Shown here: piece by piece, positions 1 to 64,000 of the stretch
Numbering within the stretch: position 1 is the first letter of the stretch
Layout: each line of letters opens with the position of its first letter
NCBI GenBank assembly: GCA_027364875.1
Contig: DAHXON010000003.1
Location: 22,660 to 86,659, forward strand
DNA from: Chloroflexota bacterium
Lineage (GTDB): Bacteria; Chloroflexota; Limnocylindria; Limnocylindrales; CSP1-4
DNA: 64,000 bases
Direction of reading: 5' to 3'
Notes under the pieces: generated by a model
The model's database searches: none
What the model was told of the DNA's origin: nothing
What the model saw: only the letters and a program-made list of their open reading frames with translations
Translations under genes and position numbers: made by a program

Positions 1-32
1 CCCCCGCCGAGCTTCTCAGGAGTGCGAGGGGG

Positions 33-1652
33 TCACTCCGGAGGGAGCTCCTTGTATACGAGGTTGATGTCGATTCCCTGGCCGCGTCGTACGAACCAGG
101 AGATGATGTACACCGCCAGGCCGACCACCACGATCATGCCCATGAAGGCGGGTACCTGCCACCAGTTGTTGGGGTTTCCACCAAGCGCGAGGGCCGGGTA
201 GGCGAGCGTGCAGTAGGTGAGGAAGCCCATCACCACGACCGAGAGCGGGGCCACCCACCACAGGAGCGGGAGCCCGAGGAACTTGACGTTCGCAGGCGAG
301 GCCTGATAGAGGTCCGGTCGCCGGATCGGGAAGACCACGGCGGCGACGGCCACGATCACGACACAGACGACGCCGGCGAGGACGCCGAGCGCCAGCCAGG
401 TCTGGAAGTCCGTGCTCACGATGCTCCAGACGAGCATCAAGGTCACGAGGATCATCTCGAACAGGATCGCCCACACGGGCGAGTGGGTTCGATCGTTGAC
501 TTCGGAGAGCTTCTCCGGGAGCAGCCGGTCGAACGACCAGGCGAACCAGGTGCGGATCGGCATGTAGGTGTTGCCGACCATGGCCGGCAGGCTCCAGAAC
601 AGGAACGAGCCGACGATGAGGAAGGTCAGGATGGGGATGTTGAAGACGAGGCCGGACAGGAAGTGATACCAGGGACCGGTCGGGATGGCGTATCCGGACG
701 CGGCCGAGTTGACGGCGACCATGAAGTCGTAGCCGGTGATCCGGTACAGGAGGATGACGCCGACCACGATGAAGATCACGTCCCAGGCAAGCGCGCCGAA
801 CATGATGGTCAGCTGGCGGGCCCGGTTTGCAGCAGTCTTGAGCTCACCGGAGAGGTAGACCGACCACCAGTTCCACATCATGAAGGTCATGATCACGAAC
901 ACGGACGGCAGCGTGGCGTTCCAGTTGCCGACGTCGGCACCGGAACCGGGTGTCACCCCGGCGTTCTTGATCAGCGTGGCCGCGTCCGGGCTGTTGTAGG
1001 TGGCGCTGACGCTGTTGAAGTTGTTGATGAAGTCCGTGTGGTTCCCGAACACGAGCACGAGGAACGCGAGGAACGTGCCCGTCGAGGCGATGATCCAGAA
1101 GGCGTTCTGCCAGCGGAACGTGGTCCGAAGTCCGAGGACCAGGATCACGCCCATCAGGACCACCATCAGCATCGCGCCCGCGAAGATCCAGTGGGTGTCC
1201 TTCTGGAAGCTATTCCCCCAATCGATGAGCGTCGTGTTGTTGAAGGTCACGCCCAGTGTCGCGAGGATGGGTCCCAGGGCGAAGACGGGGAAGTAGCGGG
1301 CCCAGAATGTGGCGCCGATCGTGGCGGACAGCGCCGCTCCAAAGTTGGACACCAGGGCCAGGGGCGGGGACAGCAGACGGCTGACCCAGACGTAGTCGCC
1401 GCCGGTGCGGGGCATGCTCGACGCGAGCAGGGACATCATCAACAGGACCGGGATGTTGATGATGAACGAGATGATCACCGCCCAGACCAAGTCGGAGCCC
1501 GGGAAAGCCGTCAGGGCGAAGAACACTCCCCACGCAAGCGTGGCGCCGACCGGCGCGGAGAACACGGCGTTGAATATCGTCGCGTCGAGTGCGCTGGCCT
1601 CCCGGACTAGACCAGTGCTCTGGCGTACGAAGAGTCGGCTTCCTCCTGCCAC
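33..1652 (-). CDS. APC-superfamily permease
   Basis: A 539-aa integral membrane protein of the amino acid-polyamine-organocation (APC) type. Seen: about 12 long hydrophobic segments from residue 30 on, an early glycine/proline-rich helix break (FSAPVGATLAWG) and an SMPRTGGDYVWVSR motif typical of the first cytoplasmic loop of APC carriers. The start is GTG, with GGAGG a few bases upstream on the minus strand. It is divergent from the DeoR-led catabolic operon and shares its 246-bp intergenic region, so I infer it could import the substrate or a precursor of that pathway. APC carriers usually move amino acids or amines, so a sugar substrate would be unusual and the link is only positional. The family call is firm; the substrate is unknown. 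Confidence 0.9.
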   Translation of the reverse strand: MAGGSRLFVRQSTGLVREASALDATIFNAVFSAPVGATLAWGVFFALTAFPGSDLVWAVIISFIINIPVLLMMSLLASSMPRTGGDYVWVSRLLSPPLALVSNFGAALSATIGATFWARYFPVFALGPILATLGVTFNNTTLIDWGNSFQKDTHWIFAGAMLMVVLMGVILVLGLRTTFRWQNAFWIIASTGTFLAFLVLVFGNHTDFINNFNSVSATYNSPDAATLIKNAGVTPGSGADVGNWNATLPSVFVIMTFMMWNWWSVYLSGELKTAANRARQLTIMFGALAWDVIFIVVGVILLYRITGYDFMVAVNSAASGYAIPTGPWYHFLSGLVFNIPILTFLIVGSFLFWSLPAMVGNTYMPIRTWFAWSFDRLLPEKLSEVNDRTHSPVWAILFEMILVTLMLVWSIVSTDFQTWLALGVLAGVVCVVIVAVAAVVFPIRRPDLYQASPANVKFLGLPLLWWVAPLSVVVMGFLTYCTLAYPALALGGNPNNWWQVPAFMGMIVVVGLAVYIISWFVRRGQGIDINLVYKELPPE

Positions 1653-1775
1653 TCGTCACCTCCGTGGCGGCCTCAGACGCGGGGCCGTCTGCGGGTCGAA
1701 CGTGGGCGTGGCCGGGCCTCACCGCGGGGTCCGCCGCCTGACAGTCCACGTCGGCCTGGTACTAGTCAAACACAA

Positions 1776-1829
1776 TCGCACAACTGGCGTCAATCACTCG
1801 TGTGAGATAGCATCATCGAAAATGTGCGA
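1776..1829. promoter_or_regulatory. Probable DeoR operator pair in the divergent promoter
   Basis: Two copies of a CAyArTCGCACA motif lie in inverted orientation between the permease and deoR genes. The TCGCACA half (1776-1782) pairs exactly with TGTGCGA (1823-1829), and the match extends to 10-12 bases with mismatches. DeoR-family repressors commonly bind widely spaced repeats in such divergent regions. That DeoR binds here, and controls both directions, is inference. Confidence 0.5.
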
Positions 1830-1898
1830 CTATGTGACCCGTTGCCAGCCCGGTAACCTGCGAGAGCTCTGTCGAATCGAAGCGAGGGAGCCTGCCCG

Positions 1899-2705
1899 AT
1901 GCCGTTAGCCGCCGATCGCCGCGTCAAGATCCTCGAGCGTGTGGCCGAGGGAATGTCGATCCAGGTCGGCGACCTGGCTCGCGACTTCGGCTGCTCGGAG
2001 ATGACGATCCGGCGAGACATCGCCCGGTTGGAGCGCGACGGATTCCTGCGCCGCACTTACGGCGGAGCGACGGCCCACCTGACCCGGTCTCTCGACGTGG
2101 CGTTCAACGCGCGGGCCCTCTCGATGGCGCCGCAGAAGCGGATGATCGCCCTGGCGGCCACGGACCTGATCGGCACGGCTCGGCTCCTGTACCTGGGCAT
2201 CGGCACCACGGCGGAGCAATTCGCCAGGTTCCTGCCCGCTCTGCCGGAGCTGACGGTCGTGACCGGCTCGCTGCCGATCGCGAGCCTGCTCGGCACCCGG
2301 CCGGCGCGAGCCGTGGTCCTTGGAGGCACCGTTCGCCGGGACGAGCTGAGCTGCATCGGGCCGGCTGCCCGGGCCACTCTGGAGCGCTATCGATTCGATC
2401 TGGCCGTGCTCGGCACTGCCGGGCTTTCGGCCCGCTGGGGCCTCACGGACTTCAACGACGAAGAGGCGGAGATCCATCGCATCGCCATCGAGCGGAGCGA
2501 GCGGCTCATGGTCATCGCCGACGGCTCCAAGCTCGGGGCCGTGGCGGCGGCGGTCGTCGCGCCGGCTTCGACCATCCACACCCTGGTCACCGATCCCACC
2601 GCGCCCGAAGAGGATCTCGCCCGATTGCGCGAGCTCGGCGTCGAGGTAGTGATTGCGTCCACTGCCAGTCGCAGGGCCTCGGAAGGGGACGCGGAAAACC
2701 TGTAA
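1899..2705 (+). CDS. DeoR/GlpR-family transcriptional regulator
   Basis: A 268-aa regulator. The N-terminal winged helix-turn-helix (residues 5-57) carries the family signature QVGDLARDFGCSEMTIRRDI. It is followed by the DeoRC sugar-phosphate sensor domain, with its YLGIGTT and GTAGLS motifs near residues 88 and 170. Family members repress sugar or polyol catabolic operons and release DNA on binding a phosphorylated sugar intermediate. The ATG has GGGAG upstream. It is the first gene of a five-gene run (DeoR, BtpA, phosphoesterase, kinase, isomerase), so it probably controls those genes and perhaps the divergent permease. Confidence 0.93.
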   Translation: MPLAADRRVKILERVAEGMSIQVGDLARDFGCSEMTIRRDIARLERDGFLRRTYGGATAHLTRSLDVAFNARALSMAPQKRMIALAATDLIGTARLLYLGIGTTAEQFARFLPALPELTVVTGSLPIASLLGTRPARAVVLGGTVRRDELSCIGPAARATLERYRFDLAVLGTAGLSARWGLTDFNDEEAEIHRIAIERSERLMVIADGSKLGAVAAAVVAPASTIHTLVTDPTAPEEDLARLRELGVEVVIASTASRRASEGDAENL

Positions 2706-2714
2706 CCCGGAGGC

Positions 2715-3545
2715 ATGAACGGCATGAGCGCGAAGGGCCTAGACCGCATCTTCGGAGTGTCCAAGCCGGTGGTGGCAATGCTGCATCTTCCCGGGCTGCC
2801 GGGGCGGCCGCTCCACGACGTCGCGGGCGGGCCCGATGCGATCCTCGTGCCCGTCGCGCGGGACCTCGAGATACTCCAGGCCGCGGGCGTGGATGGCGTT
2901 CTCTTCTGCAACGAGAAGGACTATCCCTACCAGCTCAAGGTCGGACCGGAGGTCGCGGCCGCGATGGCGGCCACCGTGGGGCGGCTGCGCCGCGAACTCA
3001 GCGTCCCCTTCGGCGTCAACCTACTCTGGGATGCGATGGCCAGCCTTGCCGTGGCGCGGGCCACCGGGGCGCGCTTCATCCGTGAAGTGCTCACGGGCGT
3101 GTACGAGTCGGATCTGGGAATGATCGCCCCGAATATCGGCGATATTTCGGCCTACCGGAACGCCATCGGCGCGGCGGACGTGGCCCTCTTCGACAACATT
3201 TCGCCGGAGTTCAGCAGCCCGCTCGGAACGCGGACCGTGGCGGACCGCGCTCGCGGCGCCGCGTTCCTTGGCATGGACGCGATCCTGATAAGCGGCTGGG
3301 CGGCAGGAAGTCCGATGGCGATGGGCGACCTCATCGCGGCCAAGGAGGCAGCCCCCGAGACGCCCATCATCGCCAACACAGGAGTTCGGGCGGACCGCAT
3401 CGCCGAGATCATGAAGGTGGCCGACGGCGCGATAGTGGGCACGAGCCTCAAGTACGAGGGCATCACCTGGAATCCCGTCGATCCGGCCCGGGTCCGCGAG
3501 CTGATGGACGCCGTCCGCGCCGTCCGCGGCGCCTCCGCATCCTGA
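2715..3545 (+). CDS. BtpA/SgcQ-family protein
   Basis: A 276-aa predicted TIM-barrel protein of the BtpA/SgcQ family. Seen: the N-terminal VVAMLHLPGLPGRP motif, FGVNLLWDAMASLAVA in the middle, and the closing segments ANTGVRADRIAEI and ADGAIVGTSLK. BtpA was named for photosystem I biogenesis in cyanobacteria, but homologs such as E. coli SgcQ lie in sugar operons and their reaction is not settled. No photosynthesis genes occur here, so a sugar-operon role is more likely. CGGAGG precedes the ATG, and the gene follows deoR by 9 bp. The substrate cannot be read from the sequence. Confidence 0.88.
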   Translation: MNGMSAKGLDRIFGVSKPVVAMLHLPGLPGRPLHDVAGGPDAILVPVARDLEILQAAGVDGVLFCNEKDYPYQLKVGPEVAAAMAATVGRLRRELSVPFGVNLLWDAMASLAVARATGARFIREVLTGVYESDLGMIAPNIGDISAYRNAIGAADVALFDNISPEFSSPLGTRTVADRARGAAFLGMDAILISGWAAGSPMAMGDLIAAKEAAPETPIIANTGVRADRIAEIMKVADGAIVGTSLKYEGITWNPVDPARVRELMDAVRAVRGASAS

Positions 3546-3552
3546 GGCTTCG

Positions 3553-4506
3553 ATGGCCCGCAAGACGCGCATCTACTTCGCCACCGACGTCCACGGCTCG
3601 AGCAAGTGTTTCCGCAAGTTCCTCAACGCAGGCCCGGTCTACGGCGCCGACGTGATGATCCTCGGCGGCGACGTCGCCGGCAAGGCGATCCAGTCGATCG
3701 TTCGCGTCCCCGGTGGGAAGTTCCACTGCAACTTCATCGGCGCGGATTACGAGGTCGAAGACGGACCGGAGCTCGAGGCTCTGGAGAAGCTGATCGGGGA
3801 CCATGGCTACTACCCGTACCGCGCCGAGCCGGGCGAGCTCGAAGCGCGCAAGGACGCGGGCACCCTCGACGATCTATTCCTCGAGCTGATGCGCGACCGA
3901 CTCTCTTCCTGGCTGACTCTCGCCGACGAGAGGCTCCGGCCGCAGGGCAAGCGGCTGCTGTTCATGCTCGGCAACGACGACCCGCCGGAGCTGGCCCGGG
4001 TCCTCGACTCGGCGCCGTGGGGCGAGCACGACGAAGGCAAGATCGTGTTCCTCGACGACGACCACGAGATGATCAGCTGGGGGTTCTCCAACCGGACCCC
4101 GTGGAACAGCTACCGCGAGCAGGACGAGCCGGCGCTCAAGGCCTCGCTCGAGAAGATGGCCCTCGGCCTGGCTCATCCGGAACGGGCGGTTGTCAACGCC
4201 CACGTGCCGCCGTACGACACTCAGCTGGACGACGCCCCGGTGCTGGGCCCGGACTTCAAGGTCCAGCAGGTCCTGGGCCAGGTCAAGATGGCCCCGGCCG
4301 GCAGCACCGGCGTCTGCGAGTTCCTGACCGAGCGCCAGCCTCTGCTCGGCCTCCACGGCCACATCCACGAGTCTTCGGGGATACGGCGAGTCGGCCGGAC
4401 CATCGCCATCAACCCGGGCAGCGACTACTCGACCGGGACTCTCAACGGGGCCCTCATCACTCTGGAGAAGGACAAGGTGTCGGCCCACCAGCTGGTGAGA
4501 GGCTGA
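3553..4506 (+). CDS. Calcineurin-like metallophosphoesterase
   Basis: A 317-aa cytoplasmic metallophosphoesterase. The dinuclear metal-site motifs are visible in order: ATDVHGS (residues 11-17; family form DxH), GGDVAG (about 37), GNDDP (about 138; family form GN-D/H), NAHVPPYD (about 215) and HGHIHES (about 270). No signal peptide is seen. It sits 7 bp after btpA and 1 bp before the FGGY kinase start, so it is probably co-transcribed. Inferred role: removing phosphate from a pathway intermediate or a side product. The substrate is unknown; nucleotide or phosphodiester substrates are equally possible. Confidence 0.88.
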   Translation: MARKTRIYFATDVHGSSKCFRKFLNAGPVYGADVMILGGDVAGKAIQSIVRVPGGKFHCNFIGADYEVEDGPELEALEKLIGDHGYYPYRAEPGELEARKDAGTLDDLFLELMRDRLSSWLTLADERLRPQGKRLLFMLGNDDPPELARVLDSAPWGEHDEGKIVFLDDDHEMISWGFSNRTPWNSYREQDEPALKASLEKMALGLAHPERAVVNAHVPPYDTQLDDAPVLGPDFKVQQVLGQVKMAPAGSTGVCEFLTERQPLLGLHGHIHESSGIRRVGRTIAINPGSDYSTGTLNGALITLEKDKVSAHQLVRG

Positions 4507-4507
4507 G

Positions 4508-6127
4508 ATGGGCGGCATTGCGGCGAGGACTCCGTACCGAGCCGCCGCTGCGGCCGCGTCTTCCGGTTCCGCCGCCGCGAGCCGCTATCCGGGCGAGGTG
4601 ATACTCGCCGTCGACGTCGGGACCTCCGGTGCGCGAGCCGTCGCGTTCGATCTGGAAGGCCGGCGGCTGCTGGAGGCGAGGCGTTCGTATCCGATATCGA
4701 GCCCGCAACCTGGTTGGGCCGAGCAGGACGCCCGGCTGTGGCGATCGGCCGCCCTGGCGGCGCTCGGCGAGGTGGTCCGGCGGCTAGGGGCAGCGGCCGA
4801 TTCTGCGCACGCGGCGCCACCGATCCTCGCGATCGGCCTGACGGGCCAGTGCCCGTCCGTCGTTCCCGTGGATCGGAACGGCGAGCCGCTAGGCCCGGGA
4901 CTAATGTACCGCGACAACCGCGCCACTCTGGAAGCGGCGCAGATACGGGAACGCTTCGGCGATGGGCCGATCCACGAGCTGACGGGTCACCTGCCCGCGG
5001 CATTCCACGTCGCCCCAAAGCTGATGTGGCTGCGCCGCCACCGGCCGGAGATGTGGGCCCGGAACCCGCTCTTCCTGCAACCGCGCGACGTGGCCGCTCT
5101 GGCGTTGACCGGCGAGGCGGCGACGGACGGAACTCACGCCGCCGCGACCCTTCTCTACGACCTCCGGGCCGGTCATTGGTCCGCGGAAATGCTCCGCGAC
5201 CTGGACCTCGACCCGGCCTCGCTGCCGGCCCTGCTGCCATCGAGCGCGGTCGTTGGCGAGCTCCGCCCGTCCCTGGTCCGGCGCCTGGGCCTGCCCGGCC
5301 CCGTGCCCGTGGTCCTCGGCGGGGCAGACTCCCAGGCCTGCGCGCTCGGCGCCGGCGTCGTGGCCCCAGGGCCGGTCAGCGAGATGGCGGGCTCGTCGAC
5401 GTGCCTCAACGCCGTCGTTCCCGAGCCGCTGGCCGAGAACCTCATCACCCACTATCCCCACGTCATCCCAGGTCCATTCACAACGGAGACGGGCATCAAC
5501 ACGACGGGCGCGGCCGTCGGCTGGCTTAGCGACCTGCTCTACGGCCGCAGGGGCGGGCGCGCCGGCGGCGCGGACTACGTGACCCTGGACGCGGAAGCGG
5601 CGGCCGTTCCTCCGGGCGCCGACGGGGTCCTGGCTCTGCCGGTACTGGGCGACGGCGAGCGGACGGACGCGGACCTGCGAGCGGCGTTCACCGGGCTTTC
5701 GTCGCGCCACGGCCGGGCCGTGCTGGCCCGCGCGATCCTCGAAGGCACGAGCTTCGCCATCCGGTCCCAGCTCGAGCTGCTTCGCGACGCCGGCGCGCGG
5801 GTAACCGAGCTGCGGGTCTCGGGCGGCGACAGCCGCCTGGGGACGTGGAACAGGATCAAAGCCGACGTCACGGGACTGCCCGTGCGCACGATCCCGGGAG
5901 ATGCCGCGACCACCGGCGTCGCAATGCTGGCGGGGCTCGGTGTCGGCGTCTACTCGGACGTCGCCGACGCCATTGCGCGGTGCGTGAGGCCGGACCCTCC
6001 GATCGAGCCCAACGGCCGGCTCCGCGAGCAGTACGACGAGGCCTATCGCAACTACGCCGCGCTGGCCCTCTCGGACGTCGTCCGCCGGCCCTCGGCCGGA
6101 TCGTCGCAGAACGGAGACGGGAAGTGA
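4508..6127 (+). CDS. FGGY-family carbohydrate kinase
   Basis: A 539-aa sugar or polyol kinase of the FGGY family (xylulokinase/glycerol kinase fold). Seen: the N-terminal phosphate loop ILAVDVGTSGARAVAFD (about residues 30-46), GLTGQCPSVVPVD with a following MYRDNRA substrate loop, and the C-terminal ATP-binding segment LRVSGGDSRLGTWNRIKADV. About 29 residues rich in Ala and Ser precede the first strand, so the true start could be the GTG a little downstream. It overlaps the isomerase gene by 4 bp. Together with the isomerase and DeoR it suggests uptake, phosphorylation and isomerisation of a pentose, pentulose or tetritol. The exact sugar cannot be assigned. Confidence 0.92.
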   Translation: MGGIAARTPYRAAAAAASSGSAAASRYPGEVILAVDVGTSGARAVAFDLEGRRLLEARRSYPISSPQPGWAEQDARLWRSAALAALGEVVRRLGAAADSAHAAPPILAIGLTGQCPSVVPVDRNGEPLGPGLMYRDNRATLEAAQIRERFGDGPIHELTGHLPAAFHVAPKLMWLRRHRPEMWARNPLFLQPRDVAALALTGEAATDGTHAAATLLYDLRAGHWSAEMLRDLDLDPASLPALLPSSAVVGELRPSLVRRLGLPGPVPVVLGGADSQACALGAGVVAPGPVSEMAGSSTCLNAVVPEPLAENLITHYPHVIPGPFTTETGINTTGAAVGWLSDLLYGRRGGRAGGADYVTLDAEAAAVPPGADGVLALPVLGDGERTDADLRAAFTGLSSRHGRAVLARAILEGTSFAIRSQLELLRDAGARVTELRVSGGDSRLGTWNRIKADVTGLPVRTIPGDAATTGVAMLAGLGVGVYSDVADAIARCVRPDPPIEPNGRLREQYDEAYRNYAALALSDVVRRPSAGSSQNGDGK

Positions 6128-7023
6128 GACTCGAGCTCGGGATCAACACCTGCTTCGCCGTCAAGCGCTGGCCCCGCCCGGGAGACTGGGGCACCATCGT
6201 CCGCGACCGGCTCGGGCTCCGGCTCGTGGAGCACTCTCTCGATCTGGTCGACCTCGACCGTCCATCGGCCGAAGAGCTCTCGCGAACTACCGGAGAGCTC
6301 GGGCTGACCGTGCAGTCGGTCTTCACCGGCCTGGCCGCCTACTCGTCGAATCTGCTCCTCGCCCCGGACCCGGAAGCCCGAGATGCGGCTCGCGCTTTCT
6401 TCATACGAGCCGCGACGTTCAGCGGCCGGGTCGGCGCGCGGGCCATCGGCGGGCACGTCGGTGCTTTCTCCGTTGCCGACTGGACCGACGCCACCGCCCG
6501 AGCCGAGCGCTGGGCGCAGCTCCGCGCGACGCTCCGAGAGATCGCGGCGGCAGGCCCGGGCCTGGGCCAGGAAGCGATCCTGGTCGAGAACCTCGCCGCG
6601 GCCCGCGAACCCTCGACGATGGCAATGATCCGTGACCTGATGGTCGACGCCGACGACGGCCACTCGGCCGTCCGCCTCGCTCTGGACGTCGGGCATATGT
6701 GCGTGCCCGGGACCACCGGTGCCGACCGGGACCCGTACGCCTGGTTGCGCGAGCTCGGCAATGCCGCTTTCGAAGTCCAGCTCCAGCAGTCGGATGCGTC
6801 GGGCGACCACCACTGGCCGTTCACGGCCGAGGCGAACCGGCTTGGCCGGATCGACGCCGACCGCGTGATCGACGCGCTCGGCGAGAGCGGCGTAGAGGCC
6901 ATGCCCCTGATCCTGGAGATCATCCCGCCGTTCGAGCAGGACGACGCGTCGGTGCTCGACGATCTGGAGGCTTCGGTCGGCTACTGGTCCGAGGCGCTTG
7001 CCCGCCGCGGCGTCGCCGCCTGA
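6124..7023 (+). CDS. Sugar phosphate isomerase/epimerase (xylose isomerase-like TIM barrel)
   Basis: A 299-aa AP endonuclease family 2/xylose isomerase-like TIM barrel. I place the start at GTG 6124, overlapping the kinase stop as GTGA and with GGAG just upstream; the longer ORF in the track begins inside the kinase in another frame. Seen: LELGINTCFAVKRWP at the N-terminus, GGHVGAFS, ILVENLAAAREPST (a metal-ligand Glu region), LALDVGHM (Asp/His) and LILEIIPPFE near the end. Such proteins interconvert ketose and aldose phosphates, including erythrulose phosphates in tetritol pathways. The 3' end overlaps the convergent transporter gene by 43 bp. Confidence 0.87.
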   Translation: MRLELGINTCFAVKRWPRPGDWGTIVRDRLGLRLVEHSLDLVDLDRPSAEELSRTTGELGLTVQSVFTGLAAYSSNLLLAPDPEARDAARAFFIRAATFSGRVGARAIGGHVGAFSVADWTDATARAERWAQLRATLREIAAAGPGLGQEAILVENLAAAREPSTMAMIRDLMVDADDGHSAVRLALDVGHMCVPGTTGADRDPYAWLRELGNAAFEVQLQQSDASGDHHWPFTAEANRLGRIDADRVIDALGESGVEAMPLILEIIPPFEQDDASVLDDLEASVGYWSEALARRGVAA

Positions 7024-7985
7024 GGGTCTACTTGCCGTTCCGGCTCGCCCGCCGGGCTCGACGCGGGCGACTCTCCCGTCCCGCGGAGCTGGCCGAGCAG
7101 GACTCCGCCCAGGATCGCGACGCAGGCGGCACCCTGCAGCGGCGATAGCGAGTCGCCCTGGATCGCCCAGCCCGAGATCAACGCGACGACGGGCACGGCG
7201 TTGATCGCCAGGGCCGCTCGGCCGGCGGGCATCCGGCTGACCGCCACGTTGTAGAGCCCCGAGGGGAGGAGCGTGACGAGCAGACCCAGGTAGAGCACGC
7301 CCGCCCATGCCTCCGGCGGAGCCGACTGCCAGTCGTGGATCGGCATGAGCAGCAAGGCCGGCAGGAAAGCGATGGCACCCGCGAGGCATTGCAGCCCCGT
7401 GAGCAGCCAGGAGTTGTAGCGCCCGACGAGGCTCTTGAGGGTGAGGGTCGATACGGCGTAGCTGGCCATCGCGAGCACTTCGAGTGCGTTTCCGAGCGCC
7501 GGATTCGGGGCGGCGCTCTCGGCCGGACCCCCGATCGATAGGGCAAAGACGCCGACCATCGAGATGATCAGGCCGAAGACCGCCTGGCGGGCCAGGTGCT
7601 CGGTCAGGAAGATGCGCGCCCCGACCGCGACGAGCAGCGGAACGAGGGCGGATATGGTGCCTGCCTGCGACGCCGTGGTGAGCTGCAGCGCGTTGCCTTC
7701 CAGGACGAAATAGACGCACGGCCACATGGCCGCGAGGACGAGGAGCGCCTTCCAGTCGCCGCCTCGGCGCCGGGGTGCGGGCAATCTGGGCCAGAGGACC
7801 GTCATCATGGCCGAGGCCAGCAGCATCCTCATGCCGACCACGACCAGCGGCCCGAAACCGGTCAGGGCGGCCTTGGTCGCCACGAAGCTCGTGCCCCACA
7901 GCACCACGGCGCCGGCGAGACCGAGCAGTGGCAGCGCCTCGGCGCGCAAGGATTCCCGACGCGAGCTCGATCTGGCCACTTCCAC
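6981..7985 (-). CDS. EamA/DMT-family transporter
   Basis: A 334-aa inner-membrane protein with about ten hydrophobic segments arranged as two EamA repeats. The first begins LLGLAGAVVLWGTSFVATKAAL (about residue 19) and the second GNALEVLAMASYAVSTLTLKSLVGR (about 160). Members of this drug/metabolite superfamily export or import small metabolites. The listed start is GTG; a second GTG six bases on has a better-placed GAGGTG and may be the real start. A charged, proline-rich tail of about 35 residues extends past the last helix and encodes the overlap with the convergent isomerase gene. The substrate is unknown. Confidence 0.88.
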   Translation of the reverse strand: MEVARSSSRRESLRAEALPLLGLAGAVVLWGTSFVATKAALTGFGPLVVVGMRMLLASAMMTVLWPRLPAPRRRGGDWKALLVLAAMWPCVYFVLEGNALQLTTASQAGTISALVPLLVAVGARIFLTEHLARQAVFGLIISMVGVFALSIGGPAESAAPNPALGNALEVLAMASYAVSTLTLKSLVGRYNSWLLTGLQCLAGAIAFLPALLLMPIHDWQSAPPEAWAGVLYLGLLVTLLPSGLYNVAVSRMPAGRAALAINAVPVVALISGWAIQGDSLSPLQGAACVAILGGVLLGQLRGTGESPASSPAGEPERQVDPQAATPRRASASDQ

Positions 7986-8132
7986 CTCTAGCGGTCCCGG
8001 GGCGTGACGGCGTGACGGCGTGGCGGCCGAGCCTCACGGGTACGGAAGGACGCGGGACGGTTAAGGGTAGCGCGCCCCCAGTACCGCGTGGTCATCGGCC
8101 GGCCGATCGTCTGCCATCTGCCGGGCGGCCGG

Positions 8133-8849
8133 TCAGCCGGCCACGACGAAGAAGGCCAGGTAGCTGTCGAGCCCGGCCGACGGCCCCGCGGCATCCCCGT
8201 CTGGCGCGAAGCTGATCAGGATCGCGTAGGCGCCGTCGCGCAGTTCGCCCAGATCGAAGAAGTCGGCTCCCGAGTTTCCCGGTTCGATCGCGGTCAGCGT
8301 ATCGCTCCGGACCTGGCCGCCGGTCTGCCCGAGCGTGACCAGGCTGCCGCCCGGGGTACCCGATCCGAGCGGCGCCGCCAGGATCAGGTGGCCGGGGCCC
8401 ACGACCGGCTGGTCCAGCTCCGCCAGGTCGCCGGCGGTGAAGGCGAGGGTCTGATGAAAGGCGAGGCCTCGATCGACGTTGGGGACGAGTATGTGGCAGG
8501 CGACCGAGCTGCCGAGCCCGCAGATCGCCCAGGAGTTGGGCGCGGAGGCCTGAGATGCGTTCTGGAGCCGGTCGCTGACGGCGGCGGGCTGGAGGTCCGG
8601 CGGCGATCCGGTGGGAGCGGCGGTCACGATGACCACCGATGCCGTCGGAGCGGGCGCGGGCGTAACGGATTGCTGCCCGAGCCGGTAGCCCAGGCCGATA
8701 CCGGCGACGCCGGCGAGCACGGCAATTACCAGCGCGACCGACACAATCGGCGGGACCAGCCGCCCGCCCTCGATCCGCTGGTCGGTGTCGGCGTCGCCAG
8801 ACTCACGGCGGGGCGGCTCGTTCATGCCTGGTGAGTTCCGGCGATGCAT
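8133..8849 (-). CDS. Membrane-anchored extracellular protein of unknown function
   Basis: About 238 aa, with no family recognised. I chose the ATG at 8849 because GGAGGA lies about ten bases upstream; an ATG at 8825 is also possible. A short charged N-terminus is followed by one transmembrane segment (IVSVALVIAVLAGVAGIGLGY), a Pro/Ala/Thr linker (TPAPAPTASVV) and an outer domain with two cysteines (AICGLGSSVACHI), perhaps a disulfide. It probably faces the outside of the membrane. It lies between the EamA and psuG-like genes on the same strand, but the gap is too large to argue for one operon. Confidence 0.7.
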   Translation of the reverse strand: MHRRNSPGMNEPPRRESGDADTDQRIEGGRLVPPIVSVALVIAVLAGVAGIGLGYRLGQQSVTPAPAPTASVVIVTAAPTGSPPDLQPAAVSDRLQNASQASAPNSWAICGLGSSVACHILVPNVDRGLAFHQTLAFTAGDLAELDQPVVGPGHLILAAPLGSGTPGGSLVTLGQTGGQVRSDTLTAIEPGNSGADFFDLGELRDGAYAILISFAPDGDAAGPSAGLDSYLAFFVVAG

Positions 8850-8948
8850 GGCCTGCGAATCCTCCATGCCCTCGAGCGGAGGTTCTAGCACCGATGCAGC
8901 CGAGGTCGCGGCGCGCGCCTTCGCGGTTCCGGTTTGGGAAGGCTTCGA

Positions 8949-9902
8949 CTACCGAGCGGCGAGCGTGGCCGCGATCTGGCCGGCGACGCGGGCGTTGTTG
9001 ACGATCAAGGCCACGTTGGCCCGAACTGATGCGCCTGCCGTGATTTCGGCGATTCTGGCGAGGAGCCAGGGCGTCAGCGCCGGGCCCTGGATCCCCGCCG
9101 CGTCGGCGTCGAGGATTGCCCGCTCCACAGCCGCTCGGGCATCGGCCAGGGGATAGGCATCCGCCTCTGGAACGGGCACGCAGAACAGAATCCCCGAGCC
9201 AAGGCCCAGCTCCGTGTGAGTGGCGACGAGCCGGGCTGCGGCCGCAACGTCCGGGACGGTGGCGGGAGCGGCCAGGCCGCTCTCGCGCGACCAGAAGCCG
9301 GGGATCTGGTCCGTGCCGATCGCCACGACGGGGACGCCGCGCGTCTCGAGGTACTCCAGCGTGGCGGGAACGTCCAGGATTGCCTTGGGCCCCGCGCAGA
9401 TGACCGCGACCGGGGTTCGGGCGAGCTCCTCGAGATCCGATGAGACGTCGAACGTTCCGTGCGGCCCGGTGGCGCCGCGATGGACGCCGCCAATTCCGCC
9501 CGTGGCGAAGACGCGGATGCCCGCCGCCGCGGCCGCGATCATCGTCGCCGAGACGGTCGTGGCGGCCCAGCCATCGCCGGCCAGCGCGAGCGAGAGGCTC
9601 GGGCGCGAGGCCTTCATCACGCCGCCCACCGTGGCGAGAGTGGTCAGCTGCTCCTCGCTGAGACCAACGAGAATCCTGCCCTGGCGAATCGCCACAGTGG
9701 CGGGGACGGCGCCGCTCTCACGGACCGCCGCTTCGGCGGCTTGCGCCACCTCCACGTTCTGCGGGTAGGGCAGGCCGTGGCTGATGAGCGTGGACTCGAG
9801 AGCAACCACCGGGCGTCCCGCGGCGAGAGCGTCCGAGACCTCCGTCGCGACGGCGAGCCGGCCGCGCACACCCGCGCCGGAGGGATCGAGCTTCGTCTGC
9901 AT
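8949..9902 (-). CDS. psuG: Pseudouridine-5'-phosphate glycosidase
   Basis: A 317-aa PsuG family enzyme that reversibly splits pseudouridine 5'-phosphate into uracil and ribose 5-phosphate, breaking the C-C glycosidic bond. Seen: the family signature VALESTLISHGLPYPQN, ATVAIRQGRILVGLS (region of the active-site lysine in characterised homologs, here R/Q-rich), SATMIAAAAAGIRVFATGGIGGVHRG and VGGVMKASR. I place the start at MQTKLDPSG; the 22 upstream track residues are low-complexity and out of family. It follows a PfkB kinase on the same strand with a 155-bp gap, the classic PsuK-PsuG pairing. Confidence 0.93.
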   Translation of the reverse strand: MQTKLDPSGAGVRGRLAVATEVSDALAAGRPVVALESTLISHGLPYPQNVEVAQAAEAAVRESGAVPATVAIRQGRILVGLSEEQLTTLATVGGVMKASRPSLSLALAGDGWAATTVSATMIAAAAAGIRVFATGGIGGVHRGATGPHGTFDVSSDLEELARTPVAVICAGPKAILDVPATLEYLETRGVPVVAIGTDQIPGFWSRESGLAAPATVPDVAAAARLVATHTELGLGSGILFCVPVPEADAYPLADARAAVERAILDADAAGIQGPALTPWLLARIAEITAGASVRANVALIVNNARVAGQIAATLAAR

Positions 9903-10057
9903 GGCATTGATGGTACAGGCAGCCGGCGGCTCAGCCCGTCCGGGCACCGGTTCGGCCCGTCCGGGCACCTGCTCGGCCGGCGGAGTCCGGCCTCGGCCGG
10001 CTCGCTCGGGCGCGGGCAGCCGGTCTCGGGATCTCCGCGCGGTCGCCGTCCTCGCCG

Positions 10058-11092
10058 TCAGTCGAGCCGCAGCTCCCGTTTCGGCGCGACCAGATGGCGG
10101 GCCGCCAGGCGGTTGGCGAGGGCCGCCGCTCGCCGGAGGGCCGTCGCGTTCGACCGCCCCTCGTGCCGCGCTCGCAACCAGCCAAGGATGAAGCCCGCGT
10201 CGAAGGCATCGCCGGCGCCGGTCGTGTCCGTAGCCGCCAGCCCCACCGCCGCAACCTCCACGCGCACGATCCTCTCAGCGTCCCGGTACAGCACGGCGGC
10301 GCCTCTGGCTCCTCGCTTCACGACCGCAATCGGGGCGATGTCCAGGAGCGCGTCCTCGCCGGGGACCAGCGCTTCCGCCTCCGAGCCGGCGGCGAAGAGC
10401 AAGTCCGGACGCGTGGCGGCGATCGTTTGCAGAGCGGCCTCTCGGCCGAGCGCCAGGAGAGGCCGGCTCGAGGCCAGGTCCACGGATACCAGCGCCCCCG
10501 CCGCGTGACCCAGCTCGGCGGCTCGGAGTCCGGCGTCGCCGAGGGGGTGATCCAGAAGCGAGTAGGCGGGCAGGTGGACAAGCTCCGCGCCGGCGAACCA
10601 CTCCACGCGTAGATGATCGGGCGCCAGCCGCAGAGCGGCGCCGCGGTCCTGGACGAACGAGCGCTCCCCGTTCGGGGCCACGAACACGCCGACGCGTCCG
10701 GTTGGAACCCCTGCCACTCGCACTACGCGGGCCCGCACGCCGTCTCCCTGGACCGTCCTGACCAGGGCTCTGCCGGCCGCGTCCCGGCCGACGGCCGCCA
10801 CGAGCGACACGGCCGCTCCGCCCCGGCCGAGCCAGCGCGCGGTCGTCGTCGCCGAACCGCCCTGGCGCAGCATCACCCTGCCCGGAACGTCGGTTCCGGC
10901 CTCCATCTCGGAGGCGGGCGCAAGCACCACGTCCACGACGAGATCCCCGAGGACGACGACCCTGGGCCGGTAGCGAGAGAGCGTCAAGGCAGCTCCGAGT
11001 TCGGGCACTGAGAGCGCGACGGCCAACGAAGAACGTCGATCCTCCGCGAGACGGCGGCCGGTCAGACGCAGGGCGAGGCCGGGGCCGATCAT
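10058..11092 (-). CDS. psuK: PfkB-family kinase, probable pseudouridine kinase
   Basis: A PfkB/ribokinase-family kinase of about 344 aa. Seen: VVVLGDLVVDVVL at the N-terminus, RQGGSATTTARWLGRGGAAVSLVAAVGRD (first PfkB signature, gly-rich), and the catalytic anion-hole motif DTTGAGDAFDAGFILGWL near the C-terminus with its Asp base. The 82 track residues before MIGPG are Arg-rich read-through of intergenic DNA, so I start at that Met; a start closer to the first strand is possible. Being next to PsuG, it most likely phosphorylates pseudouridine to the 5'-phosphate. Ribokinase or another nucleoside kinase remains possible because substrate cannot be read from PfkB sequence alone. Confidence 0.8.
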   Translation of the reverse strand: MIGPGLALRLTGRRLAEDRRSSLAVALSVPELGAALTLSRYRPRVVVLGDLVVDVVLAPASEMEAGTDVPGRVMLRQGGSATTTARWLGRGGAAVSLVAAVGRDAAGRALVRTVQGDGVRARVVRVAGVPTGRVGVFVAPNGERSFVQDRGAALRLAPDHLRVEWFAGAELVHLPAYSLLDHPLGDAGLRAAELGHAAGALVSVDLASSRPLLALGREAALQTIAATRPDLLFAAGSEAEALVPGEDALLDIAPIAVVKRGARGAAVLYRDAERIVRVEVAAVGLAATDTTGAGDAFDAGFILGWLRARHEGRSNATALRRAAALANRLAARHLVAPKRELRLD

Positions 11093-11486
11093 ACCTGCCC
11101 GATCGAATGGTGATCTCGCCCGCAGACTCACCGTTCGGGTATGGCGACGCCGGTTAGCGCAACAACCGGCTCGTGTCCCGCAACGGCGGCTACCCGGCGG
11201 CACCACCTCAGCCAAGCTCGCCCGCGCACGGGAAGCCTCATCTGGGAGAGCGCTCGTGCTAGCCGTTCGCCCTGCGCGGCCGGGGCTGTGCGAGTTCCTG
11301 GGGGCGTGCCTTTCGGATGCATGCCGGGACCGCCACATGGCCGCGAGCCTGTCGCTCCTCGGCCGGGCAAGGCCGAGGATCCCTTTCCACTCGGCCCGAG
11401 GGCCGCGAGCCCCTCAGCGGGTCGATCCACTTGTGCGCCGCGGCGGTGTGCCCGGAACGCGGCGTGACTGCCTGGGAGGTAGGTCC
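11093..11486. other. Intergenic region with a strong hairpin
   Basis: This 394-bp stretch between psuK and the secreted beta-helix gene contains no convincing gene; the ORFs reading through it are Arg-rich and fit no family. It holds a perfect 8-bp stem, CCTCGGCC-gggcaa-GGCCGAGG, at 11357-11378. I looked for a cyclic-di-GMP riboswitch, which can precede such secreted proteins, and did not find its conserved core. Confidence 0.5.
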
Positions 11487-12668
11487 ATGTCTATGGTTTC
11501 GCAACGCCGGCTCACTCGAGCTGCGGCCATCGGCCTCGCATCGGCAATGTCACTGGCGCTGTTCGCGGGAACCGCAAATGCTGCGATGCCAACCACTCTC
11601 TACGTCTCGAAGGAGAATGCCAGCGACACGAATCCGTGCTCGATGAGCATGCCCTGCCTGACGATCGGCCACGCCATCTCGATGGCCGGCGTCGGAGCCA
11701 CGATCAAGGTCGACGAAGGAACGTACGCCGAGCAGGTCTCGATCACCAGGAAGGTGAACCTGGTGGGTGAGAGCGCCGTCATCGACGCCACCGGCCAGAA
11801 GGGCGGAATCCAGCCGCTCGCGGGCATGGGCATCGTGGGCTACGGGCTCCTCGTCTTCGGCCCCGACGCCGCGGGGAGCAAGGTGTCCGGCTTCACCGTC
11901 GAGAACGCTCTCGGCGAAGGGATCCTCGTCGCCGGCACCTCCAAAGTGACGATCATGCACAACGTCATCAAGCATGACGACGCCGGCTTCAATACCACTC
12001 TGACGATGGAGTGCCAGGCCCAGGGCAATATCCCCGGCGACTGCGGTGAAGGTCTGCATCTCGTCGGCGTTACCTGGTCGCACATCATCGGCAACCTGGT
12101 GGAGAACAACGTCGGCGGAATTCTCATCACCGACGAGATCGGGCCGAGCGCCCACAACACCATCGCCTGGAACGTGTCCAGGAATAACGCCGAGGATTGC
12201 GGCATCACGCTTCCGTCGCACAACGCGATGGCCGTCTCCGATCCGACCAAGGGCGGTGTCTACGACAACCTGGTAACCCACAACTGGTCGATCGGCAACG
12301 GCGGTGCGGGCGTCGGCATGTTCGCCCCGTTCCCCGGGACGGCGTCCTACGACAACACCGTCAGCTTCAACGTCCTGAAGAACAACGGCCAGGCAGGGAT
12401 CGGCATCCACGCCCACGCGCCCGGCCAGAACGTCTCCGGCAATTCAATCGTCGGCAACTGGGTCTCCGGCAACGGGATCGACCCCGATTCCGGCAGCGGC
12501 CATCCGACCGGCATCGCGATCTTCAGCGCGGTGGTGCCGGTGACGGTCATGGTTGCCCACAACCACGTCGCCAACGAGTACTGGGGCATCTTCAAGGCCG
12601 GCACCCTGACGATCAACGGCCTGTCCACCAACATGTACGCGAGCAGCGTTACCCATCCGACCAACTAG
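11487..12668 (+). CDS. Secreted right-handed beta-helix protein
   Basis: A 393-aa exported protein. The start at 11487 has GGGAGGTAGG immediately upstream; the track ORF starts 77 codons too early. A signal peptide runs to about residue 32 (core AAIGLASAMSLALFAGTANA). The rest is a parallel beta-helix of repeated Asn/Gly/Val-rich rungs such as GNLVENNVGGILITDE and HNVIKHDDAG, of the kind found in pectate-lyase-like and NosD/periplasmic copper-binding proteins. Its early LYVSKENASDTNPCSMSMPCLTIGHAI segment is the usual first rung with a Cys pair. No catalytic residues can be assigned, so it may be a polysaccharide lyase, a hydrolase or a structural adhesin. Confidence 0.85.
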   Translation: MSMVSQRRLTRAAAIGLASAMSLALFAGTANAAMPTTLYVSKENASDTNPCSMSMPCLTIGHAISMAGVGATIKVDEGTYAEQVSITRKVNLVGESAVIDATGQKGGIQPLAGMGIVGYGLLVFGPDAAGSKVSGFTVENALGEGILVAGTSKVTIMHNVIKHDDAGFNTTLTMECQAQGNIPGDCGEGLHLVGVTWSHIIGNLVENNVGGILITDEIGPSAHNTIAWNVSRNNAEDCGITLPSHNAMAVSDPTKGGVYDNLVTHNWSIGNGGAGVGMFAPFPGTASYDNTVSFNVLKNNGQAGIGIHAHAPGQNVSGNSIVGNWVSGNGIDPDSGSGHPTGIAIFSAVVPVTVMVAHNHVANEYWGIFKAGTLTINGLSTNMYASSVTHPTN

Positions 12669-12729
12669 CCCCGACCTCGCCCGGCGCGGACACTCCCGCC
12701 GGGCCGGAGCTACGCAGAGCATCCGAACC

Positions 12730-12749
12730 GGCGGCCCGCCTGGGCCGCC
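12730..12749 (+). terminator. Hairpin after the beta-helix gene
   Basis: A perfect GC-rich 8-bp stem GGCGGCCC-gcct-GGGCCGCC lies about 60 bp past the stop codon, followed by TGTT. It has no long T-run, so it is only a possible intrinsic terminator. Confidence 0.45.
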
Positions 12750-12834
12750 TGTTCGGCGTTCGCACCCAAACCACAACCTGAGAACCGTTTGGTGCGGACG
12801 CCTGTCAGCCGACACCTAGCGGGATGGGTTCAAC

Positions 12835-15800
12835 GTGGCTGGGGCAGTGCTGTCCGTGCGCCGCGACGGGTCAGCGTCGATCCGCTCCGCGGCGTCGATC
12901 CGTTCCGGGGCCGCGAGCCGGTTCGCGTCGCGCGGCCCGGGTGTTGAAGGCAGTCGCGACGGCGCGGTGCCGGCGATGACCCAATCCATTGCTTCGGTCC
13001 GCGCACCGGTCCGGCCGCCGGCCACAGCTACCCATTCGCGGATGCGGGGCCGTCTGGGCCCTGCGGTCTTCGTGATCGGAATGGCTCTCGTCGCGATCCA
13101 CTTCCTGCCGTTCCTGGGCCCCGCGGGGCAGGCGCTCAGCTATCTCGGCATCGAGTTCGCCGCCGTCGCGATCGTCTTCTCGAGCGTGCTGCTGACGCGG
13201 CCTCCAAGGGCCGCCGGCTGGATCCTCTTCGGTTCGGGCATGCTCGCAGTCGCGGTGGGCGACCTCATCTGGTACTGGCTCGACCTCGTGGCGGGCGCCG
13301 CGCCCGAGACGTCCCCGGCCGACATCTTCTACCTGGCCGAGTACCCGCTCCTGATCGCCGGCGTGCTCGTGCTGGTCCGGGCCAGACCGGACCGGGCGAG
13401 TCTTCTCGACACCCTCATCGTGACGACCTCCGCCCTGATGATGGTTCTCGAGTTCCTGGTCCTGCCCTCGCTCCGGGGCTACGACGGCCCCGCTCTCGAC
13501 CTTGTCTTGATGCTGAGCTACACCGTCGCGGATGTCGCCCTCGCGGCGGTGGCCATGCGCTCGCTCCTCGTCGGCGATCTGAGATCGGCGTGGCTCGGGC
13601 TGCTGCTCGCCGGGGTCGTGGCCGTCATCATGGCGGATCTCCTGAACCTCGGGATCAGCCTCACGGATCTGACCCTCGATCCGTCGCCGCTCGACGCGCT
13701 CTGGCTGGCTTCTATGGTGCTGTGGGCGACCGCGTCGGTACTCCCGTCCGCCACCGTCGATCCCCGCAACGTCGAACCCGACTGGAGGCGAACCGAGAAC
13801 GCGCGCCGCGTGATCATGACCGGCGCGCTGATCCTGCCGCCGTTGAGCCTGGCACTGCTCGCGGCGAACCAGATGCTCGACAGCACGCCCATATCGCTCG
13901 TCGCCTGGGTGCTCATCGCCGTCTTCGTGATGGCCCGGACCGACGTCGCCATGGCTCTCGCACGCCGGACGGAGAAGGAGCTCCGGCGGGCCACCGATCG
14001 GCTCACCCTCGCGGTCAAAGCCGGCAGCATCGGCATCTGGGAATACGACCCGGCCGCGATGTCGTTTCGCTGGGACGACCAGATGCTCCGCCTCTACGGC
14101 CTGACCGCCGGGTCCGGAGAAGGGCAGTTCGACGGCAGCCACGCCGCCTGGCTGGCGGCCATCCACGCCGACGACCGCGCCAGGATCGACGAGGAGATGC
14201 TGGCGGCGATCGCGGGCGAGGAAGACTTCGACACGACGTTCCGGGTCGTCTGGCCCGACGGCACGATCCACTACCTGCGGGCGCTGGCGGTGGTCGGGCG
14301 AAGCGCCCTGGGCGTTCCGCTCCACGTCACCGGCACGAGCTGGGACGTCACGAGCCAGAAGGAATCCGAACGCGCCATGCGCGAGAGCAATTTCCAGCTC
14401 GCCTCGGCGATGAGCCGGGCGATCGAGCTCGCGTCCGCCGCGGATTCGGCGAACAAGGCCAAAAGCGACTTCCTGGCCAACATGAGCCACGAGATCCGGA
14501 CGCCTATGAACGGCGTAATCGGCATGACCCACCTGCTGCTCGACACGCCGCTCGACGCGTCGCAGCGGCGCTATGCCGAGGCGGTCCGAACCTCCGCGGA
14601 CGCGCTGCTCGCCCTGATCAACGACATCCTGGATTTCTCCAAGATCGAAGCCGGCAAGCTCGAGCTCGAATCTGTCGAGTTCGACCTCCGCGGCCTGCTC
14701 GACGACTTCGTCTCAGTCCTGGCCGTGCGGGCCCAGGAGGCGGGCCTCGAATTCGTGTGCTCGGCCGACCCCGACGTGCCGGGCAACCTTCGCGGGGATC
14801 CCGGCCGTCTCCGCCAGATCCTCCTCAACCTCGCTGGCAACGCCGTCAAGTTCACCCACGAGGGCGAGGTCTCGGTGCGGACGTCGCTGCTCTCGGAGAG
14901 CGACAACGAGGTAACGCTTCGCTTCTCCGTCACGGACACGGGTATCGGCATTCCCCGCGCCAAGCAGCACATGCTCTTCCACAAGTTCACCCAGGCCGAC
15001 TCGTCCACGACCCGGAACTACGGCGGAACCGGCCTCGGCCTGGCGATCTCCAAGCAGCTCGCGGAGCTGATGGGCGGCGAGATCGGGCTGGTCAGCGACG
15101 AAGGCGCCGGCTCGGAATTCTGGTTCACCGCCCGGTTCGGAAAGCAGGAGGCCCGCGAGGCCTCCGTCTCGCTGCCGGCCGACGTCGAAGGGGTCCGAGT
15201 CCTGATCGTGGACGACAACGCCACGAACCGGGAGGTGCTCCGGGTCCAGCTGGAAGCCTGGGGCATCGTCGCCGACGAGGCCGCGGACGGCCCCGCGGCT
15301 TTGCGAACTCTGCGGGCCGCCCGCGATGCCGGCGAACCGTTCGGCGTCGCGATCCTGGACATGCAGATGCCGGGCATGGACGGCGCGGAGCTGGCCCGGA
15401 TCGTGAAGGCGGACGAGTCGCTGGCATCGATCCGACTGGTTCTGATGACGTCGCTCGGGAACCACGGCGACCTGCTCCGGGCCCCCGATCTGGGGCTCGA
15501 GGCTTCGCTCGGAAAGCCCGTCCGGCAATCCGATCTGTTCGATTGCCTCGCGACAGTTATAGCCGGGTCGCGGGCGAGCAGGCCCGCGGCTTTCGCCTCG
15601 CGGAAGGCGTCGCCGCTCTCGATGGAGCCCGGCCGTCTGGCCGCCATGCGGATCCTCCTCGCCGAGGACAACGCCACCAACCGGGCCGTGGCGCAGGGCA
15701 TCCTGGGCAAGCTCGGGCTGACCGCCGATGCCGTCGTCAACGGCGCGGAGGCGCTTCGAGCCCTGGAGGCAAAGCAATACGACCTGGTCCTGATGGACGT

Positions 15801-16461
15801 CCAGATGCCCGAGATCGACGGCCTGGAGGCCACTCGCCGGATTCGCGACCCGCGCTCCGCGGTCCTGGACCACGCTGTGCCGATCGTGGCCATGACGGCT
15901 CACGCTCTGCAGGGCGACGAACGCAAATGCCTCGACGCGGGCATGAACGACTACGTCACCAAGCCGGTTTCGCCGCGGGCGCTCGCCCTGGCCCTGGAGC
16001 GGTGGTTGCCCCGGGGCGCCGGCGGATCCGAACGGCCGGCCCCGGCCGAGCGCGATGCGGCGCCGCCCGAGTCGCGCCCGTCTCCGCCTGATTCGCCCCC
16101 GGTGTTCGATCGGGCCGGCATGATGGCCCGCCTGATGGACGACGAGGACCTCGCCGGCGCCGTCGTGCGGGGCTTCCTCGAGGAGATGCCCAACGAGATC
16201 GAGACGCTCAAACGCTGTCTGATCGCCGGCGACGCCGCCGGTGCTCGCCGACAGGCTCATTCGATCAAGGGCGCGTCGGCGAACGTTGGCGCCGAGGCGT
16301 TGCGCGCGGTTGCCGTCGAGGCGGAGAAGGCAGGCCAGGCCGGCGATCTGACGGCCATCAAGGCTCGAATGCCGGACCTCGAATCGCAGTACGCGCTGCT
16401 TCGCGAGGCCATGATCGATATGCGCGGATATGAGGGGAGTCAACCGGGGGCGATGTCATGA
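12835..16461 (+). CDS. Membrane hybrid histidine kinase with two receiver domains and Hpt
   Basis: 1208 aa. From N to C: about eight membrane segments (residues 80-350), a PAS domain (about 380-505, with [18 protein letters not shown]), HisKA with phospho-acceptor H-box [18 protein letters not shown] (about 545-562), HATPase with [13 protein letters not shown] and [15 protein letters not shown]1 ([12 protein letters not shown] phospho-Asp), REC2 ([12 protein letters not shown]) and a C-terminal Hpt domain with [12 protein letters not shown] (His near 1140). All catalytic residues are present, so a full His-Asp-His-Asp relay is possible within one chain. The GTG start gives 48 Arg/Ser-rich residues before [11 protein letters not shown] 12979 is an alternative. 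It overlaps the response regulator by 4 bp. The signal sensed is unknown. Confidence 0.93.
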
Positions 16462-16865
16462 AGACGCTGATAGTCGAGGACGAGCTGACCAGCCGGGTCG
16501 TGCTGCGCGAGCTGCTCAAGCGCTTCGGGCCCCCGCAGGTGGCCATGAATGGGGCCGAGGCGGTGCAGGCGTTCAGCGATTCGCTGCAGGCATCCGAGCC
16601 CTTCGACCTGATCTGCCTCGACATCATGATGCCGGAGATGGACGGTCATGAGGCTCTCAAGAAGATCCGGCTGCTGGAGGACCGGGCGGGGATAGACCCC
16701 GAGAAGCGGACCAAAGTGATCATGACGACCGCCCATTCCGATCGCGACAACGTCCTGGAAGCCATCCGCGGCCAGTGCGACTACTTCCTGGTCAAGCCGA
16801 TCGACGGGCGGGCTCTCCTCGAAGAGCTGCGGCGGCTGGGCTTGATCGCGGGCGCCGGCAAGTAG
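16458..16865 (+). CDS. Single-domain response regulator
   Basis: A 135-aa CheY-like receiver with no output domain. The acidic pocket (VEDE), phospho-acceptor Asp in ICLDIMMPEMDG (near residue 56), Thr in MTTAHS and Lys in LVKPID are all present. The ATG overlaps the kinase stop, so the two are translationally coupled and it is the likely target of the kinase Hpt domain. Its effect must come through protein-protein contact, since no DNA-binding or enzymatic part follows. Confidence 0.92.
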   Translation: MKTLIVEDELTSRVVLRELLKRFGPPQVAMNGAEAVQAFSDSLQASEPFDLICLDIMMPEMDGHEALKKIRLLEDRAGIDPEKRTKVIMTTAHSDRDNVLEAIRGQCDYFLVKPIDGRALLEELRRLGLIAGAGK

Positions 16866-16899
16866 GCCTCGGCGATCGCGAGCGCCCTGGGCACCTCCG

Positions 16900-17424
16900 T
16901 CAGATCGATCGCCGCCGGTATCTCCGCCGTCGTCGCGAGGTGGTGGAGCTCTCGCCGTCGTCGGCCGCGACGATGCTTATTGAGCCGTCGGCCTCCAGCG
17001 TCGCGAGCTTCATCTGCTTCACGGTCTCGAGTCCGTGCTCTCGAAGGGCCTCTTCGACGTCCACCAGGTCCAAACCCTGCCGGACCAGTTCGCGAAGGAT
17101 CCAGGATCCGTCACGGCCCACGACGGTCGGCTGGAAATCGAGCAGTCGCCTGACGACCGGCACGCGAACGCGGACGATGGCTACGCCGCGGTCGATGACG
17201 AACAGCGTCACGACCAGGATCAAGCCACCGGTGAGCGAAGAATCGGGGCCCGTCATCGCCGGCTGGAGCGCATTGGCCGCGAGCAGCACCAGGGCGAGGT
17301 CGAAGAGGGTGAACTGCCCGATCTCGCGCTTGCCGAACAGCCGGAGCGCCACGAAGAATGCGACGTAGATGACCGACGCTCGGAAGACGAGCTCGAGAGC
17401 GGGCGTACCGAGAGCCCACAGCAT
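16900..17424 (-). CDS. DUF421 (YetF-like) membrane protein
   Basis: A protein of about 174 aa. I start at MLWALGTPALE because AAGGAG lies six bases upstream; the track start adds 14 residues. Three N-terminal transmembrane segments (about residues 8-80) contain the family motif FVALRLFGKREIGQFTLFDLAL, followed by the small cytoplasmic YetF domain with ILRELVRQGLDLVDVEEALREHG. The tail is Arg-rich. Function in the family is poorly known; B. subtilis members are linked to the spore or general stress. It faces the response regulator tail to tail. Confidence 0.88.
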   Translation of the reverse strand: MLWALGTPALELVFRASVIYVAFFVALRLFGKREIGQFTLFDLALVLLAANALQPAMTGPDSSLTGGLILVVTLFVIDRGVAIVRVRVPVVRRLLDFQPTVVGRDGSWILRELVRQGLDLVDVEEALREHGLETVKQMKLATLEADGSISIVAADDGESSTTSRRRRRYRRRSI

Positions 17425-17600
17425 CGCGGACTCCTTGAGCGGCGAAAGGATGCGTCCCGCCGGCACGATGGACGGCCGGCACTAAGCCGTCAAGCGGCGG
17501 TGCACGTGCCAGAAAGGATGGTGGAGCGGATGGGGTGCCGCTCCAATCCCGGGCGACATTGCGGAGCAGGTTCGCTCGCGTCGTCAACTGAACAGGAGGA

Positions 17601-17657
17601 GCGCCGGTGACCGGGAGGAGGCTCGGCCACCGGCGCCTGGGCTGCCTCGAGCAGCCC
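17601..17657 (-). terminator. Two consecutive hairpins after the MMPL gene
   Basis: GCGCCGGTG (17601-17609) pairs with CACCGGCGC (17628-17636), and GGGCTGC-ctcga-GCAGCCC (17639-17657) forms a second tight stem directly after the MMPL stop. No T-run is visible, so termination is inferred from position and stem strength only. Confidence 0.45.
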
Positions 17658-17659
17658 TT

Positions 17660-19960
17660 CTACACCGCGGCCGAGGCCGGGCTGGCAGCCGGCAGGACCA
17701 CGACAGGCCCCCGCCGTACCAGGAACAGGGCCAGTGGCGGTACGACCAGGATCGTGGCGACCAGCGCCAGGAGCACGTCGATCACCGTGACCGCGCCGAA
17801 CTCCCGCATCGCCGGGAATGAGGAAGCGAGCAGCGCGCCGAACCCGGCCATGACCGTCAGGCCGCTCGCCGCGATCGCCCGCCCGATGCGCGAGACCGCA
17901 CGGTCCATCGCCGCCCGGGGCTCCGTGCCGCGACCGAGCTCCTCCCAGAAGCGCTCCAGGAGCAGCACGGCAAACTCGGTCCCAATGCCGACGATAAGGG
18001 CACTCATCACCGCAGTGAGTGGATTGAGTTCCATGCCCAAAAGCCACATCACGCCGGAAGACCAGCCTGTGACAAGCACGATCGGCACGACGGGCGTGAT
18101 GGCGCGACGCCAGTTGCGATAGACGACGAGGAGACCGAGGAAGACGGCGATGAAGCCGGCGACGGCGATGCCGAGGCGTCGATCGGTCATCGAGCCGACC
18201 ACTGAGGCTGCCATGTTCACGGTTCCGGCCGGGGCAATGGTTACGCCCGCTGGAGTCTTCGCATCGGCCTTGAGCTGCTCGATCAGGTTCGCGACGTCCG
18301 AGATGGACATCGCCTTCACGTTGAACGTCACCGCGGCTGACTTGTGATCGGCCGAGATGAGGCTCGAGAGGATTGGCGCGGGGATCTGGGCCAGTGCGGC
18401 CTGCATCGCCGCCGGTGTAGCGGCCGCCCCATTGGCCGGCGTAGCCGAGTCGAGACCGAGGACTGCCGGCAGGCTGGTGACGCTGACGATCTCCGGATGG
18501 GCCTTGGCCTCGGCAGTTTCGTACTGTGCGATCCAGCCGAGGACGGCGGGCGAGGCGACGTCGTCGGCGCCCACCAGGAACTGGAGCGTCGTGCTGCTGC
18601 CGGTCGCGTCGCGGACCTGGTTCATTGCCACCAGACCAGGCGCGTCCGCGGGCACCAGCTTCTCGATGTCGGTCTGGACGGGAACGAGGTGGTCCACCGC
18701 CAGCCCGCCGAGCGCGAGCACCGCGCCGAGGCCCAGGACGACGGGTCCGAACCTGATCGCACCGGACGAACCGGCGGCGAGGTATCGGCCTATGTCCAGG
18801 CGAGGCTTGCGTTCGAGCCTCGCCGACTCGACCACGGGACCCGCCTGCTCCGCTGGCGCCGCCAGCTCCGCTGGCGCCTTGTCGAACCGGTAGAGGAGAG
18901 CGTTCAGCGCGACGAGAGCCACACAGAACAGGACGGCGACGCCGAGAGCGAGCAAGCCGCCAAAGTCGCGGACCGCCGGGACGGCGGAAAGCGACAGCGT
19001 GATGAAGCCGAGGATTGTGGCCAGGACCGCGGTCCCAACCGCGGGTCCGATGTGAGTCAGGGCGTCGATGAGGCCGGCCGCCGGACTGTCTCCGCGCGCA
19101 AGTTCCTCTTCATATCGGTTGTGAAACTGGATTGCGAAGTCCATGCCGAGGCCCATCAGGACTGGCAGCCCCGCCATGGTCACGAGGGTAAGCGAAACTC
19201 CGGCCGCGCCCGTGATGCCGAAGGTGAGGAGCACGCCGACGCCCACCACGGGCAGCGCCATTAGCCGGCGGCGGACGGGGAAGACCACATACAACACGAC
19301 GACCATGAGCAGCACCGCCACGATCCCGGTGACGCCCATGTCCCGCATGATGCTGGAGGTCATCTCGGCCGTGAGGCGCGGATAGCCCGCCACGACCGTG
19401 TCGGCCGGCAGCCCGACCGACGTGACCGCGGATTGCACCCGGTCGGAGAACCTGCCCTGCTCGTCAACACTTACGCCGCCAACGAGCGTGATCTGAATCA
19501 ATTCGTTGCCGGTAGGGAATAGCGATGCAAAGGCGGCCTTTGGCTTGCCGTCGGAATCGAAGATGACGCTCGTCGCGACGCCCGGCTGATCGAGCGAAAC
19601 GCCCGCCGGCAGCTGGCCGGTCGACAGGAGCGTCAGCGGGCTGACGATCGAGCGGACGTCCGGGTCCTTCGACAGCTCTTCGGTCAGCTTGTGGACCTTG
19701 GCCAGTGTCGCGGGGCTGGTCAGTACTTCAGGCGTGCCCGGGATCATGATCGCCAGCGACTGGCCTCCGAACGCGGCCTCGTACGCCTTGTCGTTCTTGT
19801 AGGTGTCGCTGCTTTTGTCGACGAAGACTTCCTGTGTAGTGACGATGTGCGTCTGAGTGGCGCCCAGCACCGCGAGCACGACCATCACGATCGTTGCCGC
19901 GAGGATTGCGCCGGGGCGGGCCTCGACGAAGCGACCCAACCTGGTGAAGAGCGAGCGCAT
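17660..19960 (-). CDS. MMPL/RND-family exporter
   Basis: A 766-aa membrane transporter of the MMPL type. It shows the expected two-fold layout: TM1 near the N-terminus (ILAATIVMVVLAVLG), an extracytoplasmic loop of about 170 residues, five helices containing GLGMDFAIQFHNRYEEELARG (region of the proton-relay Asp), then a repeat with a second loop and GIGTEFAVLLLERFWEELGRG. It probably exports lipids or drugs using proton motive force. AAAGGA precedes the ATG. A MarR regulator on the same strand, 117 bp upstream, probably controls it. The substrate is unknown. Confidence 0.9.
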   Translation of the reverse strand: MRSLFTRLGRFVEARPGAILAATIVMVVLAVLGATQTHIVTTQEVFVDKSSDTYKNDKAYEAAFGGQSLAIMIPGTPEVLTSPATLAKVHKLTEELSKDPDVRSIVSPLTLLSTGQLPAGVSLDQPGVATSVIFDSDGKPKAAFASLFPTGNELIQITLVGGVSVDEQGRFSDRVQSAVTSVGLPADTVVAGYPRLTAEMTSSIMRDMGVTGIVAVLLMVVVLYVVFPVRRRLMALPVVGVGVLLTFGITGAAGVSLTLVTMAGLPVLMGLGMDFAIQFHNRYEEELARGDSPAAGLIDALTHIGPAVGTAVLATILGFITLSLSAVPAVRDFGGLLALGVAVLFCVALVALNALLYRFDKAPAELAAPAEQAGPVVESARLERKPRLDIGRYLAAGSSGAIRFGPVVLGLGAVLALGGLAVDHLVPVQTDIEKLVPADAPGLVAMNQVRDATGSSTTLQFLVGADDVASPAVLGWIAQYETAEAKAHPEIVSVTSLPAVLGLDSATPANGAAATPAAMQAALAQIPAPILSSLISADHKSAAVTFNVKAMSISDVANLIEQLKADAKTPAGVTIAPAGTVNMAASVVGSMTDRRLGIAVAGFIAVFLGLLVVYRNWRRAITPVVPIVLVTGWSSGVMWLLGMELNPLTAVMSALIVGIGTEFAVLLLERFWEELGRGTEPRAAMDRAVSRIGRAIAASGLTVMAGFGALLASSFPAMREFGAVTVIDVLLALVATILVVPPLALFLVRRGPVVVLPAASPASAAV

Positions 19961-20077
19961 GGAAGGTCCTTTCGCTGGCAGGCTGAACCAGGCTCGGCGC
20001 GTCGGCCGGCCATCCTGGATGGCGGATGGGAATTGGCGGGGGTCTGGCGGCCGATCGGTGGGCGACCGGCGGCTAGA

Positions 20078-20596
20078 TCACGGCGGCGCCTGTTCCCGCT
20101 GGTCCGGTGGATTGGGTGCTTCCGCTGAGAGCTCGTGGCTGCGCGAGCTCGGTTCGATCATCAGGTCGGCGAAGCTCGCCACCCGTCTCATGCCCTCGAC
20201 GATTGAGTCGACCGTGTCCGGGTCGGATTCCTCCATTGCGAGGTCGATCCGTCGCTCGAGCCCGGTCGCGAGTCGCTCGAGGAGGGCCAGCCCTTCGTCG
20301 GTGATCGACACCCAGACGACGCGCCTGTCGTCGCCCTGCGATCTCGCGACTACACCGGCCGTGACCAGCCGGTCCACGAGAGCTGTGGACGCGGGCAGCG
20401 AAATGCCGAGCCTGCCGGCCATCTCGCCCGCCTTCATCTTGCGATCGGGGGCCGAGCTCACCAGCATCAGGGCCAGCATCTGGTTGGCGGTCAGGTCCAC
20501 CGCTTCGAGGTCGAACAGTGCGGCCAATCGCAGGTTGATCGCGACTGCCGGCAGCAACCGGACGATCTCCCGAGAGGCTTCACTTCGACCGACCAT
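20078..20596 (-). CDS. MarR-family regulator
   Basis: A 172-aa winged helix regulator with the MarR core: KAGEMAGRLGISLPASTALVDRLVTAGVVARSQGDDRRVVWVSITDEG, where the wing DDRRVVWVSIT is diagnostic. It lies just upstream of the MMPL exporter on the same strand, so ligand-relieved repression of that exporter is likely. Inverted repeats directly upstream suggest autoregulation. Family membership is certain from the motif; the ligand is unknown. Confidence 0.92.
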   Translation of the reverse strand: MVGRSEASREIVRLLPAVAINLRLAALFDLEAVDLTANQMLALMLVSSAPDRKMKAGEMAGRLGISLPASTALVDRLVTAGVVARSQGDDRRVVWVSITDEGLALLERLATGLERRIDLAMEESDPDTVDSIVEGMRRVASFADLMIEPSSRSHELSAEAPNPPDQREQAPP

Positions 20597-20615
20597 GATG
20601 GAACTCTACCACGCT

Positions 20616-20649
20616 ACTTCCATTATGTGAAGTGTTCCATAACATGAAC
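20616..20649. promoter_or_regulatory. Probable MarR operators
   Basis: Two adjoining inverted repeats lie 20 bp upstream of the marR start: ACTTC-cattatgt-GAAGT (20616-20633) and GTTC-cataacat-GAAC (20634-20649). The AT-rich patch stands out from the GC-rich surroundings. MarR proteins bind 16-20 bp palindromes near their own promoters, so autoregulation is a reasonable inference. Confidence 0.5.
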
Positions 20650-20798
20650 TTGCGGGAGTGCGTCCGCCTGGCGCTCCGAGCCGGCCGCAGCGGCTTGTGG
20701 CGTGCCCGCGCCGACCCGCGGGCGAGTCGGGACTGCGGCCGGCGGCTCGGGCCGAGTGCCGGCTTGACGCCGTCGCTCGCATCGGTCACGTTGCCGCA

Positions 20799-21185
20799 AT
20801 GCCGCCGCTGCCACTTCCAGAACCGGGACCGATGACCAGGATCGCCCGGATCGTTCAGCCCGCCGACTCGAACTCGCAGGGGACCTTGTTCGGCGGCGAG
20901 GCGATGCGGTTCATGGACGAGGCCGCGGCCGTGGCCGCGATCCGCTACACCCACGGCTCAGTGGTCACGGCCCACGTAGACGCCGTGGACTTCCACCACC
21001 CCGTCCCGGTGGGCGCCCTCCTCGAGGCGAGCGCTCGAGTCACGGCCGTCGGACGCACGTCCCTCGTGGTGCAGGTGATCCTGGAAGCGGAAGACCGCTA
21101 CACCGGCGAGCGCGTGACTACGACGTCCGGTCGCTTCGTCCTGGTCGCCGTCGATGACCAGGCCCGCCCGCGAGTCATCGAGTAG
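20799..21185 (+). CDS. Hotdog-fold acyl-CoA thioesterase
   Basis: About 128 aa. The YciA/BACH-type signature is clear: ADSNSQGTLFGGEAMRFMDEAAAVAA, with the catalytic Asp in FMDEAAA, then VTAHVDAVDFHHPVPVGALLEASARV and TSLVVQVILEAEDRYTGE. These enzymes hydrolyse acyl-CoA to free acid and CoA in the cytoplasm, usually as dimers or hexamers. ATG 20832 (MTRIARIV) is an equally plausible start; neither has a strong ribosome binding site. The 47 earlier track residues are Arg/Pro-rich and not family-like. Confidence 0.88.
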   Translation: MPPLPLPEPGPMTRIARIVQPADSNSQGTLFGGEAMRFMDEAAAVAAIRYTHGSVVTAHVDAVDFHHPVPVGALLEASARVTAVGRTSLVVQVILEAEDRYTGERVTTTSGRFVLVAVDDQARPRVIE

Positions 21186-21268
21186 GCGGCCTCGGGACCT
21201 CACTTGCGGAGAAGCCGCCATCGATCCACGGCGGCGAGGCCGCCCGGAGGCGGCCGGCTCGCGATCTA

Positions 21269-21676
21269 CTAGTGAGCGGCAGCTCGGATGACGCTGTCGA
21301 CTCCGATCACCGGCGGATGCTCGAAGTGCTTCTTCACGGCGCACTGCTCGGCGGCGCGCACGACCGCGTCGGCATACTTGGCGGGGAAGCTCTCGGGCAG
21401 CTCTATCGTCACCCGGATGTCGGTGACCATGCCGGTCATCGGGTCGGCGCCCATCCGCTGGACGAGGCGAATGCCGTCAGTCGAGATGCCGCGCTGCCGG
21501 CAGAAGCCGAGGACGTAGATCCCGGCGCAGGTTCCGATCGTCGAGAGGAACGTCGCGAAGGGCGTCGGCGCTGAGCCCTGGCCGCCGCCGGTGGGGGGCT
21601 GGTCGGTAGGCACCACGTAGGAGCCAAAGTGGGCGTCGACGCGCGCGCCGCCCGGGAAGTCGATGACCATTTCCAT
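21269..21676 (-). CDS. OsmC/YhfA-family protein
   Basis: A 135-aa OsmC-like protein. Seen: the N-terminal strand VDAHFGSYVVPTDQP, the helix APTPFATFLSTIGTCAGIYVLGFCRQRGI with the first conserved Cys, and AEQCAVKKHFEHPPVI with the second Cys in the usual CxVKK position. OsmC proteins are thiol-dependent peroxidases of organic hydroperoxides; the YhfA-like branch with this spacing is less well characterised. GAGG precedes the ATG. It stands alone in its strand. Confidence 0.88.
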   Translation of the reverse strand: MEMVIDFPGGARVDAHFGSYVVPTDQPPTGGGQGSAPTPFATFLSTIGTCAGIYVLGFCRQRGISTDGIRLVQRMGADPMTGMVTDIRVTIELPESFPAKYADAVVRAAEQCAVKKHFEHPPVIGVDSVIRAAAH

Positions 21677-21894
21677 TTCGTATACCTCGAACGGGGCGTC
21701 CAGCCCGACCGATCGTCGATCGCAGCGCCACTGGAACCTAGTTTACTATTTGCGCAAGCGCGCAACAAGTGGGTAACCGGCGGGATGCGGGGAGGGCTCG
21801 GACGGGGAGTGGCCCCGGACGCGAGGAGTGGCCACGGACGCGAGGAGCGGGCCGGATTGCCCGGCCCACTCCCCGGTATCGCTTCGGGGTCGAG

Positions 21895-23772
21895 CTACGG
21901 GTAGCTGACCACCGGGACAACGACGTCGGGATTGGCGATGGTCGAGGACCCGCCCACCCCGTTGATCACGTTCTGGATGCCGCCGGAGGCGGCGGTGGAG
22001 AGGAAGATCGTGAAAGCGTCCTTGACGCTGCCCGGCGCGAGCGTGGTCGGAACCACGAACGCGTTCGCCGAGAAGATGTCCACGCCCTGGTTGAAGAAGC
22101 TGTAGCTTCCGATGCCCCAGGCCTGGAACGCCTTGACGTTGTTGGTGACGCGGATGGCCGGGTAGCCGAGCGTACCGTCCGGCTCGGTCCAGGCCGCCTG
22201 GCTCGGCGGGTCGTACGGCATCTCGTTCTGGAAGAAGACGATCTTGCCGTTCTGGCCGGACCAGACGACTTCGTTCTTCTGGTAGTGCTCGACGAAGAGT
22301 CCGGTGGCCACGACGTTGTTGCCCGTGACGAGCAGTCCCGTGTCGGCCGTGTTGACCGTCCAGCCCACGGTTCCCGGATTGCCGTGGTCGGCACGCCATG
22401 ACCAGATGTTGTCGAGCAGGACGTTGTTCGAGTTGACGACCAGAGCGGCGAGAGCTTTGCCGAGGTGCGCTCCGCCGATGCGGAAGTAGACGTCGGAGAG
22501 CGTCGTCGGGTCGGCCGGATCACTGGCTCCGTGCGGTCCGGAGGGCAGAAGGCTGGCGAACGGTCCGCCGATCGTGAGAAGGGCAGGCGACGTCTTCGGG
22601 CCGGCGTCGAAGATCAGGTCGGAGATCTCGACGCCCTTCACGTCACCCACGATCATCGGGACGGTGCCGTTCTGGGGCGAGATGGTCGCGAGGCCCATCC
22701 CGAGCACGATCGTGTCGGGCCGGCTGACCACTATCGGCAGCCTGGTGTTGTAGAGGCCGGGCGTGAGGATCAGGTTCTTGCCCCGCGCCAGGGCCGCATC
22801 GATCGCGAAGACGCTATCGGTCGGCCTGGCGACGAAGAAGTCGCTGATCGGGATCGACCGTCCCGCCGACTGGGTCGTGCTCCAGCTCGGACCGGACGAG
22901 TTCGTCTGGACGGCCGGGACGAGGACGTTGTAGTTGCCGTTCGCGTCGAGATACAGGAACGGCTTCTCACGCGACTCGGGGTTGGTCGCCAGGGTCGTGT
23001 ACGGGGGTGTCGGGAAGGCCTGCGAGGGAGCGTTGGCCACTCCGGCGAAGACCTGGTTCCAGACGGCGTTGGACCAGCCGTCGAGGGTGCTGTTGCGGAC
23101 GAAGTACTGCTGCTGGGAGCCGTTCACGACCGTGCTGTTGTTGAAGACCGAGTCGGCGATGAAGCCGCCGCTGGCGAAGGACGGCCCGGAGCAGTAGTCC
23201 ATCAGCGTCGTGAGGCCGTTGACCTCGACCCGCCGCATGGACGTGGCTTGCGAGGTCGCCCAGAACTCGCCGGTCTGGCAGCCGCTCTTGCCGGCCGTGT
23301 CGATCGTCAGGTTCGAGATCGAGCGCCAGAAGTTGTTGAGCGCGACGCAGCTGCCCGACGCGCACTGGTTGTAGACGTCGATCGTGCCGTTGATGGTCAC
23401 GTCGGTCGGGAGCGCACCGAGGCCGGCGACGTCGGTGTAGTAGCCGATTTGCAGGTTCAGCGGATCGGTGGACGAACCGTAGACGCCGGGTTTGAACAGG
23501 ATCTCGTAGCGGCCGTCACCGAACTGAGCTGGGATCTGAGCCGCGTCGATGGGATCGACGATCGAATGGATCGTCGCCACCGACATGCTCGGATCGAGGA
23601 TCACCACGTTGGGGCCAAAGTTGGGGGCGGCCGGGGGCGGCGGCGCGGCGACCGTAATGCCGGCCGTCGCCAGGACCGAAGCCACGGCGAAGGGCGCCGC
23701 GAGCCCCAGGGCGAGCTTTCGGCGCAGGCCCTTGGCTACGTTTGCGGGACGACCCGCGAAACTCGAGGCCAT
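21895..23772 (-). CDS. Large secreted beta-helix protein (pectate lyase-like fold)
   Basis: A 625-aa exported protein. The N-terminal signal (KLALGLAAPFAVASVLATAGITVAA) ends near residue 46. The opening GPNVVILDPSMSVATIHSIVDPIDAAQ and EILFKPGVYGSSTDPLNLQIGYYTDVAG resemble the paired-helix N-terminal part of GH55/pectate-lyase-3-type proteins, and later rungs (GNNVVATGLFVEHYQKNEVVWSG) are typical beta-helix. Database relatives of this type have often carried unreliable names such as adenylyl cyclase, which nothing here supports. A polysaccharide-active enzyme is the best inference; catalytic residues were not identified. Confidence 0.82.
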   Translation of the reverse strand: MASSFAGRPANVAKGLRRKLALGLAAPFAVASVLATAGITVAAPPPPAAPNFGPNVVILDPSMSVATIHSIVDPIDAAQIPAQFGDGRYEILFKPGVYGSSTDPLNLQIGYYTDVAGLGALPTDVTINGTIDVYNQCASGSCVALNNFWRSISNLTIDTAGKSGCQTGEFWATSQATSMRRVEVNGLTTLMDYCSGPSFASGGFIADSVFNNSTVVNGSQQQYFVRNSTLDGWSNAVWNQVFAGVANAPSQAFPTPPYTTLATNPESREKPFLYLDANGNYNVLVPAVQTNSSGPSWSTTQSAGRSIPISDFFVARPTDSVFAIDAALARGKNLILTPGLYNTRLPIVVSRPDTIVLGMGLATISPQNGTVPMIVGDVKGVEISDLIFDAGPKTSPALLTIGGPFASLLPSGPHGASDPADPTTLSDVYFRIGGAHLGKALAALVVNSNNVLLDNIWSWRADHGNPGTVGWTVNTADTGLLVTGNNVVATGLFVEHYQKNEVVWSGQNGKIVFFQNEMPYDPPSQAAWTEPDGTLGYPAIRVTNNVKAFQAWGIGSYSFFNQGVDIFSANAFVVPTTLAPGSVKDAFTIFLSTAASGGIQNVINGVGGSSTIANPDVVVPVVSYP

Positions 23773-23973
23773 GCCTCACTCCTCCTTTCTCAGGAGCAGA
23801 CAACGGGGAACGGCGCAGAGGGTAGGCGCGGCCGGCGACCGGACGTAACTACCCGGCCCGACTCGTTCCGCTCTCCGGTGGGGCCGGCTGGCCACGCGGG
23901 ACGTGGCCGCGTACGGAAGACGCCGGTTCGCGGGACGGCGACCCGCGGGGGTGGCGTGTCCGAGTCTGTCGGC

Positions 23974-24528
23974 TCAGGACTTGGGCACGAGCGTGACGAT
24001 GAGCATGCGGCCCTCGTCCGGGCCGATGACCTCGGCGTCGTGGGGGATCGTCCCGTCCCAGCGGATGTAGTCGCCGGGGCCGAGCTCGACGACATGGTCG
24101 CCCTGCGACATGCGCCATTGCCCGCTCAGGATCAGGTGGTGCTCGTCGCCGGCATGAGTGTGCAGCCCCGCCCGCCCTCCGGCGGGTGCGACCGCCTCGA
24201 CGATCGAGGTATCCCGGCTCTGCCCGCCGTCGACGAGCTCTATCCGGCTGAGCCCCTCGTGATCGTGGATGGGCCGGCTCGCGGCACGCACGACTGTGGG
24301 CGCCGGCACCTCGCCCATGAAGAACCAGGCGATCGGCACGTCGAGTGCCTCGGCAAGCACCGACAGGCAAGCCAGCGACGGCGATGCCTTGTCGTTCTCG
24401 ATCTGCGAGAGATAGCCGACGTTCAGGCCGCTTCGCTCGGCCACGACCGCGAGCGTGAGCCCGCGCTCGCTGCGCCAGCGCTTGATCTGGGCTCCGACCG
24501 CCGGTGGACGGCGTTCTTCGACCGCCAT
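23974..24528 (-). CDS. XRE-family regulator with C-terminal cupin
   Basis: 184 aa. The N-terminal HTH (residues 10-66: IKRWRSERGLTLAVVAERSGLNVGYLSQIENDKASPS) is a classic XRE domain, and the C-terminal half is a cupin (GLHTHAGDEHHLILSGQWRM, then PGDYIRWDGTIPHDAEV) with possible metal-ligand histidines. Such regulators often sense small molecules and control a divergent metabolic gene; here that is the NADP/F420-type oxidoreductase. GGAG sits eight bases before the ATG. Confidence 0.9.
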   Translation of the reverse strand: MAVEERRPPAVGAQIKRWRSERGLTLAVVAERSGLNVGYLSQIENDKASPSLACLSVLAEALDVPIAWFFMGEVPAPTVVRAASRPIHDHEGLSRIELVDGGQSRDTSIVEAVAPAGGRAGLHTHAGDEHHLILSGQWRMSQGDHVVELGPGDYIRWDGTIPHDAEVIGPDEGRMLIVTLVPKS

Positions 24529-24597
24529 GTTTGTTCTCCAGAAACACGTATTGACATGCTACACAATTCGGGGCAAGATTATGTCCACAACAAAGTC

Positions 24598-24625
24598 TGC
24601 TTGATCACACAAAACTAGTCAAGCA
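24598..24625. promoter_or_regulatory. Inverted repeat in the XRE-oxidoreductase divergent promoter
   Basis: A perfect 7-bp inverted repeat TGCTTGA-N14-TCAAGCA lies just upstream of the oxidoreductase start, in an AT-rich intergenic patch with a TTGACA box at 24551. I infer it is an operator for the XRE-cupin regulator. Confidence 0.5.
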
Positions 24626-24651
24626 CGAAGAACCAAATGAAGGAAGACGCC

Positions 24652-25299
24652 GTGAACATCGCAATCATCGGAGCCGGCAACGTCGGCCGAGCCCTCGCCG
24701 CCTCATTCGCCCGGGCGGGCCACTCCGTGACCATCACCTCCCGGGATCCCGAGCACGCCGGAACGGTCGCAAGCGAGACCCGGACTCGGGTCGCGACCTC
24801 CAACGCAGAAGCGGCTGCGGCCGCCGAGGTCGTGGTCCTGGCCATCCCGGCCGGCAGCCTCGAAGCCGTCGCCGCCGAGATCCGCGACGCGGCCAGGGGC
24901 AAGATCGTGGTCGATCCGACGAACCGCATGGCCTTCGGCCCCACCGGCCCGACGATCGACTCGGGCGAATCGAACGCGGAGCGCCTCGCCGCGCTGCTGC
25001 CCGACTCGCACGTCGTGAAGGCCTTCAACACCCTGTTCGCCTCGCACCAGGCCGATCCGATCGCCGATGGCGTTCAGCTCGACGGCTTCGTCGCCGCGGA
25101 CGATGCAACAGCGAAGGCGACCGTCCTGGAGCTGGTCCGCTCGGTGGGCCTCAACCCGGTTGACGTCGGCTCGCTGGCCCGCGCGCAGCAGCTCGAGCAG
25201 CTCGCCTTCCTCAACATCGCCCTCAACGTGGTCGGGAACGGCTCCTGGAACAGCGGCTGGAAGCTGGTTGCTGCCCCAAGCCTGGCCGCCGCCGTATAG
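24652..25299 (+). CDS. NADP/F420-dependent oxidoreductase-like protein
   Basis: About 215 aa. The N-terminal Rossmann motif IAIIGAGNVGRALAASFARAGHSVTITSRDP matches F420H2:NADP oxidoreductase (Fno)-like proteins, followed by VVVLAIPAGSLEAV, VVDPTNRMAFGP and VKAFNTLFASHQADP. These transfer hydride between NADPH and a second cofactor. Binding of F420 itself is not provable here. I prefer the GTG at 24652 because AAGGA sits correctly before it; the track ATG at 24637 lies on that ribosome binding site. Divergent from the XRE-cupin regulator. Confidence 0.85.
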   Translation: MNIAIIGAGNVGRALAASFARAGHSVTITSRDPEHAGTVASETRTRVATSNAEAAAAAEVVVLAIPAGSLEAVAAEIRDAARGKIVVDPTNRMAFGPTGPTIDSGESNAERLAALLPDSHVVKAFNTLFASHQADPIADGVQLDGFVAADDATAKATVLELVRSVGLNPVDVGSLARAQQLEQLAFLNIALNVVGNGSWNSGWKLVAAPSLAAAV

Positions 25300-25526
25300 C
25301 TCATCCATCCGCGGCGTCCGCTCAACCTCAACGCCACGGACAATTCAATACACCAATCCGAGTCGGGGCCGCCCAAGTGGCGAGCCCCGGCTTCTTCGCG
25401 CGCGTCGCGGAGCCCACACGATCGGGCAGGCTCCCTTTGAGCGGGTGTTCAGGCGGGCCGCAGGAGCGTAGTGTGCGCCCCGCCACACGCGTGGGATCTT
25501 GATCTGCGCCTTCTTTGGAGGTCGCC

Positions 25527-27065
25527 ATGGCTATCGCCCGGTCACGAAGGCGGACCAGGTGGCTGGTCGCGCGGGCCGGCGTTGCCGTTCTCGCGATCGT
25601 CGGTGCGGTTGGCTTCGCCTCGTCCGCGACCGCGACCACGACGGTCACGGTGGCGGCTTCCGCCGACGCCTACGTCAACTCCCAACAACCCAGCGAGAAC
25701 TATGGCGCGGCGGACATGCTGCGTGTCGATGGCTCGCCGACGGTTCTGGGCTACCTCCGATTCGACCTGACAGGCGTGGGTGGAAACGTCTCGAAGGCCG
25801 AACTGCGGGTGTACGCAAACTCCGAGTCGGCGGCCGGCTATCAAGTCGACACGACCACGAACAACTGGGCCGAAGACACGATCGACTACCAGAACGCGCC
25901 CCCTGCGGGCTCGACCGTCGGGTCCACCACGGGCTTCGAGTCCGGCGTCTGGACCTCGGTCGACGTGACGTCGGCGGTGCAGGCCGGCTCAGTTGCCGAT
26001 TTCGTGCTGGTCGATCGCAGCAGCACCATGATCAACCTCGCCGGCCGCGTGTCATCGCACGCGCCGGTGCTCGTCCTGACCATCTCAGGGATCCCCTCGG
26101 TTCCCGTCGATACCGCGACCCCGGTGGCCACCGAAATGCCGGCGCCGTCGTCGGCTCCATCTTCGGGTCCGACTGACGTCCCGTCTTCGGTCCCAACTCA
26201 GTCGCCCACGGCCCAACCGTCGGTCACACCAACGGCCACACCAACGGCCACACCAACTCAACCGGTCGCGAGTGGCGTCCCCTCCTTCAGCCACATCTAC
26301 GTCATCGTGATGGAGAACCACGAGTACTCGAGCATCGTCGGCTCGAGCAGCGCGCCGTTCGTCAATTCGCTGATCGCCACTTATGGTCTGGCGGTCAACT
26401 ACTACGCGGTAGCCCATCCGTCTGAACCCAACTACATCGCGTTGACTTCCGGCGGGACGCAGGGCATCACCGACGACGGCACCTACAACCTGAGCACCGA
26501 CGACATCTTCGCGGAGGTGGAGGCGTCGGGCCGCACCTGGCAGGCGATCATGCAAGGCTATCCGAGCCATTGCTATGCCGGCGCGTCTTCCGCATCGGTC
26601 GTTGACGGCGTGGGTCTGGCTGGCTCGTACGTTCGCAAACACGACCCCGCGATCAGCTACACCGACATCAGCACCAATCCAGTCCAGTGCGCAGCCATCA
26701 CGAATCTGGCCAGCTTCGATCCGGCGGCGGCCAACTTGTTCTTCATCACCCCCAACTTGATGAACGACATGCACGACGGCTCGATCGCCGACGGCGACCG
26801 CTTCCTGGCGGCGTTCCTGCCGCAGATCACGAAGAGCTCGGCGTTCGCCAACTCGGTCGTCTTCATCACCTGGGACGAAGGCTCGACCAACATCGAGGGC
26901 GGCGGCCACGTCGCCACGATCGCCATCACGCCGGGCATGACCCCGGGATTCGAGGCGACCGCGAAATACGACCACTACTCGCTTCTCCGGACGATTGAGG
27001 ATGCCTGGGGCTTGCCTCGCCTGGGAGCGTCCGCGTCGGCGGCGCCGCTCAGCTTCCCGTGGTGA
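25527..27065 (+). CDS. Secreted DNRLRE-domain phosphoesterase
   Basis: 512 aa from the ATG at 25527, which has TTTGGAGG directly upstream. Signal peptide to about residue 36 (GVAVLAIVGAVGFASSATA), then a DNRLRE/CBM96-type beta-sandwich (DAYVNSQQPSENYGAADMLRV to VLVLTIS), a Pro/Ser/Thr linker with the repeat TPTATPTATPT (DNA repeat near 26224-26262), and a phosphoesterase-family domain of the acid phosphatase/phospholipase C type (IYVIVMENHEYSSIVG, SEPNYIALTSGG, FITWDEGST, HYSLLRTIEDAWGLP). It probably hydrolyses phosphate esters or phospholipids outside the cell. The adjacent lipoprotein gene follows by 114 bp. Confidence 0.9.
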   Translation: MAIARSRRRTRWLVARAGVAVLAIVGAVGFASSATATTTVTVAASADAYVNSQQPSENYGAADMLRVDGSPTVLGYLRFDLTGVGGNVSKAELRVYANSESAAGYQVDTTTNNWAEDTIDYQNAPPAGSTVGSTTGFESGVWTSVDVTSAVQAGSVADFVLVDRSSTMINLAGRVSSHAPVLVLTISGIPSVPVDTATPVATEMPAPSSAPSSGPTDVPSSVPTQSPTAQPSVTPTATPTATPTQPVASGVPSFSHIYVIVMENHEYSSIVGSSSAPFVNSLIATYGLAVNYYAVAHPSEPNYIALTSGGTQGITDDGTYNLSTDDIFAEVEASGRTWQAIMQGYPSHCYAGASSASVVDGVGLAGSYVRKHDPAISYTDISTNPVQCAAITNLASFDPAAANLFFITPNLMNDMHDGSIADGDRFLAAFLPQITKSSAFANSVVFITWDEGSTNIEGGGHVATIAITPGMTPGFEATAKYDHYSLLRTIEDAWGLPRLGASASAAPLSFPW

Positions 27066-27179
27066 ACTGATCCCTCCAGGACGCGGCAGCGCACGCATTG
27101 GCGATCTGACAGACAACCACCGAAGTCCGTCGCGCATACTGGCGGCGTCATCCGACCAGCGGCTCCCGCCAGGAGGCCA

Positions 27180-28160
27180 ATGAGAGCAGCTACTCCCAGC
27201 GCCATGGCCTTGATTCTGGCGGCGCTGGTCGCAGGCTGCGCGGGCGGCTCGCTCGACTCGAGCGCGTCATCCGCGCCGGCAAGCCAGGGCTCGTCGGCCC
27301 TCGCCGCGACCGCATCCCCGTCGGCTGTGCCGGCCGCCTCGCCGACCGTCGCCTCGACCGTTTCGCCGGCCGTCGCGCCCACGGCTTCACCGACCGCGGA
27401 GACATTGCCGGGTCCGCAGGCGACGCCCACAGAACCGCTCTTGCTTCCCCCGGCGCCGACGGACTGGCACCTCGATCTGTACAACCCGTACGGCATGCGG
27501 TTCGAGTACCCAGATCCCTACGCCTGCACGGCCACGTCGGTCCAGATCGCGCTCAACTTCATCGTGTACGACGGTGGCGCCGCGGACTGGACGCCGACCA
27601 CCTCCTACGCCACCCAGCAGGAGATCTTCGCCTTCGAGCGCGCCAACATGACGCTGCCGGCCTGGGCCAACGGCTCCGACCCGCACGGCGCCCGCAACGC
27701 CATCAACTACTACGGCTGGGGCTCGCTCACCGCGGGCGTCTACAAGGACGTCTCGTTCGGGACGTTTCGAGCTGCCGCCAAAGCGGTCGTCGCTTCGATC
27801 GCCCGGACCCGCAGGCCCGCCATCATCTTTCCCTGGTACGGCGGCCATGCCCAGGTCGTGACGGGCTACAAGGCCCACGGCGAGGACCCCGCGTCGAGCG
27901 ACAACTTCACCGTCGAGGGCGTCTATCTGACCGATCCGCTCGTCGGCTACACGTACATCGTCTACGGCGGCGCCAGCCACAAGGTCATGGCCATCCGTCC
28001 GGACACCTACGTTTCCCTGGCGGCGTGGCAGAGCGGCCCGGATGCGGTCAGGTTCACCGACTTCCGCCAGACCGACTCGACGATTCGCGACCCGATAGAC
28101 GGCGCGAGGGGCAGGAGCGAGTGGTTCGGCAAATGGGTGGCCGTTCTGGCGGTCAGCTGA
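27180..28160 (+). CDS. Lipoprotein with C39-like peptidase domain
   Basis: 326 aa. The signal ends in a lipobox (AALVAGCAG), so the Cys near residue 20 is probably lipidated. A 60-residue Ala/Ser/Pro/Thr spacer precedes a papain-like C39 domain: candidate nucleophile Cys in YACTATSVQIALNF, catalytic His in GGHAQVVTGYKA, followed by VYLTDPLVGYTYIVYGG. GGAGG precedes the ATG. C39-like surface proteins cleave peptides, but many are non-classical and substrates are unknown. It may be co-expressed with the phosphoesterase upstream. Confidence 0.82.
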   Translation: MRAATPSAMALILAALVAGCAGGSLDSSASSAPASQGSSALAATASPSAVPAASPTVASTVSPAVAPTASPTAETLPGPQATPTEPLLLPPAPTDWHLDLYNPYGMRFEYPDPYACTATSVQIALNFIVYDGGAADWTPTTSYATQQEIFAFERANMTLPAWANGSDPHGARNAINYYGWGSLTAGVYKDVSFGTFRAAAKAVVASIARTRRPAIIFPWYGGHAQVVTGYKAHGEDPASSDNFTVEGVYLTDPLVGYTYIVYGGASHKVMAIRPDTYVSLAAWQSGPDAVRFTDFRQTDSTIRDPIDGARGRSEWFGKWVAVLAVS

Positions 28161-28349
28161 TCCCGGCGTGCGCCGTCGTCCTGACTCGACGCGCCGGACC
28201 GGCACATAGCCCTGCCTCCGTGCCGTACCCTGCGTAGGTGCCGATTTGGCCCGCGGCCGAAGCCGCACCGTCACCGGCCTCGCGCACGCGCACTGCCCTC
28301 AGGCTCGGACGAGGAGTTGGGCGTCTTCGAACCCGTAGGAGGATTGGGA

Positions 28350-29795
28350 ATGGCGTTCGTCAAGTTCCACGGCGAGAGCGTGCCCCTAGAGATGCACAAG
28401 GTCCGCATCGTCCAGAAGCTGAACCTGCTCCCCGTGGACGAGCGCCTCGCCTGTGTCACGGCTGCCGGGAACAACACGTTCCTGCTGCAGAACGCGGACG
28501 TCTTCCTCGACATGCTCACGGACAGCGGCGTGAACGCCATGAGCGACCGCCAGCAGGCCGCGATGATGGTCGCCGACGACTCGTACGCGGGCAGCGCCAC
28601 CTACGCCCGCTTCGACCAGAAGGTGCGCGAGATCTTCGGCACCAAATACCTGCTGCCGGTCCATCAGGGCCGCGCGGCGGAAAACATCATCAGCCAGGTC
28701 TTCGTCAAGCCCGGCCAGATCGTGCCGATGAACTATCACTTCACGACGACCAAGGCCCACATCACGCTCAACGGCGGCTCGGTCGAGGAGATCTACGCCG
28801 ACGTCGCGCTCGAGACCAGGAGCGACCACCCGTTCAAGGGCGACCTGGATACGGCCAAGCTCGAGGCCATCATCGCCAGGCACGGCGCCGACAAGATCGC
28901 CTTCGTGCGCCTCGAGGCTGGTACGAACCTCATAGGCGGGCAGCCGATCTCGCTCGCGAACATGCACGCCGTCCGAAAGGTCTGCGACCAGCACGGCCTC
29001 ATCCTCGTCTTCGACGCGAGCCTGCTCGCCGACAACTTGTGGTTCATCAAGACCCGCGAGGAGGCGTACAAGAACGCCTCGATCCGCGATATCACGCTCG
29101 AGATCTCGAGCCTGATGGACATCATCTACTTCTCGGCCCGAAAGCTCGGCTGCGCTCGTGGCGGCGGCATCGCGATGAGGTCCGAGGATCTCTACAAGCA
29201 GATGCGAGCCCTTGTCCCGCTGTACGAGGGCTTCCTCACCTACGGCGGCATGTCCGTCCGCGAGATCGAGGCCCTCACCGTCGGCCTCGACGAGACCATG
29301 GACGAGGACATGATCAGCCAGGGGCCGATCTTCATCGACTACATGGTCCGCGAGCTCGATGCCCGCGGCGTCCCGGTGATCACGCCTCCGGGCGGTCTCG
29401 GCTGCCACATCAACGCGCTGCAGTTCTTGGACCACGTGCCGCAGAGCCAATACTCCGGCGGCGCCCTGGCCTCGGCGCTGTACATCGCCAGCGGCATCCG
29501 GGGCATGGAGCGCGGCACGCTCTCCGAGCAGCGCAACCCGGACGGCACCGAGCCCATGGCCCAGATGGAGCTCGTCCGCCTGGCCCTGCCGCGGCGCGTC
29601 TTCACGCTCTCGCAGGTCAAGTACGCGATCGACCGCATCACCTGGCTGCACGAGAACCGCCGCATCGTGGGCGGCCTCGAGTGGATCGAGGAGCCGGAGA
29701 TCCTGCGCTTCTTCTACGGCACCCTGCGCCCGATCGGCGATTGGCAGCAGCAACTCGTGGCGAAGTTCAAGGCCGACTTCGGGGCGAGCCTCTAG
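28350..29795 (+). CDS. Tryptophanase/tyrosine phenol-lyase-family PLP enzyme
   Basis: 481 aa from the ATG at 28350 (AGGAGG upstream). Beta-eliminating lyase family, fold type I. Seen: DDSYAGSATYARFDQKVREIFG, LPVHQGRAAENIISQVFVKPGQIVPMNYHF, RLEAGTNLIGGQPISLANM, and the PLP-lysine region YFSARKLGCARGGG. In tryptophanase and tyrosine phenol-lyase this reads SxKKD; here the PLP lysine is kept but the residues around it differ, so substrate and even reaction may differ. Length is normal for the family. It could release indole or phenol plus pyruvate and ammonia. It converges on the MFS exporter gene. Confidence 0.85.
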   Translation: MAFVKFHGESVPLEMHKVRIVQKLNLLPVDERLACVTAAGNNTFLLQNADVFLDMLTDSGVNAMSDRQQAAMMVADDSYAGSATYARFDQKVREIFGTKYLLPVHQGRAAENIISQVFVKPGQIVPMNYHFTTTKAHITLNGGSVEEIYADVALETRSDHPFKGDLDTAKLEAIIARHGADKIAFVRLEAGTNLIGGQPISLANMHAVRKVCDQHGLILVFDASLLADNLWFIKTREEAYKNASIRDITLEISSLMDIIYFSARKLGCARGGGIAMRSEDLYKQMRALVPLYEGFLTYGGMSVREIEALTVGLDETMDEDMISQGPIFIDYMVRELDARGVPVITPPGGLGCHINALQFLDHVPQSQYSGGALASALYIASGIRGMERGTLSEQRNPDGTEPMAQMELVRLALPRRVFTLSQVKYAIDRITWLHENRRIVGGLEWIEEPEILRFFYGTLRPIGDWQQQLVAKFKADFGASL

Positions 29796-29825
29796 CCGGC
29801 TCGACGACCACCGTCCCCGGCCAGG

Positions 29826-31610
29826 CTACCTCGCCGGCTCCGGATCGCCGCCGGCCAGCTCTCCGTTTCCCGCAGCGGCAGGACGGGTCGCTCCAACCTT
29901 GCCTCCGGGCAGTAGGAGCGAGAACAGGACGCCGAGCCCGATGAAGCCTGCCGCGACCAGGCCCGTGAGGCGGGCCGCATCCACGAACGCCGCGTCGATG
30001 GGTGCGACAGTCTGCGGCAACGCCGCCAGAAACGCCGGGTCACCAAAGCAGGCCGCCTGTTCGGGCGACAGAGAACCGGCAAAGGCGCTGTCCTGGCCGC
30101 TCGACCCGGCCGCGGCCGGGTTCTTGATCGCGGTCAGGATCTGCCCGCCGGATTCGTCCATCAGAGAGGCGATCGTCTGACGACATACGGCCGGGACGGT
30201 CGGCAGGGACGAGTCGATGTTCGTCTTCGTCCCGGTGGCAAGGGCGGAGAAGAGGACCGTGCCGAGGATCGCGATGCCGAGCGCCGAGCCGACCTGCCGG
30301 AGGGTCGAGTTAGCGCCGGATGCGATCCCGGATCTCTCCGGCGGAACGTCGGACAGGACCAGGCTGGTGAGCTGGGCCGTGGCGAAGCCAACGCCCAGCC
30401 CGTAGACAAAGAGAGGCGGCGCGAGCACAAACCCGGAAACGGTGGAGGACAGCAGCAGGGTGGTCGCCAGCACGCCGATCGCCTCGAGACCCATGCCGAG
30501 CGTGACCACCCATCGGTTGCCGTAGCGATGCGCCAGGCTCGCGGCAATCGGCGCCGCGAAGAAGGCGCCAACTGCCAGGCTCAGGAATATCAGGCCCGTG
30601 TCGAAGGCGGAGTAGCCCAGATCAGCCTGGAGGAAGAGCGGCAGGGCGAACAGGAGCCCGAACTCGCCGAGCGAAACGATCGTGCTGGCCAGGTTGCCGT
30701 ACCGGAAGCTGCGATAGCTCCACAGGTCGAAGTCGAAGAGGATGAAGCTGCCGGCCCGCTTGCGCCGCGTCTCCACCACGGCGAACAGCATGAGGCTGAC
30801 GAGGCCCAGACCGATGGCAAACGGGATGACCGAGACGCTCGAGCTCGGCCAGCTCCAACCGGCGACGCCGAACGGATGGTTTGGCGCCCACCAGCCGTAG
30901 TTCCGGCCCTCGATCAGGCCGAACACGACGCCGGCAAGGCCGAGCGTGACCAGGAGGAAGCCCGGCAGGTCGAAGCCGGGGCGCGAATCCTCGTCGCGGG
31001 ACTCGCCGATATAGCGCATCGTTCCGGCGATGGCGACCAGGCCCACGGGCACGTTGATGTAGAAGGCCCAGCGCCAGCTCAGGTTGGTCGTAAGCCAGCC
31101 GCCGAGGAGCGGGCCAACGGCGGCCATGCCGCCGATCGTCGCGCCCCAGATGCCGAAGGCTATGGCGCGGTCGCGGCCGCGGAAGTTGGTGTTGAGGATG
31201 GACTGCGTCGCGGGCAGGATCATCGCGCCGCCGATGCCCTGGATCACTCGAGACAGAATCAGGAGGTCCCCGCTCGGGGCGGCACCGGCCATGACCGAGG
31301 AAGCCATGAACGTCACCAGGCCGAGCAGGTACAGCCGTCGGCTACCCCAGACGTCGCCGACGCGGCCGAGTGTGATCAGGAGGGCGGCGAAGACCAGCGC
31401 GTACGTGGTGTTGATCCACTCGGCCGTGGTCGAGTCGATCTTCAGGTCGCGGATGATCGAGGGCACGGCGACGTTGACGATGGTCGCGTCCACGATGATC
31501 ATCGCCACGCCCACACTGAGCATCGACAATCCCAGCCAGCGGCCCCTGCCGGAGGTATGCATCCCCTGGGCGCCGATCGTTATACCCTTGCCGCCTGACG
31601 CGCTAGCCAC
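29826..31610 (-). CDS. DHA2-family (14-TM) MFS drug exporter
   Basis: 594 aa from the GTG at 31610, which has GAAGGAG five bases upstream; the track ORF starts 57 codons too early, inside the divergent regulator. EmrB/QacA-type features: motif A-like GRVGDVWGSRRLYLLG, motif C region ILPATQSILNTNFRGRDRAIAFGIWGATIGGMAAVGPLLGGWLT, and fourteen hydrophobic segments. A long periplasmic loop precedes the last helix. It probably exports toxic hydrophobic compounds by proton antiport and is likely controlled by the divergent MarR. Confidence 0.93.
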   Translation of the reverse strand: MASASGGKGITIGAQGMHTSGRGRWLGLSMLSVGVAMIIVDATIVNVAVPSIIRDLKIDSTTAEWINTTYALVFAALLITLGRVGDVWGSRRLYLLGLVTFMASSVMAGAAPSGDLLILSRVIQGIGGAMILPATQSILNTNFRGRDRAIAFGIWGATIGGMAAVGPLLGGWLTTNLSWRWAFYINVPVGLVAIAGTMRYIGESRDEDSRPGFDLPGFLLVTLGLAGVVFGLIEGRNYGWWAPNHPFGVAGWSWPSSSVSVIPFAIGLGLVSLMLFAVVETRRKRAGSFILFDFDLWSYRSFRYGNLASTIVSLGEFGLLFALPLFLQADLGYSAFDTGLIFLSLAVGAFFAAPIAASLAHRYGNRWVVTLGMGLEAIGVLATTLLLSSTVSGFVLAPPLFVYGLGVGFATAQLTSLVLSDVPPERSGIASGANSTLRQVGSALGIAILGTVLFSALATGTKTNIDSSLPTVPAVCRQTIASLMDESGGQILTAIKNPAAAGSSGQDSAFAGSLSPEQAACFGDPAFLAALPQTVAPIDAAFVDAARLTGLVAAGFIGLGVLFSLLLPGGKVGATRPAAAGNGELAGGDPEPAR

Positions 31611-31626
31611 GCCGACTCCTTCAACA

Positions 31627-31640
31627 CTGAAATAGTTCAG
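31627..31640. promoter_or_regulatory. Palindromic operator in the MFS-MarR divergent promoter
   Basis: A perfect 14-bp inverted repeat CTGAA-atag-TTCAG sits in the 48-bp gap between the two divergent starts. Its position could block both genes when MarR binds. Confidence 0.55.
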
Positions 31641-31658
31641 AAACGGTACCTTATTCGC

Positions 31659-32147
31659 ATGAAGACCGCAGAAGGACGCACGGCGACGTTGCGAGCCCTG
31701 GACCCCGAGACGCTCGAGACCACCCGCCTCGTGCTGGAGCTGGTTCATGCCGGGTACAGCCTGCGCGGCATCACGGACCACTCACCCCTGCTGGCCGAGG
31801 GCCGCCCCAGGCTCTCGCAGCCGGCCGTCACGGCGGCAATCAACCTCTACCTGGCGGGCGAGCAGTCGATGGGGGAGATCGCCGCGAGCGTCGGCCGGTC
31901 GAACGCCTGGGCGAGCCGCGTGGTCGACGAGCTCATCGACGCCGGTCTGGTCGAGCGTCTCGCGGATTCCGAGGATCGACGAGTCATCCACGTGCGCCTG
32001 GTTCCCGATGCGGTCCGCAAGGTCGAGCAGGCTTACAACATCCGCGGCGAGTGGGTCGCTCGCGCCCTTGCCGGCCTCGATCCTGCCGGCCGGGCGGCCG
32101 TCAGGACCTTCCTCGCCCGAGCGATCGCCGAGCTCTCGGAGCCCTAG
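31659..32147 (+). CDS. MarR-family regulator
   Basis: 162 aa. Winged-helix core QSMGEIAASVGRSNAWASRVVDELIDAGLVERLADSEDRRVIHVRLVPDA, with the DRRVIHVRL wing of MarR proteins. Helices on either side would form the dimer interface. It is divergent from the DHA2 exporter across a 48-bp region holding a palindrome, a standard arrangement for ligand-relieved repression of a drug exporter. Confidence 0.92.
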   Translation: MKTAEGRTATLRALDPETLETTRLVLELVHAGYSLRGITDHSPLLAEGRPRLSQPAVTAAINLYLAGEQSMGEIAASVGRSNAWASRVVDELIDAGLVERLADSEDRRVIHVRLVPDAVRKVEQAYNIRGEWVARALAGLDPAGRAAVRTFLARAIAELSEP

Positions 32148-32196
32148 GCCGGATCATCGCCGGCCGGGCCGCCGACCCGCGGTGGCAGGACCGCCG

Positions 32197-33024
32197 TCAC
32201 CGCACCGAATGCTTCTCGTACAGCCTCATCGCCCAGACGTACGACAGGGCTGCGATGGCCACGCACCATGCCACGGCAAGGATTGCCTGGTTGCCGAAGG
32301 ACGTGCTCGTGAGCAGGCCGCGGAGCGTCTCGATGATGGGCGTGTACGGCTGATACTCGGCGAAGAGTCGCAGCGGGCCGGGCATCGAATCGGTGGGGAC
32401 GAAGCCACTGCCGAGGAACGGTAGAAGGATCAGCGGCATCGGAATGTTGCTGGCGGTCTCGACGCTGTCCGTCACCATGCCCAGCGCCACGCAGAGCCAT
32501 ATCAGCGCGAACGAGGCGATCGCCAGGATGCCGACCACGCCGAGCCATTCCATTGGGGACGCGCTCGGCCGGAAGCCGATGAGCACGGCCACGCCGAACA
32601 CGAGGATGATGGCCAGCGCGGCCTGGACCATGCTGCCGAGGACATGGCCGGTGAGCACCGAGGCCCGGGAGATGGACATTGTCCGAAACCGCGCGACGAT
32701 GCCGCCGGTCATGTCCATCGCCACCGAGATCGCCGTCCCCTGGACGACGGCGGCGATCGTCATGACCAGGATTCCCGGAACCACGTACTCGAGGTAGGCA
32801 GACCGGCCACCGGAAGCGCCGGCTGCGGCGGCAGCGCCACCCACCGCGCCGGCGGGACCAAGGCCCGAGCCCAGCGTTCCGCCGAAGACGAAGACGAACA
32901 GAAGCAAGAAGATCACCGGCATCCCGACCACGAGCACGGTCAGGGATGGGTAGCGCACCATGTGCCGCAGCTGGCGGCGCAGCATCGTGGCGGAGTCGCT
33001 CACGGTGTAAGCAATGGCGTTCAT
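32197..33024 (-). CDS. ABC-2-type permease (DrrB-like)
   Basis: 275 aa. The ATG at 33024 overlaps the ATPase stop by 4 bp (ATGA); the 618-aa track ORF is an extension in the wrong frame across the ATPase gene. Six hydrophobic segments, the ABC-2 signature region YVVPGILVMTIAAVVQGTAISVAMDMTGGIVARFRTMSISR, and LLPFLGSGFVPTDSMPG are typical of daunorubicin-type export permeases. An unusual Gly/Ala-rich loop (AVGGAAAAAGASGG) follows TM1. With the ATPase it would form a dimeric exporter. Confidence 0.92.
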   Translation of the reverse strand: MNAIAYTVSDSATMLRRQLRHMVRYPSLTVLVVGMPVIFLLLFVFVFGGTLGSGLGPAGAVGGAAAAAGASGGRSAYLEYVVPGILVMTIAAVVQGTAISVAMDMTGGIVARFRTMSISRASVLTGHVLGSMVQAALAIILVFGVAVLIGFRPSASPMEWLGVVGILAIASFALIWLCVALGMVTDSVETASNIPMPLILLPFLGSGFVPTDSMPGPLRLFAEYQPYTPIIETLRGLLTSTSFGNQAILAVAWCVAIAALSYVWAMRLYEKHSVR

Positions 33025-34016
33025 CGGGCAATCGCCTCCCGGGTGTCGGACTGGGTTTCGGGCCGCGGCTCGAGATTGGCTTCGGGCCGGCCCGTGAGGG
33101 AGAGGAACACGTCGTCGAGGTCGGGCGTGTGGATCGTCAGCCCATCCACCTCGATGCCGACGCCGTCCAGGCGGTCGAGCATGGATTTCAACGAGCGGAC
33201 GTCGCCGCTTCCTGGAAGGTCGAGGGTGAGGGCTTCGTCGTCCCGCGCTGTCGGCTCCAGGAGGCGGGTGGCCCGCTCGAAGACGGCCGCGTCGCCGAAC
33301 TGGAGGCTCATGTGGCCGCCCGGCACGAGCCGCTTCAACTCGGCCGCCGTGCCCTGGGCAACGAGCTTGCCGTGGTCGAGCACCGCGATCCGGTCGGACA
33401 GCTGATCGGCCTCTTCGAGGTACTGCGTCGTCAGGAAGACCGTGACCCCGCTCGCGACGAGCCCGCGGACTATCTGCCACATCGTCCGGCGGCTGCGCGG
33501 GTCGAGTCCGGCCGTCGGCTCGTCGAGGAAGATGATCCGCGGGTCGCCGACGAGGGTCATGGCCAGGTCCAGGCGCCGCTGCATCCCGCCCGAGTACGTG
33601 GAAACGGGCTTGCCGGCGGCATCCGCGAGGTCGAATTGCTCGAGCAGTTCCGCGGCGCGCCGGCGTCCGCCGCTCCTGCCCATGTGCCGCAGGTCGGCCA
33701 TCAATACCAGGTTCTCCTCGCCGGTGAGGAACTTGTCCACCGCGGAGAACTGGCCCGTGACGCCGATCGCGGATCGAACGCCATCCGGATCGAGAGCCAG
33801 GTCGTGGCCGCCGACCTGAACCTGCCCGCCGTCGGCGGATATGAGGGTCGACAGGATCTGGACGGTGGTCGTCTTCCCGGCGCCGTTGGGGCCGAGCATC
33901 GAGAAGACGGTTCCGGTGGCGACTTCGAAGTCGATGCCGTCCAGGACCACCTGGCTGCCATAGGACTTGCGCAACCCGTGTACCCGGATTGCGGCGGGGG
34001 AGTGGTTGTTCGTCAT
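33021..34016 (-). CDS. ABC exporter ATPase (DrrA-like)
   Basis: 331 aa. Walker A GPNGAGKTTT, Q-loop GVTGQFSAVD, signature YSGGMQRRLDLAMTL, Walker B IIFLDEPTAGLD and switch His region LTTQYLEEADQLSDRI are all intact, followed by the DrrA-type C-terminal domain ending in LDDVFLSLTGR. It couples ATP hydrolysis to the overlapping permease. The EXLDI gene lies 186 bp upstream on the same strand and probably belongs to the same transcription unit. Confidence 0.94.
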   Translation of the reverse strand: MTNNHSPAAIRVHGLRKSYGSQVVLDGIDFEVATGTVFSMLGPNGAGKTTTVQILSTLISADGGQVQVGGHDLALDPDGVRSAIGVTGQFSAVDKFLTGEENLVLMADLRHMGRSGGRRRAAELLEQFDLADAAGKPVSTYSGGMQRRLDLAMTLVGDPRIIFLDEPTAGLDPRSRRTMWQIVRGLVASGVTVFLTTQYLEEADQLSDRIAVLDHGKLVAQGTAAELKRLVPGGHMSLQFGDAAVFERATRLLEPTARDDEALTLDLPGSGDVRSLKSMLDRLDGVGIEVDGLTIHTPDLDDVFLSLTGRPEANLEPRPETQSDTREAIAR

Positions 34017-34202
34017 GTCTCTTCGCCTCGGAGGGCACCGCGGGCCACGGCAAAGCCGGAGGCGGCCCGCGCAGGGGTGCCCGATGTCTCGTGGGGGGTT
34101 TGTTTCGATTGACCGCCGACAGGCGGGTTGGGCTGGGCGTCAGCGCGCGGCGTCAACGCGCGATTGCGGCCCCAGGCGCCGGATCAGGGTCCGGCGCGCG
34201 GG

Positions 34203-34724
34203 CTAGATGTCGAGGTCTTCGACCGTTGGCTCGCTGATCGCTCCGACGACCATGTCGTAGAGCTGGGCAGGGACCTTGTCGCGGAGCTGCTCGACCGACT
34301 CGAAGATCTCCAGGGTCGATTCGCCCGAGGAGAACGTCCAGCTGTAGTTGCCCAGGCCGAGCCAGCTGCGGAAGCCGGCCGCGGGATTTCCGTCCGCGTC
34401 GCGCCCGGCCCACTCGGGAGACTTCTCGACGTGCAGGACGAACTTGCCGGACCGAGTCCCGTAGACCCGGTACATCTCCATCCGGCTGTTGGTCGAATTG
34501 CCCCACTCCCCGAGCAACCTGCCCGTGAAGCGCTTCTTGCGGTCGCCCTTGGGCCCGACTCGAACGACGATCTCCTTGAAGCCTTCGAGGCGGCTTTCTT
34601 CCACGTCCACGAAACGCCGCAGCGCAGTCGTGATAGCGGACGAGAGGTTTCCGCCCGCGAGCTCCTGAGCTCGCTGGTAGAGGGGGAGATCGCCATCCGA
34701 AACGTAGATCGTCTTGTTCGGCAC
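34203..34724 (-). CDS. EXLDI-family protein
   Basis: 173 aa ending in EPTVEDLDI, the ExLDI tail that names the family, whose members are often found beside ABC exporters; function is not established. The N-terminus (NKTIYVSDGDLPLYQRAQELAGGNLSSAITTALRRFVD) has the length and pattern of a ribbon-helix-helix DNA-binding domain: one strand, two helices, and a hydrophobic heptad. I therefore infer a regulator of the downstream exporter, perhaps also binding its own promoter, which carries GTATAC repeats. The remainder is a beta-rich domain (KRFTGRLLGEWGN, GKFVLHVEKSPEWAGRD). Confidence 0.8.
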   Translation of the reverse strand: MPNKTIYVSDGDLPLYQRAQELAGGNLSSAITTALRRFVDVEESRLEGFKEIVVRVGPKGDRKKRFTGRLLGEWGNSTNSRMEMYRVYGTRSGKFVLHVEKSPEWAGRDADGNPAAGFRSWLGLGNYSWTFSSGESTLEIFESVEQLRDKVPAQLYDMVVGAISEPTVEDLDI

Positions 34725-34767
34725 CTGAGCATCCTAACTCCCAGTGTTCGGAGTCGTCATGTTGCCA

Positions 34768-34785
34768 GTATACATATACGTATAC
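34768..34785. promoter_or_regulatory. GTATAC repeat upstream of the EXLDI gene
   Basis: GTATAC-ATATAC-GTATAC, 18 bp of alternating purine-pyrimidine DNA with two self-complementary hexamers, lies 44 bp upstream of the EXLDI start. Such short repeated half-sites are typical of ribbon-helix-helix operators. It may also overlap the promoter, as it is the only AT-rich patch there. Confidence 0.5.
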
Positions 34786-35001
34786 CGCCTGCAAGTGCCG
34801 TTGCGAATTCGCGCGCTCCGATTCGGTGAAGTCCCGCTGGCACGTGCGTTTCGGCATGCTCGAGCGTCTGTAGGTTCGAAGTGATGCCGATCGATCTGAC
34901 CGCTCCCGAACAATCCCTGTCCGCCGCGGGTCGATCTGGGCGGAAGCCAGGGGCTCCTACGCTGCCGGTTCGCGGCGTCAGGCTGAGCTGAGCGCATACC
35001 C

Positions 35002-36393
35002 ATGACGAAGCTGCCGTTGGGCGCCAGACCAATCCCGCGACGCCATTCCACGAGCCGAAACCTGGCCGTCGGCGCGGTGGCAGTTGTCGGGCTCGTGGCT
35101 GCAGCCGTGTGCACCGGAACCTGGGCGAGGCTTTCCTCTGGCGGCTCGAAACCTCCCGCGGCCATGGGCTCCGTAGCTGCCACCGCGTCGACCGCATTGA
35201 CGACCACCAACTCTCGCGTTCCACAGAACACGGATGATGGTCCCGCCCTGGCGACCGGGGAGCACGTCATCGACATACGCCGATCCGCCGGCGGCGGCTG
35301 GCTGCTCACCCTGGTGCGTCTCCTCTTGGACGAAGGATCGGGCTGGCGGAATTGCTGGCTGTCGGGGGCTGGGCCGAAGTGGCCCGGGGGACCCATTCCT
35401 GGACTGCAGGCCTTCTTTTTCGGAGATGTGATCCGCGTGCGGCTGAGCGCCACACTCTGGACAAGCATCGACGGCTGCGCCAGCTGGTCCAACGCGAGCA
35501 TCCCCGTCGATCCTATAGACCTCGCCTTTCCCACGGCGAATGTCGGGTACCTGATCGGTGGTGATCAGACATTGGCCGCAAACCCGACCACGACGATCTT
35601 CAAAACCGTTGACGGCGGCCTGCACTGGAAGGCAACGGGCACCGCACACATCGCTCTGGGGCCCGCTCCGTTGATCTCGTTCGCCGATGCCGATCACGGC
35701 TGGGTCACCGACGGACTTTCCGTGTGGACGACCGCGACCGGTGGCGCTTCTTGGGTCAAGACGGCGCTGCCAACGCCTCCTTCGTTCAAAGGGAACCCCT
35801 CAGGCCTCACGAAATCCACAGACGGCGACGGCCGCGCGGTCATTGCGGCCACATACGACTCTACCTACGGCATGGGCGGCGTCCCGCTCCATCTGGTGTT
35901 CTACCGAACCGTGGACTTCGGGAAGCATTGGGAGGCGGCCCCGGTCCGGGAGGTTGAGGAATCGACCGAGCTCTCCGTGGTCGACTCGGAGACATGGGTC
36001 ACCCTGGACCCGTCTGAGCCTGCGACCGTGCGGACCACGACCGACGCCGGTTCCACCTGGCAGACAGTCACCGTCGGTCACCGCTGGCCCTTCATCGCCG
36101 GCGGAATCCACTTCGCAGATACCTTGCACGGGTGGCTCGTGGTTACCGAGCCGTATCCGGTCTCTTCTCAATCGCCCAGTCTGAATTTCGCGCATCTTCA
36201 GACTCAGCATCTGGTAGTCACGGACGATGGCGGAGACACCTGGGTCGAACTCAAACCGTGGCCGAGGGCTAGCGTCCGGCTGCGGCCGACGGCGTCGCCG
36301 GCGGCCCCAGCGATCCGATCAACTGGCGGATCGGCTCAGGGCGCGGGGAAGCTGAAGCTCGCCTGTTTTTCGCGGTCCGGCCCGACTACGTGA
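35002..36393 (+). CDS. Exported BNR/YCF48-like beta-propeller protein
   Basis: 463 aa with an N-terminal membrane or signal segment (LAVGAVAVVGLVAAAVCTG). The body contains BNR/sialidase-type repeats: TTIFKTVDGGLHWKAT, SVWTTATGGASWVKT, TVRTTTDAGSTWQTV and LVVTDDGGDTWVEL, together with DADHGWVTDG and FADTLHGWLVV links typical of YCF48-like propellers. No sialidase Asp/Arg set is evident, so a binding or structural role is likelier. The last 40 residues (ASVRLRPTASPAAPAIRS) look unlike the repeats and may come from a rearranged 3' end. Confidence 0.75.
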   Translation: MTKLPLGARPIPRRHSTSRNLAVGAVAVVGLVAAAVCTGTWARLSSGGSKPPAAMGSVAATASTALTTTNSRVPQNTDDGPALATGEHVIDIRRSAGGGWLLTLVRLLLDEGSGWRNCWLSGAGPKWPGGPIPGLQAFFFGDVIRVRLSATLWTSIDGCASWSNASIPVDPIDLAFPTANVGYLIGGDQTLAANPTTTIFKTVDGGLHWKATGTAHIALGPAPLISFADADHGWVTDGLSVWTTATGGASWVKTALPTPPSFKGNPSGLTKSTDGDGRAVIAATYDSTYGMGGVPLHLVFYRTVDFGKHWEAAPVREVEESTELSVVDSETWVTLDPSEPATVRTTTDAGSTWQTVTVGHRWPFIAGGIHFADTLHGWLVVTEPYPVSSQSPSLNFAHLQTQHLVVTDDGGDTWVELKPWPRASVRLRPTASPAAPAIRSTGGSAQGAGKLKLACFSRSGPTT

Positions 36394-36806
36394 TCGAGGT
36401 CAAGCCGTCGATCCTGGCCGAGCACGACGGACCAATGCTCGTCGTCGGAGGCCGGGCCTACTCCGACAGGCCGTCTGGCTTCGGAAGGCCTGCAACTCCC
36501 TGGACTTGGCCCGGCGGTCCCCGTCATCAGTCCGGGCGTGGAGTCGCCCCACCAGGCGGCCAGGCCATTTGCCTCCCTGTCAACGTCAGTTGGATCGGAA
36601 GCAGAGTCATCCTCGAAGTACACCCGTGGGGTGAAGCCAAGGAAGGCGATCCCGGTGCCTGGGCCGATCGGACGGTACTTGACTGTGGCGACGTCACTGT
36701 CGTGGATGTCGATCCATAGCCACGGTCCCGCCGCCGTAGGTTCGTCCTCGGAATCCTGCTCTGTCCACCGAGTGCCATCGAAGAGATACGTACCGAAGAC
36801 TCCCAT
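36336..36806 (-). CDS. Small protein of unknown function, probably truncated
   Basis: About 156 aa from MGVFGTYLFDGTRW. The first 85 residues look like a folded domain (WLWIDIHDSDVATVKYRPIGPG, FLGFTPRVYFEDDSASDPTDV, NGLAAWWGD), but after AWW the sequence turns into low-complexity Pro/Arg text. The minus-strand C-terminal part lies over a plus-strand segment that looks like an HNH endonuclease fragment, so the original 3' end was probably lost. I do not recognise the family with certainty. Confidence 0.5.
   Translation of the reverse strand: MGVFGTYLFDGTRWTEQDSEDEPTAAGPWLWIDIHDSDVATVKYRPIGPGTGIAFLGFTPRVYFEDDSASDPTDVDREANGLAAWWGDSTPGLMTGTAGPSPGSCRPSEARRPVGVGPASDDEHWSVVLGQDRRLDLDHVVGPDREKQASFSFPAP
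36348..36488 (+). pseudogene. Possible C-terminal remnant of an HNH endonuclease
   Basis: In one plus-strand frame a short stretch reads RLFFAVRPDYVIEVKPSILA followed by EHDGPMLVVGGRAYSDRPSG. This resembles the end of HNH-type restriction endonucleases, where a similar segment ends with the DGPML motif. No HNH motif, start or ribosome binding site precedes it, and the frame decays afterwards. I record it as a likely fragment, with limited confidence. Confidence 0.3.
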
Positions 36807-36890
36807 GGCCCAATGATGGCACGGAGCCGTGACGTAGGTGGCGACCACCACATGCTGGGTCAGCCGAGTGGTCGCTCGATCGCCGTGCCC

Positions 36891-36979
36891 TTGTAGTACG
36901 GTCCGTTTGGTTGACTGGAAACGTACTACAAAGTAGTCTTGTGGTACGGTCTATTTACGCGAGGGGTGACGTACCACAA
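36891..36979. promoter_or_regulatory. Tandem 41-bp inverted-repeat units before the Fic gene
   Basis: Unit 1 (36891-36931) is TTGTAGTACG-N21-CGTACTACAA and unit 2 (36939-36979) is TTGTGGTACG-N21-CGTACCACAA. Both have perfect 10-bp arms and equal 21-bp spacers, and they repeat at a 48-bp period. The last A of unit 2 is the A of the Fic start codon, and a GAGGGG ribosome binding site lies inside its spacer. A promoter fits unit 1 (TTGACT, 17 bp, TAGTCT). Each arm pair could be a DNA operator or, in the mRNA, a hairpin holding the start region. Confidence 0.7.
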
Positions 36980-37992
36980 TGGTGATTACGAAAGAAGGCA
37001 GGGGCCGGCCCACCCGGATCTCGATATACGCAGCAGTCGAGCAGGCCACCGCAGAGCTGAACCGAATCGGCGGACTCCCTGGACCGGCTGTGGCCGGAGA
37101 CATCTGGTCGGGAATCTGGTACGAGGAAACCCACAACTCGACGGCCATCGAGGGCAATACGCTCGTCCTGAAGGAAGTCCGGCAGCTCCTCGAAACTGGA
37201 CAAGCGGTAGGCGACAAGCAACTGGCCGAATATCTCGAGGTCAAGGGCTACGCGGACGCTGCCGAGTGGGTGTACGGACAGGCGTGCGACCGCGATACCG
37301 AGCGATGCGATCCGTACATCACCATGACCGAACTCCGACAGATAAACACGCTCGTCGTGGGCCCCGCCTGGAAAGTGCAGCCGCCGGAGGGTCTGCTGCC
37401 AGGCGAGACGCCAGGCGGGTTCCGTCAGCACAACATCAAGCCATTTGCGGGCGGCATGACGCCGCCCGACTTCACCGACGTGCCGCCCCTCGTGTCCGAC
37501 TGGCTGCAACTCGCGAATGCAGAGCCCGATGCAGGCCAGCCGGTCATCGAGCACCTTGCCCGCGTGCATGCCGGGTTTGAGCGGATCCATCCGTTCCGCG
37601 ATGGCAACGGCCGAACCGGTCGACTCGTGCTCGACCTGCTGCTCGTTCGACACGGTCTTGCCCCAGCGATCATCTACAAGAAGGACCGGGCCAAGTACCT
37701 GCGCGCACTCGATCGAGCCGATCAGGGAGAGTTCGGGCCTCTCGGCGAGCTGGTCGCCCGCGCCGTCAAGGATTGTCTCGACCGGTTCCTCCTCCCGGCC
37801 CTCGGCGGCCCTCACCAGCTGCTGCCGCTGTCTGCACTAGCCACGAAATCTGTGTCGGCGCTCGCCCTGCGTCGAGCCGCCGAAAGGAACGCGCTCAGGG
37901 CGGTCCGTCAGTCAAACGGCTGGTACAGCACGAAGGCATGGGTCACGACCTACCTGAGAACCGGGCGACGCAAGGGGCCCCATCAGTCGTAG
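36979..37992 (+). CDS. Fic-domain protein (class II, N-terminal inhibitory helix)
   Basis: 337 aa. The catalytic Fic motif HPFRDGNGRTGR (about residues 204-215) is complete, including the His and the phosphate-binding Asn/Gly/Arg. The inhibitory motif STAIEGN (residues 54-60, family form S/T-xxx-E-G/N) precedes it in the same chain, so AMPylation activity is probably self-inhibited. The C-terminal 60 residues (ALATKSVSALALRRAAERNALRA to WYSTKAWVTTYLRTGR) resemble a helix-turn-helix and could bind the striking repeats upstream. Targets of Fic AMPylation vary widely. It converges on the AbiE pair. Confidence 0.92.
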   Translation: MVITKEGRGRPTRISIYAAVEQATAELNRIGGLPGPAVAGDIWSGIWYEETHNSTAIEGNTLVLKEVRQLLETGQAVGDKQLAEYLEVKGYADAAEWVYGQACDRDTERCDPYITMTELRQINTLVVGPAWKVQPPEGLLPGETPGGFRQHNIKPFAGGMTPPDFTDVPPLVSDWLQLANAEPDAGQPVIEHLARVHAGFERIHPFRDGNGRTGRLVLDLLLVRHGLAPAIIYKKDRAKYLRALDRADQGEFGPLGELVARAVKDCLDRFLLPALGGPHQLLPLSALATKSVSALALRRAAERNALRAVRQSNGWYSTKAWVTTYLRTGRRKGPHQS

Positions 37993-38015
37993 CGGTGGTC
38001 CCACCGTTTGGCGCC

Positions 38016-38903
38016 TCAGGACCGCCATCCTCCGTCTCCGGGGTCCCAGGTCGCGGAGTCGACCTCGCCCGAGAGGATGGGGTCCAGCATTCGCGCCGCA
38101 GCTGCGTGGCCCGCACCAAGGTCCGTGTCGAGACCTATTTCGCGGGCCATGCGGGCATAGGGCACGCGCCAGTCAGGCGGCGGGTCCGGCAGCGCCGGCG
38201 GCACCGGCCGGCCCTCCCGACGGGCGAAGGTCCGGTCCAGAGCGACGTGCAGTAGGGCGGCGTCGGGCATTCCTTCCGCGGCGATCAGGGCAAGGTCGAC
38301 GAGATCCTTGACGCGTGTGCTGGGCGTTCGATCGCCGTACCCGCGTGTGTAGGCGTGGACCTTCTCCGCGATCTGGAACTCGAGCGGCACCGCCGCGACC
38401 TCCACGGGCGCCAGCTCGGCGAAGGAGAGCAGGTCGGGTCCGCGCAGTCGCGCGGGCTCGACGTCGGTGGGTGGGTCGAAGCCCACGTCGAGCACGAACT
38501 CGTCGAAGGTACGGCCGGCCAGCTCGGCGGTGACGTGATAGCGAACGGCGGCACCGTCGCGAAGTCGGTCAAGAGCGGTCGTCCGCTCGATCGCGAAGGC
38601 GAAGAAGTCGCCGAGGTCGACGGCCTGGACTGCCAGCAGGTCCGCCGTCGCGGATGCTTCGTCGCCGGCGGCCGCCAGATCGATATCTCTGGTCGTTCGA
38701 GCGTGACTGCCGAACCGATAATCCAGCGCGAGCGCGCCCTTGAGCAGCCAGCGATCCGGCGCTGTCGCCACCAGTCGGGCCAGCAGTCGATCGAATGCGA
38801 CTTCCTTGCGCAGCCGGACAAGCGAGCGGCCCGTCTCCTGGCCGAGCGCGGGCAGCCGCCTCTCCAGTGCCTGGCGGAAGTCGGGCGCGGATTTGTACTT
38901 CAT
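38016..38903 (-). CDS. abiEii: AbiEii-type nucleotidyltransferase toxin
   Basis: 295 aa. The nucleotidyltransferase core is visible: WLLKGALALDYRFGSHARTTRDIDLAAAG (KG motif and the G-S/R-TxDxDL metal site), FRP-like FVLDVGFDP (third Asp region), LEFQIAEKVHAYT (the conserved lysine) and RVKDLVDLALIA. These are the four motifs of AbiEii/MenT toxins, which transfer nucleotides to target RNAs. Its ATG overlaps the antitoxin stop by 4 bp. The pair forms a type IV-like abortive-infection toxin-antitoxin system. Confidence 0.92.
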   Translation of the reverse strand: MKYKSAPDFRQALERRLPALGQETGRSLVRLRKEVAFDRLLARLVATAPDRWLLKGALALDYRFGSHARTTRDIDLAAAGDEASATADLLAVQAVDLGDFFAFAIERTTALDRLRDGAAVRYHVTAELAGRTFDEFVLDVGFDPPTDVEPARLRGPDLLSFAELAPVEVAAVPLEFQIAEKVHAYTRGYGDRTPSTRVKDLVDLALIAAEGMPDAALLHVALDRTFARREGRPVPPALPDPPPDWRVPYARMAREIGLDTDLGAGHAAAARMLDPILSGEVDSATWDPGDGGWRS

Positions 38904-39508
38904 GTCGCGTGGTCCGCCAGGGCTTGGTCGATGAGGCCCTGGACTCGAAGACCCCGCCGTCGCGCAGCTTCGCGCAGTCGGGAGGCTGTCGTCATGCTTC
39001 GATCGAGTGCACCGCGAACTGCCGCCACGACCTGGTCTGGTGCGACCCCGATTTCGGCGACGTCCACGATCGTGCGCTCCGGTCCGGTGACCCGCACGCC
39101 TTTGCGCGAGACGACATCCGCTTCGGCGAGAGGGCGCGTCGACGTGTGGATGACGACGCCGGGCTGCGTCACCAGCCTGCGGCGGATCCTGGGCACCGTG
39201 AGATGCACGGCGTCGGCGATGACGTCGGAGAGCCCCAGGAGCGCGAGCGCCGACTCATGCGAGACAACGGCGTCGGGCGCCGGGCGCCGCCTGGCGGCCA
39301 CGATCTCCTCGTGGGTCTCGCGAGGGTAGTCACGCAGGCGGTAGAGGCCCCTGACCACGCGCAGGAAGCGCCCGCTCTTAGCGTGGTGTGTGAGCAGCGC
39401 CGAACTGAAGCCGCACGCTTGAGCCTGGGCCGTCGTGAAGTAACCTGCCTGCGCGCTGGCTATGGCGAAGAGCGCTTCGTGGTCTGGCGCCTGGGTTATG
39501 TCGTTCAC
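38900..39508 (-). CDS. abiEi: AbiEi-type antitoxin
   Basis: 202 aa. N-terminal winged helix of the AbiEi_4 type (LFAIASAQAGYFTTAQAQACGFSSALLTHHAKSGRFLRVVRGLYRLRDYP) followed by the AbiEi C-terminal domain (VSHESALALLGLSDV to TGPERTIVDVAE). AbiEi proteins repress their own operon and neutralise AbiEii. Expression probably starts in the 130 bp between this gene and the island end. Confidence 0.92.
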   Translation of the reverse strand: MNDITQAPDHEALFAIASAQAGYFTTAQAQACGFSSALLTHHAKSGRFLRVVRGLYRLRDYPRETHEEIVAARRRPAPDAVVSHESALALLGLSDVIADAVHLTVPRIRRRLVTQPGVVIHTSTRPLAEADVVSRKGVRVTGPERTIVDVAEIGVAPDQVVAAVRGALDRSMTTASRLREAARRRGLRVQGLIDQALADHAT

Positions 39509-39600
39509 ATCCTAGATGATACTTGGGAAGCCAACGACAGGATGCAGGGCTTCCACGGATCGCGTCGGACAGCCGGTCCCAGCTCCGGACAAACGTCGAG

Positions 39601-39617
39601 CCCCTCAGCTAGAGGGG
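39601..39617 (-). terminator. Hairpin stranded at the left side of the island, probably the tRNA-Gly terminator
   Basis: CCCCTC-agcta-GAGGGG forms a perfect 6-bp stem 25 bp left of the left attachment core. If the island is removed, the tRNA-Gly gene (minus strand) would be followed about 25 bases past its CCA by this stem, the expected place for its terminator. In the present state it is 21 kb away from the tRNA. Confidence 0.55.
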
Positions 39618-39640
39618 CCCTCGGAGCGTGAAACGGTGTT

Positions 39641-40540
39641 TTGGAGCGGGAGACGGGACTCGAACCCGCCATTCCCAACTTTGCGACAATCAGCCTTCCG
39701 GACACATACCGAGGAATCCTGGAGCGGGCGATCGCGAAGATCTTCCCGAACGCGCCGTCGGCCCCTGCTTATCAGCCTACCAACACGACCGCAGAGCGGG
39801 TGCAACCTGACGACATCCTGGATGCCTTTGACGGCACCGCCGTTGGTCGTGCCGTGGACGCGGTCCTCGATGGAGTAGGTACCTCGAGCAACCTGTCTCT
39901 GCGGGCGTGGGGTCTCCGGGTCTTTCTCCGCTGGGCCCAAGTCGGGGGCGTGGATCTAGGGCTGATCGATGAGGTCGCACTTCGCGAGCGATATCTGCCC
40001 TACCTTCGCGAGCGGTACGCACAGGCGAACGCACCCATGTCGGTCGCTCACCGCCTGCTTGATGCTATCGACGAGATCCGACGAATCGAACCGGGCACCT
40101 TCCCGGCACTTCCGACGAGGCCACAGGCCGTCCGAGTGGTCAAGCCACGACGGACCAGGGGGACGGATCCGATCTACGCCCTTGGCCCCAGCGCGGGCCT
40201 CGGGCTGGCTGTTGCGTCGGTCGTGAAGGATGCTCCATCGGCTGTCCAGATGAAGGTGCGCCGATACGCCGTCGGGCAGTTCCTGACGTGGTGTCAACTG
40301 ACGGGTCGCAACCCTCTCGACGTCACGTTTGAAGACATCGATGGGGCCTTCGATGCCTGGCTCCGTCCGCGCCTCAAGAACTGGGCGGAGGTCAAGGTAC
40401 ATGCCCGCAGTCTGCTTAGGCAGCTGGCATCAGTCCCGCCGCCGGGTGCCACGGATGCCGCCGAGCCGACACCGCAGCCAGTTGTGAGCCCTTCCTCGCT
40501 GTCGGGACCAGCAATTTCCGATGACTGCGCCGGGGCGTAG
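39641..40540 (+). pseudogene. Start-less 3' half of the attP-spanning integrase gene (tandem SAM-like domains)
   Basis: A 299-codon open frame with no start codon of its own except TTG inside the attachment core; a TGA lies three codons before it in chromosomal DNA. The residues ERETGLEPAIPNF come from the core. The body contains two copies of a helical core-binding (SAM-like) pattern as in tyrosine recombinases: SLRAWGLRVFLRWAQVGGVD (about 85-104) and MKVRRYAVGQFLTWCQLTGR (about 205-224). No tyrosine-recombinase catalytic part follows. The frame equals that of the integrase at the other end, so in the excised circle it would be its C-terminal 293 residues. While integrated it is probably silent, or translated weakly from the TTG or an internal GTG. 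Confidence 0.7.
39642..39686. repeat. Left attachment site (attL) with element arm
   Basis: Core TGGAGCGGGAGACGGGA (39642-39658), then element-specific CTCGAACCCGCC and the arm ATTCCCAACTTTGCGA (39671-39686), which is the exact reverse complement of the arm beside the right core. The C at 39659 is the only mismatch to the tRNA copy. Confidence 0.85.
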
Positions 40541-40782
40541 ACGCGTGACCGTCTTCGTCCGATTGGGTTATTGGCGGTGCTCCTTGTCGCCGCTACTCGG
40601 CGATCGGCTCGGACACCCGAATGGGACGGAATCCCTCGTGGATGGGCCATCGATGGTCCACCGAGTCGGGCGTAATGCCTCGAATCGGCCCGAGAGGCCG
40701 GTTGCGCCAAGAGACAGCTGGGAGTCGACTACGTCGGCTGAAAGCCATCCGGCGGAGCAAAGAAGGTCAGGAGGAAGTCGCC

Positions 40783-41301
40783 ATGCGGAATCCACTTACT
40801 GACGCGGAGTCGGAGGAGTCGTTCTTCTACCGATTCGCGGAGTACTACTCACGAAGCCAGAGCATGATGCAGGGGCGTCGCCTGGAGGCGGCCCTCGCGG
40901 GTGGTCGGCCGGTCGGATCATTGCCCGAGGGCTACGCAGTGTCCCAGCGGGGATACGGGGGCAAGCCCATCGCGTGGCAGCCGTCCAAGCCGCTCTCCGA
41001 CATCATCGTTGCCGGGGGCCATCTGCGGCTGGGAGGGGCGACCTATCGCGATCTTGCGGCGTGGGGCAAGACGACAGCGCTCGCGGGCCGCACGCCCAAG
41101 GGCAGCGCGATGACTGCCGCTTGGTGGCGGCGAACGCTGCGCAATCCCAGATATGCTGGCCTTCAGCGGGCGACGCCGTACCTCGGCTACCGCGGCGATG
41201 TGGGTAACGATGCTCGCCGTTCCGCGCGAAACGCAGCGCCGTTGGTGCCCTGTCATCTGCCTCCCCTGTTCACCCGGGAGGAACAGGAACGGATGGCATA
41301 G
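40783..41301 (+). CDS. Recombinase-domain protein lacking the resolvase domain
   Basis: 172 aa from the ATG at 40783, which has GGAGG upstream. It aligns by eye to the middle of the island integrase: LAGGRPVGSLPEGYAVSQRG versus FPLGPLPEGYAVKHRR, and WWRRTLRNPRYAGLQRATPY versus WWRETLSNPKYAGYQMPIEY. It begins where the resolvase domain would end and stops at TAG before the zinc-ribbon and coiled-coil parts. After the TAG the frame stays open for about 50 codons, so the stop may be a mutation. It is either a remnant or a DNA-binding helper of the recombinase. Confidence 0.7.
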   Translation: MRNPLTDAESEESFFYRFAEYYSRSQSMMQGRRLEAALAGGRPVGSLPEGYAVSQRGYGGKPIAWQPSKPLSDIIVAGGHLRLGGATYRDLAAWGKTTALAGRTPKGSAMTAAWWRRTLRNPRYAGLQRATPYLGYRGDVGNDARRSARNAAPLVPCHLPPLFTREEQERMA

Positions 41302-41397
41302 TTCCTGCGGGATCAACCTGGCGTCGCCGGGATTGATCAGCGGGGCCAATCCCAAACGGGAAGTGCGCTGGATTCTGAGGAGCTGCGTAGCGGCTCC

Positions 41398-41895
41398 TCA
41401 GCTCTCGTCGACAGCCGCCAGGGGTTGGGTCAGGGCCGACGCGGAGTGACGCCTGACCCACCGCCGCGTCGCCGACTGGAGGGCCATGGCGGGGCATTCG
41501 TTGAGCTTACCGCTCGGGAAGACGGCACCCAGCAAGGGGACCAAAACGTAAACGCGCCAGTGACGGTTCGTTGGGGCGATCAACACACGCGCCCCGAGTA
41601 ATTCGCCGGTAGGCGTGCAGTCACAAGCGAGCTGTGCGTCGAGCCACGCATGCGTCAAGGCTGCGACTTCGACTGGCGGCCCAAACGAGGCGACTTCAGC
41701 GAAGGATTGAGCTCCCGGCTGTTGACGCGGGGCCATCTGCAACGCGATCCCAGTGTCTTCGGGACCGTTCCATTGCGAAGCCAGCAATTCCGACAGCTGG
41801 CCCGCCTTGAGGCTCGGGCACGTGACAGACCCGTTGGAGTTTCGGGCGTAGGCCACCACGAAGAACTCGGATGCGCACAGATCTGGCGTCGACAT
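41398..41895 (-). CDS. Island protein of unknown function
   Basis: About 165 aa from MSTPDLCASEFF; the track ORF starts earlier, inside the upstream gene. No family recognised. It looks like a small folded alpha/beta protein (FFVVAYARNSNGSVTC, LIAPTNRHWRVYVLVPLLGAVFP) without signal peptide or membrane segment. It starts four bases after the stop of the preceding minus-strand gene, so the M41 protease gene and the two small genes form a three-gene operon. Confidence 0.6.
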   Translation of the reverse strand: MSTPDLCASEFFVVAYARNSNGSVTCPSLKAGQLSELLASQWNGPEDTGIALQMAPRQQPGAQSFAEVASFGPPVEVAALTHAWLDAQLACDCTPTGELLGARVLIAPTNRHWRVYVLVPLLGAVFPSGKLNECPAMALQSATRRWVRRHSASALTQPLAAVDES

Positions 41896-41899
41896 CCGA

Positions 41900-42364
41900 T
41901 CAGTCGATGTGTGCGTGCAGGAGCTTGAAGGGGCCGGTGCCCTGAGCGAGGTCCGGAATTCCATCGACACCAAAACCGGGCCGTTCGAGAGGGTCGGCGA
42001 CGAATGAAAGCGCCTCGAGCGGGGACAGGCTCCAATCGCCGGCGATGTCCACATTCCCGCCGATCGGATGGAAGAGACCACATTGCCAGCCCTCGCCGCG
42101 CACGACCAAGACGACCTGGCAAAACCCGTCGGCAGTCGGTCGGTTCAGGTCGCAGGCAACCTGAGCACGGTCCCATTTCACTGGCAGCTCCTCGCCAGCT
42201 GCCCGAAGAGAAGGCCAACGGCGCAGGACTTCCTCTTCGCCTCGGCCGGCGACCGCTCGCGCCACTGCGGTCAGACTCGCGGCGTAGTACAAGGGAACGC
42301 CCCGGTCGGCCGGCCGCTCTGCGAGTGGCAGACAACTCTGGTTGAGCGCCCCGTACGGTGCCAT
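41900..42364 (-). CDS. Island protein of unknown function, partner of the M41 protease gene
   Basis: About 154 aa from MAPYGALNQS. It contains a long helix (LYYAASLTAVARAVAGRGEEEVLRRWPSLRAAG) and a beta-rich part (FCQVVLVVRGEGWQCGLFHPIGG). No family recognised. It begins 7 bp after the protease stop and is followed four bases later by another unknown gene. Being tied between those two, it may be a substrate, adaptor or inhibitor of the protease; that is speculation from gene order. Confidence 0.6.
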   Translation of the reverse strand: MAPYGALNQSCLPLAERPADRGVPLYYAASLTAVARAVAGRGEEEVLRRWPSLRAAGEELPVKWDRAQVACDLNRPTADGFCQVVLVVRGEGWQCGLFHPIGGNVDIAGDWSLSPLEALSFVADPLERPGFGVDGIPDLAQGTGPFKLLHAHID

Positions 42365-42371
42365 AAGCCTG

Positions 42372-43037
42372 CTACGAACTGAGGGGCACCGGGTCAAGCC
42401 CGGCCTCGCGGATCGCCGCGAGGAGCGCCTCGTCGGTAAGCCGCCGGGCGGCATAGAGCCGCCGGGCAAACGCGACGATCTCGTCCCGATGTTCCGCCGC
42501 GAGTTCTTCGGCTCGGGTCCGGGCTCGGGCCACCACGGCGATCGCAGCGCTGGCCCGGATTTCGCGCAGCGACTCCGGCTCCTCGCCCATGAAGCTGCTG
42601 ACCGAGAAGACCGGAGCGTCGGGATCGAGTCCGCTATCGAACCTGCTCAGGGCCAGGCTCGTCGCGTCTGCGATGTCGACTGCCGAGCCCGTCGTAAGCT
42701 CTCCGAGCAGGAGCCTTTCGGCCGCCAGACCGCCGAGCGATACGACGATGCGATCGAACTGGCGACTGGCAGTCATCCATTCGCTCAGGTCGTCGTCGCC
42801 CTCGCCGAACATCGTCATGCCACCGCGTCGACTGGTCACGTCCACTTCCTTGACGCGTATTCGAAGCACCGTGGCCAAAACTACGTGGCCGGCTTCGTGG
42901 GCCGAACAGAGCCTCTTGTCTCCCTCCCAGATGTTGAGGTGAGCAGCCGCCGCGGGGCTGACCGATATCGGGATTCGGCCGTCAATCGACTCTTCGATAT
43001 TGAACGGGACGTAGGGGACGAGATCGGAATCCGCCAC
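42372..43037 (-). CDS. Stand-alone FtsH-type M41 metalloprotease domain
   Basis: 221 aa from a GTG with GGAGG upstream. The zinc motif HEAGH (residues 47-51) and the third ligand Asp in TTGSAVDIADATSLAL (about residue 121) match the FtsH peptidase domain; GLAAERLLLGELTTGSA is also FtsH-like. The AAA ATPase and the two N-terminal membrane helices of FtsH are absent, and nothing upstream supplies them. An ATP-independent soluble peptidase in a mobile defence island is unusual. It leads a three-gene operon and is divergent from an HTH gene. Confidence 0.85.
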   Translation of the reverse strand: MADSDLVPYVPFNIEESIDGRIPISVSPAAAAHLNIWEGDKRLCSAHEAGHVVLATVLRIRVKEVDVTSRRGGMTMFGEGDDDLSEWMTASRQFDRIVVSLGGLAAERLLLGELTTGSAVDIADATSLALSRFDSGLDPDAPVFSVSSFMGEEPESLREIRASAAIAVVARARTRAEELAAEHRDEIVAFARRLYAARRLTDEALLAAIREAGLDPVPLSS

Positions 43038-43115
43038 TCAAACCTCCACTCACACTGTTTGGTCGCCCAGACGCACTTCGGTTGACTCAGGCACGCGTCG
43101 GCACACCCTCCGCGT

Positions 43116-43340
43116 ATGGACCGCACACCTGAGTGGCTTTCAACAGAACAGGTCGCCCGCCAGATCGGGATGAGTCCCGAGTGGGTCCGTCGGCAGATCG
43201 GGGCCGGCCGTCTCCGAGCCACGATCTTCCGGACGGGTATGCGTCCGACCTACAGGATCGAGAAGAAGGACCTCCAGACCTTCTTGCTGCGCTTCGCCGA
43301 AACGTTGGACCAGGACATGCCCCCAGGTCCATCGGTGTAG
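43116..43340 (+). CDS. Excisionase-like helix-turn-helix protein
   Basis: 74 aa. MerR-like/HTH_17 pattern WLSTEQVARQIGMSPEWVRRQIGAGRLRA, followed by YRIEKKDLQTFL, the usual wing and closing helix of excisionase-family proteins. It may be the recombination directionality factor of the element or a small regulator of the divergent protease operon. It is the only xis-like gene in the island. Confidence 0.75.
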   Translation: MDRTPEWLSTEQVARQIGMSPEWVRRQIGAGRLRATIFRTGMRPTYRIEKKDLQTFLLRFAETLDQDMPPGPSV

Positions 43341-43474
43341 ACGCCTCGGAAGCCAGAGACGCCAACAAGCGTGCAACCTCCAGACGCCAGTGCTGGTTCG
43401 TCGTGAGATCGAATGCCCAGGTGAGTACGAGCCGAGACCGCGCACGAAGGCTCGCCAGTCACTAGAGTGGAGGC

Positions 43475-44383
43475 ATGGCAGGGGCAACGATCAAGATCTT
43501 CCTGGCTGAAGGGACTCCCCTTGGGCTGCGAGTCATCGAGAAGTCGAACTGGACGGGTCGCGGCTTCGACTTTGCGCGTGCCGACTGGCCCAAGGTCCGC
43601 GCGCGAGAGGACTTCGGCAAGCCCGGCGTCTACGTGCTGCGCGGCTTGGGTGAGGACGGCCTGGCTCGGGTTTACATCGGCGAAGCGGACGAGCTCCGGG
43701 CACGGATCAACCAGCACTTTTCGGGGCCTGGGGCGAAGGACTTCTGGGAGCGCGCCGTTGCCTTCACTAGCAAGGACGAGAACCTCAACAAGGCCCACGT
43801 TCGCTTTCTAGAATCCAGGCTAGTTTCTCTCGGTCATGCCGCGAAGCGGGCGAAGCTCGAAAACGGCAATGTTCCAACTCAGCCAGCGCTGTCCGAGTCC
43901 GATCGATGCGAGGCAGAGACCTTCCTCGAGGAAATGCTGGTGATCTACCCGCTGCTGGGCATTGACGCGTTCACCCCAGCTCCCGCCCAGCGGACGGACC
44001 CAGCGTCTGTGCTCTCCATGCATGGCCGCGGCATCGCGGCCACCGGACGCGACTCGGCTGAAGGATTCATCGTGTTCGAGGGATCACGCGCGGCCAAGGA
44101 TGAGGTCCCATCGCTGACCGATTATGTGAGGCGACTTCGAGCGTCGTTGATCGCCGCAGGGGTACTGATCGATGGAGGATCGTCTTTGCGGCTTGCCCAG
44201 GACTACACCTTTGGCTCTCCGTCATTTGCTGCCGCCGTGATGCTGGGGCGTACTGCCAATGGACGCGCCGAATGGAAGGACAGACTCGGACGCTCCCTCA
44301 GGTCAATCCAGGAAGCGGTCTCGGAGGCTGGCCTGGGCGCGACTCCGAGCGACAGTGCGAACCAGCCGAAAGCGACGAACTGA
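43475..44383 (+). CDS. GIY-YIG nuclease domain with DUF4357
   Basis: 302 aa, GGAGG before the ATG. The first 110 residues contain GVYVLRG and ARVYIGEADELRARINQHF, the GIY and YIG strands with the conserved Arg after it; FLESRL supplies the expected Glu. The C-terminal 100 residues (GFIVFEGSRAAKDEVPSLTDYVRRLRASLI to AVMLGRTANGRAEWKD) form DUF4357. Proteins of this build commonly accompany type I restriction systems; the hsdR gene begins 195 bp downstream. Whether it cuts DNA here is untested. Confidence 0.85.
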   Translation: MAGATIKIFLAEGTPLGLRVIEKSNWTGRGFDFARADWPKVRAREDFGKPGVYVLRGLGEDGLARVYIGEADELRARINQHFSGPGAKDFWERAVAFTSKDENLNKAHVRFLESRLVSLGHAAKRAKLENGNVPTQPALSESDRCEAETFLEEMLVIYPLLGIDAFTPAPAQRTDPASVLSMHGRGIAATGRDSAEGFIVFEGSRAAKDEVPSLTDYVRRLRASLIAAGVLIDGGSSLRLAQDYTFGSPSFAAAVMLGRTANGRAEWKDRLGRSLRSIQEAVSEAGLGATPSDSANQPKATN

Positions 44384-44578
44384 ACATGACAGTTGCCCTT
44401 CAACTTCCGAGCTCGCCGACGGCCAGAGATCACGTTATCCAGCCAATGAGGCGGGAGACGTTGGCAATACGCCGACACCACGCGATGTCGAAAGGGCGGA
44501 GTGGCTCAAGGGTCTCCTCCGAGGCCGACTCTGGCCAGGCTGCGAGCCGACGACGCTCCTCCGCGGGAGTTGCACACC

Positions 44579-46915
44579 GTGGCGACTGAAGCAGATACCT
44601 GTCGCAGGTACGTACTTCCCAGACTCTACGAGGCCGGGTGGACCGACGAGCAGATCAGTGAGCAAAGAACTTTCACTGACGGCCGGATCATGGTTACCGG
44701 CGCGAAGGTCTGGCGGCGACCACAGAAGCGCGCGGATTACCTGCTTCGCTACAGGCCGGACTTGATGCTTGCCGTTGTCGAAGCAAAGGCCTCGGACAAG
44801 AGCCCCGGAGACGGCCTCCAGCAAGCCAAGGACTACGCGACGGTTCTGGACCTGAAGTTCGCCTACTCGACGAACGGTCGCGGAATAGTCGAGTTCGACT
44901 TTCTGACCGGGCGTGAAACCATGCTGGAGGCCTTCCCGAAGCCAGATGAGCTCTGGAAACGGCTGCAGCGAACAATAGGGCTGAAGGGTGCAGATCAGGA
45001 GCAGCGGTTCCTTGCGCCGACGCTCCCAATCGCGGGCAAGCCTCTTCGGTACTACCAAGAGATCGCGATAAATCACGTCATTCGCGCATTGTTGGCCGGC
45101 CAACGTCGAGTCCTCGTGAACATGGCCACGGGCACTGGCAAGACCGACGTGGCGTTCCATATCTGCTGGAAGCTGTGGAGTTCCCGTTGGAACCGGACGG
45201 GCGAGCCACGCCGGCCGCGCATGCTATTTCTATCAGATCGCTCGATCCTCGTTGATGATCCCAAAGACAAGCAATTCGCGCCGTTCGGCGACGCCCGATG
45301 GAAGATCCAAGGTGAGGCGATCAAGAGCCGGGAGATGTACTTCGCGACATATCAAGCGATCGCCGAAGACGAGCGCCGGCCCGGTTTGTACCGTGACTAT
45401 CCTCCGGGGTTCTTTGACCTAATCGTCGTGGATGAATGTCATCGTGGGAGTGCACGCGATGAGAGTAATTGGCGGGAAATCCTTGAGTACTTTGCGCCCG
45501 CGTATCAGTTCGGAATGACAGCAACTCCGTTACGCGATGAGAATCGGGATTCCTACGCCTACTTTGGCGACCCCGTGTATTCCTACAGCCTCCGCCAAGG
45601 AATCGACGACGGATTCCTTGCCCCGTATCGGGTACATCGGATCGTGACGGATGTCGATGCGGCAGGTTGGCGACCACTCAGAGACGAGGTGGATCGCTAC
45701 GGACGGCTCATTCCTGACGGCGAGTACGAAACAGCCGACTTCGAGCGGATCGTCGCGCTGCGCGCACGCACACAGGCTATTGCCAAGAGCATCGCGGACT
45801 TTCTTAAAGCGACCGATCCGTACGCCAAGACCATAGTCTTCTGCGTTGACCAAGAACATGCCGACGACATGAGGCGAGCAATCTCCAACGAATGCTCCGA
45901 GTTCGTTCGTGCCCACCCAGACTATGCCGTTCGCGTGGTGTCTGACGAGGGGGATATCGGCAGGGGCCACCTGAGCCGATTCCAGGAACCTGAGGGCGTA
46001 ACCCCGGTCGTTGTCACCACGTCGCGGCTACTGACTACGGGCATCGACGCACCAACGTGCAAGAACATAGTGATCGCTCGGATGGTCGATTCCATGACCG
46101 AGTTCAAGCAGATCATCGGCCGGGGCACGCGGGTCCGGGCCGACCAAGGCAAGCTCTGGTTTTCCATACTCGACTACACCGGCAGCGCTACTCGCCTGTT
46201 CGCCGACCCGGAGTTCGATGGCGATCCAATCGACCCGCCAACCGAGACACCCGTCGATCGCCCGATCCCCCCTCTTGAAGGGATTGGGCCGTACGACTTT
46301 CCCGAGGACGTGCCACCCGAACCCATGGAGGCGTCCCTCCGGAAGCTATACGTTGACGGGGGTTTGGTCGAGATCTCGACCCACATCGTCTACGAACTTG
46401 ACAGTCAGGGTCGACGCCTGCGTGTTGTCCGATACGTCGACTACGCGTCGGAGCACGTTCGTAGCCTTTGGACCACGGCGGCCGACCTTCGGGCTCACTG
46501 GAGCAACGCCGACGAACGCTCCTCCATTGTCGAGTCATTGGAGACTCGAGGCATCAGCCTCGATCAACTGGCGGAGGCCGTTGGCCAACCAGAGGCTGAT
46601 CCTTTTGATCTGCTGTGCTATGTGGCATTCAATGCCCCGCTGCGAACCCGGCGCGAGCGGGCAGAGCAGTTGCGCAGAGGGCGAGGGGATTTCTGGGAGA
46701 GGTTCAAGCCGGAGGCACAAACGATCCTTTCTGAAGTCCTTGAGAAGTATGTGGAACACGGCACAACGCAATTCAAGATCCCGGACATCTTGAAGGTTGC
46801 GCCACTATCCGGTCACGGCAACATACTTGAAATTGCAGAGAAGTTCGGAGGAGCAGACAACCTGCGATCAGCCATCAATAGCATGCAGAGCCTTCTCTAC
46901 AGTGATGCGGCTTGA
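44579..46915 (+). CDS. hsdR: Type I restriction enzyme R subunit
   Basis: 778 aa. I start at GTG 44579 (VATEADTCRRYVLPRLYEAGW), which has GGGAG nine bases upstream and matches the usual N-terminus; the track GTG at 44501 adds 26 residues. Endonuclease site RPDLMLAVVEAKASDK (PD-D/ExK), helicase motif I MATGTGKTDVAF, DEAD-box-like VVDECHRG, motif III GMTATPLRD and motif VI QIIGRGTRVRAD are all intact, then the EcoEI-like C-terminal domain. It translocates and cuts unmethylated DNA with HsdM and HsdS. It overlaps hsdM by 4 bp. Confidence 0.94.
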   Translation: MATEADTCRRYVLPRLYEAGWTDEQISEQRTFTDGRIMVTGAKVWRRPQKRADYLLRYRPDLMLAVVEAKASDKSPGDGLQQAKDYATVLDLKFAYSTNGRGIVEFDFLTGRETMLEAFPKPDELWKRLQRTIGLKGADQEQRFLAPTLPIAGKPLRYYQEIAINHVIRALLAGQRRVLVNMATGTGKTDVAFHICWKLWSSRWNRTGEPRRPRMLFLSDRSILVDDPKDKQFAPFGDARWKIQGEAIKSREMYFATYQAIAEDERRPGLYRDYPPGFFDLIVVDECHRGSARDESNWREILEYFAPAYQFGMTATPLRDENRDSYAYFGDPVYSYSLRQGIDDGFLAPYRVHRIVTDVDAAGWRPLRDEVDRYGRLIPDGEYETADFERIVALRARTQAIAKSIADFLKATDPYAKTIVFCVDQEHADDMRRAISNECSEFVRAHPDYAVRVVSDEGDIGRGHLSRFQEPEGVTPVVVTTSRLLTTGIDAPTCKNIVIARMVDSMTEFKQIIGRGTRVRADQGKLWFSILDYTGSATRLFADPEFDGDPIDPPTETPVDRPIPPLEGIGPYDFPEDVPPEPMEASLRKLYVDGGLVEISTHIVYELDSQGRRLRVVRYVDYASEHVRSLWTTAADLRAHWSNADERSSIVESLETRGISLDQLAEAVGQPEADPFDLLCYVAFNAPLRTRRERAEQLRRGRGDFWERFKPEAQTILSEVLEKYVEHGTTQFKIPDILKVAPLSGHGNILEIAEKFGGADNLRSAINSMQSLLYSDAA

Positions 46916-48459
46916 GGAATACCTTGGCTATCAGGAACCGCTCAGAATCGACTAGTACGACCGCGCAGCAACTCGGCAATCTGATCAAGTCCTGCCGCGA
47001 CATTATGCGCAAGGACAAGGGCCTCAATGGCGATCTCGATCGACTGCCTATGCTGACGTGGGTCCTGTTCCTCAAGTTTCTTGACGACCTAGAGCGCGTT
47101 CGCGAGACCGAAGCACAGCTCGAGGGGCTTGCCTTTCGGCCGGCTATCGAGGCTCCATATCGGTGGCGCGACTGGGCGGCCGCTCCAGACGGAATCACCG
47201 GCGACGCGCTGATCGCCTTCATCAACCAAGAGGAAGCGATCCGGCCAGATGGCACCAAGGGTCCTGGCTTGTTTGCCACTCTCCGCTCGCTGCCGCGTGG
47301 CCAGGGCAATGATCGGCGGGACGTGATCCGAACCGTCTTCGCTGGCACGGCAAATCGCATGCTAAATGGATACCTGTTGCGTGACATGCTCAACAGAGTG
47401 GAGGGTATCCATTTCAACTCTTCCGAGGAGATCTCCACCCTCGGGAGTCTCTACGAGTCCATGCTCAAAGACATGCGCGATGCGGCCGGCGATTCGGGCG
47501 AGTTCTACACACCCCGGGCACTTGTCAAGTTCATCGTCGGCGTGGTTGATCCTCGCCTTGGCGAAACTGTGCTCGATCCTGCGTGCGGGACGGGCGGCTT
47601 CCTAACGGAGTCGTTCGAGCACATTCGACGCCAATGCCGAACTGCCGAGGATCAACGGCTTCTGCAGGAACACACGATATCTGGTGTAGAGGCGAAATCT
47701 CTACCGTACTTGCTGTGCCAGATGAATCTGCTCCTCCACGGCCTTGAATCACCAAACATCGACCCGCTCAACGCGCTCCGCCATAAGCTCGGGGAGATTG
47801 GAGACGCTCAACGGGTCGACGTTATCCTCACGAATCCGCCTTTTGGGGCTGAGGAACAACGTGGGATCCTGGGGAATTTTCCAGCGGATAAGCAGACTAC
47901 CGAAACAGCACTTCTGTTCCTGCAACTAATCATGCGTCGGTTGAACCGGGGAGCGAAACCCGGGCGGGCCGCGCTGATCGTGCCGAATGGCATACTTTCG
48001 AGCGACGGAATCGGAGCTCGCGTGAAGGAAGAGCTAGTCCGTGGCTTCAACCTCCACACCATTGTTCGCCTGCCCAATGGCGTCTTCTCGCCGTACACGC
48101 CCATACCAACGAATGTCATGTTCTTCGACCGGTCGCGTCCAACCGAGGACATCTGGTACTACGAGTTGGGGTTGCCGGACGGTCGCAAGAACTACACCAA
48201 GACAAGGCCACTTCGCTTGGAAGAGTTTGCTGATTGCGTCAGTTGGTGGACGCAGCGGGTCGAGAGTGACCGCGCCTGGAAGGTGTCGGCAGACGACGTA
48301 GTCGCGGATGGATGCAATCTGGATCGTACGAATCCAGCGAGAAAGGTGGACTTCGAGCACATTCCGGCAGAGGAACTAGTGGACGACATCCTGCTGAAGG
48401 AGCAGCGGATTGCTGCGATAGTCGACGAAATCAGGACTCAGTTGAGCCACATGGCATGA
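46912..48459 (+). CDS. hsdM: Type I restriction enzyme M subunit (N6-adenine methyltransferase)
   Basis: 515 aa. The N-terminal HsdM domain (LTWVLFLKFLDDLE) is followed by the SAM-binding motif VLDPACGTGGFLTESFEH and the catalytic motif VILTNPPFGAEE (NPPF, N6-adenine). The TTG start overlaps the hsdR stop as TTGA, and the stop overlaps hsdS by 4 bp, so all three subunits are translationally coupled. It methylates host sites and forms the core of the complex. Confidence 0.95.
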   Translation: MRNTLAIRNRSESTSTTAQQLGNLIKSCRDIMRKDKGLNGDLDRLPMLTWVLFLKFLDDLERVRETEAQLEGLAFRPAIEAPYRWRDWAAAPDGITGDALIAFINQEEAIRPDGTKGPGLFATLRSLPRGQGNDRRDVIRTVFAGTANRMLNGYLLRDMLNRVEGIHFNSSEEISTLGSLYESMLKDMRDAAGDSGEFYTPRALVKFIVGVVDPRLGETVLDPACGTGGFLTESFEHIRRQCRTAEDQRLLQEHTISGVEAKSLPYLLCQMNLLLHGLESPNIDPLNALRHKLGEIGDAQRVDVILTNPPFGAEEQRGILGNFPADKQTTETALLFLQLIMRRLNRGAKPGRAALIVPNGILSSDGIGARVKEELVRGFNLHTIVRLPNGVFSPYTPIPTNVMFFDRSRPTEDIWYYELGLPDGRKNYTKTRPLRLEEFADCVSWWTQRVESDRAWKVSADDVVADGCNLDRTNPARKVDFEHIPAEELVDDILLKEQRIAAIVDEIRTQLSHMA

Positions 48460-49655
48460 CCAAGGCGCTGACCAGAGTCCGCTTTGGGGAGTTTCTCCGA
48501 CCCAATAGCAGGCCATACACCTTGGGGCCGGCGGAAGATGCAAATCTGGTCGGCATGAGGCTGTATGGCGCTGGACCGTTTCATCGTGAGCTCAAGCTTG
48601 GGGCGCATATCGCCAAGAAGACACACTTCGTTGTCAGGACCGGAGATGTCATCTACAACAAGTTGTTCGCCTGGAAGGGCACGTTCGGGGTTGTCCCGCC
48701 GAGCCTCGAGGGAATGCTCGTTTCTGACAAGTTCCCGACGTACGCGCTCGACGAGACGGTGGTCGACCCCCAGTACCTGCAATGGTTCTTCCGTTGCCCG
48801 CCACTGTGGGAACAAGCGCGTGCGATGTCCACGGGGTCTGCGGCGGTCTCGAAGCTAACGCTGAACCCGCCGAAATTCCTGCTCCTCGAAATTCCGTTGC
48901 CGACCTCCTTAGAGGAACAACGGCAAGTTGTGTCGCATCTGAATGGCCTGGCGGCGCAGATCGCGGAGGCTAGAGGCTTGCGAGAACGGGCTATCCGAGG
49001 ACGAGACGCGTTGATGGCCTCAGCGCTGGAAAGCCGGCTTCGGTCAATCCCGGTAACCGCCAGACTCGCTCACTATTTGGTCGCACCGCCGCGGAACGGG
49101 TGGTCTCCCAGGTGCGATAACACCGAGGGGGGCACCGCCGTGCTGTCGTTGGGAGCCGTCACCGGGTTCAGGTATCGTGCGACGGAGTTCAAGAGAACGT
49201 CCTTGCCTGTCCGTGAAGAGGCGCACTACTGGCTTCGGCCAGGCGACTTGCTGATTACCCGCAGCAACACGCCAGATCTCGTTGGGCACGCCGCGATCTA
49301 TAGCGGCACCCCAAACCCTTGCATCTACCCTGACCTGATGATGAAGCTGCAGGTTCGCGAACAAGACGCCGATCCGCGCTTCGTTTGGTACTGGCTCCAA
49401 TCGTCCGTCGTGCGGGAGTTCGTGGCACGCAATGCCAAAGGAACGAGCCCCACGATGAAGAAGATCTCCCAGCGCATTGTTTCTCAGATCCCGTTCCCAG
49501 TTCTGAGCCTGGCCGAGCAACAGCGCATAGTGTCCGAACTCGACACGCTCCAAACTCAAGCTGACCAACTGAAACGCCTTCAGGAAGAGACAGGCACCGA
49601 ACTCGACGCCTTGATGCCTTCGCTGCTGAGCCGCGCCTTTGGCGGGGAGCCCTGA
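48456..49655 (+). CDS. hsdS: Type I restriction enzyme S subunit
   Basis: 399 aa from ATG 48456. Two target-recognition domains (about residues 1-150 and 195-345) are separated by matching conserved coiled regions: SLEEQRQVVSHLNGLAAQIAEARGLRER and SLAEQQRIVSELDTLQTQADQLKRLQEE. KTHFVVRTGDVIYNKLFAW and YWLRPGDLLITRSNTPD are the corresponding TRD motifs. It sets the DNA sequence recognised. Its TGA shares one base with the next ATG, so the following unknown gene is coupled to the system. Confidence 0.93.
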   Translation: MTKALTRVRFGEFLRPNSRPYTLGPAEDANLVGMRLYGAGPFHRELKLGAHIAKKTHFVVRTGDVIYNKLFAWKGTFGVVPPSLEGMLVSDKFPTYALDETVVDPQYLQWFFRCPPLWEQARAMSTGSAAVSKLTLNPPKFLLLEIPLPTSLEEQRQVVSHLNGLAAQIAEARGLRERAIRGRDALMASALESRLRSIPVTARLAHYLVAPPRNGWSPRCDNTEGGTAVLSLGAVTGFRYRATEFKRTSLPVREEAHYWLRPGDLLITRSNTPDLVGHAAIYSGTPNPCIYPDLMMKLQVREQDADPRFVWYWLQSSVVREFVARNAKGTSPTMKKISQRIVSQIPFPVLSLAEQQRIVSELDTLQTQADQLKRLQEETGTELDALMPSLLSRAFGGEP

Positions 49656-51754
49656 TGGCACGCGAGCTCCACTTCAAGGATCCCGCCTTCCGTAGCGAAG
49701 TCATTCTGTCTGGCGCAGCCATGGCCCTCTACGAGGCTGCAGATCCGCAGTTCGAGCGGCTGAAAGGGATCCGAAGCCTTGGGCTCGCGGCGCATGTCGA
49801 TGACGGTGCTGTTCACACGCGCCACCAGCACCTAGTTGGCCTCATGCGGATCTTCAACAAGCTCTGTCAGGTGCCAAAGGACAAAGGGCTACCCAAGAGT
49901 TTTCTGTGGTCGTTCTGGTGTCGCTTGTGCTTCGCCCAGACGGGGCACGCCGCCATGAGCTATGACGCCGAAAAGGCCGTCTTGCTCGCTTGCCAGCTCG
50001 ACTCCAACTTCAAAGCGACCCTGCGGGCGCTCTTGCAGCCCGTGATTGACAAGGCTTCTGCTTGCTCGCAATGCGCTCGGAAATCGTGCCCGGACCGAGA
50101 CAAAGGTGCCGGCGACGCCAGCCTCTGGTTTGACGACATGGTTGGCCGCAATCGTTGGCGTCAGCTCCATCTATGGATCGCCGCGCTGAAGCTGCTTCGG
50201 GAGCCCAAGTTGCTGGTGATTCTGAACGGCCAGACTGTAAACGCGAACAATCCTCTGGGATTCTCAATACCGGAGGCGATCAAGGTTCTGATTGCGCCCG
50301 GGTGCGAGTGGGATGCGGCGATGACCAATCTCACTCGCCTTGATTTCATAGTGCGGGACCTTGCTTTCGCTGGCACCCTCGGGATCCAACTTGACGTCGA
50401 CAACCTGGTCGCCGCAGCCAATGAACCAAATCCCGATTGGGGTCTACTAAGTCACCTGAACACCTACATGGCGGAAACTCTCTACGAGAGTCCGGCCGCA
50501 CAGACAACTTCCGCCCTGCTTCAACGCGCGTTGGCCGACCTCCTCATCCGGAACAAAGTCGCGCTAGAGACGCTCTTCGGGTTCGATCCCGCTACGTCGT
50601 TGTCGGATGATGATCTTAGGAATGTGCTGGCGCGCACACGAGGTGGCCGAGAGGTCTTTGTTGACGCAACGAGGACGGCTTGGCGGACCTGGGTAATCAG
50701 CACGTATGTCGCTCCACAATTCGTGCCGTGTGAGATTGAGAAGGCAATCACGGGGAACGAAGAAGGCCACCTCACTGCCCACATTGAAGCTCGGGTGACA
50801 TGCCTCAAACTCGCGGAGGATCACACGCTGGCTATCGCCATATGCCACAAAGGGCTTGCGGACCGACCCGAGGCGAAATCGTTCGTAAAGATATGTCGCA
50901 GCGTGCTCGGCCACCAGTACCCCAACCTGGCGGCGCAGCAGCTCACGTCCGCCCTGTTTGAGGGGCTCATCGATCGACGGTGCGAGCACGGTCTGGAGGC
51001 TGCGGTTAGTTGCATTGCCCAGCTGCCTGTCAATATCGAGACTCTCCGCGGTGCGGCGGACACCGTCAACAGTCGGACGTTGGACAAGTCCGATACGGAG
51101 GGCGATTTCAGCTACAAGATCGGGGGCTATGAATACCCGCTTCGAGGGGATCTGGCGCAGCCCCACATCAACATGATGCACGCCGCTTTGTCTGGATCGG
51201 ACGAAGTCCGTGAGGCTCTTGGCGTGTCGACTGAGGACGCTGCCGGCGTCCTCTGGAACGAACTGACCTCCTGGCAGACAATCTACTTCGGAGCCGAGCC
51301 GACGCCCACAATCATTAAGGCTCTCGACGCGGCCCAAGACCTGCTTGCGATGCAGGTGGTGGGAGCTGGCCCAACCGCCCAGTCGGACCTAGAGCGCTAC
51401 GCTCTGCTGGAGGCGCTGAAGCACCCACCTGGTCTTGCATCTTTCCGCGTTTCGTTGCCCAACCTGGTCCTCCTAAAGGAAGATGGAACACCCGAGAACG
51501 AGTACGACGTCGTCTCGGTTGTCCTGAAGGGTGAGAACGATGTGGAAGTCTGGATCTGGGGTGTGACGACAGCTGCGGACCTTGGTCCTAAGCGGACTTC
51601 TGATCTCGGCAAGATCCAGAAGCTCAAGGACCTGCTTGGCGCGCGGTGGGCAGGAGATGTTCGGGTAGTCACGTGTTACGTCCACCGAGAGGGCAGGGAT
51701 ATTTGCCTTGAGATCGACGGGATTCAAACACGCCGACAAGTTGCGGCAGCGTAG
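49655..51754 (+). CDS. Fourth gene of the type I RM operon: degenerate HD-like protein
   Basis: 699 aa, no family name recognised. The N-terminus resembles SAMHD1-type HD phosphohydrolases: VHTRHQHLVGLMRIF parallels the RFTHSLG-type motif, and LCFAQTGHAAMSYDAEKAVL parallels LLHDIGHGPFSHxxE, but the HD pair itself is replaced by AQ. Some metal ligands are therefore missing. The middle is helical with a CSQCARKSC cysteine cluster; the C-terminus (EYDVVSVVLKGENDVEVWIWGVTT) looks like a restriction-nuclease-like beta-sheet without the usual ExK. It starts at the hsdS stop (TGATG), so it is made with the RM complex. Role unknown: inactive sensor, inhibitor or effector. Confidence 0.65.
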   Translation: MARELHFKDPAFRSEVILSGAAMALYEAADPQFERLKGIRSLGLAAHVDDGAVHTRHQHLVGLMRIFNKLCQVPKDKGLPKSFLWSFWCRLCFAQTGHAAMSYDAEKAVLLACQLDSNFKATLRALLQPVIDKASACSQCARKSCPDRDKGAGDASLWFDDMVGRNRWRQLHLWIAALKLLREPKLLVILNGQTVNANNPLGFSIPEAIKVLIAPGCEWDAAMTNLTRLDFIVRDLAFAGTLGIQLDVDNLVAAANEPNPDWGLLSHLNTYMAETLYESPAAQTTSALLQRALADLLIRNKVALETLFGFDPATSLSDDDLRNVLARTRGGREVFVDATRTAWRTWVISTYVAPQFVPCEIEKAITGNEEGHLTAHIEARVTCLKLAEDHTLAIAICHKGLADRPEAKSFVKICRSVLGHQYPNLAAQQLTSALFEGLIDRRCEHGLEAAVSCIAQLPVNIETLRGAADTVNSRTLDKSDTEGDFSYKIGGYEYPLRGDLAQPHINMMHAALSGSDEVREALGVSTEDAAGVLWNELTSWQTIYFGAEPTPTIIKALDAAQDLLAMQVVGAGPTAQSDLERYALLEALKHPPGLASFRVSLPNLVLLKEDGTPENEYDVVSVVLKGENDVEVWIWGVTTAADLGPKRTSDLGKIQKLKDLLGARWAGDVRVVTCYVHREGRDICLEIDGIQTRRQVAAA

Positions 51755-51784
51755 GGTCGTGGCTACGCCGTGAAGTCGATGTTG

Positions 51785-51804
51785 CCGCCGTTGTCCTGCG
51801 GCGG
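51785..51804. terminator. Hairpin between convergent genes
   Basis: CCGCCG-ttgtcctg-CGGCGG lies in the 75-bp gap between the end of the RM operon and the end of the giant ATPase gene, where a bidirectional terminator is expected. No T-run is visible. Confidence 0.4.
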
Positions 51805-51829
51805 GCTCCGTCGCACCGACGACGCGTGA

Positions 51830-54800
51830 CTATTCCAGATCCAATTCAACGACAAGGCCGGCCTTTTTGATTCCAGTAATCGTGAGGCTGCCGTCCTCGC
51901 CCCAGTCGAGCGTTTCAAGCGGATCGGCGATGATCCGAACCTGTGTCTGATAGCCCTTTTCGAGCCCCGTGACGATGGCGAGGAAGAACTCGCCGCGCTT
52001 CGCGACCTGTGCGCGCTTTGCTTCGTGCGCGGTGAGTGATACCGAGTCCCCGCCGATTCCATAGCTCGCCTTGATCTCGAAGAACCGGCCGACGTCATCG
52101 ACCACGTCAGCACCCAACCGGCGTATTGCCCGGAAATCCGTGGCCGTTCGCCCTGCGGTGAGGAGCACTTGGCGTAGCACATCCAAGGCGGCCGTTTCCA
52201 GGTCCTGGTCGGTATAACCACGCGGAGCGGCGCGGCTCGTTGGGCCAGCGCCGGAGGTCGTCGAGGTCTTCGCGGGCACACCACGGAGGACGATGCCGTG
52301 GCTGGTCGATGGCTTCTGAGTCCGTTCAGCCGCCGGTGAGACGATTTCCCAGCGGATCACGTCCAATTCGCTCGTGCCCTTGAGCTCACGCACCGGGACC
52401 GGCTGCTCGTTCTCACGATCGTCTCGTGACGCGGATGGATGGCCGCGCGAATTCGCTGCCGGAACCTTCGTCAGGCTCTCGAAGACCCGACCGCGACGCT
52501 TTCCTTTGGCTAGATCTCCTGCGATCCCACTCAGGACAATGTCCCCACTTGTGTCTTCGCTCGGGAGGTCGAGCGCGTTGGCGGCTTCCCCTCGTACGGC
52601 GAGTCGCCAAGCAGCGCCCCAGGCCAGGGCGACCTTCTCTCGGTCGAGGCCTCGGCCGCCTGAGTCCGTCGCCTCGAAGATCGCGGATACTGCCCGACCG
52701 GCTGTTTCGTCTGACCCGGCCTCGTCGGGAGACGCCAAGCAAAACATTACGGGCAGCGGTTCCGGCCTGACATGCGCTCGGGCCGGCACCACGAACGATT
52801 CCTCAGCGATTTGGACCTCAAGAGCTAGACGTGGAGTGACCACCACCCTGGCTCGTTCGAAGGCGTCCCATCCGATAGAGTTGGCCCGGTAGAGTCCCGG
52901 GTCGTTCCGCTGGAGCCGCGCCTTGAGGTGGCGAACCGCGGCCGCGAATGTCGGCTGTAACTCCTTGCCGTCCTGGACCGCGTGTGGGCCAATACCGCAG
53001 GGTACAAACGCGGTACGCCTGAGCACATGGACACCGAGGGCCTTTGGAAGGCCTTCAAGCGATGCCAGCGACGCTGGCGAGTGCCACGTGGGGAGTTGTC
53101 CTTCCAGTGCTGCAGTAAGACCGGGATCATCGACTGCATATACGGGTCGACTGGTTACCCAGCCGGATCCGTCCCACAGGGGGACGTGCAGGAGCGCCTC
53201 ACGATCACTCATATCAGCGGCGGCCAAATGCTTGGCTATGTGCCGGTAGACGTCGACGAGGAGGGCGTCGTCTTGTCCGTCAGGCTGGCCGTCTGCCACC
53301 TCTGAGAGGACCTTGATGCAGTCCCCGATAGAAGGGACCTGAATGTTGAGGACCTCCCAGAGACGATCCGACCGAGTCCGATCAGGAACGAATGCTCTCC
53401 GCTTGCCGAAGATAGGAGGGCCTCGGAAGACGCCGTTCGGAGGCAGCCACCGGGCACCCGCGAGAATCAGGCCAGCCTTGTCTGTCGCGATGCCAAACTT
53501 TGCGCGAACCTGACCGACAGTAAGGTCATCTATTCGTCGATCAGGAGCGATCGGACCGTCGAGGGAGGCCGCGTGTTGCCCCAGGGCATCGTAGAGAATG
53601 GCCGCGTCGCGCGCGACTGAGCGGCCCGCTTCCCCTTTCCGCCGGAGGTCGGTCAGCGCGTCGATAATCCGGCTGGCGTGAGGAAAGGTCTGGACTCCAA
53701 GCGCCTCCAGGACGTGAGCGTGGCCGTCCATCCCTGCGAACTCGGCACCGTACAGCGAGTTGTTCGGGCCGAACGCGTCAAGCATGCTCGTGGACTGAAA
53801 TGCCAGCTGCCGCGGAGCCTTGGCGCGCCCGAACTTGTTGCTGAGCCAGGGTTCGCTCATGAGGATGGATCGCCAAGATGACGGAACGTCACCCACGCGA
53901 TTCCAGTCGTAATGCGGATACACCGCTTTGGCGACGCAATTGTCCGCGTAGAGGCGGGTCCATGCGCGAGCGATCGTCCTCAGAAGCGCCTCCGACCTGG
54001 GCCGTCTGAGCTTCACGCTCTTCTTGACCAGATCCGCGACGACGGCCACCAGCTCGGGCGAATCCCAATCGTCCTGAAGATGAGTGGCGTACCCGCGAAG
54101 CGAGGCTATGGCGTCGTTCTGCGCCGCACCTGATGAAGGACGAATCCGGAATGCAATTTCGTGATAACGAGGCTCCGCGTATTTTTGCGGTGGCGGGCTC
54201 AGCCGCGGGGCCGTTTCAGCTCCCAACAAGGTGAAGAAGGCGCGAGCACCCGGAGTCTTCTCGTCGGCTTCAGGTCGCGGCTGGTCAGGGCTTTGCAGCA
54301 ATTCCCGATACCGGCCGTGGATCCAGCTGATCCCTGGGGTCCGCTCCGCCGCCCGCGCCCAGCTGTCGCGGCCGCTCCCATCAATGGTCGCCGAGAGGTA
54401 AGCATCACACGGTCGGACTTCTGATGGGACGCGCTTCGATCCAGACCACTCGAAGCCGGCAACGCGAACCTGCTGGCCGATGAGGGGGCCGAGACGCCGT
54501 CGGGACTCCAGGTCAATCCCATAGATCGCGTTGCGAAGCGCCGCGATTTGAGCGTCGTCCAGGTCTCGAGGCTGCGGGCCACCTCTACCTAGTTGCTCGA
54601 GCGCCTCCAGGTCGCTGAGCCCGTCGCGTAGGCGGTCCCTCCTCTTCAGCCACGCCCGAACTTCTTTGGCTGGGGCATCGTCTTCGAGGTAGGCGTCATC
54701 GACTATCTTCACCAGCCCTAGCTCGGCCGCCAAGCCTGTGGCCTGCTGGCTGGACGTCAAAACGAATCCGTCTGTGGGTAGTGGAGGTCGAGTTCTAGTG

Positions 54801-56395
54801 CCGTTGGTGAGGCGAACCGACCATGATGAATCCAGCTTTGGTTCCAGTTTCGCGGCAAGCCCGGCTGCGGCAATCCGGACACACCAGCGGCCTGTGCGTG
54901 GCCCGAGCTTTGCCCCATTCCATCCAAACATCGAGACAGCGTCCGTCACCGTGAGGATCTGAGATACCGCAAGGTCGTCGAGTACCCTCCGCCATCGACC
55001 GCCGACGCCCCGTAGCTGCGTGGGCACGGGCACATGCCCTGGGCTCAGCTCGATCTGGTCTGCCTCGCTCAGCAGGCCCTCCACCGCGGAGGCTTCGTAG
55101 ACCAGTTTCGCAACTGAGACATCGCGACCATCGATCTTGAGCCGGAGCCGTTTCGCAATGTCGCGTTGTGCTGTTTCCACTGTGCCCTTGAGTTGCCCTG
55201 CAAGCCAGGGATCGGTCGCAGATGTTCCTTCGACCGCGAGAGGCACCCAACGCCAGGCGTCAGCAGCCGCGATGTCGAACTGCCAGAGTGCCGTTGAGCT
55301 GGCCAAGTCTGCCGATCGCTGGAAGAGCCACTCGTTCCACCGGATGTGTTGGATCCGCACCCTCGCCGTATCTGGATCAAATTGAGCGTTGAGGTTGAAC
55401 GGCAATCTCGATTCAACGCGCAATGGCAGTCCGGCAAAGAGCCGCCCGACTGGCTCCGTCGTGCCTGCGGCTATGGAGACGGGCGTCGTTGGACCAGTAG
55501 CCTTACCGGTTCGAGCGAGGTTCTTCGGAACCGGGAACTCGACCGTCACACGCGTCCAGGTTGCTCGGGTTCGTCGGTCCCGAACCGCTACCACGACGGC
55601 ATTTAGTGGACCGCGCGGGCCCGCGAGGGCAACGGATCTGGCGGGGCCGCGCGACAGATCGTGCGATGCGATCCGCTTGGCCCGCCTCGACAAGTCCATG
55701 AGTTGTACCGAGCCAACCGTGTCTAGGAAGAGGAGGTGTGCCGCATCAAGGCTCTTGAACCACGCTCGGAAATCCTCTTCGTCGAACCCCGCTCTAAGGC
55801 TCATCCGAAACAACGTGTCCCCGGACTTCGGGTCGTAGAAGCCTGGAATCTCCGCCGCGGCGGCAATGCTGCGGGGCCCGTGCCCACCGACCACGAAGTG
55901 ATACGGAGTGCAATGAACCTGAAGGTTCGATCCCAGCCGTGCGAGGGTCTTGAGACCAATCCCGAACCGGCCTTTGCTGGCCGCGTCCTCGGCTTTTGTC
56001 GTAAGGAACGCGAAAGACATAGCGACGACGTGCCGCAAGAGGACACGGCCGCCATCGTGCACCACGAGCAGTTCGGGTCCATCCGCCTTGCGCCTAATTG
56101 CGATTCGGACCGCTGTGGCTCCGACATCGTCAGCGTTCTGGATGATCTCGATGAGACCGTGGAACTCCTCCACGTTCAGCTGGCTGGCACCATGCGTAGC
56201 GCCCCGAAGGATCTGGCGCACAAGCCCTTGTGCCGCAAAGTGGCTGCTGATCGCGTCGACGGCCGCCCGCGCGAACTCCAGCGAGAGTCGCTCATCGAAG
56301 ACCGCGTCGTCAGTGCCGCTCTCGAGAATCGCCCGGGCTGCCGCGCGACCAAGTTCGGCATCGGTCGCCGGCGAGGTCTCCGCCCCTGTTTCCAT
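51830..56395 (-). CDS. Giant sacsin-like GHKL ATPase with C-terminal DUF3883
   Basis: About 1521 aa from METGAETSPAT, which has AAGGGG upstream; the 1625-aa track ORF begins inside the divergent gene. The N-terminal Hsp90/sacsin-type ATPase shows ELIQNADD-like GLIEIIQNADDVGAT, VVHDGGRVLLRHV and GRFGIGLKTLARLG. A long middle region of no recognised fold follows. The C-terminal 110 residues are DUF3883 (FRAIRRLGADVVDDVGRFFEIKASYG), a nuclease-like domain with the FEIKAS strand in the place of a PD-D/ExK ExK. Proteins of this design recur in defence islands, so an anti-phage role is likely. Confidence 0.83.
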   Translation of the reverse strand: METGAETSPATDAELGRAAARAILESGTDDAVFDERLSLEFARAAVDAISSHFAAQGLVRQILRGATHGASQLNVEEFHGLIEIIQNADDVGATAVRIAIRRKADGPELLVVHDGGRVLLRHVVAMSFAFLTTKAEDAASKGRFGIGLKTLARLGSNLQVHCTPYHFVVGGHGPRSIAAAAEIPGFYDPKSGDTLFRMSLRAGFDEEDFRAWFKSLDAAHLLFLDTVGSVQLMDLSRRAKRIASHDLSRGPARSVALAGPRGPLNAVVVAVRDRRTRATWTRVTVEFPVPKNLARTGKATGPTTPVSIAAGTTEPVGRLFAGLPLRVESRLPFNLNAQFDPDTARVRIQHIRWNEWLFQRSADLASSTALWQFDIAAADAWRWVPLAVEGTSATDPWLAGQLKGTVETAQRDIAKRLRLKIDGRDVSVAKLVYEASAVEGLLSEADQIELSPGHVPVPTQLRGVGGRWRRVLDDLAVSQILTVTDAVSMFGWNGAKLGPRTGRWCVRIAAAGLAAKLEPKLDSSWSVRLTNGTRTRPPLPTDGFVLTSSQQATGLAAELGLVKIVDDAYLEDDAPAKEVRAWLKRRDRLRDGLSDLEALEQLGRGGPQPRDLDDAQIAALRNAIYGIDLESRRRLGPLIGQQVRVAGFEWSGSKRVPSEVRPCDAYLSATIDGSGRDSWARAAERTPGISWIHGRYRELLQSPDQPRPEADEKTPGARAFFTLLGAETAPRLSPPPQKYAEPRYHEIAFRIRPSSGAAQNDAIASLRGYATHLQDDWDSPELVAVVADLVKKSVKLRRPRSEALLRTIARAWTRLYADNCVAKAVYPHYDWNRVGDVPSSWRSILMSEPWLSNKFGRAKAPRQLAFQSTSMLDAFGPNNSLYGAEFAGMDGHAHVLEALGVQTFPHASRIIDALTDLRRKGEAGRSVARDAAILYDALGQHAASLDGPIAPDRRIDDLTVGQVRAKFGIATDKAGLILAGARWLPPNGVFRGPPIFGKRRAFVPDRTRSDRLWEVLNIQVPSIGDCIKVLSEVADGQPDGQDDALLVDVYRHIAKHLAAADMSDREALLHVPLWDGSGWVTSRPVYAVDDPGLTAALEGQLPTWHSPASLASLEGLPKALGVHVLRRTAFVPCGIGPHAVQDGKELQPTFAAAVRHLKARLQRNDPGLYRANSIGWDAFERARVVVTPRLALEVQIAEESFVVPARAHVRPEPLPVMFCLASPDEAGSDETAGRAVSAIFEATDSGGRGLDREKVALAWGAAWRLAVRGEAANALDLPSEDTSGDIVLSGIAGDLAKGKRRGRVFESLTKVPAANSRGHPSASRDDRENEQPVPVRELKGTSELDVIRWEIVSPAAERTQKPSTSHGIVLRGVPAKTSTTSGAGPTSRAAPRGYTDQDLETAALDVLRQVLLTAGRTATDFRAIRRLGADVVDDVGRFFEIKASYGIGGDSVSLTAHEAKRAQVAKRGEFFLAIVTGLEKGYQTQVRIIADPLETLDWGEDGSLTITGIKKAGLVVELDLE

Positions 56396-56556
56396 CCGCC
56401 TGCCCCTTCGCATCCCATCTACGCGGGTGCTGCCGCCAGTATCGACAGTTGTCGGTCGCGATGTTGGACGCTGGGGCCAGCGGATTCGCACCTGGGCGTT
56501 AGTAACCCGGTATGGACTCCGGCGTAATATCAGGACTCGTGCGGGAAGGGGGAGCA

Positions 56557-57465
56557 GTGAGGTATTCGCGACAGGAGCAACTCCCGGCCAGTCAACCTCG
56601 ACCGGGGATTGGGCAGCCGAGTGAGTTTCTGATGCTCGTGAAGACCTACCCGGTCCCGAGCAAGAAGTATGGCGAGACCGTCTGCTGCGCCGGCGTGGAC
56701 GCGGCAACCGGGCGTTGGATTCGAATGTACCCGGTCAACTTCCGATCACTAGCCGAGTATTCGAAGTTCAACAAGTGGCAGTTCATCCAGGCCGCTTGGA
56801 CCGCCTCCGCCGATGACAGCCGTCCAGAATCTCGCCGGGTTCTTCAGGACACGATCCGGGCTGGCCGTTGGCTGCCAGCCGGTAAAGGTTGGGCGGAGCG
56901 ACGGCGATGGCTCGATCCTCTGCTCGACCAGTCGATCGAGGCACTGCGGCTTGAGAACCTGGCGACGGGGAAGTCTCTTGGCGTCATCCGACCTCGATCA
57001 ATCCGGCGATTCGTCATCGAGCGGACAAGTGGTTGGGATCCCGAAAGTCGCGCAAGCCTGGTCCAGCTCAGCCTCGATTGGACGAGCTCAGCCACCCCGA
57101 CAACCGGCCTCGAGATCCTGCCGTACGACTTCTTTTATGAGTTCGACTGTGATGACGAGAGCTGCCACGGCCACCGTATGGAGGTCTTCGACTGGGAGCT
57201 CGGGCAGGCGTTTCGCAGGTTCCGCGCGATGTATGGGCCCAAGGGGTGGGAGGACAAACTGCGACAGAAGTACGAAACGGAGCTTCCGTCCCGTGACCTG
57301 CACTTACTTTTGGGCACCCACCATCGTTGGGCGAACTGGCTGATCGTTGGAGTCGTCGCCCCGCCTCACGCGGAGATGGCTAAAGGCAAGCGGCGCACGA
57401 CGCGCCAGTTCATCGGAGAGGGGGAGTCGATGACACTCCCGCTCGTCGGCTTCGAAACAAAGTAG
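56557..57465 (+). CDS. Island protein of unknown function with CxxxxC-GH motif
   Basis: About 302 aa from GTG 56557 (AAGGGGGA upstream); ATG 56512 is the longer option and MLVKTYPVPS the shorter. No family name recognised. Seen: LVKTYPVPSKKYGETVCCAGVD, WIRMYPVNFRSL, then FYEFDCDDESCHGHRMEVFDWELGQAFR, a possible zinc site, and a conserved-looking tail LLLGTHHRWANWLIVGVVAPP. It is divergent from the giant ATPase gene and its last 162 bp lie antisense to the end of a DUF488 gene. Confidence 0.65.
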   Translation: MRYSRQEQLPASQPRPGIGQPSEFLMLVKTYPVPSKKYGETVCCAGVDAATGRWIRMYPVNFRSLAEYSKFNKWQFIQAAWTASADDSRPESRRVLQDTIRAGRWLPAGKGWAERRRWLDPLLDQSIEALRLENLATGKSLGVIRPRSIRRFVIERTSGWDPESRASLVQLSLDWTSSATPTTGLEILPYDFFYEFDCDDESCHGHRMEVFDWELGQAFRRFRAMYGPKGWEDKLRQKYETELPSRDLHLLLGTHHRWANWLIVGVVAPPHAEMAKGKRRTTRQFIGEGESMTLPLVGFETK

Positions 57466-57801
57466 CGCTATCTGATCTCGTCGAGATCGGTTGGCGACGC
57501 GACCGAGTGCGTCCTCTGCCTCCCCAAGCAGCAGCCGGTATTGGGCTACAAATGTCTCGCGGTCGGTCGTCGCGAGCGGTCGGTATCGCTTCGGCACGCC
57601 CAGCGATGGCTCCCAGCTGTACTCGATCTGTGCGCCCTGGAGGGTCTCCTTCAGTCGACGCTGCCGATACTCAGGCCGTCGGGAGGTCGGGTTGGCGCGC
57701 GTATCGACAACGACCTTGACGCCGTGGATTCTCAGGGTATCGACAAACGCCGCCTCATCAGCGCGCTGGTAGCCGATCGTGAAGGCGAGCCTTGGTGTCA
57801 T
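57304..57801 (-). CDS. DUF488-family protein
   Basis: 165 aa from ATG 57801; the 325-aa track ORF extends falsely upstream. Typical DUF488: FTIGYQRADEAAFVDTLRIHGVKVVVDTRANPTSRRPEY at the N-terminus and ALLCFEADERECHRLPLSDELARR, the conserved C-F-E...CHR motif. Function in the family is unknown, though such genes recur in mobile and defence islands. The CFE-CHR region lies inside the 162-bp antisense overlap with the plus-strand gene. Confidence 0.82.
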   Translation of the reverse strand: MTPRLAFTIGYQRADEAAFVDTLRIHGVKVVVDTRANPTSRRPEYRQRRLKETLQGAQIEYSWEPSLGVPKRYRPLATTDRETFVAQYRLLLGEAEDALGRVANRSRRDQIALLCFEADERECHRLPLSDELARRAPLAFSHLRVRRGDDSNDQPVRPTMVGAQK

Positions 57802-57835
57802 TACGAAGAAGCCTACGGGCCGGCATGGGTCGTGG

Positions 57836-58228
57836 TCAAACGGTTGTGTCGGCCGTCGGCGAGCTGACAAGGTCGCGCGTCTCCTGTCGGGCGTCCCACC
57901 GACACTCCAGCCGAAGCTCGGCAGGCAGTTCGTCCAATCGGACGAGTTCCTTGACGTACGCCTCCCGGCATAGAGAGCAAGGCGTTCGTTCGTAGCCGAC
58001 CAACAAGGCTGGGACAAGCGCCGGCGATCCTTGACTCTCAACAACATGTCGGAGCCCCAGCCCCAGCGCATGGAGGGCTTCTCGATCCTGTTGGAGAAGC
58101 CTCTCGACGAGAGCTTCGTCCCCGGCCTCCCAGTTGGTGGCCAGCAGTCCGATGGAGCGCCTCGGGCGCAAATCCTCCGGCGATCCCAGCGCGGAGGCCC
58201 ACGAGGTGGGTAATAGACGGTCCCCCAT
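57836..58228 (-). CDS. Small protein resembling the C-terminus of HEAT-repeat proteins
   Basis: About 130 aa from MGDRLLPTSW. Its second half (RTPCSLCREAYVKELVRLDE then ELRLECRWDARQETRDLV) resembles the C-terminal tail of HEAT-repeat proteins known from GC-rich bacteria. It lies 34 bp before the DUF488 gene on the same strand, probably one operon. No ribosome binding site is obvious, and it may be the surviving 3' end of a longer gene. Confidence 0.55.
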   Translation of the reverse strand: MGDRLLPTSWASALGSPEDLRPRRSIGLLATNWEAGDEALVERLLQQDREALHALGLGLRHVVESQGSPALVPALLVGYERTPCSLCREAYVKELVRLDELPAELRLECRWDARQETRDLVSSPTADTTV

Positions 58229-58403
58229 GTGAGTGACAAACGACGGTCGCTTCGGAAGTTTGGTTTGGCGTCCGCACGCACAATCGCCGGTCAAACAGGC
58301 TCCAATCAGGTGATTTCGGTCTCGAAACCGTTTCCGAGGCCGTTGCGCTTTCGAGTGCCAAGAAGTCAACTACGCCGCAGCAGTTCTACGGACTTGCGGA
58401 GGT

Positions 58404-58613
58404 GTGGACAAGGTAATGGTGATGCGCTTCGAAAGCTCTGAGGATGTCGTAAATCTCGCCCGATTGCGTGTCGAGATGGAATCATCTTCAAGTCACGACA
58501 GCGCCGCACTCCACCAGGTGGCGCGAGCGATCGCGGTTATCTTGCACAGTGACCACCAGCGCCAGTCTCCCGATATCTGCGCGAGCGCAACCGAAAGGAG
58601 AACAGAGGAATGA
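58404..58613 (+). CDS. Small ORF coupled to the degenerate resolvase gene
   Basis: 63-69 aa depending on start; ATG 58422 (MRFESSEDVVNLARLRVEM) has AAGG at a good distance, GTG 58404 touches a GGAGG. Its TGA overlaps the next ATG by 4 bp. The sequence is one amphipathic helix followed by a polar tail; no family recognised. Tight coupling argues that it is expressed, perhaps as a leader or a small helper of the recombinase module. Confidence 0.45.
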   Translation: MDKVMVMRFESSEDVVNLARLRVEMESSSSHDSAALHQVARAIAVILHSDHQRQSPDICASATERRTEE

Positions 58614-59047
58614 GATTCAGCGATGGTATTGACCCGGCTCTTGCCGCGGCGCTTCTTCGTGTGCACAAGGTGTGGGAGCAGGCATTGTCCGAACATCATG
58701 ATTGGACAATGGGGGCCGTTCTTGTTCGAAGCGCGACCGGTGATGGGCTTGAGCAGCAGCTTCTTCAGGTCCTGAGAATCATGGAGGAGGACTCCATTTT
58801 GGTGCCGGCGGAGTTCGTCTACGTCGAGCTGGGGCATGGGCTTTCTCAATTGGAAGACAGACCGGTGGCGCAAGCCCTGCTCAACGACGCCGGTGCAGGC
58901 CTGTTCCAGCAGGTAGGCGTCACGGATTGGTCTCGCCTCTCGCGAAGCGCAGAGGTGGCGGCCGCCCTGGCGCAACGGCTGATCAATTGCCGGGTCTGCC
59001 TTTCTGACAATGTGAAATCCAGCTGCCAATTCTTCCCCGCTCGATAG
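58610..59047 (+). CDS. Stand-alone resolvase domain with the catalytic serine lost
   Basis: 145 aa. It matches the N-terminal domain of the integrase that follows: HHDWTMGAVLVRSATGDGLE against HDDWRFGAVYVRESHAESLE, and VTDWSRLSRSAE against FEADRLFRSVDD. Both proteins carry this motif at the same residue numbers, but position 42, the nucleophilic Ser of the integrase, is Ala here, so strand cleavage by this protein is not expected. It stops where the recombinase domain would begin. It may form mixed tetramers with the integrase or simply be a decaying copy. Confidence 0.75.
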   Translation: MRFSDGIDPALAAALLRVHKVWEQALSEHHDWTMGAVLVRSATGDGLEQQLLQVLRIMEEDSILVPAEFVYVELGHGLSQLEDRPVAQALLNDAGAGLFQQVGVTDWSRLSRSAEVAAALAQRLINCRVCLSDNVKSSCQFFPAR

Positions 59048-59223
59048 ATTCGCCTTTCCATCGATGACACACATAAAGGCATGCACTCGATATGGACCAC
59101 AGCGTTGGTTGGCGTCGAAGAAGAAGAAGAAGACGTGAAAGAGAATGTACCGGGGTCCTGCGTCATGGCAGTCCGCACAAGGTGGACGCGGACCGACTTG
59201 TGGAACGGGAGTAAGATCCAGTC

Positions 59224-60990
59224 ATGACGACCCGGCAAGACCTCATTAGGAGTACGTGGACCGCACTGGTGGCGTTCTGGACCAGTTGGGTTGCGTCACT
59301 TCCGGTACATGATGACTGGCGGTTCGGGGCGGTGTATGTTCGCGAAAGCCATGCCGAATCGCTTGAAGGCCGGCAACCAGAAATCCAGCTGGCCATCGTC
59401 CTAGAAATCTACCGAGCGAGACACATATATGTTCGGCTAGAGAACATCTACTTCGACAACGTCTCGGCCAAGAGCTTGGAGGGTCGCATTCAATTCGGGC
59501 GGCTCCTCGAAGATGCAGAGGCGGGGCAGTTTGCCTTCGTTGCGGCCTTCGAAGCAGATCGGCTCTTCCGAAGCGTCGATGACGCCACGAGCGTGACTCG
59601 CCGCCTGGCTCAGGCTGGTGTCCAGCTGCTGTGGTCTGGCAAGCAGGAGAGCGACTGGCTCAATCCGGCCAACTGGATGGCAGATCACATGGTTCATGCA
59701 CTGTCCGAGCACGTAAGTAGGACCACTAGCTACAAAGTCGGCACCGACCTGGCCGCCAGCAGCAAGAACGGGTTTCCTTTAGGCCCCCTTCCCGAGGGTT
59801 ACGCGGTAAAACACCGGAGGGATACCCTCAAGGGTCGGTTGGGGCCGCCCGAGTCGTGGGAGCGGGTCGAACCGCTTGCCACGATCATCGTTCAGGGCAG
59901 GGACCGGTATGTGAAGGGGGGCAGCATCAAGGATCTAGCAAGCTGGGCCGAGGAGACTGAACTTCACGGACTTACGCCTGCTGGGAAGCAGATGGGTCGG
60001 TCGTGGTGGCGCGAGACGCTGAGCAACCCGAAGTATGCCGGCTATCAGATGCCGATCGAATATCGTGGTTTCAGCCAGGACGTTGGCCACCGACCGCACC
60101 ACCGCGGGCTGGTAGTCGCAGATCTGGTCCCTTGCCAGCTCCCGGCGTTGTTCACGCTTGAGGAGTTCCTCGAGACCCGGAGGGTCATGGCGCAGCGGGC
60201 ATGGAAGTCGCCAGGCCGCCGCTCGCCCAAGCTGAGCCCCCTGTCGTCCCTTGTCGTTGACGCCCGATGCCTGCGCGATCCAGCCCTGGCCAAGCTCAAT
60301 CACCGGATGCACGTATTGTCGCGGGCTAAGGACGGCTGTCTGAGGGCGAAATGCGCCTCAGCTTGTGAGTCGCGCACCAAGCACCCCGCGTCGAGTTTCA
60401 TTCTCGCGGACATCGAACAGGACGTCTGCGACCTGGTTGCCAATCTCCGCTTCGATGACCCACGCCTCCGCGCGGAGATCGAGCGTGAGTTAAGGGCCTT
60501 CGACGAGGCACCCGTGCCACCCGTCAATGCGCCCCGCGAGCACGAGATCGCTCGGTATATGAGGATCATCAAGGACTCCGACTCCGAAGGCGACAAGGCG
60601 ATCCGGAACCTTGCGGAGCAGAAGCTCGCCGAGCTGAGAGAGGAGAAGGCTCGCGACGAGGAGGGTCGGACCGTCCAGCGCTTTCGCGACTCTGTCGAGG
60701 ATTTGTCCAGGTGGCCCGAGATTTGGTCCCGTTCTTCCCCGGCCGACCAGAACGCCCTCCTGCGGGCCGCCGTCGATCGGATCGTCGTAGAGCCGCTGGG
60801 CAGACTTCCGCGCGGTGCGACTCAGCCGATTGGAGCCCGCCCACGCGCGGCTCGGATCATCGAGATAGTCCCCAAGGACCCTGTCATAGGGGTCGCGATC
60901 GCGACTAGGCTCGCAAAGTTGGGAATGGAGCGGGAGACGGGATTCGAACCCGCGACATTCTGCTTGGGAAGCAGACACTCTGCCAGCTGA
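59224..60990 (+). CDS. Large serine integrase, gene crosses the attachment site
   Basis: 588 aa as integrated. Resolvase domain (about 33-150) with catalytic Ser42 in YVRES and the DRLFRS motif; recombinase domain (about 180-320: PLPEGYAVKHRR, WWRETLSNPKYAG); a cysteine cluster where a zinc ribbon is expected (about 355-395, CLRAKCASAC); a charged coiled region (about 430-520). The last codons MERETG are the attachment core and FEPATFCLGSRHSAS is read from the tRNA gene. In the excised circle the same frame would run on into the ORF at 39641-40540. It probably drives integration of the island. Confidence 0.88.
   Translation: MTTRQDLIRSTWTALVAFWTSWVASLPVHDDWRFGAVYVRESHAESLEGRQPEIQLAIVLEIYRARHIYVRLENIYFDNVSAKSLEGRIQFGRLLEDAEAGQFAFVAAFEADRLFRSVDDATSVTRRLAQAGVQLLWSGKQESDWLNPANWMADHMVHALSEHVSRTTSYKVGTDLAASSKNGFPLGPLPEGYAVKHRRDTLKGRLGPPESWERVEPLATIIVQGRDRYVKGGSIKDLASWAEETELHGLTPAGKQMGRSWWRETLSNPKYAGYQMPIEYRGFSQDVGHRPHHRGLVVADLVPCQLPALFTLEEFLETRRVMAQRAWKSPGRRSPKLSPLSSLVVDARCLRDPALAKLNHRMHVLSRAKDGCLRAKCASACESRTKHPASSFILADIEQDVCDLVANLRFDDPRLRAEIERELRAFDEAPVPPVNAPREHEIARYMRIIKDSDSEGDKAIRNLAEQKLAELREEKARDEEGRTVQRFRDSVEDLSRWPEIWSRSSPADQNALLRAAVDRIVVEPLGRLPRGATQPIGARPRAARIIEIVPKDPVIGVAIATRLAKLGMERETGFEPATFCLGSRHSAS
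60911..60953. repeat. Right attachment site (attR) with element arm
   Basis: Arm TCGCAAAGTTGGGAAT (60911-60926) runs into the core TGGAGCGGGAGACGGGA (60926-60942), which is the 3' end of tRNA-Gly and is continued by chromosomal TTCGAACCCGC. With the left arm it forms a perfect 16-bp inverted repeat around the joined core. Confidence 0.85.
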
Positions 60991-61001
60991 GTTACTCCCG
61001 C
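60926..61001 (-). tRNA. tRNA-Gly (anticodon CCC)
   Basis: Read on the minus strand: acceptor GCGGGAG pairs with CTCCCGC, D-arm CTCAGCTGGCAGAG, anticodon stem TCTGC/GCAGA with loop TTCCCAA (anticodon CCC), T-arm GCGGGTTCGAATCCCGT, discriminator T and an encoded CCA. All stems pair. The gene is intact in spite of the island, because the element restores its 3' end. The integrase frame reads through its 3' half on the other strand. Confidence 0.93.
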
Positions 61002-61073
61002 TCGGCGAGCAGGCGTAGTTATAGCAGATCGCGCGAGAGCCACGGAAGATCCCTGTTCCCGGGCGATGTTCGA

Positions 61074-63170
61074 CTATTTGGCGTCGCTCGAATTGACCGC
61101 CGCGCTGGAGAACCTGGTCCTGGACCGTCCGGCCGGCGCCGGCGAGGGCCGCGGCGCTTGAGGGGGACTAGACGTTCCTGCCGCCTCTTGGGCCTGCCTT
61201 TGTGGCAGGCGCCGATCCGTCGCTGCGTTCAACAGGATGCTGATCATCGACGAGTAGTTGAACACCGCGCGCATCAAGTAGTAGGGGACGTACTGCGGTT
61301 CCAGCCGAAGAGTCGTGACTGTGAGACCCCGTACGGCGTCGGCCAGGGGCATCAGGAGAAGCAGGCCGCCGCCGCTGTGTGTGAGCGCCATGCGCCCTAA
61401 CCCGGCCCCGTCCGCCCGCCATTGATCCAGGGCGAATTCGAGCGTATCGCCAAAGCGGTGGATTACGATGGTCTTCCTGGAAACGCCCATGTGAACGCCG
61501 GCGCGCCTGAGGCGCCACCTCAGGTCGATGTCTTCCCCAGAGAGGAAGGAGGCGTCGAGCGGATAGGCCAGCAGCGTCTCCCGCCGGAAGATAGTCGCCA
61601 TGACGCCCAGCCAGAAGCGGCTCCGGCCGGTGTTGTGGTGGCGCGCAAGCGCTCGCCCCCAGTACCCGGGTCCCGAGGTGCTGTGCAGTCCCGCCTGAAG
61701 TGCCGAGTAGCCGCCGCTCCGGAACTCGGTCAGCAGAGCCGCGAGTGCGCCGTCCGGAAGGACGATGTCCGCATCGATCAGGGCGATGAACTCGGATGTG
61801 GCTTCGTGGACGCCCATCATCCGTGCAGTCGCGACCCCTCGTCCGCCATCGCTCAGGACGCGGACCCCATGGCGCCCGACGAGGTCGAGAGTTCGGTCCG
61901 TCGAGCAGCCGTCTACGACGATTATCTCCGCTGGTGCGGAAGCCACCACAGAGGCCAGGCAATCCTCGATCACGCCCTCTGCGTTCCGGACCGGTATGAC
62001 GACGGAAAGGGGCAATCGGCCGGGCACGGGCTCGGCGGTGACGCGCGGGGCCGTGGACGTGACTGAGGTCAACGCCAACCCCCGTCGCGTTTCCCGAGCG
62101 ACGGGTTTCGCGGAACTGGCTCTGCCGTGGTCTTCGCCGGCGATCGGTTCCTGGCGGCGATGTCTGGCCTGGTGTCGACGGGATGGCCAGGGTTGAAGCC
62201 CCATGAACCGGAACACCCACTCGACGTCCGTTCTGACGATGGCGGCGATCACCCCCAAAACGGCAATCGCGCGAACCTCCCGCCGGTGGGCGAAAAGGAG
62301 ACGGCGCCATACTCCCATCGCCTGGCTCCACCGCCCCTCCAGCAGCCCGAGTCGCGCCTGACGAACGGCCTGGACCTCACCCTGGTCAGCCGGCCGGCGC
62401 TCGATCGTCCGCTGCAGAGACGACAGAACGTCTGGGGCAAGGCGCCCACGTGCCTCGTCCGTAATCGCTTGAATGTAGGCGGTCTGATCGACGACCGGCT
62501 CCAGAAGGCTGGTCGTCGTCCATTGCCTCGCATGGGTCCGGCGGTAGCCGACGGTCTTGGGACATCGCGCGAACTTGCCCGCGGTTGCGAGCCGGAGCCA
62601 CGTCGGGTGGTCGACGTAAGGTACGCCCTCCGGCTGCAGGAACCCGCCCGTGTCTACCAGCGTCTGGCGGCGCACCATCACGGTCGGGGATATGAGGAAG
62701 TTGAGGTCGGCCAGAGCCGGGAGAATGGAACCGACGGGCTCGTTCCTCGCGATCCGGCCGCGGGGAGAGTAGCTGCACCGTGCGTAGACGCAGCCAAACT
62801 GGTCCATCAGCCCGGCCAGGCCGTACGTGAGAACCACGTCCGGGTCGTCAAAGAGGGGCAGCTGATCTTCCAGCTTCGTTCGAGGCCAGGCGTCGTCACC
62901 TTCGAGGATGGCGACGAAGGGACTCGTGGCATGCTCGAGCGCAAGAGCGTATGCGCTGCCCAGGCCCACTATCCCCTGATGCGCTCGACGCAGGACGGTG
63001 ATCCGCGGGTCATGTATGGATTCCGCGATCTCTGCCGTCCCGTCCGTGGAGCCGTCGTCGACGATGATCATCTCCCAGTCCTGCATCGTCTGGGCCAGGA
63101 CACTACCTATGCAGTGCTCGATGAACGCCGCATGCTGATAGGTCGGGGTCACAACGGTGGTTCTGGCCAT
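61074..63170 (-). CDS. Two-domain GT2-family glycosyltransferase
   Basis: 698 aa from MARTTVVTPTYQ. The first GT-A domain (residues 1-230) has VVTPTYQHAAFIEHCI, MIIVDDGSTDGT and ILEGDDAWPRTKLEDQ; the second (about 390-610) has LPLSVVIPVRNAEGVI, EIIVVDGCSTDRT, IALIDADIVLPDG and SGEDIDLRWRLRRAG. The DxD-like and acidic base positions are present in both. A basic linker of about 60 residues joins them, and hydrophobic segments near residue 300 and 630 suggest membrane association. It probably builds a surface polysaccharide, together with the flippase gene upstream on the same strand. Confidence 0.88.
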   Translation of the reverse strand: MARTTVVTPTYQHAAFIEHCIGSVLAQTMQDWEMIIVDDGSTDGTAEIAESIHDPRITVLRRAHQGIVGLGSAYALALEHATSPFVAILEGDDAWPRTKLEDQLPLFDDPDVVLTYGLAGLMDQFGCVYARCSYSPRGRIARNEPVGSILPALADLNFLISPTVMVRRQTLVDTGGFLQPEGVPYVDHPTWLRLATAGKFARCPKTVGYRRTHARQWTTTSLLEPVVDQTAYIQAITDEARGRLAPDVLSSLQRTIERRPADQGEVQAVRQARLGLLEGRWSQAMGVWRRLLFAHRREVRAIAVLGVIAAIVRTDVEWVFRFMGLQPWPSRRHQARHRRQEPIAGEDHGRASSAKPVARETRRGLALTSVTSTAPRVTAEPVPGRLPLSVVIPVRNAEGVIEDCLASVVASAPAEIIVVDGCSTDRTLDLVGRHGVRVLSDGGRGVATARMMGVHEATSEFIALIDADIVLPDGALAALLTEFRSGGYSALQAGLHSTSGPGYWGRALARHHNTGRSRFWLGVMATIFRRETLLAYPLDASFLSGEDIDLRWRLRRAGVHMGVSRKTIVIHRFGDTLEFALDQWRADGAGLGRMALTHSGGGLLLLMPLADAVRGLTVTTLRLEPQYVPYYLMRAVFNYSSMISILLNAATDRRLPQRQAQEAAGTSSPPQAPRPSPAPAGRSRTRFSSAAVNSSDAK

Positions 63171-63381
63171 CAACGGACTCCGGATCGAGAGTGCGCATCG
63201 GCTGGCCCCTCTTGGGCGATGCGCGCGGGCCCATCTTGAACCATCAACGGCACGAATGTTGATAGCGCCAGACGAGGTCGATCAGGCCTGCTGCGTTCCG
63301 GACCGGTATCGCCGGCGGTAGAGGCAGTCTCGAGGGCACCGGCTCGGGCCCGGGCCTGGTGGGCACTCGCGGAGATGCCGT

Positions 63382-64000
63382 TCATTCGGGCGGCCTCCCG
63401 GGAACCGCACTCGCGCCGGCACCCGTCGCCTGCGGAACGGGCTCGCTCTCAGCCGTCGATGCTTGTCGAGCGTCACGCAGTAGCGGAGCGATCTGAGTGA
63501 CGAACGCGACCAGCGCCACCGCGGCCTGCCCAACGAGGAAAGCGGCGCCGACGCCGGCTATCCCCATCGCCGGCAAGAAGATGACCGCCAGAGCCACGAA
63601 CGAAACGGCTTCGGCGGCCTGGATCCAGAAGAGCAGGAGGAGCTGGCGCCTGGCCCGAGCCACCCCGAGGCACACCGCGTTGACGCCGTTCGGGAGGAGG
63701 CCCAGAGCGAGGAGTCGCAGGACCGTGGCCCCTTCGTCGGAATAGGCTCTTCCGAATATCTCGAGAATCCAGGGGGCAAAGATCACGATCACGATCACGA
63801 GCGGCAGTTCCAGACCCACGAGGAGTCTGAGCATCCGGCGCGTGGCCAGCCCTACTTCCGCCGGCCCCCCCGCGCCCTCGACGCTCAAGGAAATTGCCAT
63901 GTTCAGAGAGAACATCATGATCGAATAGGCGACGGTCCAGGCGATGTAGAAGTAGGCGCTGGCGCTGGCGCCAGACGTGGTCAGAACGATCAAAGGGAGT
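63382..64000 (-). CDS. Polysaccharide flippase (Wzx/MATE-like), partial
   Basis: C-terminal part of a membrane protein that continues beyond the window; the track Met at 63993 is internal. Six or more hydrophobic segments (FYIAWTVAYSIMMFSLNMAISLSVEG, MLRLLVGLELPLVIVIVIFAPWILEIFG, LRLLALGLLPNGVNAVCLGVARAR) match the second half of oligosaccharide flippases of the MOP superfamily. It would move lipid-linked sugar units across the membrane, in line with the neighbouring glycosyltransferase. A polar Ala/Pro-rich tail ends the protein. Confidence 0.82.
   Translation of the reverse strand, partial: LPLIVLTTSGASASAYFYIAWTVAYSIMMFSLNMAISLSVEGAGGPAEVGLATRRMLRLLVGLELPLVIVIVIFAPWILEIFGRAYSDEGATVLRLLALGLLPNGVNAVCLGVARARRQLLLLFWIQAAEAVSFVALAVIFLPAMGIAGVGAAFLVGQAAVALVAFVTQIAPLLRDARQASTAESEPVPQATGAGASAVPGRPPE

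Follow-up and report, generated by a model that had tools for sequence, protein, structure and literature searches.

The question raised by this locus is how a 21-kb island came to end at a tRNA-Gly gene, and which recombinase recognises its ends. In this study we analysed 64,000 nt of the genome of a Chloroflexota bacterium (CSP1-4; assembly GCA_027364875.1, contig DAHXON010000003.1, positions 22,660-86,659 of the forward strand), hereafter the window. We consider it very likely that the two ends of the element are the P' and P halves of the attP of a large serine integrase, which is encoded at the right end of the island.

Element ends and empty site

The sequence ATTCCCAACTTTGCGA at 39671-39686 recurs as its exact reverse complement TCGCAAAGTTGGGAAT at 60911-60926, an inverted match of 16 bp, or of 18 bp if two core bases are included (39669-39686 / 60911-60928). 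These are the only two exact copies of the arm in the 64-kb window, and they stand precisely at both ends of a repeat; with 0.26 matches expected in 64 kb of shuffled sequence, even when up to three mismatches are allowed, such an arrangement is not due to chance. The repeat itself is direct and 28 bp long, TGGAGCGGGAGACGGGA[C/T]TCGAACCCGC, with copies at 39642-39669 (attL) and 60926-60953 (attR), both given on the plus strand, and its sole mismatch is C at 39659 versus T at 60943. The right copy forms the 3' end of the target gene, tRNA-Gly(CCC), which lies on the minus strand (61001..60926) and is restored by the element end. T60926 is used twice, as the final base of the arm and as the initial base of the repeat.

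Joining the ends conceptually yields a 60-bp site with exact inverted arms around 28 bp. A first-pass annotation of this DNA had claimed such a site with perfect 16-bp inverted arms, and both sequences and coordinates bear it out; the length that it gave for the centre is correct, but the composition is 27 repeat bases plus C39670. The symmetry centre, which it had placed in the GGGA of the core before the C/T mismatch, agrees with the axis that we find between 39656 and 39657, within the GGG preceding A39658. Delimited by this axis, and by the attL/attR repeat, the arms and the empty site in relatives, the integrated element extends from 39657 to 60940 (21,284 bp). The attL copy accordingly divides into a B half (39642-39656, the original tRNA-Gly 3' end) and a P' inner half (39657-39669, with C at 39659), which the P' outer arm (39669-39686, plus strand) continues. 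In attR, 60926-60940 is the element-derived tRNA end and the remainder is chromosomal; the P outer arm (60911-60928, plus strand) is the exact reverse complement of 39669-39686. The same annotation had concluded from the exact arms that they were once adjacent. The arms are indeed exact at the element ends, but their likeness does not require former adjacency, because one dimer must bind both.

Uninterrupted tRNA-Gly loci of related genomes, a comparison that the first-pass annotation had itself suggested, support this delimitation. Same-genus genomes carry tRNA-Gly(CCC) without an interruption. In G015 (locus L023) the tRNA directly adjoins a 42-bp stretch that is 90% identical to the window's left flank; G014 and G010 carry the same left flank beside the tRNA at 83-84% identity. 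None of the island-free same-genus loci has either arm beside tRNA-Gly, the arrangement that the first-pass annotation had named as contrary to its reading. The polymorphic base is T in all same-genus empty sites and C in attL, so this C came from the element, and with C39659 derived from the element the crossover should lie left of the mismatch, within 39642-39658, a stretch that includes the axis. We infer that strands are exchanged at the central GG dinucleotide (39656-39657 in attL, plus strand), to which the axis points and which would be the same in relatives.

Exact inverted repeats that face inward at both element ends could also be the terminal inverted repeats of a transposon, with the 28-bp repeat as its target duplication. 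A repeat that is a tRNA end and carries a fixed difference, C in no empty site, is unlike a target duplication, however, and relatives of the element occupy the same point of several tRNA genes, in tandem arrays that share one core. A transposase was recognised in none of the ten largest element ORFs scanned. We regard a transposon as a scarcely credible explanation.

The integrase and its half-sites

The large serine integrase gene (59224..60990, plus strand) abuts attR, and its frame runs through attR into the antisense strand of the tRNA, where the tail reads ...GMERETGFEPATFCLGSRHSAS. Its product contains a resolvase domain (PF00239, E=1.2e-12), and a weak match to the PF07508 recombinase domain falls below the cut-off (E=0.0021). 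In an alignment with relatives Y38-R40-S42 (the catalytic YxRxS), R113 and R116 are invariant. The family profile matches the solved structures of SPbeta YokA, PhiC31, TP901-1 and A118/LI integrase; YokA is matched over most of its length, and the A118/LI C-terminal domain structures are matched at E=0.003. An AlphaFold model of the window integrase was poor (pLDDT 45) and was left unused. The first-pass reading that a serine integrase acts at this site is thus supported by the presence beside attR of a large serine recombinase whose catalytic residues are intact, on a contig from which tyrosine integrases (PF00589) are absent.

Most tRNA islands use tyrosine integrases (PMC4383910), and it might be asked whether one of these inserted the island by a crossover in the T-loop, the arms being its core- or arm-type binding sites and the serine recombinase a passenger. 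A 28-bp tRNA repeat is typical of such islands (25-76 bp in PMC8092301) and the genome has six tyrosine integrases, all of them, however, outside the window's contig. Moreover, the symmetry axis lies beside the T-loop, not in it, and the same axis is found again next to other serine integrases, whose genes border on different tRNA genes; the repeat there ends at GG. On these grounds insertion by a tyrosine integrase seems very improbable.

Insertion by the serine integrase also agrees with what is known of half-sites in this class. In the A118/LI integrase half-site the RD contacts positions 1-12, positions 13-15 are linker and positions 16-24 form the ZD motif, and RD regions tend to be common to attP and attB (PMC3783163). 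In the window the identity of attP and attB extends over positions 0-14 to one side of the axis and 0-12 to the other, apart from a single mismatch (position 2); positions 12-29 are taken up by the exact arms, which are absent from the empty sites. Under the known half-site numbering the part shared by attP and attB therefore coincides with the RD positions and the exact arms with the linker and ZD motif. The core on the P side must match the tRNA because the element end restores the gene. The P' side need not match it, and in the tRNA-Asp relatives described below there is no match past GG; attP and attB agree at 12 of 13 bases towards the tRNA interior, a longer identity than needed. The ZD motif expected ~5 bp further inward in attB is not clear to the eye, with a weak similarity at positions 11-19. 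The fit to the size and symmetry of known serine integrase attP sites, which the first-pass annotation had asserted, holds with the qualification that the exact arms reach position 29, slightly past the 25-bp A118 half-site.

Like the A118/LI-type large serine integrases, the window's system has a pseudo-palindromic attP of ~50-60 bp, a short central dinucleotide and an integrase gene adjoining attP, and attP and attB share the RD region while the outer arms are distinct at linker and ZD positions (PMC3783163). It differs from them in its target, a tRNA gene, in arms that are exact to position 29, in a long attP/attB identity that restores the tRNA, and in an integrase frame that runs through attP. 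In the circular form an integrase dimer would bind the 60-bp palindrome, its recombinase domains contacting the tRNA-like interior (positions 0-12) and its linker and zinc-ribbon domains the outer arms (12-29). The attP would have recombined with the 3' part of tRNA-Gly through a cut at the central GG in the T-stem, and the element's own tRNA end would have restored the interrupted gene.

Relatives at other tRNA genes

A single-protein query of GTDB contigs found no close relatives of the window integrase, and an alignment query of the same contigs recovered only a tRNA-Asp group. No integrase relatives were found in viral contigs, and phages and plasmids gave one weak match each. The tRNA-Asp group consists of integrases from genomes in the same class, ~25-34% identical, whose genes run up to a tRNA-Asp gene (G056, G406, and G058, which has two elements in tandem). 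Here the repeat is just 14 bp long, GCGGTCCCGACCGG, the tRNA 3' end, and the shared identity stops on a GG that matches the window's axis exactly (G followed by GATTCGAA). A second group (query G059) comprises 13 integrases in 11 genomes; ten of them overlap an annotated tRNA 3' end (Pro, Arg or Val). Each of the remaining three is found either where a contig ends or at a tandem junction bearing the tRNA-Pro core.

Besides that of the window, eight attPs could be reconstructed (four Asp, three Pro, one Arg), and all are symmetric about the same tRNA point. When P and P' were compared with the axis fixed at this tRNA position, positions 13-24 showed 12 (window), 10, 6, 11, 11, 9, 6, 7 and 9 matches per 12. 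All nine sites together give 81/108 in-register matches versus ~27 in other registers, and none of 200,000 random-register draws reached 81; without the window the figures are 69/96 versus ~24, again with 0/200,000 draws, although the elements are related and so not fully independent in this statistic. The G058a and G030 sites are weak taken singly, and the G406 and G030 pairs join different contigs. The P' half on G030 contig C24 was assigned to the C37 element solely on arm similarity; C24 as a simple attL was rejected, as it sits behind a second integrase gene. The attL partners of G022, G026, G019, G421, G215, G016 and G058 (tRNA-Val) were absent from the contigs examined or asymmetric.

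Judged from these sites, a Chloroflexota clade of large serine integrases sits at tRNA 3' ends and uses one fixed T-stem point in several tRNA species, namely Gly, Asp, Pro, Arg and probably Val.

Several relatives form tandem arrays at one tRNA gene (L116/L117 in G011:C53, L043/L044 in G058:C51 and L106 in G030:C24). The junctions of such stacks are thus natural instances of a tRNA core flanked on either side by a P-type arm. On the tRNA-interior side, the attBs of tRNA-Gly, -Asp and -Pro have T at half-site position 2, but all P' half-sites reconstructed at Gly, Asp or Pro have C or G there (39659 in attL; L066 in G030:C24), even where the inner P' region otherwise comes close to copying the tRNA.

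The integrase frame across attP

In the integrated form attR and the antisense strand of the tRNA supply the C-terminal residues of the window integrase. Conceptual joining of the ends leaves the integrase frame open across attP in all nine elements. This frame, an addition to what the first-pass annotation saw, would place attP within the integrase reading frame, so that integration swaps the integrase C-terminus. In the joined form the stop comes 23-30 codons past the core in six relatives, after ~28 codons in G034 and after 8 in G011. In the window the joined frame continues for 289 codons past the core into the ORF 39641-40540 (plus strand), which starts at attL when the element is integrated and may be a separate gene or an extension of the integrase; this ORF has one relative only, at E=6e-4. 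The four tRNA-Asp elements share an in-frame motif made up of HGV or DGV and, after it, a DL-type helix. Their core is read in different frames by two groups, and the offsets cancel only when the ends are joined.

The extension of the closest pair shows a coding-like substitution pattern, with a pN/pS of 0.28 and 3/1/9 differences beyond the arm at codon positions 1/2/3. In distant pairs pN/pS of the extension is about 0.8-1.2; values near 1 indicate loose constraint. The joined tails end in GAA, GAA, GVA, ASA, VAA, LAT, DLA and ITS in the relatives, in AGA in the window and in TSA at a further tandem junction (L107). Alanine is thus the last residue in eight of ten tails versus 13% of 189 long ORFs, a comparison that is post hoc and phylogenetically non-independent.

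It is a real possibility, to which we give somewhat less than an even chance, that the attP is a true serine-integrase site and the open frame an accident of GC-rich sequence, the tail swap being without consequence. At 65-72% GC an open frame of 20-30 codons is a common occurrence, the distant pairs show no purifying selection on the extension, and the window's 289 codons stand against 8-30 in the relatives. Yet an accident does not readily account for a frame open in nine of nine joined sites, for an Asp motif that is in frame only in the joined form although the core frames differ, or for the codon-position bias of the closest pair. A functional role of the frame, as an integration-dependent switch, is more speculative, and we propose it tentatively. 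Integration would replace the tail of the circular form, which ends in a short and often degron-like sequence, by a tail encoded on the antisense strand of the tRNA, and excision would restore the original; the loss of the circle's tail might change the stability or activity of the integrase.

Comparison with known systems

The tail ends resemble the -AA degradation signals of integration-dependent immunity in mycobacteriophages, where attP also lies inside a phage gene and integration removes a C-terminal tail, in some cases with such a signal (PMC8092301). The altered protein there is the repressor, whereas in the window it is the integrase, and an effect on its stability is hypothetical. 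An attP inside the integrase coding sequence is known from phage Mx8 IntP and from archaeal SSV-type elements (PMC6070905, PMC4383910, PMC8371274); integration changes the integrase C-terminus in Mx8 and splits the gene in SSV. These enzymes are tyrosine recombinases with a C-terminal active site, whereas the window integrase, a serine recombinase, is unrelated to them and carries its catalytic domain at the opposite, unaffected end. It works like Mx8 and SSV in having a frame that spans attP, yet it is not a member of their class. The literature searched, which omits most subscription journals, yielded no serine integrase gene that spans its attP.

With respect to the target, serine integrases were not known to Islander to target tRNA genes (PMC4383910), and Ghinet et al. 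describe tRNA genes as rare targets of such enzymes, with phage RSM1 and Mycobacterium AICEs as their examples (PMC3218068). The word tRNA does not appear in the main text of a large LSR survey (PMC10083194). RSM1 (tRNA-Ser) and the AICEs (tRNA-Leu) are alike in that a serine recombinase integrates at a tRNA 3' end (PMC3218068, PMC3816273). The Int of RSM1, however, has been described as a small, resolvase-like serine recombinase, and its attP lies between ORF14 and ORF15, outside int; for the AICEs the likeness is one of descriptions, not of site sequences. The site itself belongs to a known kind, to which the tRNA-targeting clade and the attP-spanning integrase frame add a variant. Serine integrases are prized tools for genome engineering, and as tRNA genes are conserved landing sites, enzymes of this clade could be portable tools. 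An attP in a serine integrase's own gene would, if true, be a self-contained directionality switch.

Neighbouring genes

A second serine integrase is split between the element ends. Its right part (58610-59047) holds the catalytic domain only, 35% identical to residues 14-135, and its left part (40621-41301) the recombinase-domain part only, 40% identical to residues 139-314. In the circular form these halves would flank the module of integrase, attP and ORF, as though an older integrase gene had received the module as an insertion. The cargo resembles a defence island (44501-49655, 51830-56707 and 57304-58281), with type I restriction-modification genes (HsdR, HsdM, HsdS), a 1625-aa HATPase protein and a DUF488 protein. 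Just left of attL, at 38016-39508, two adjacent minus-strand genes have the look of an AbiE-type toxin-antitoxin pair when their translations are read by eye.
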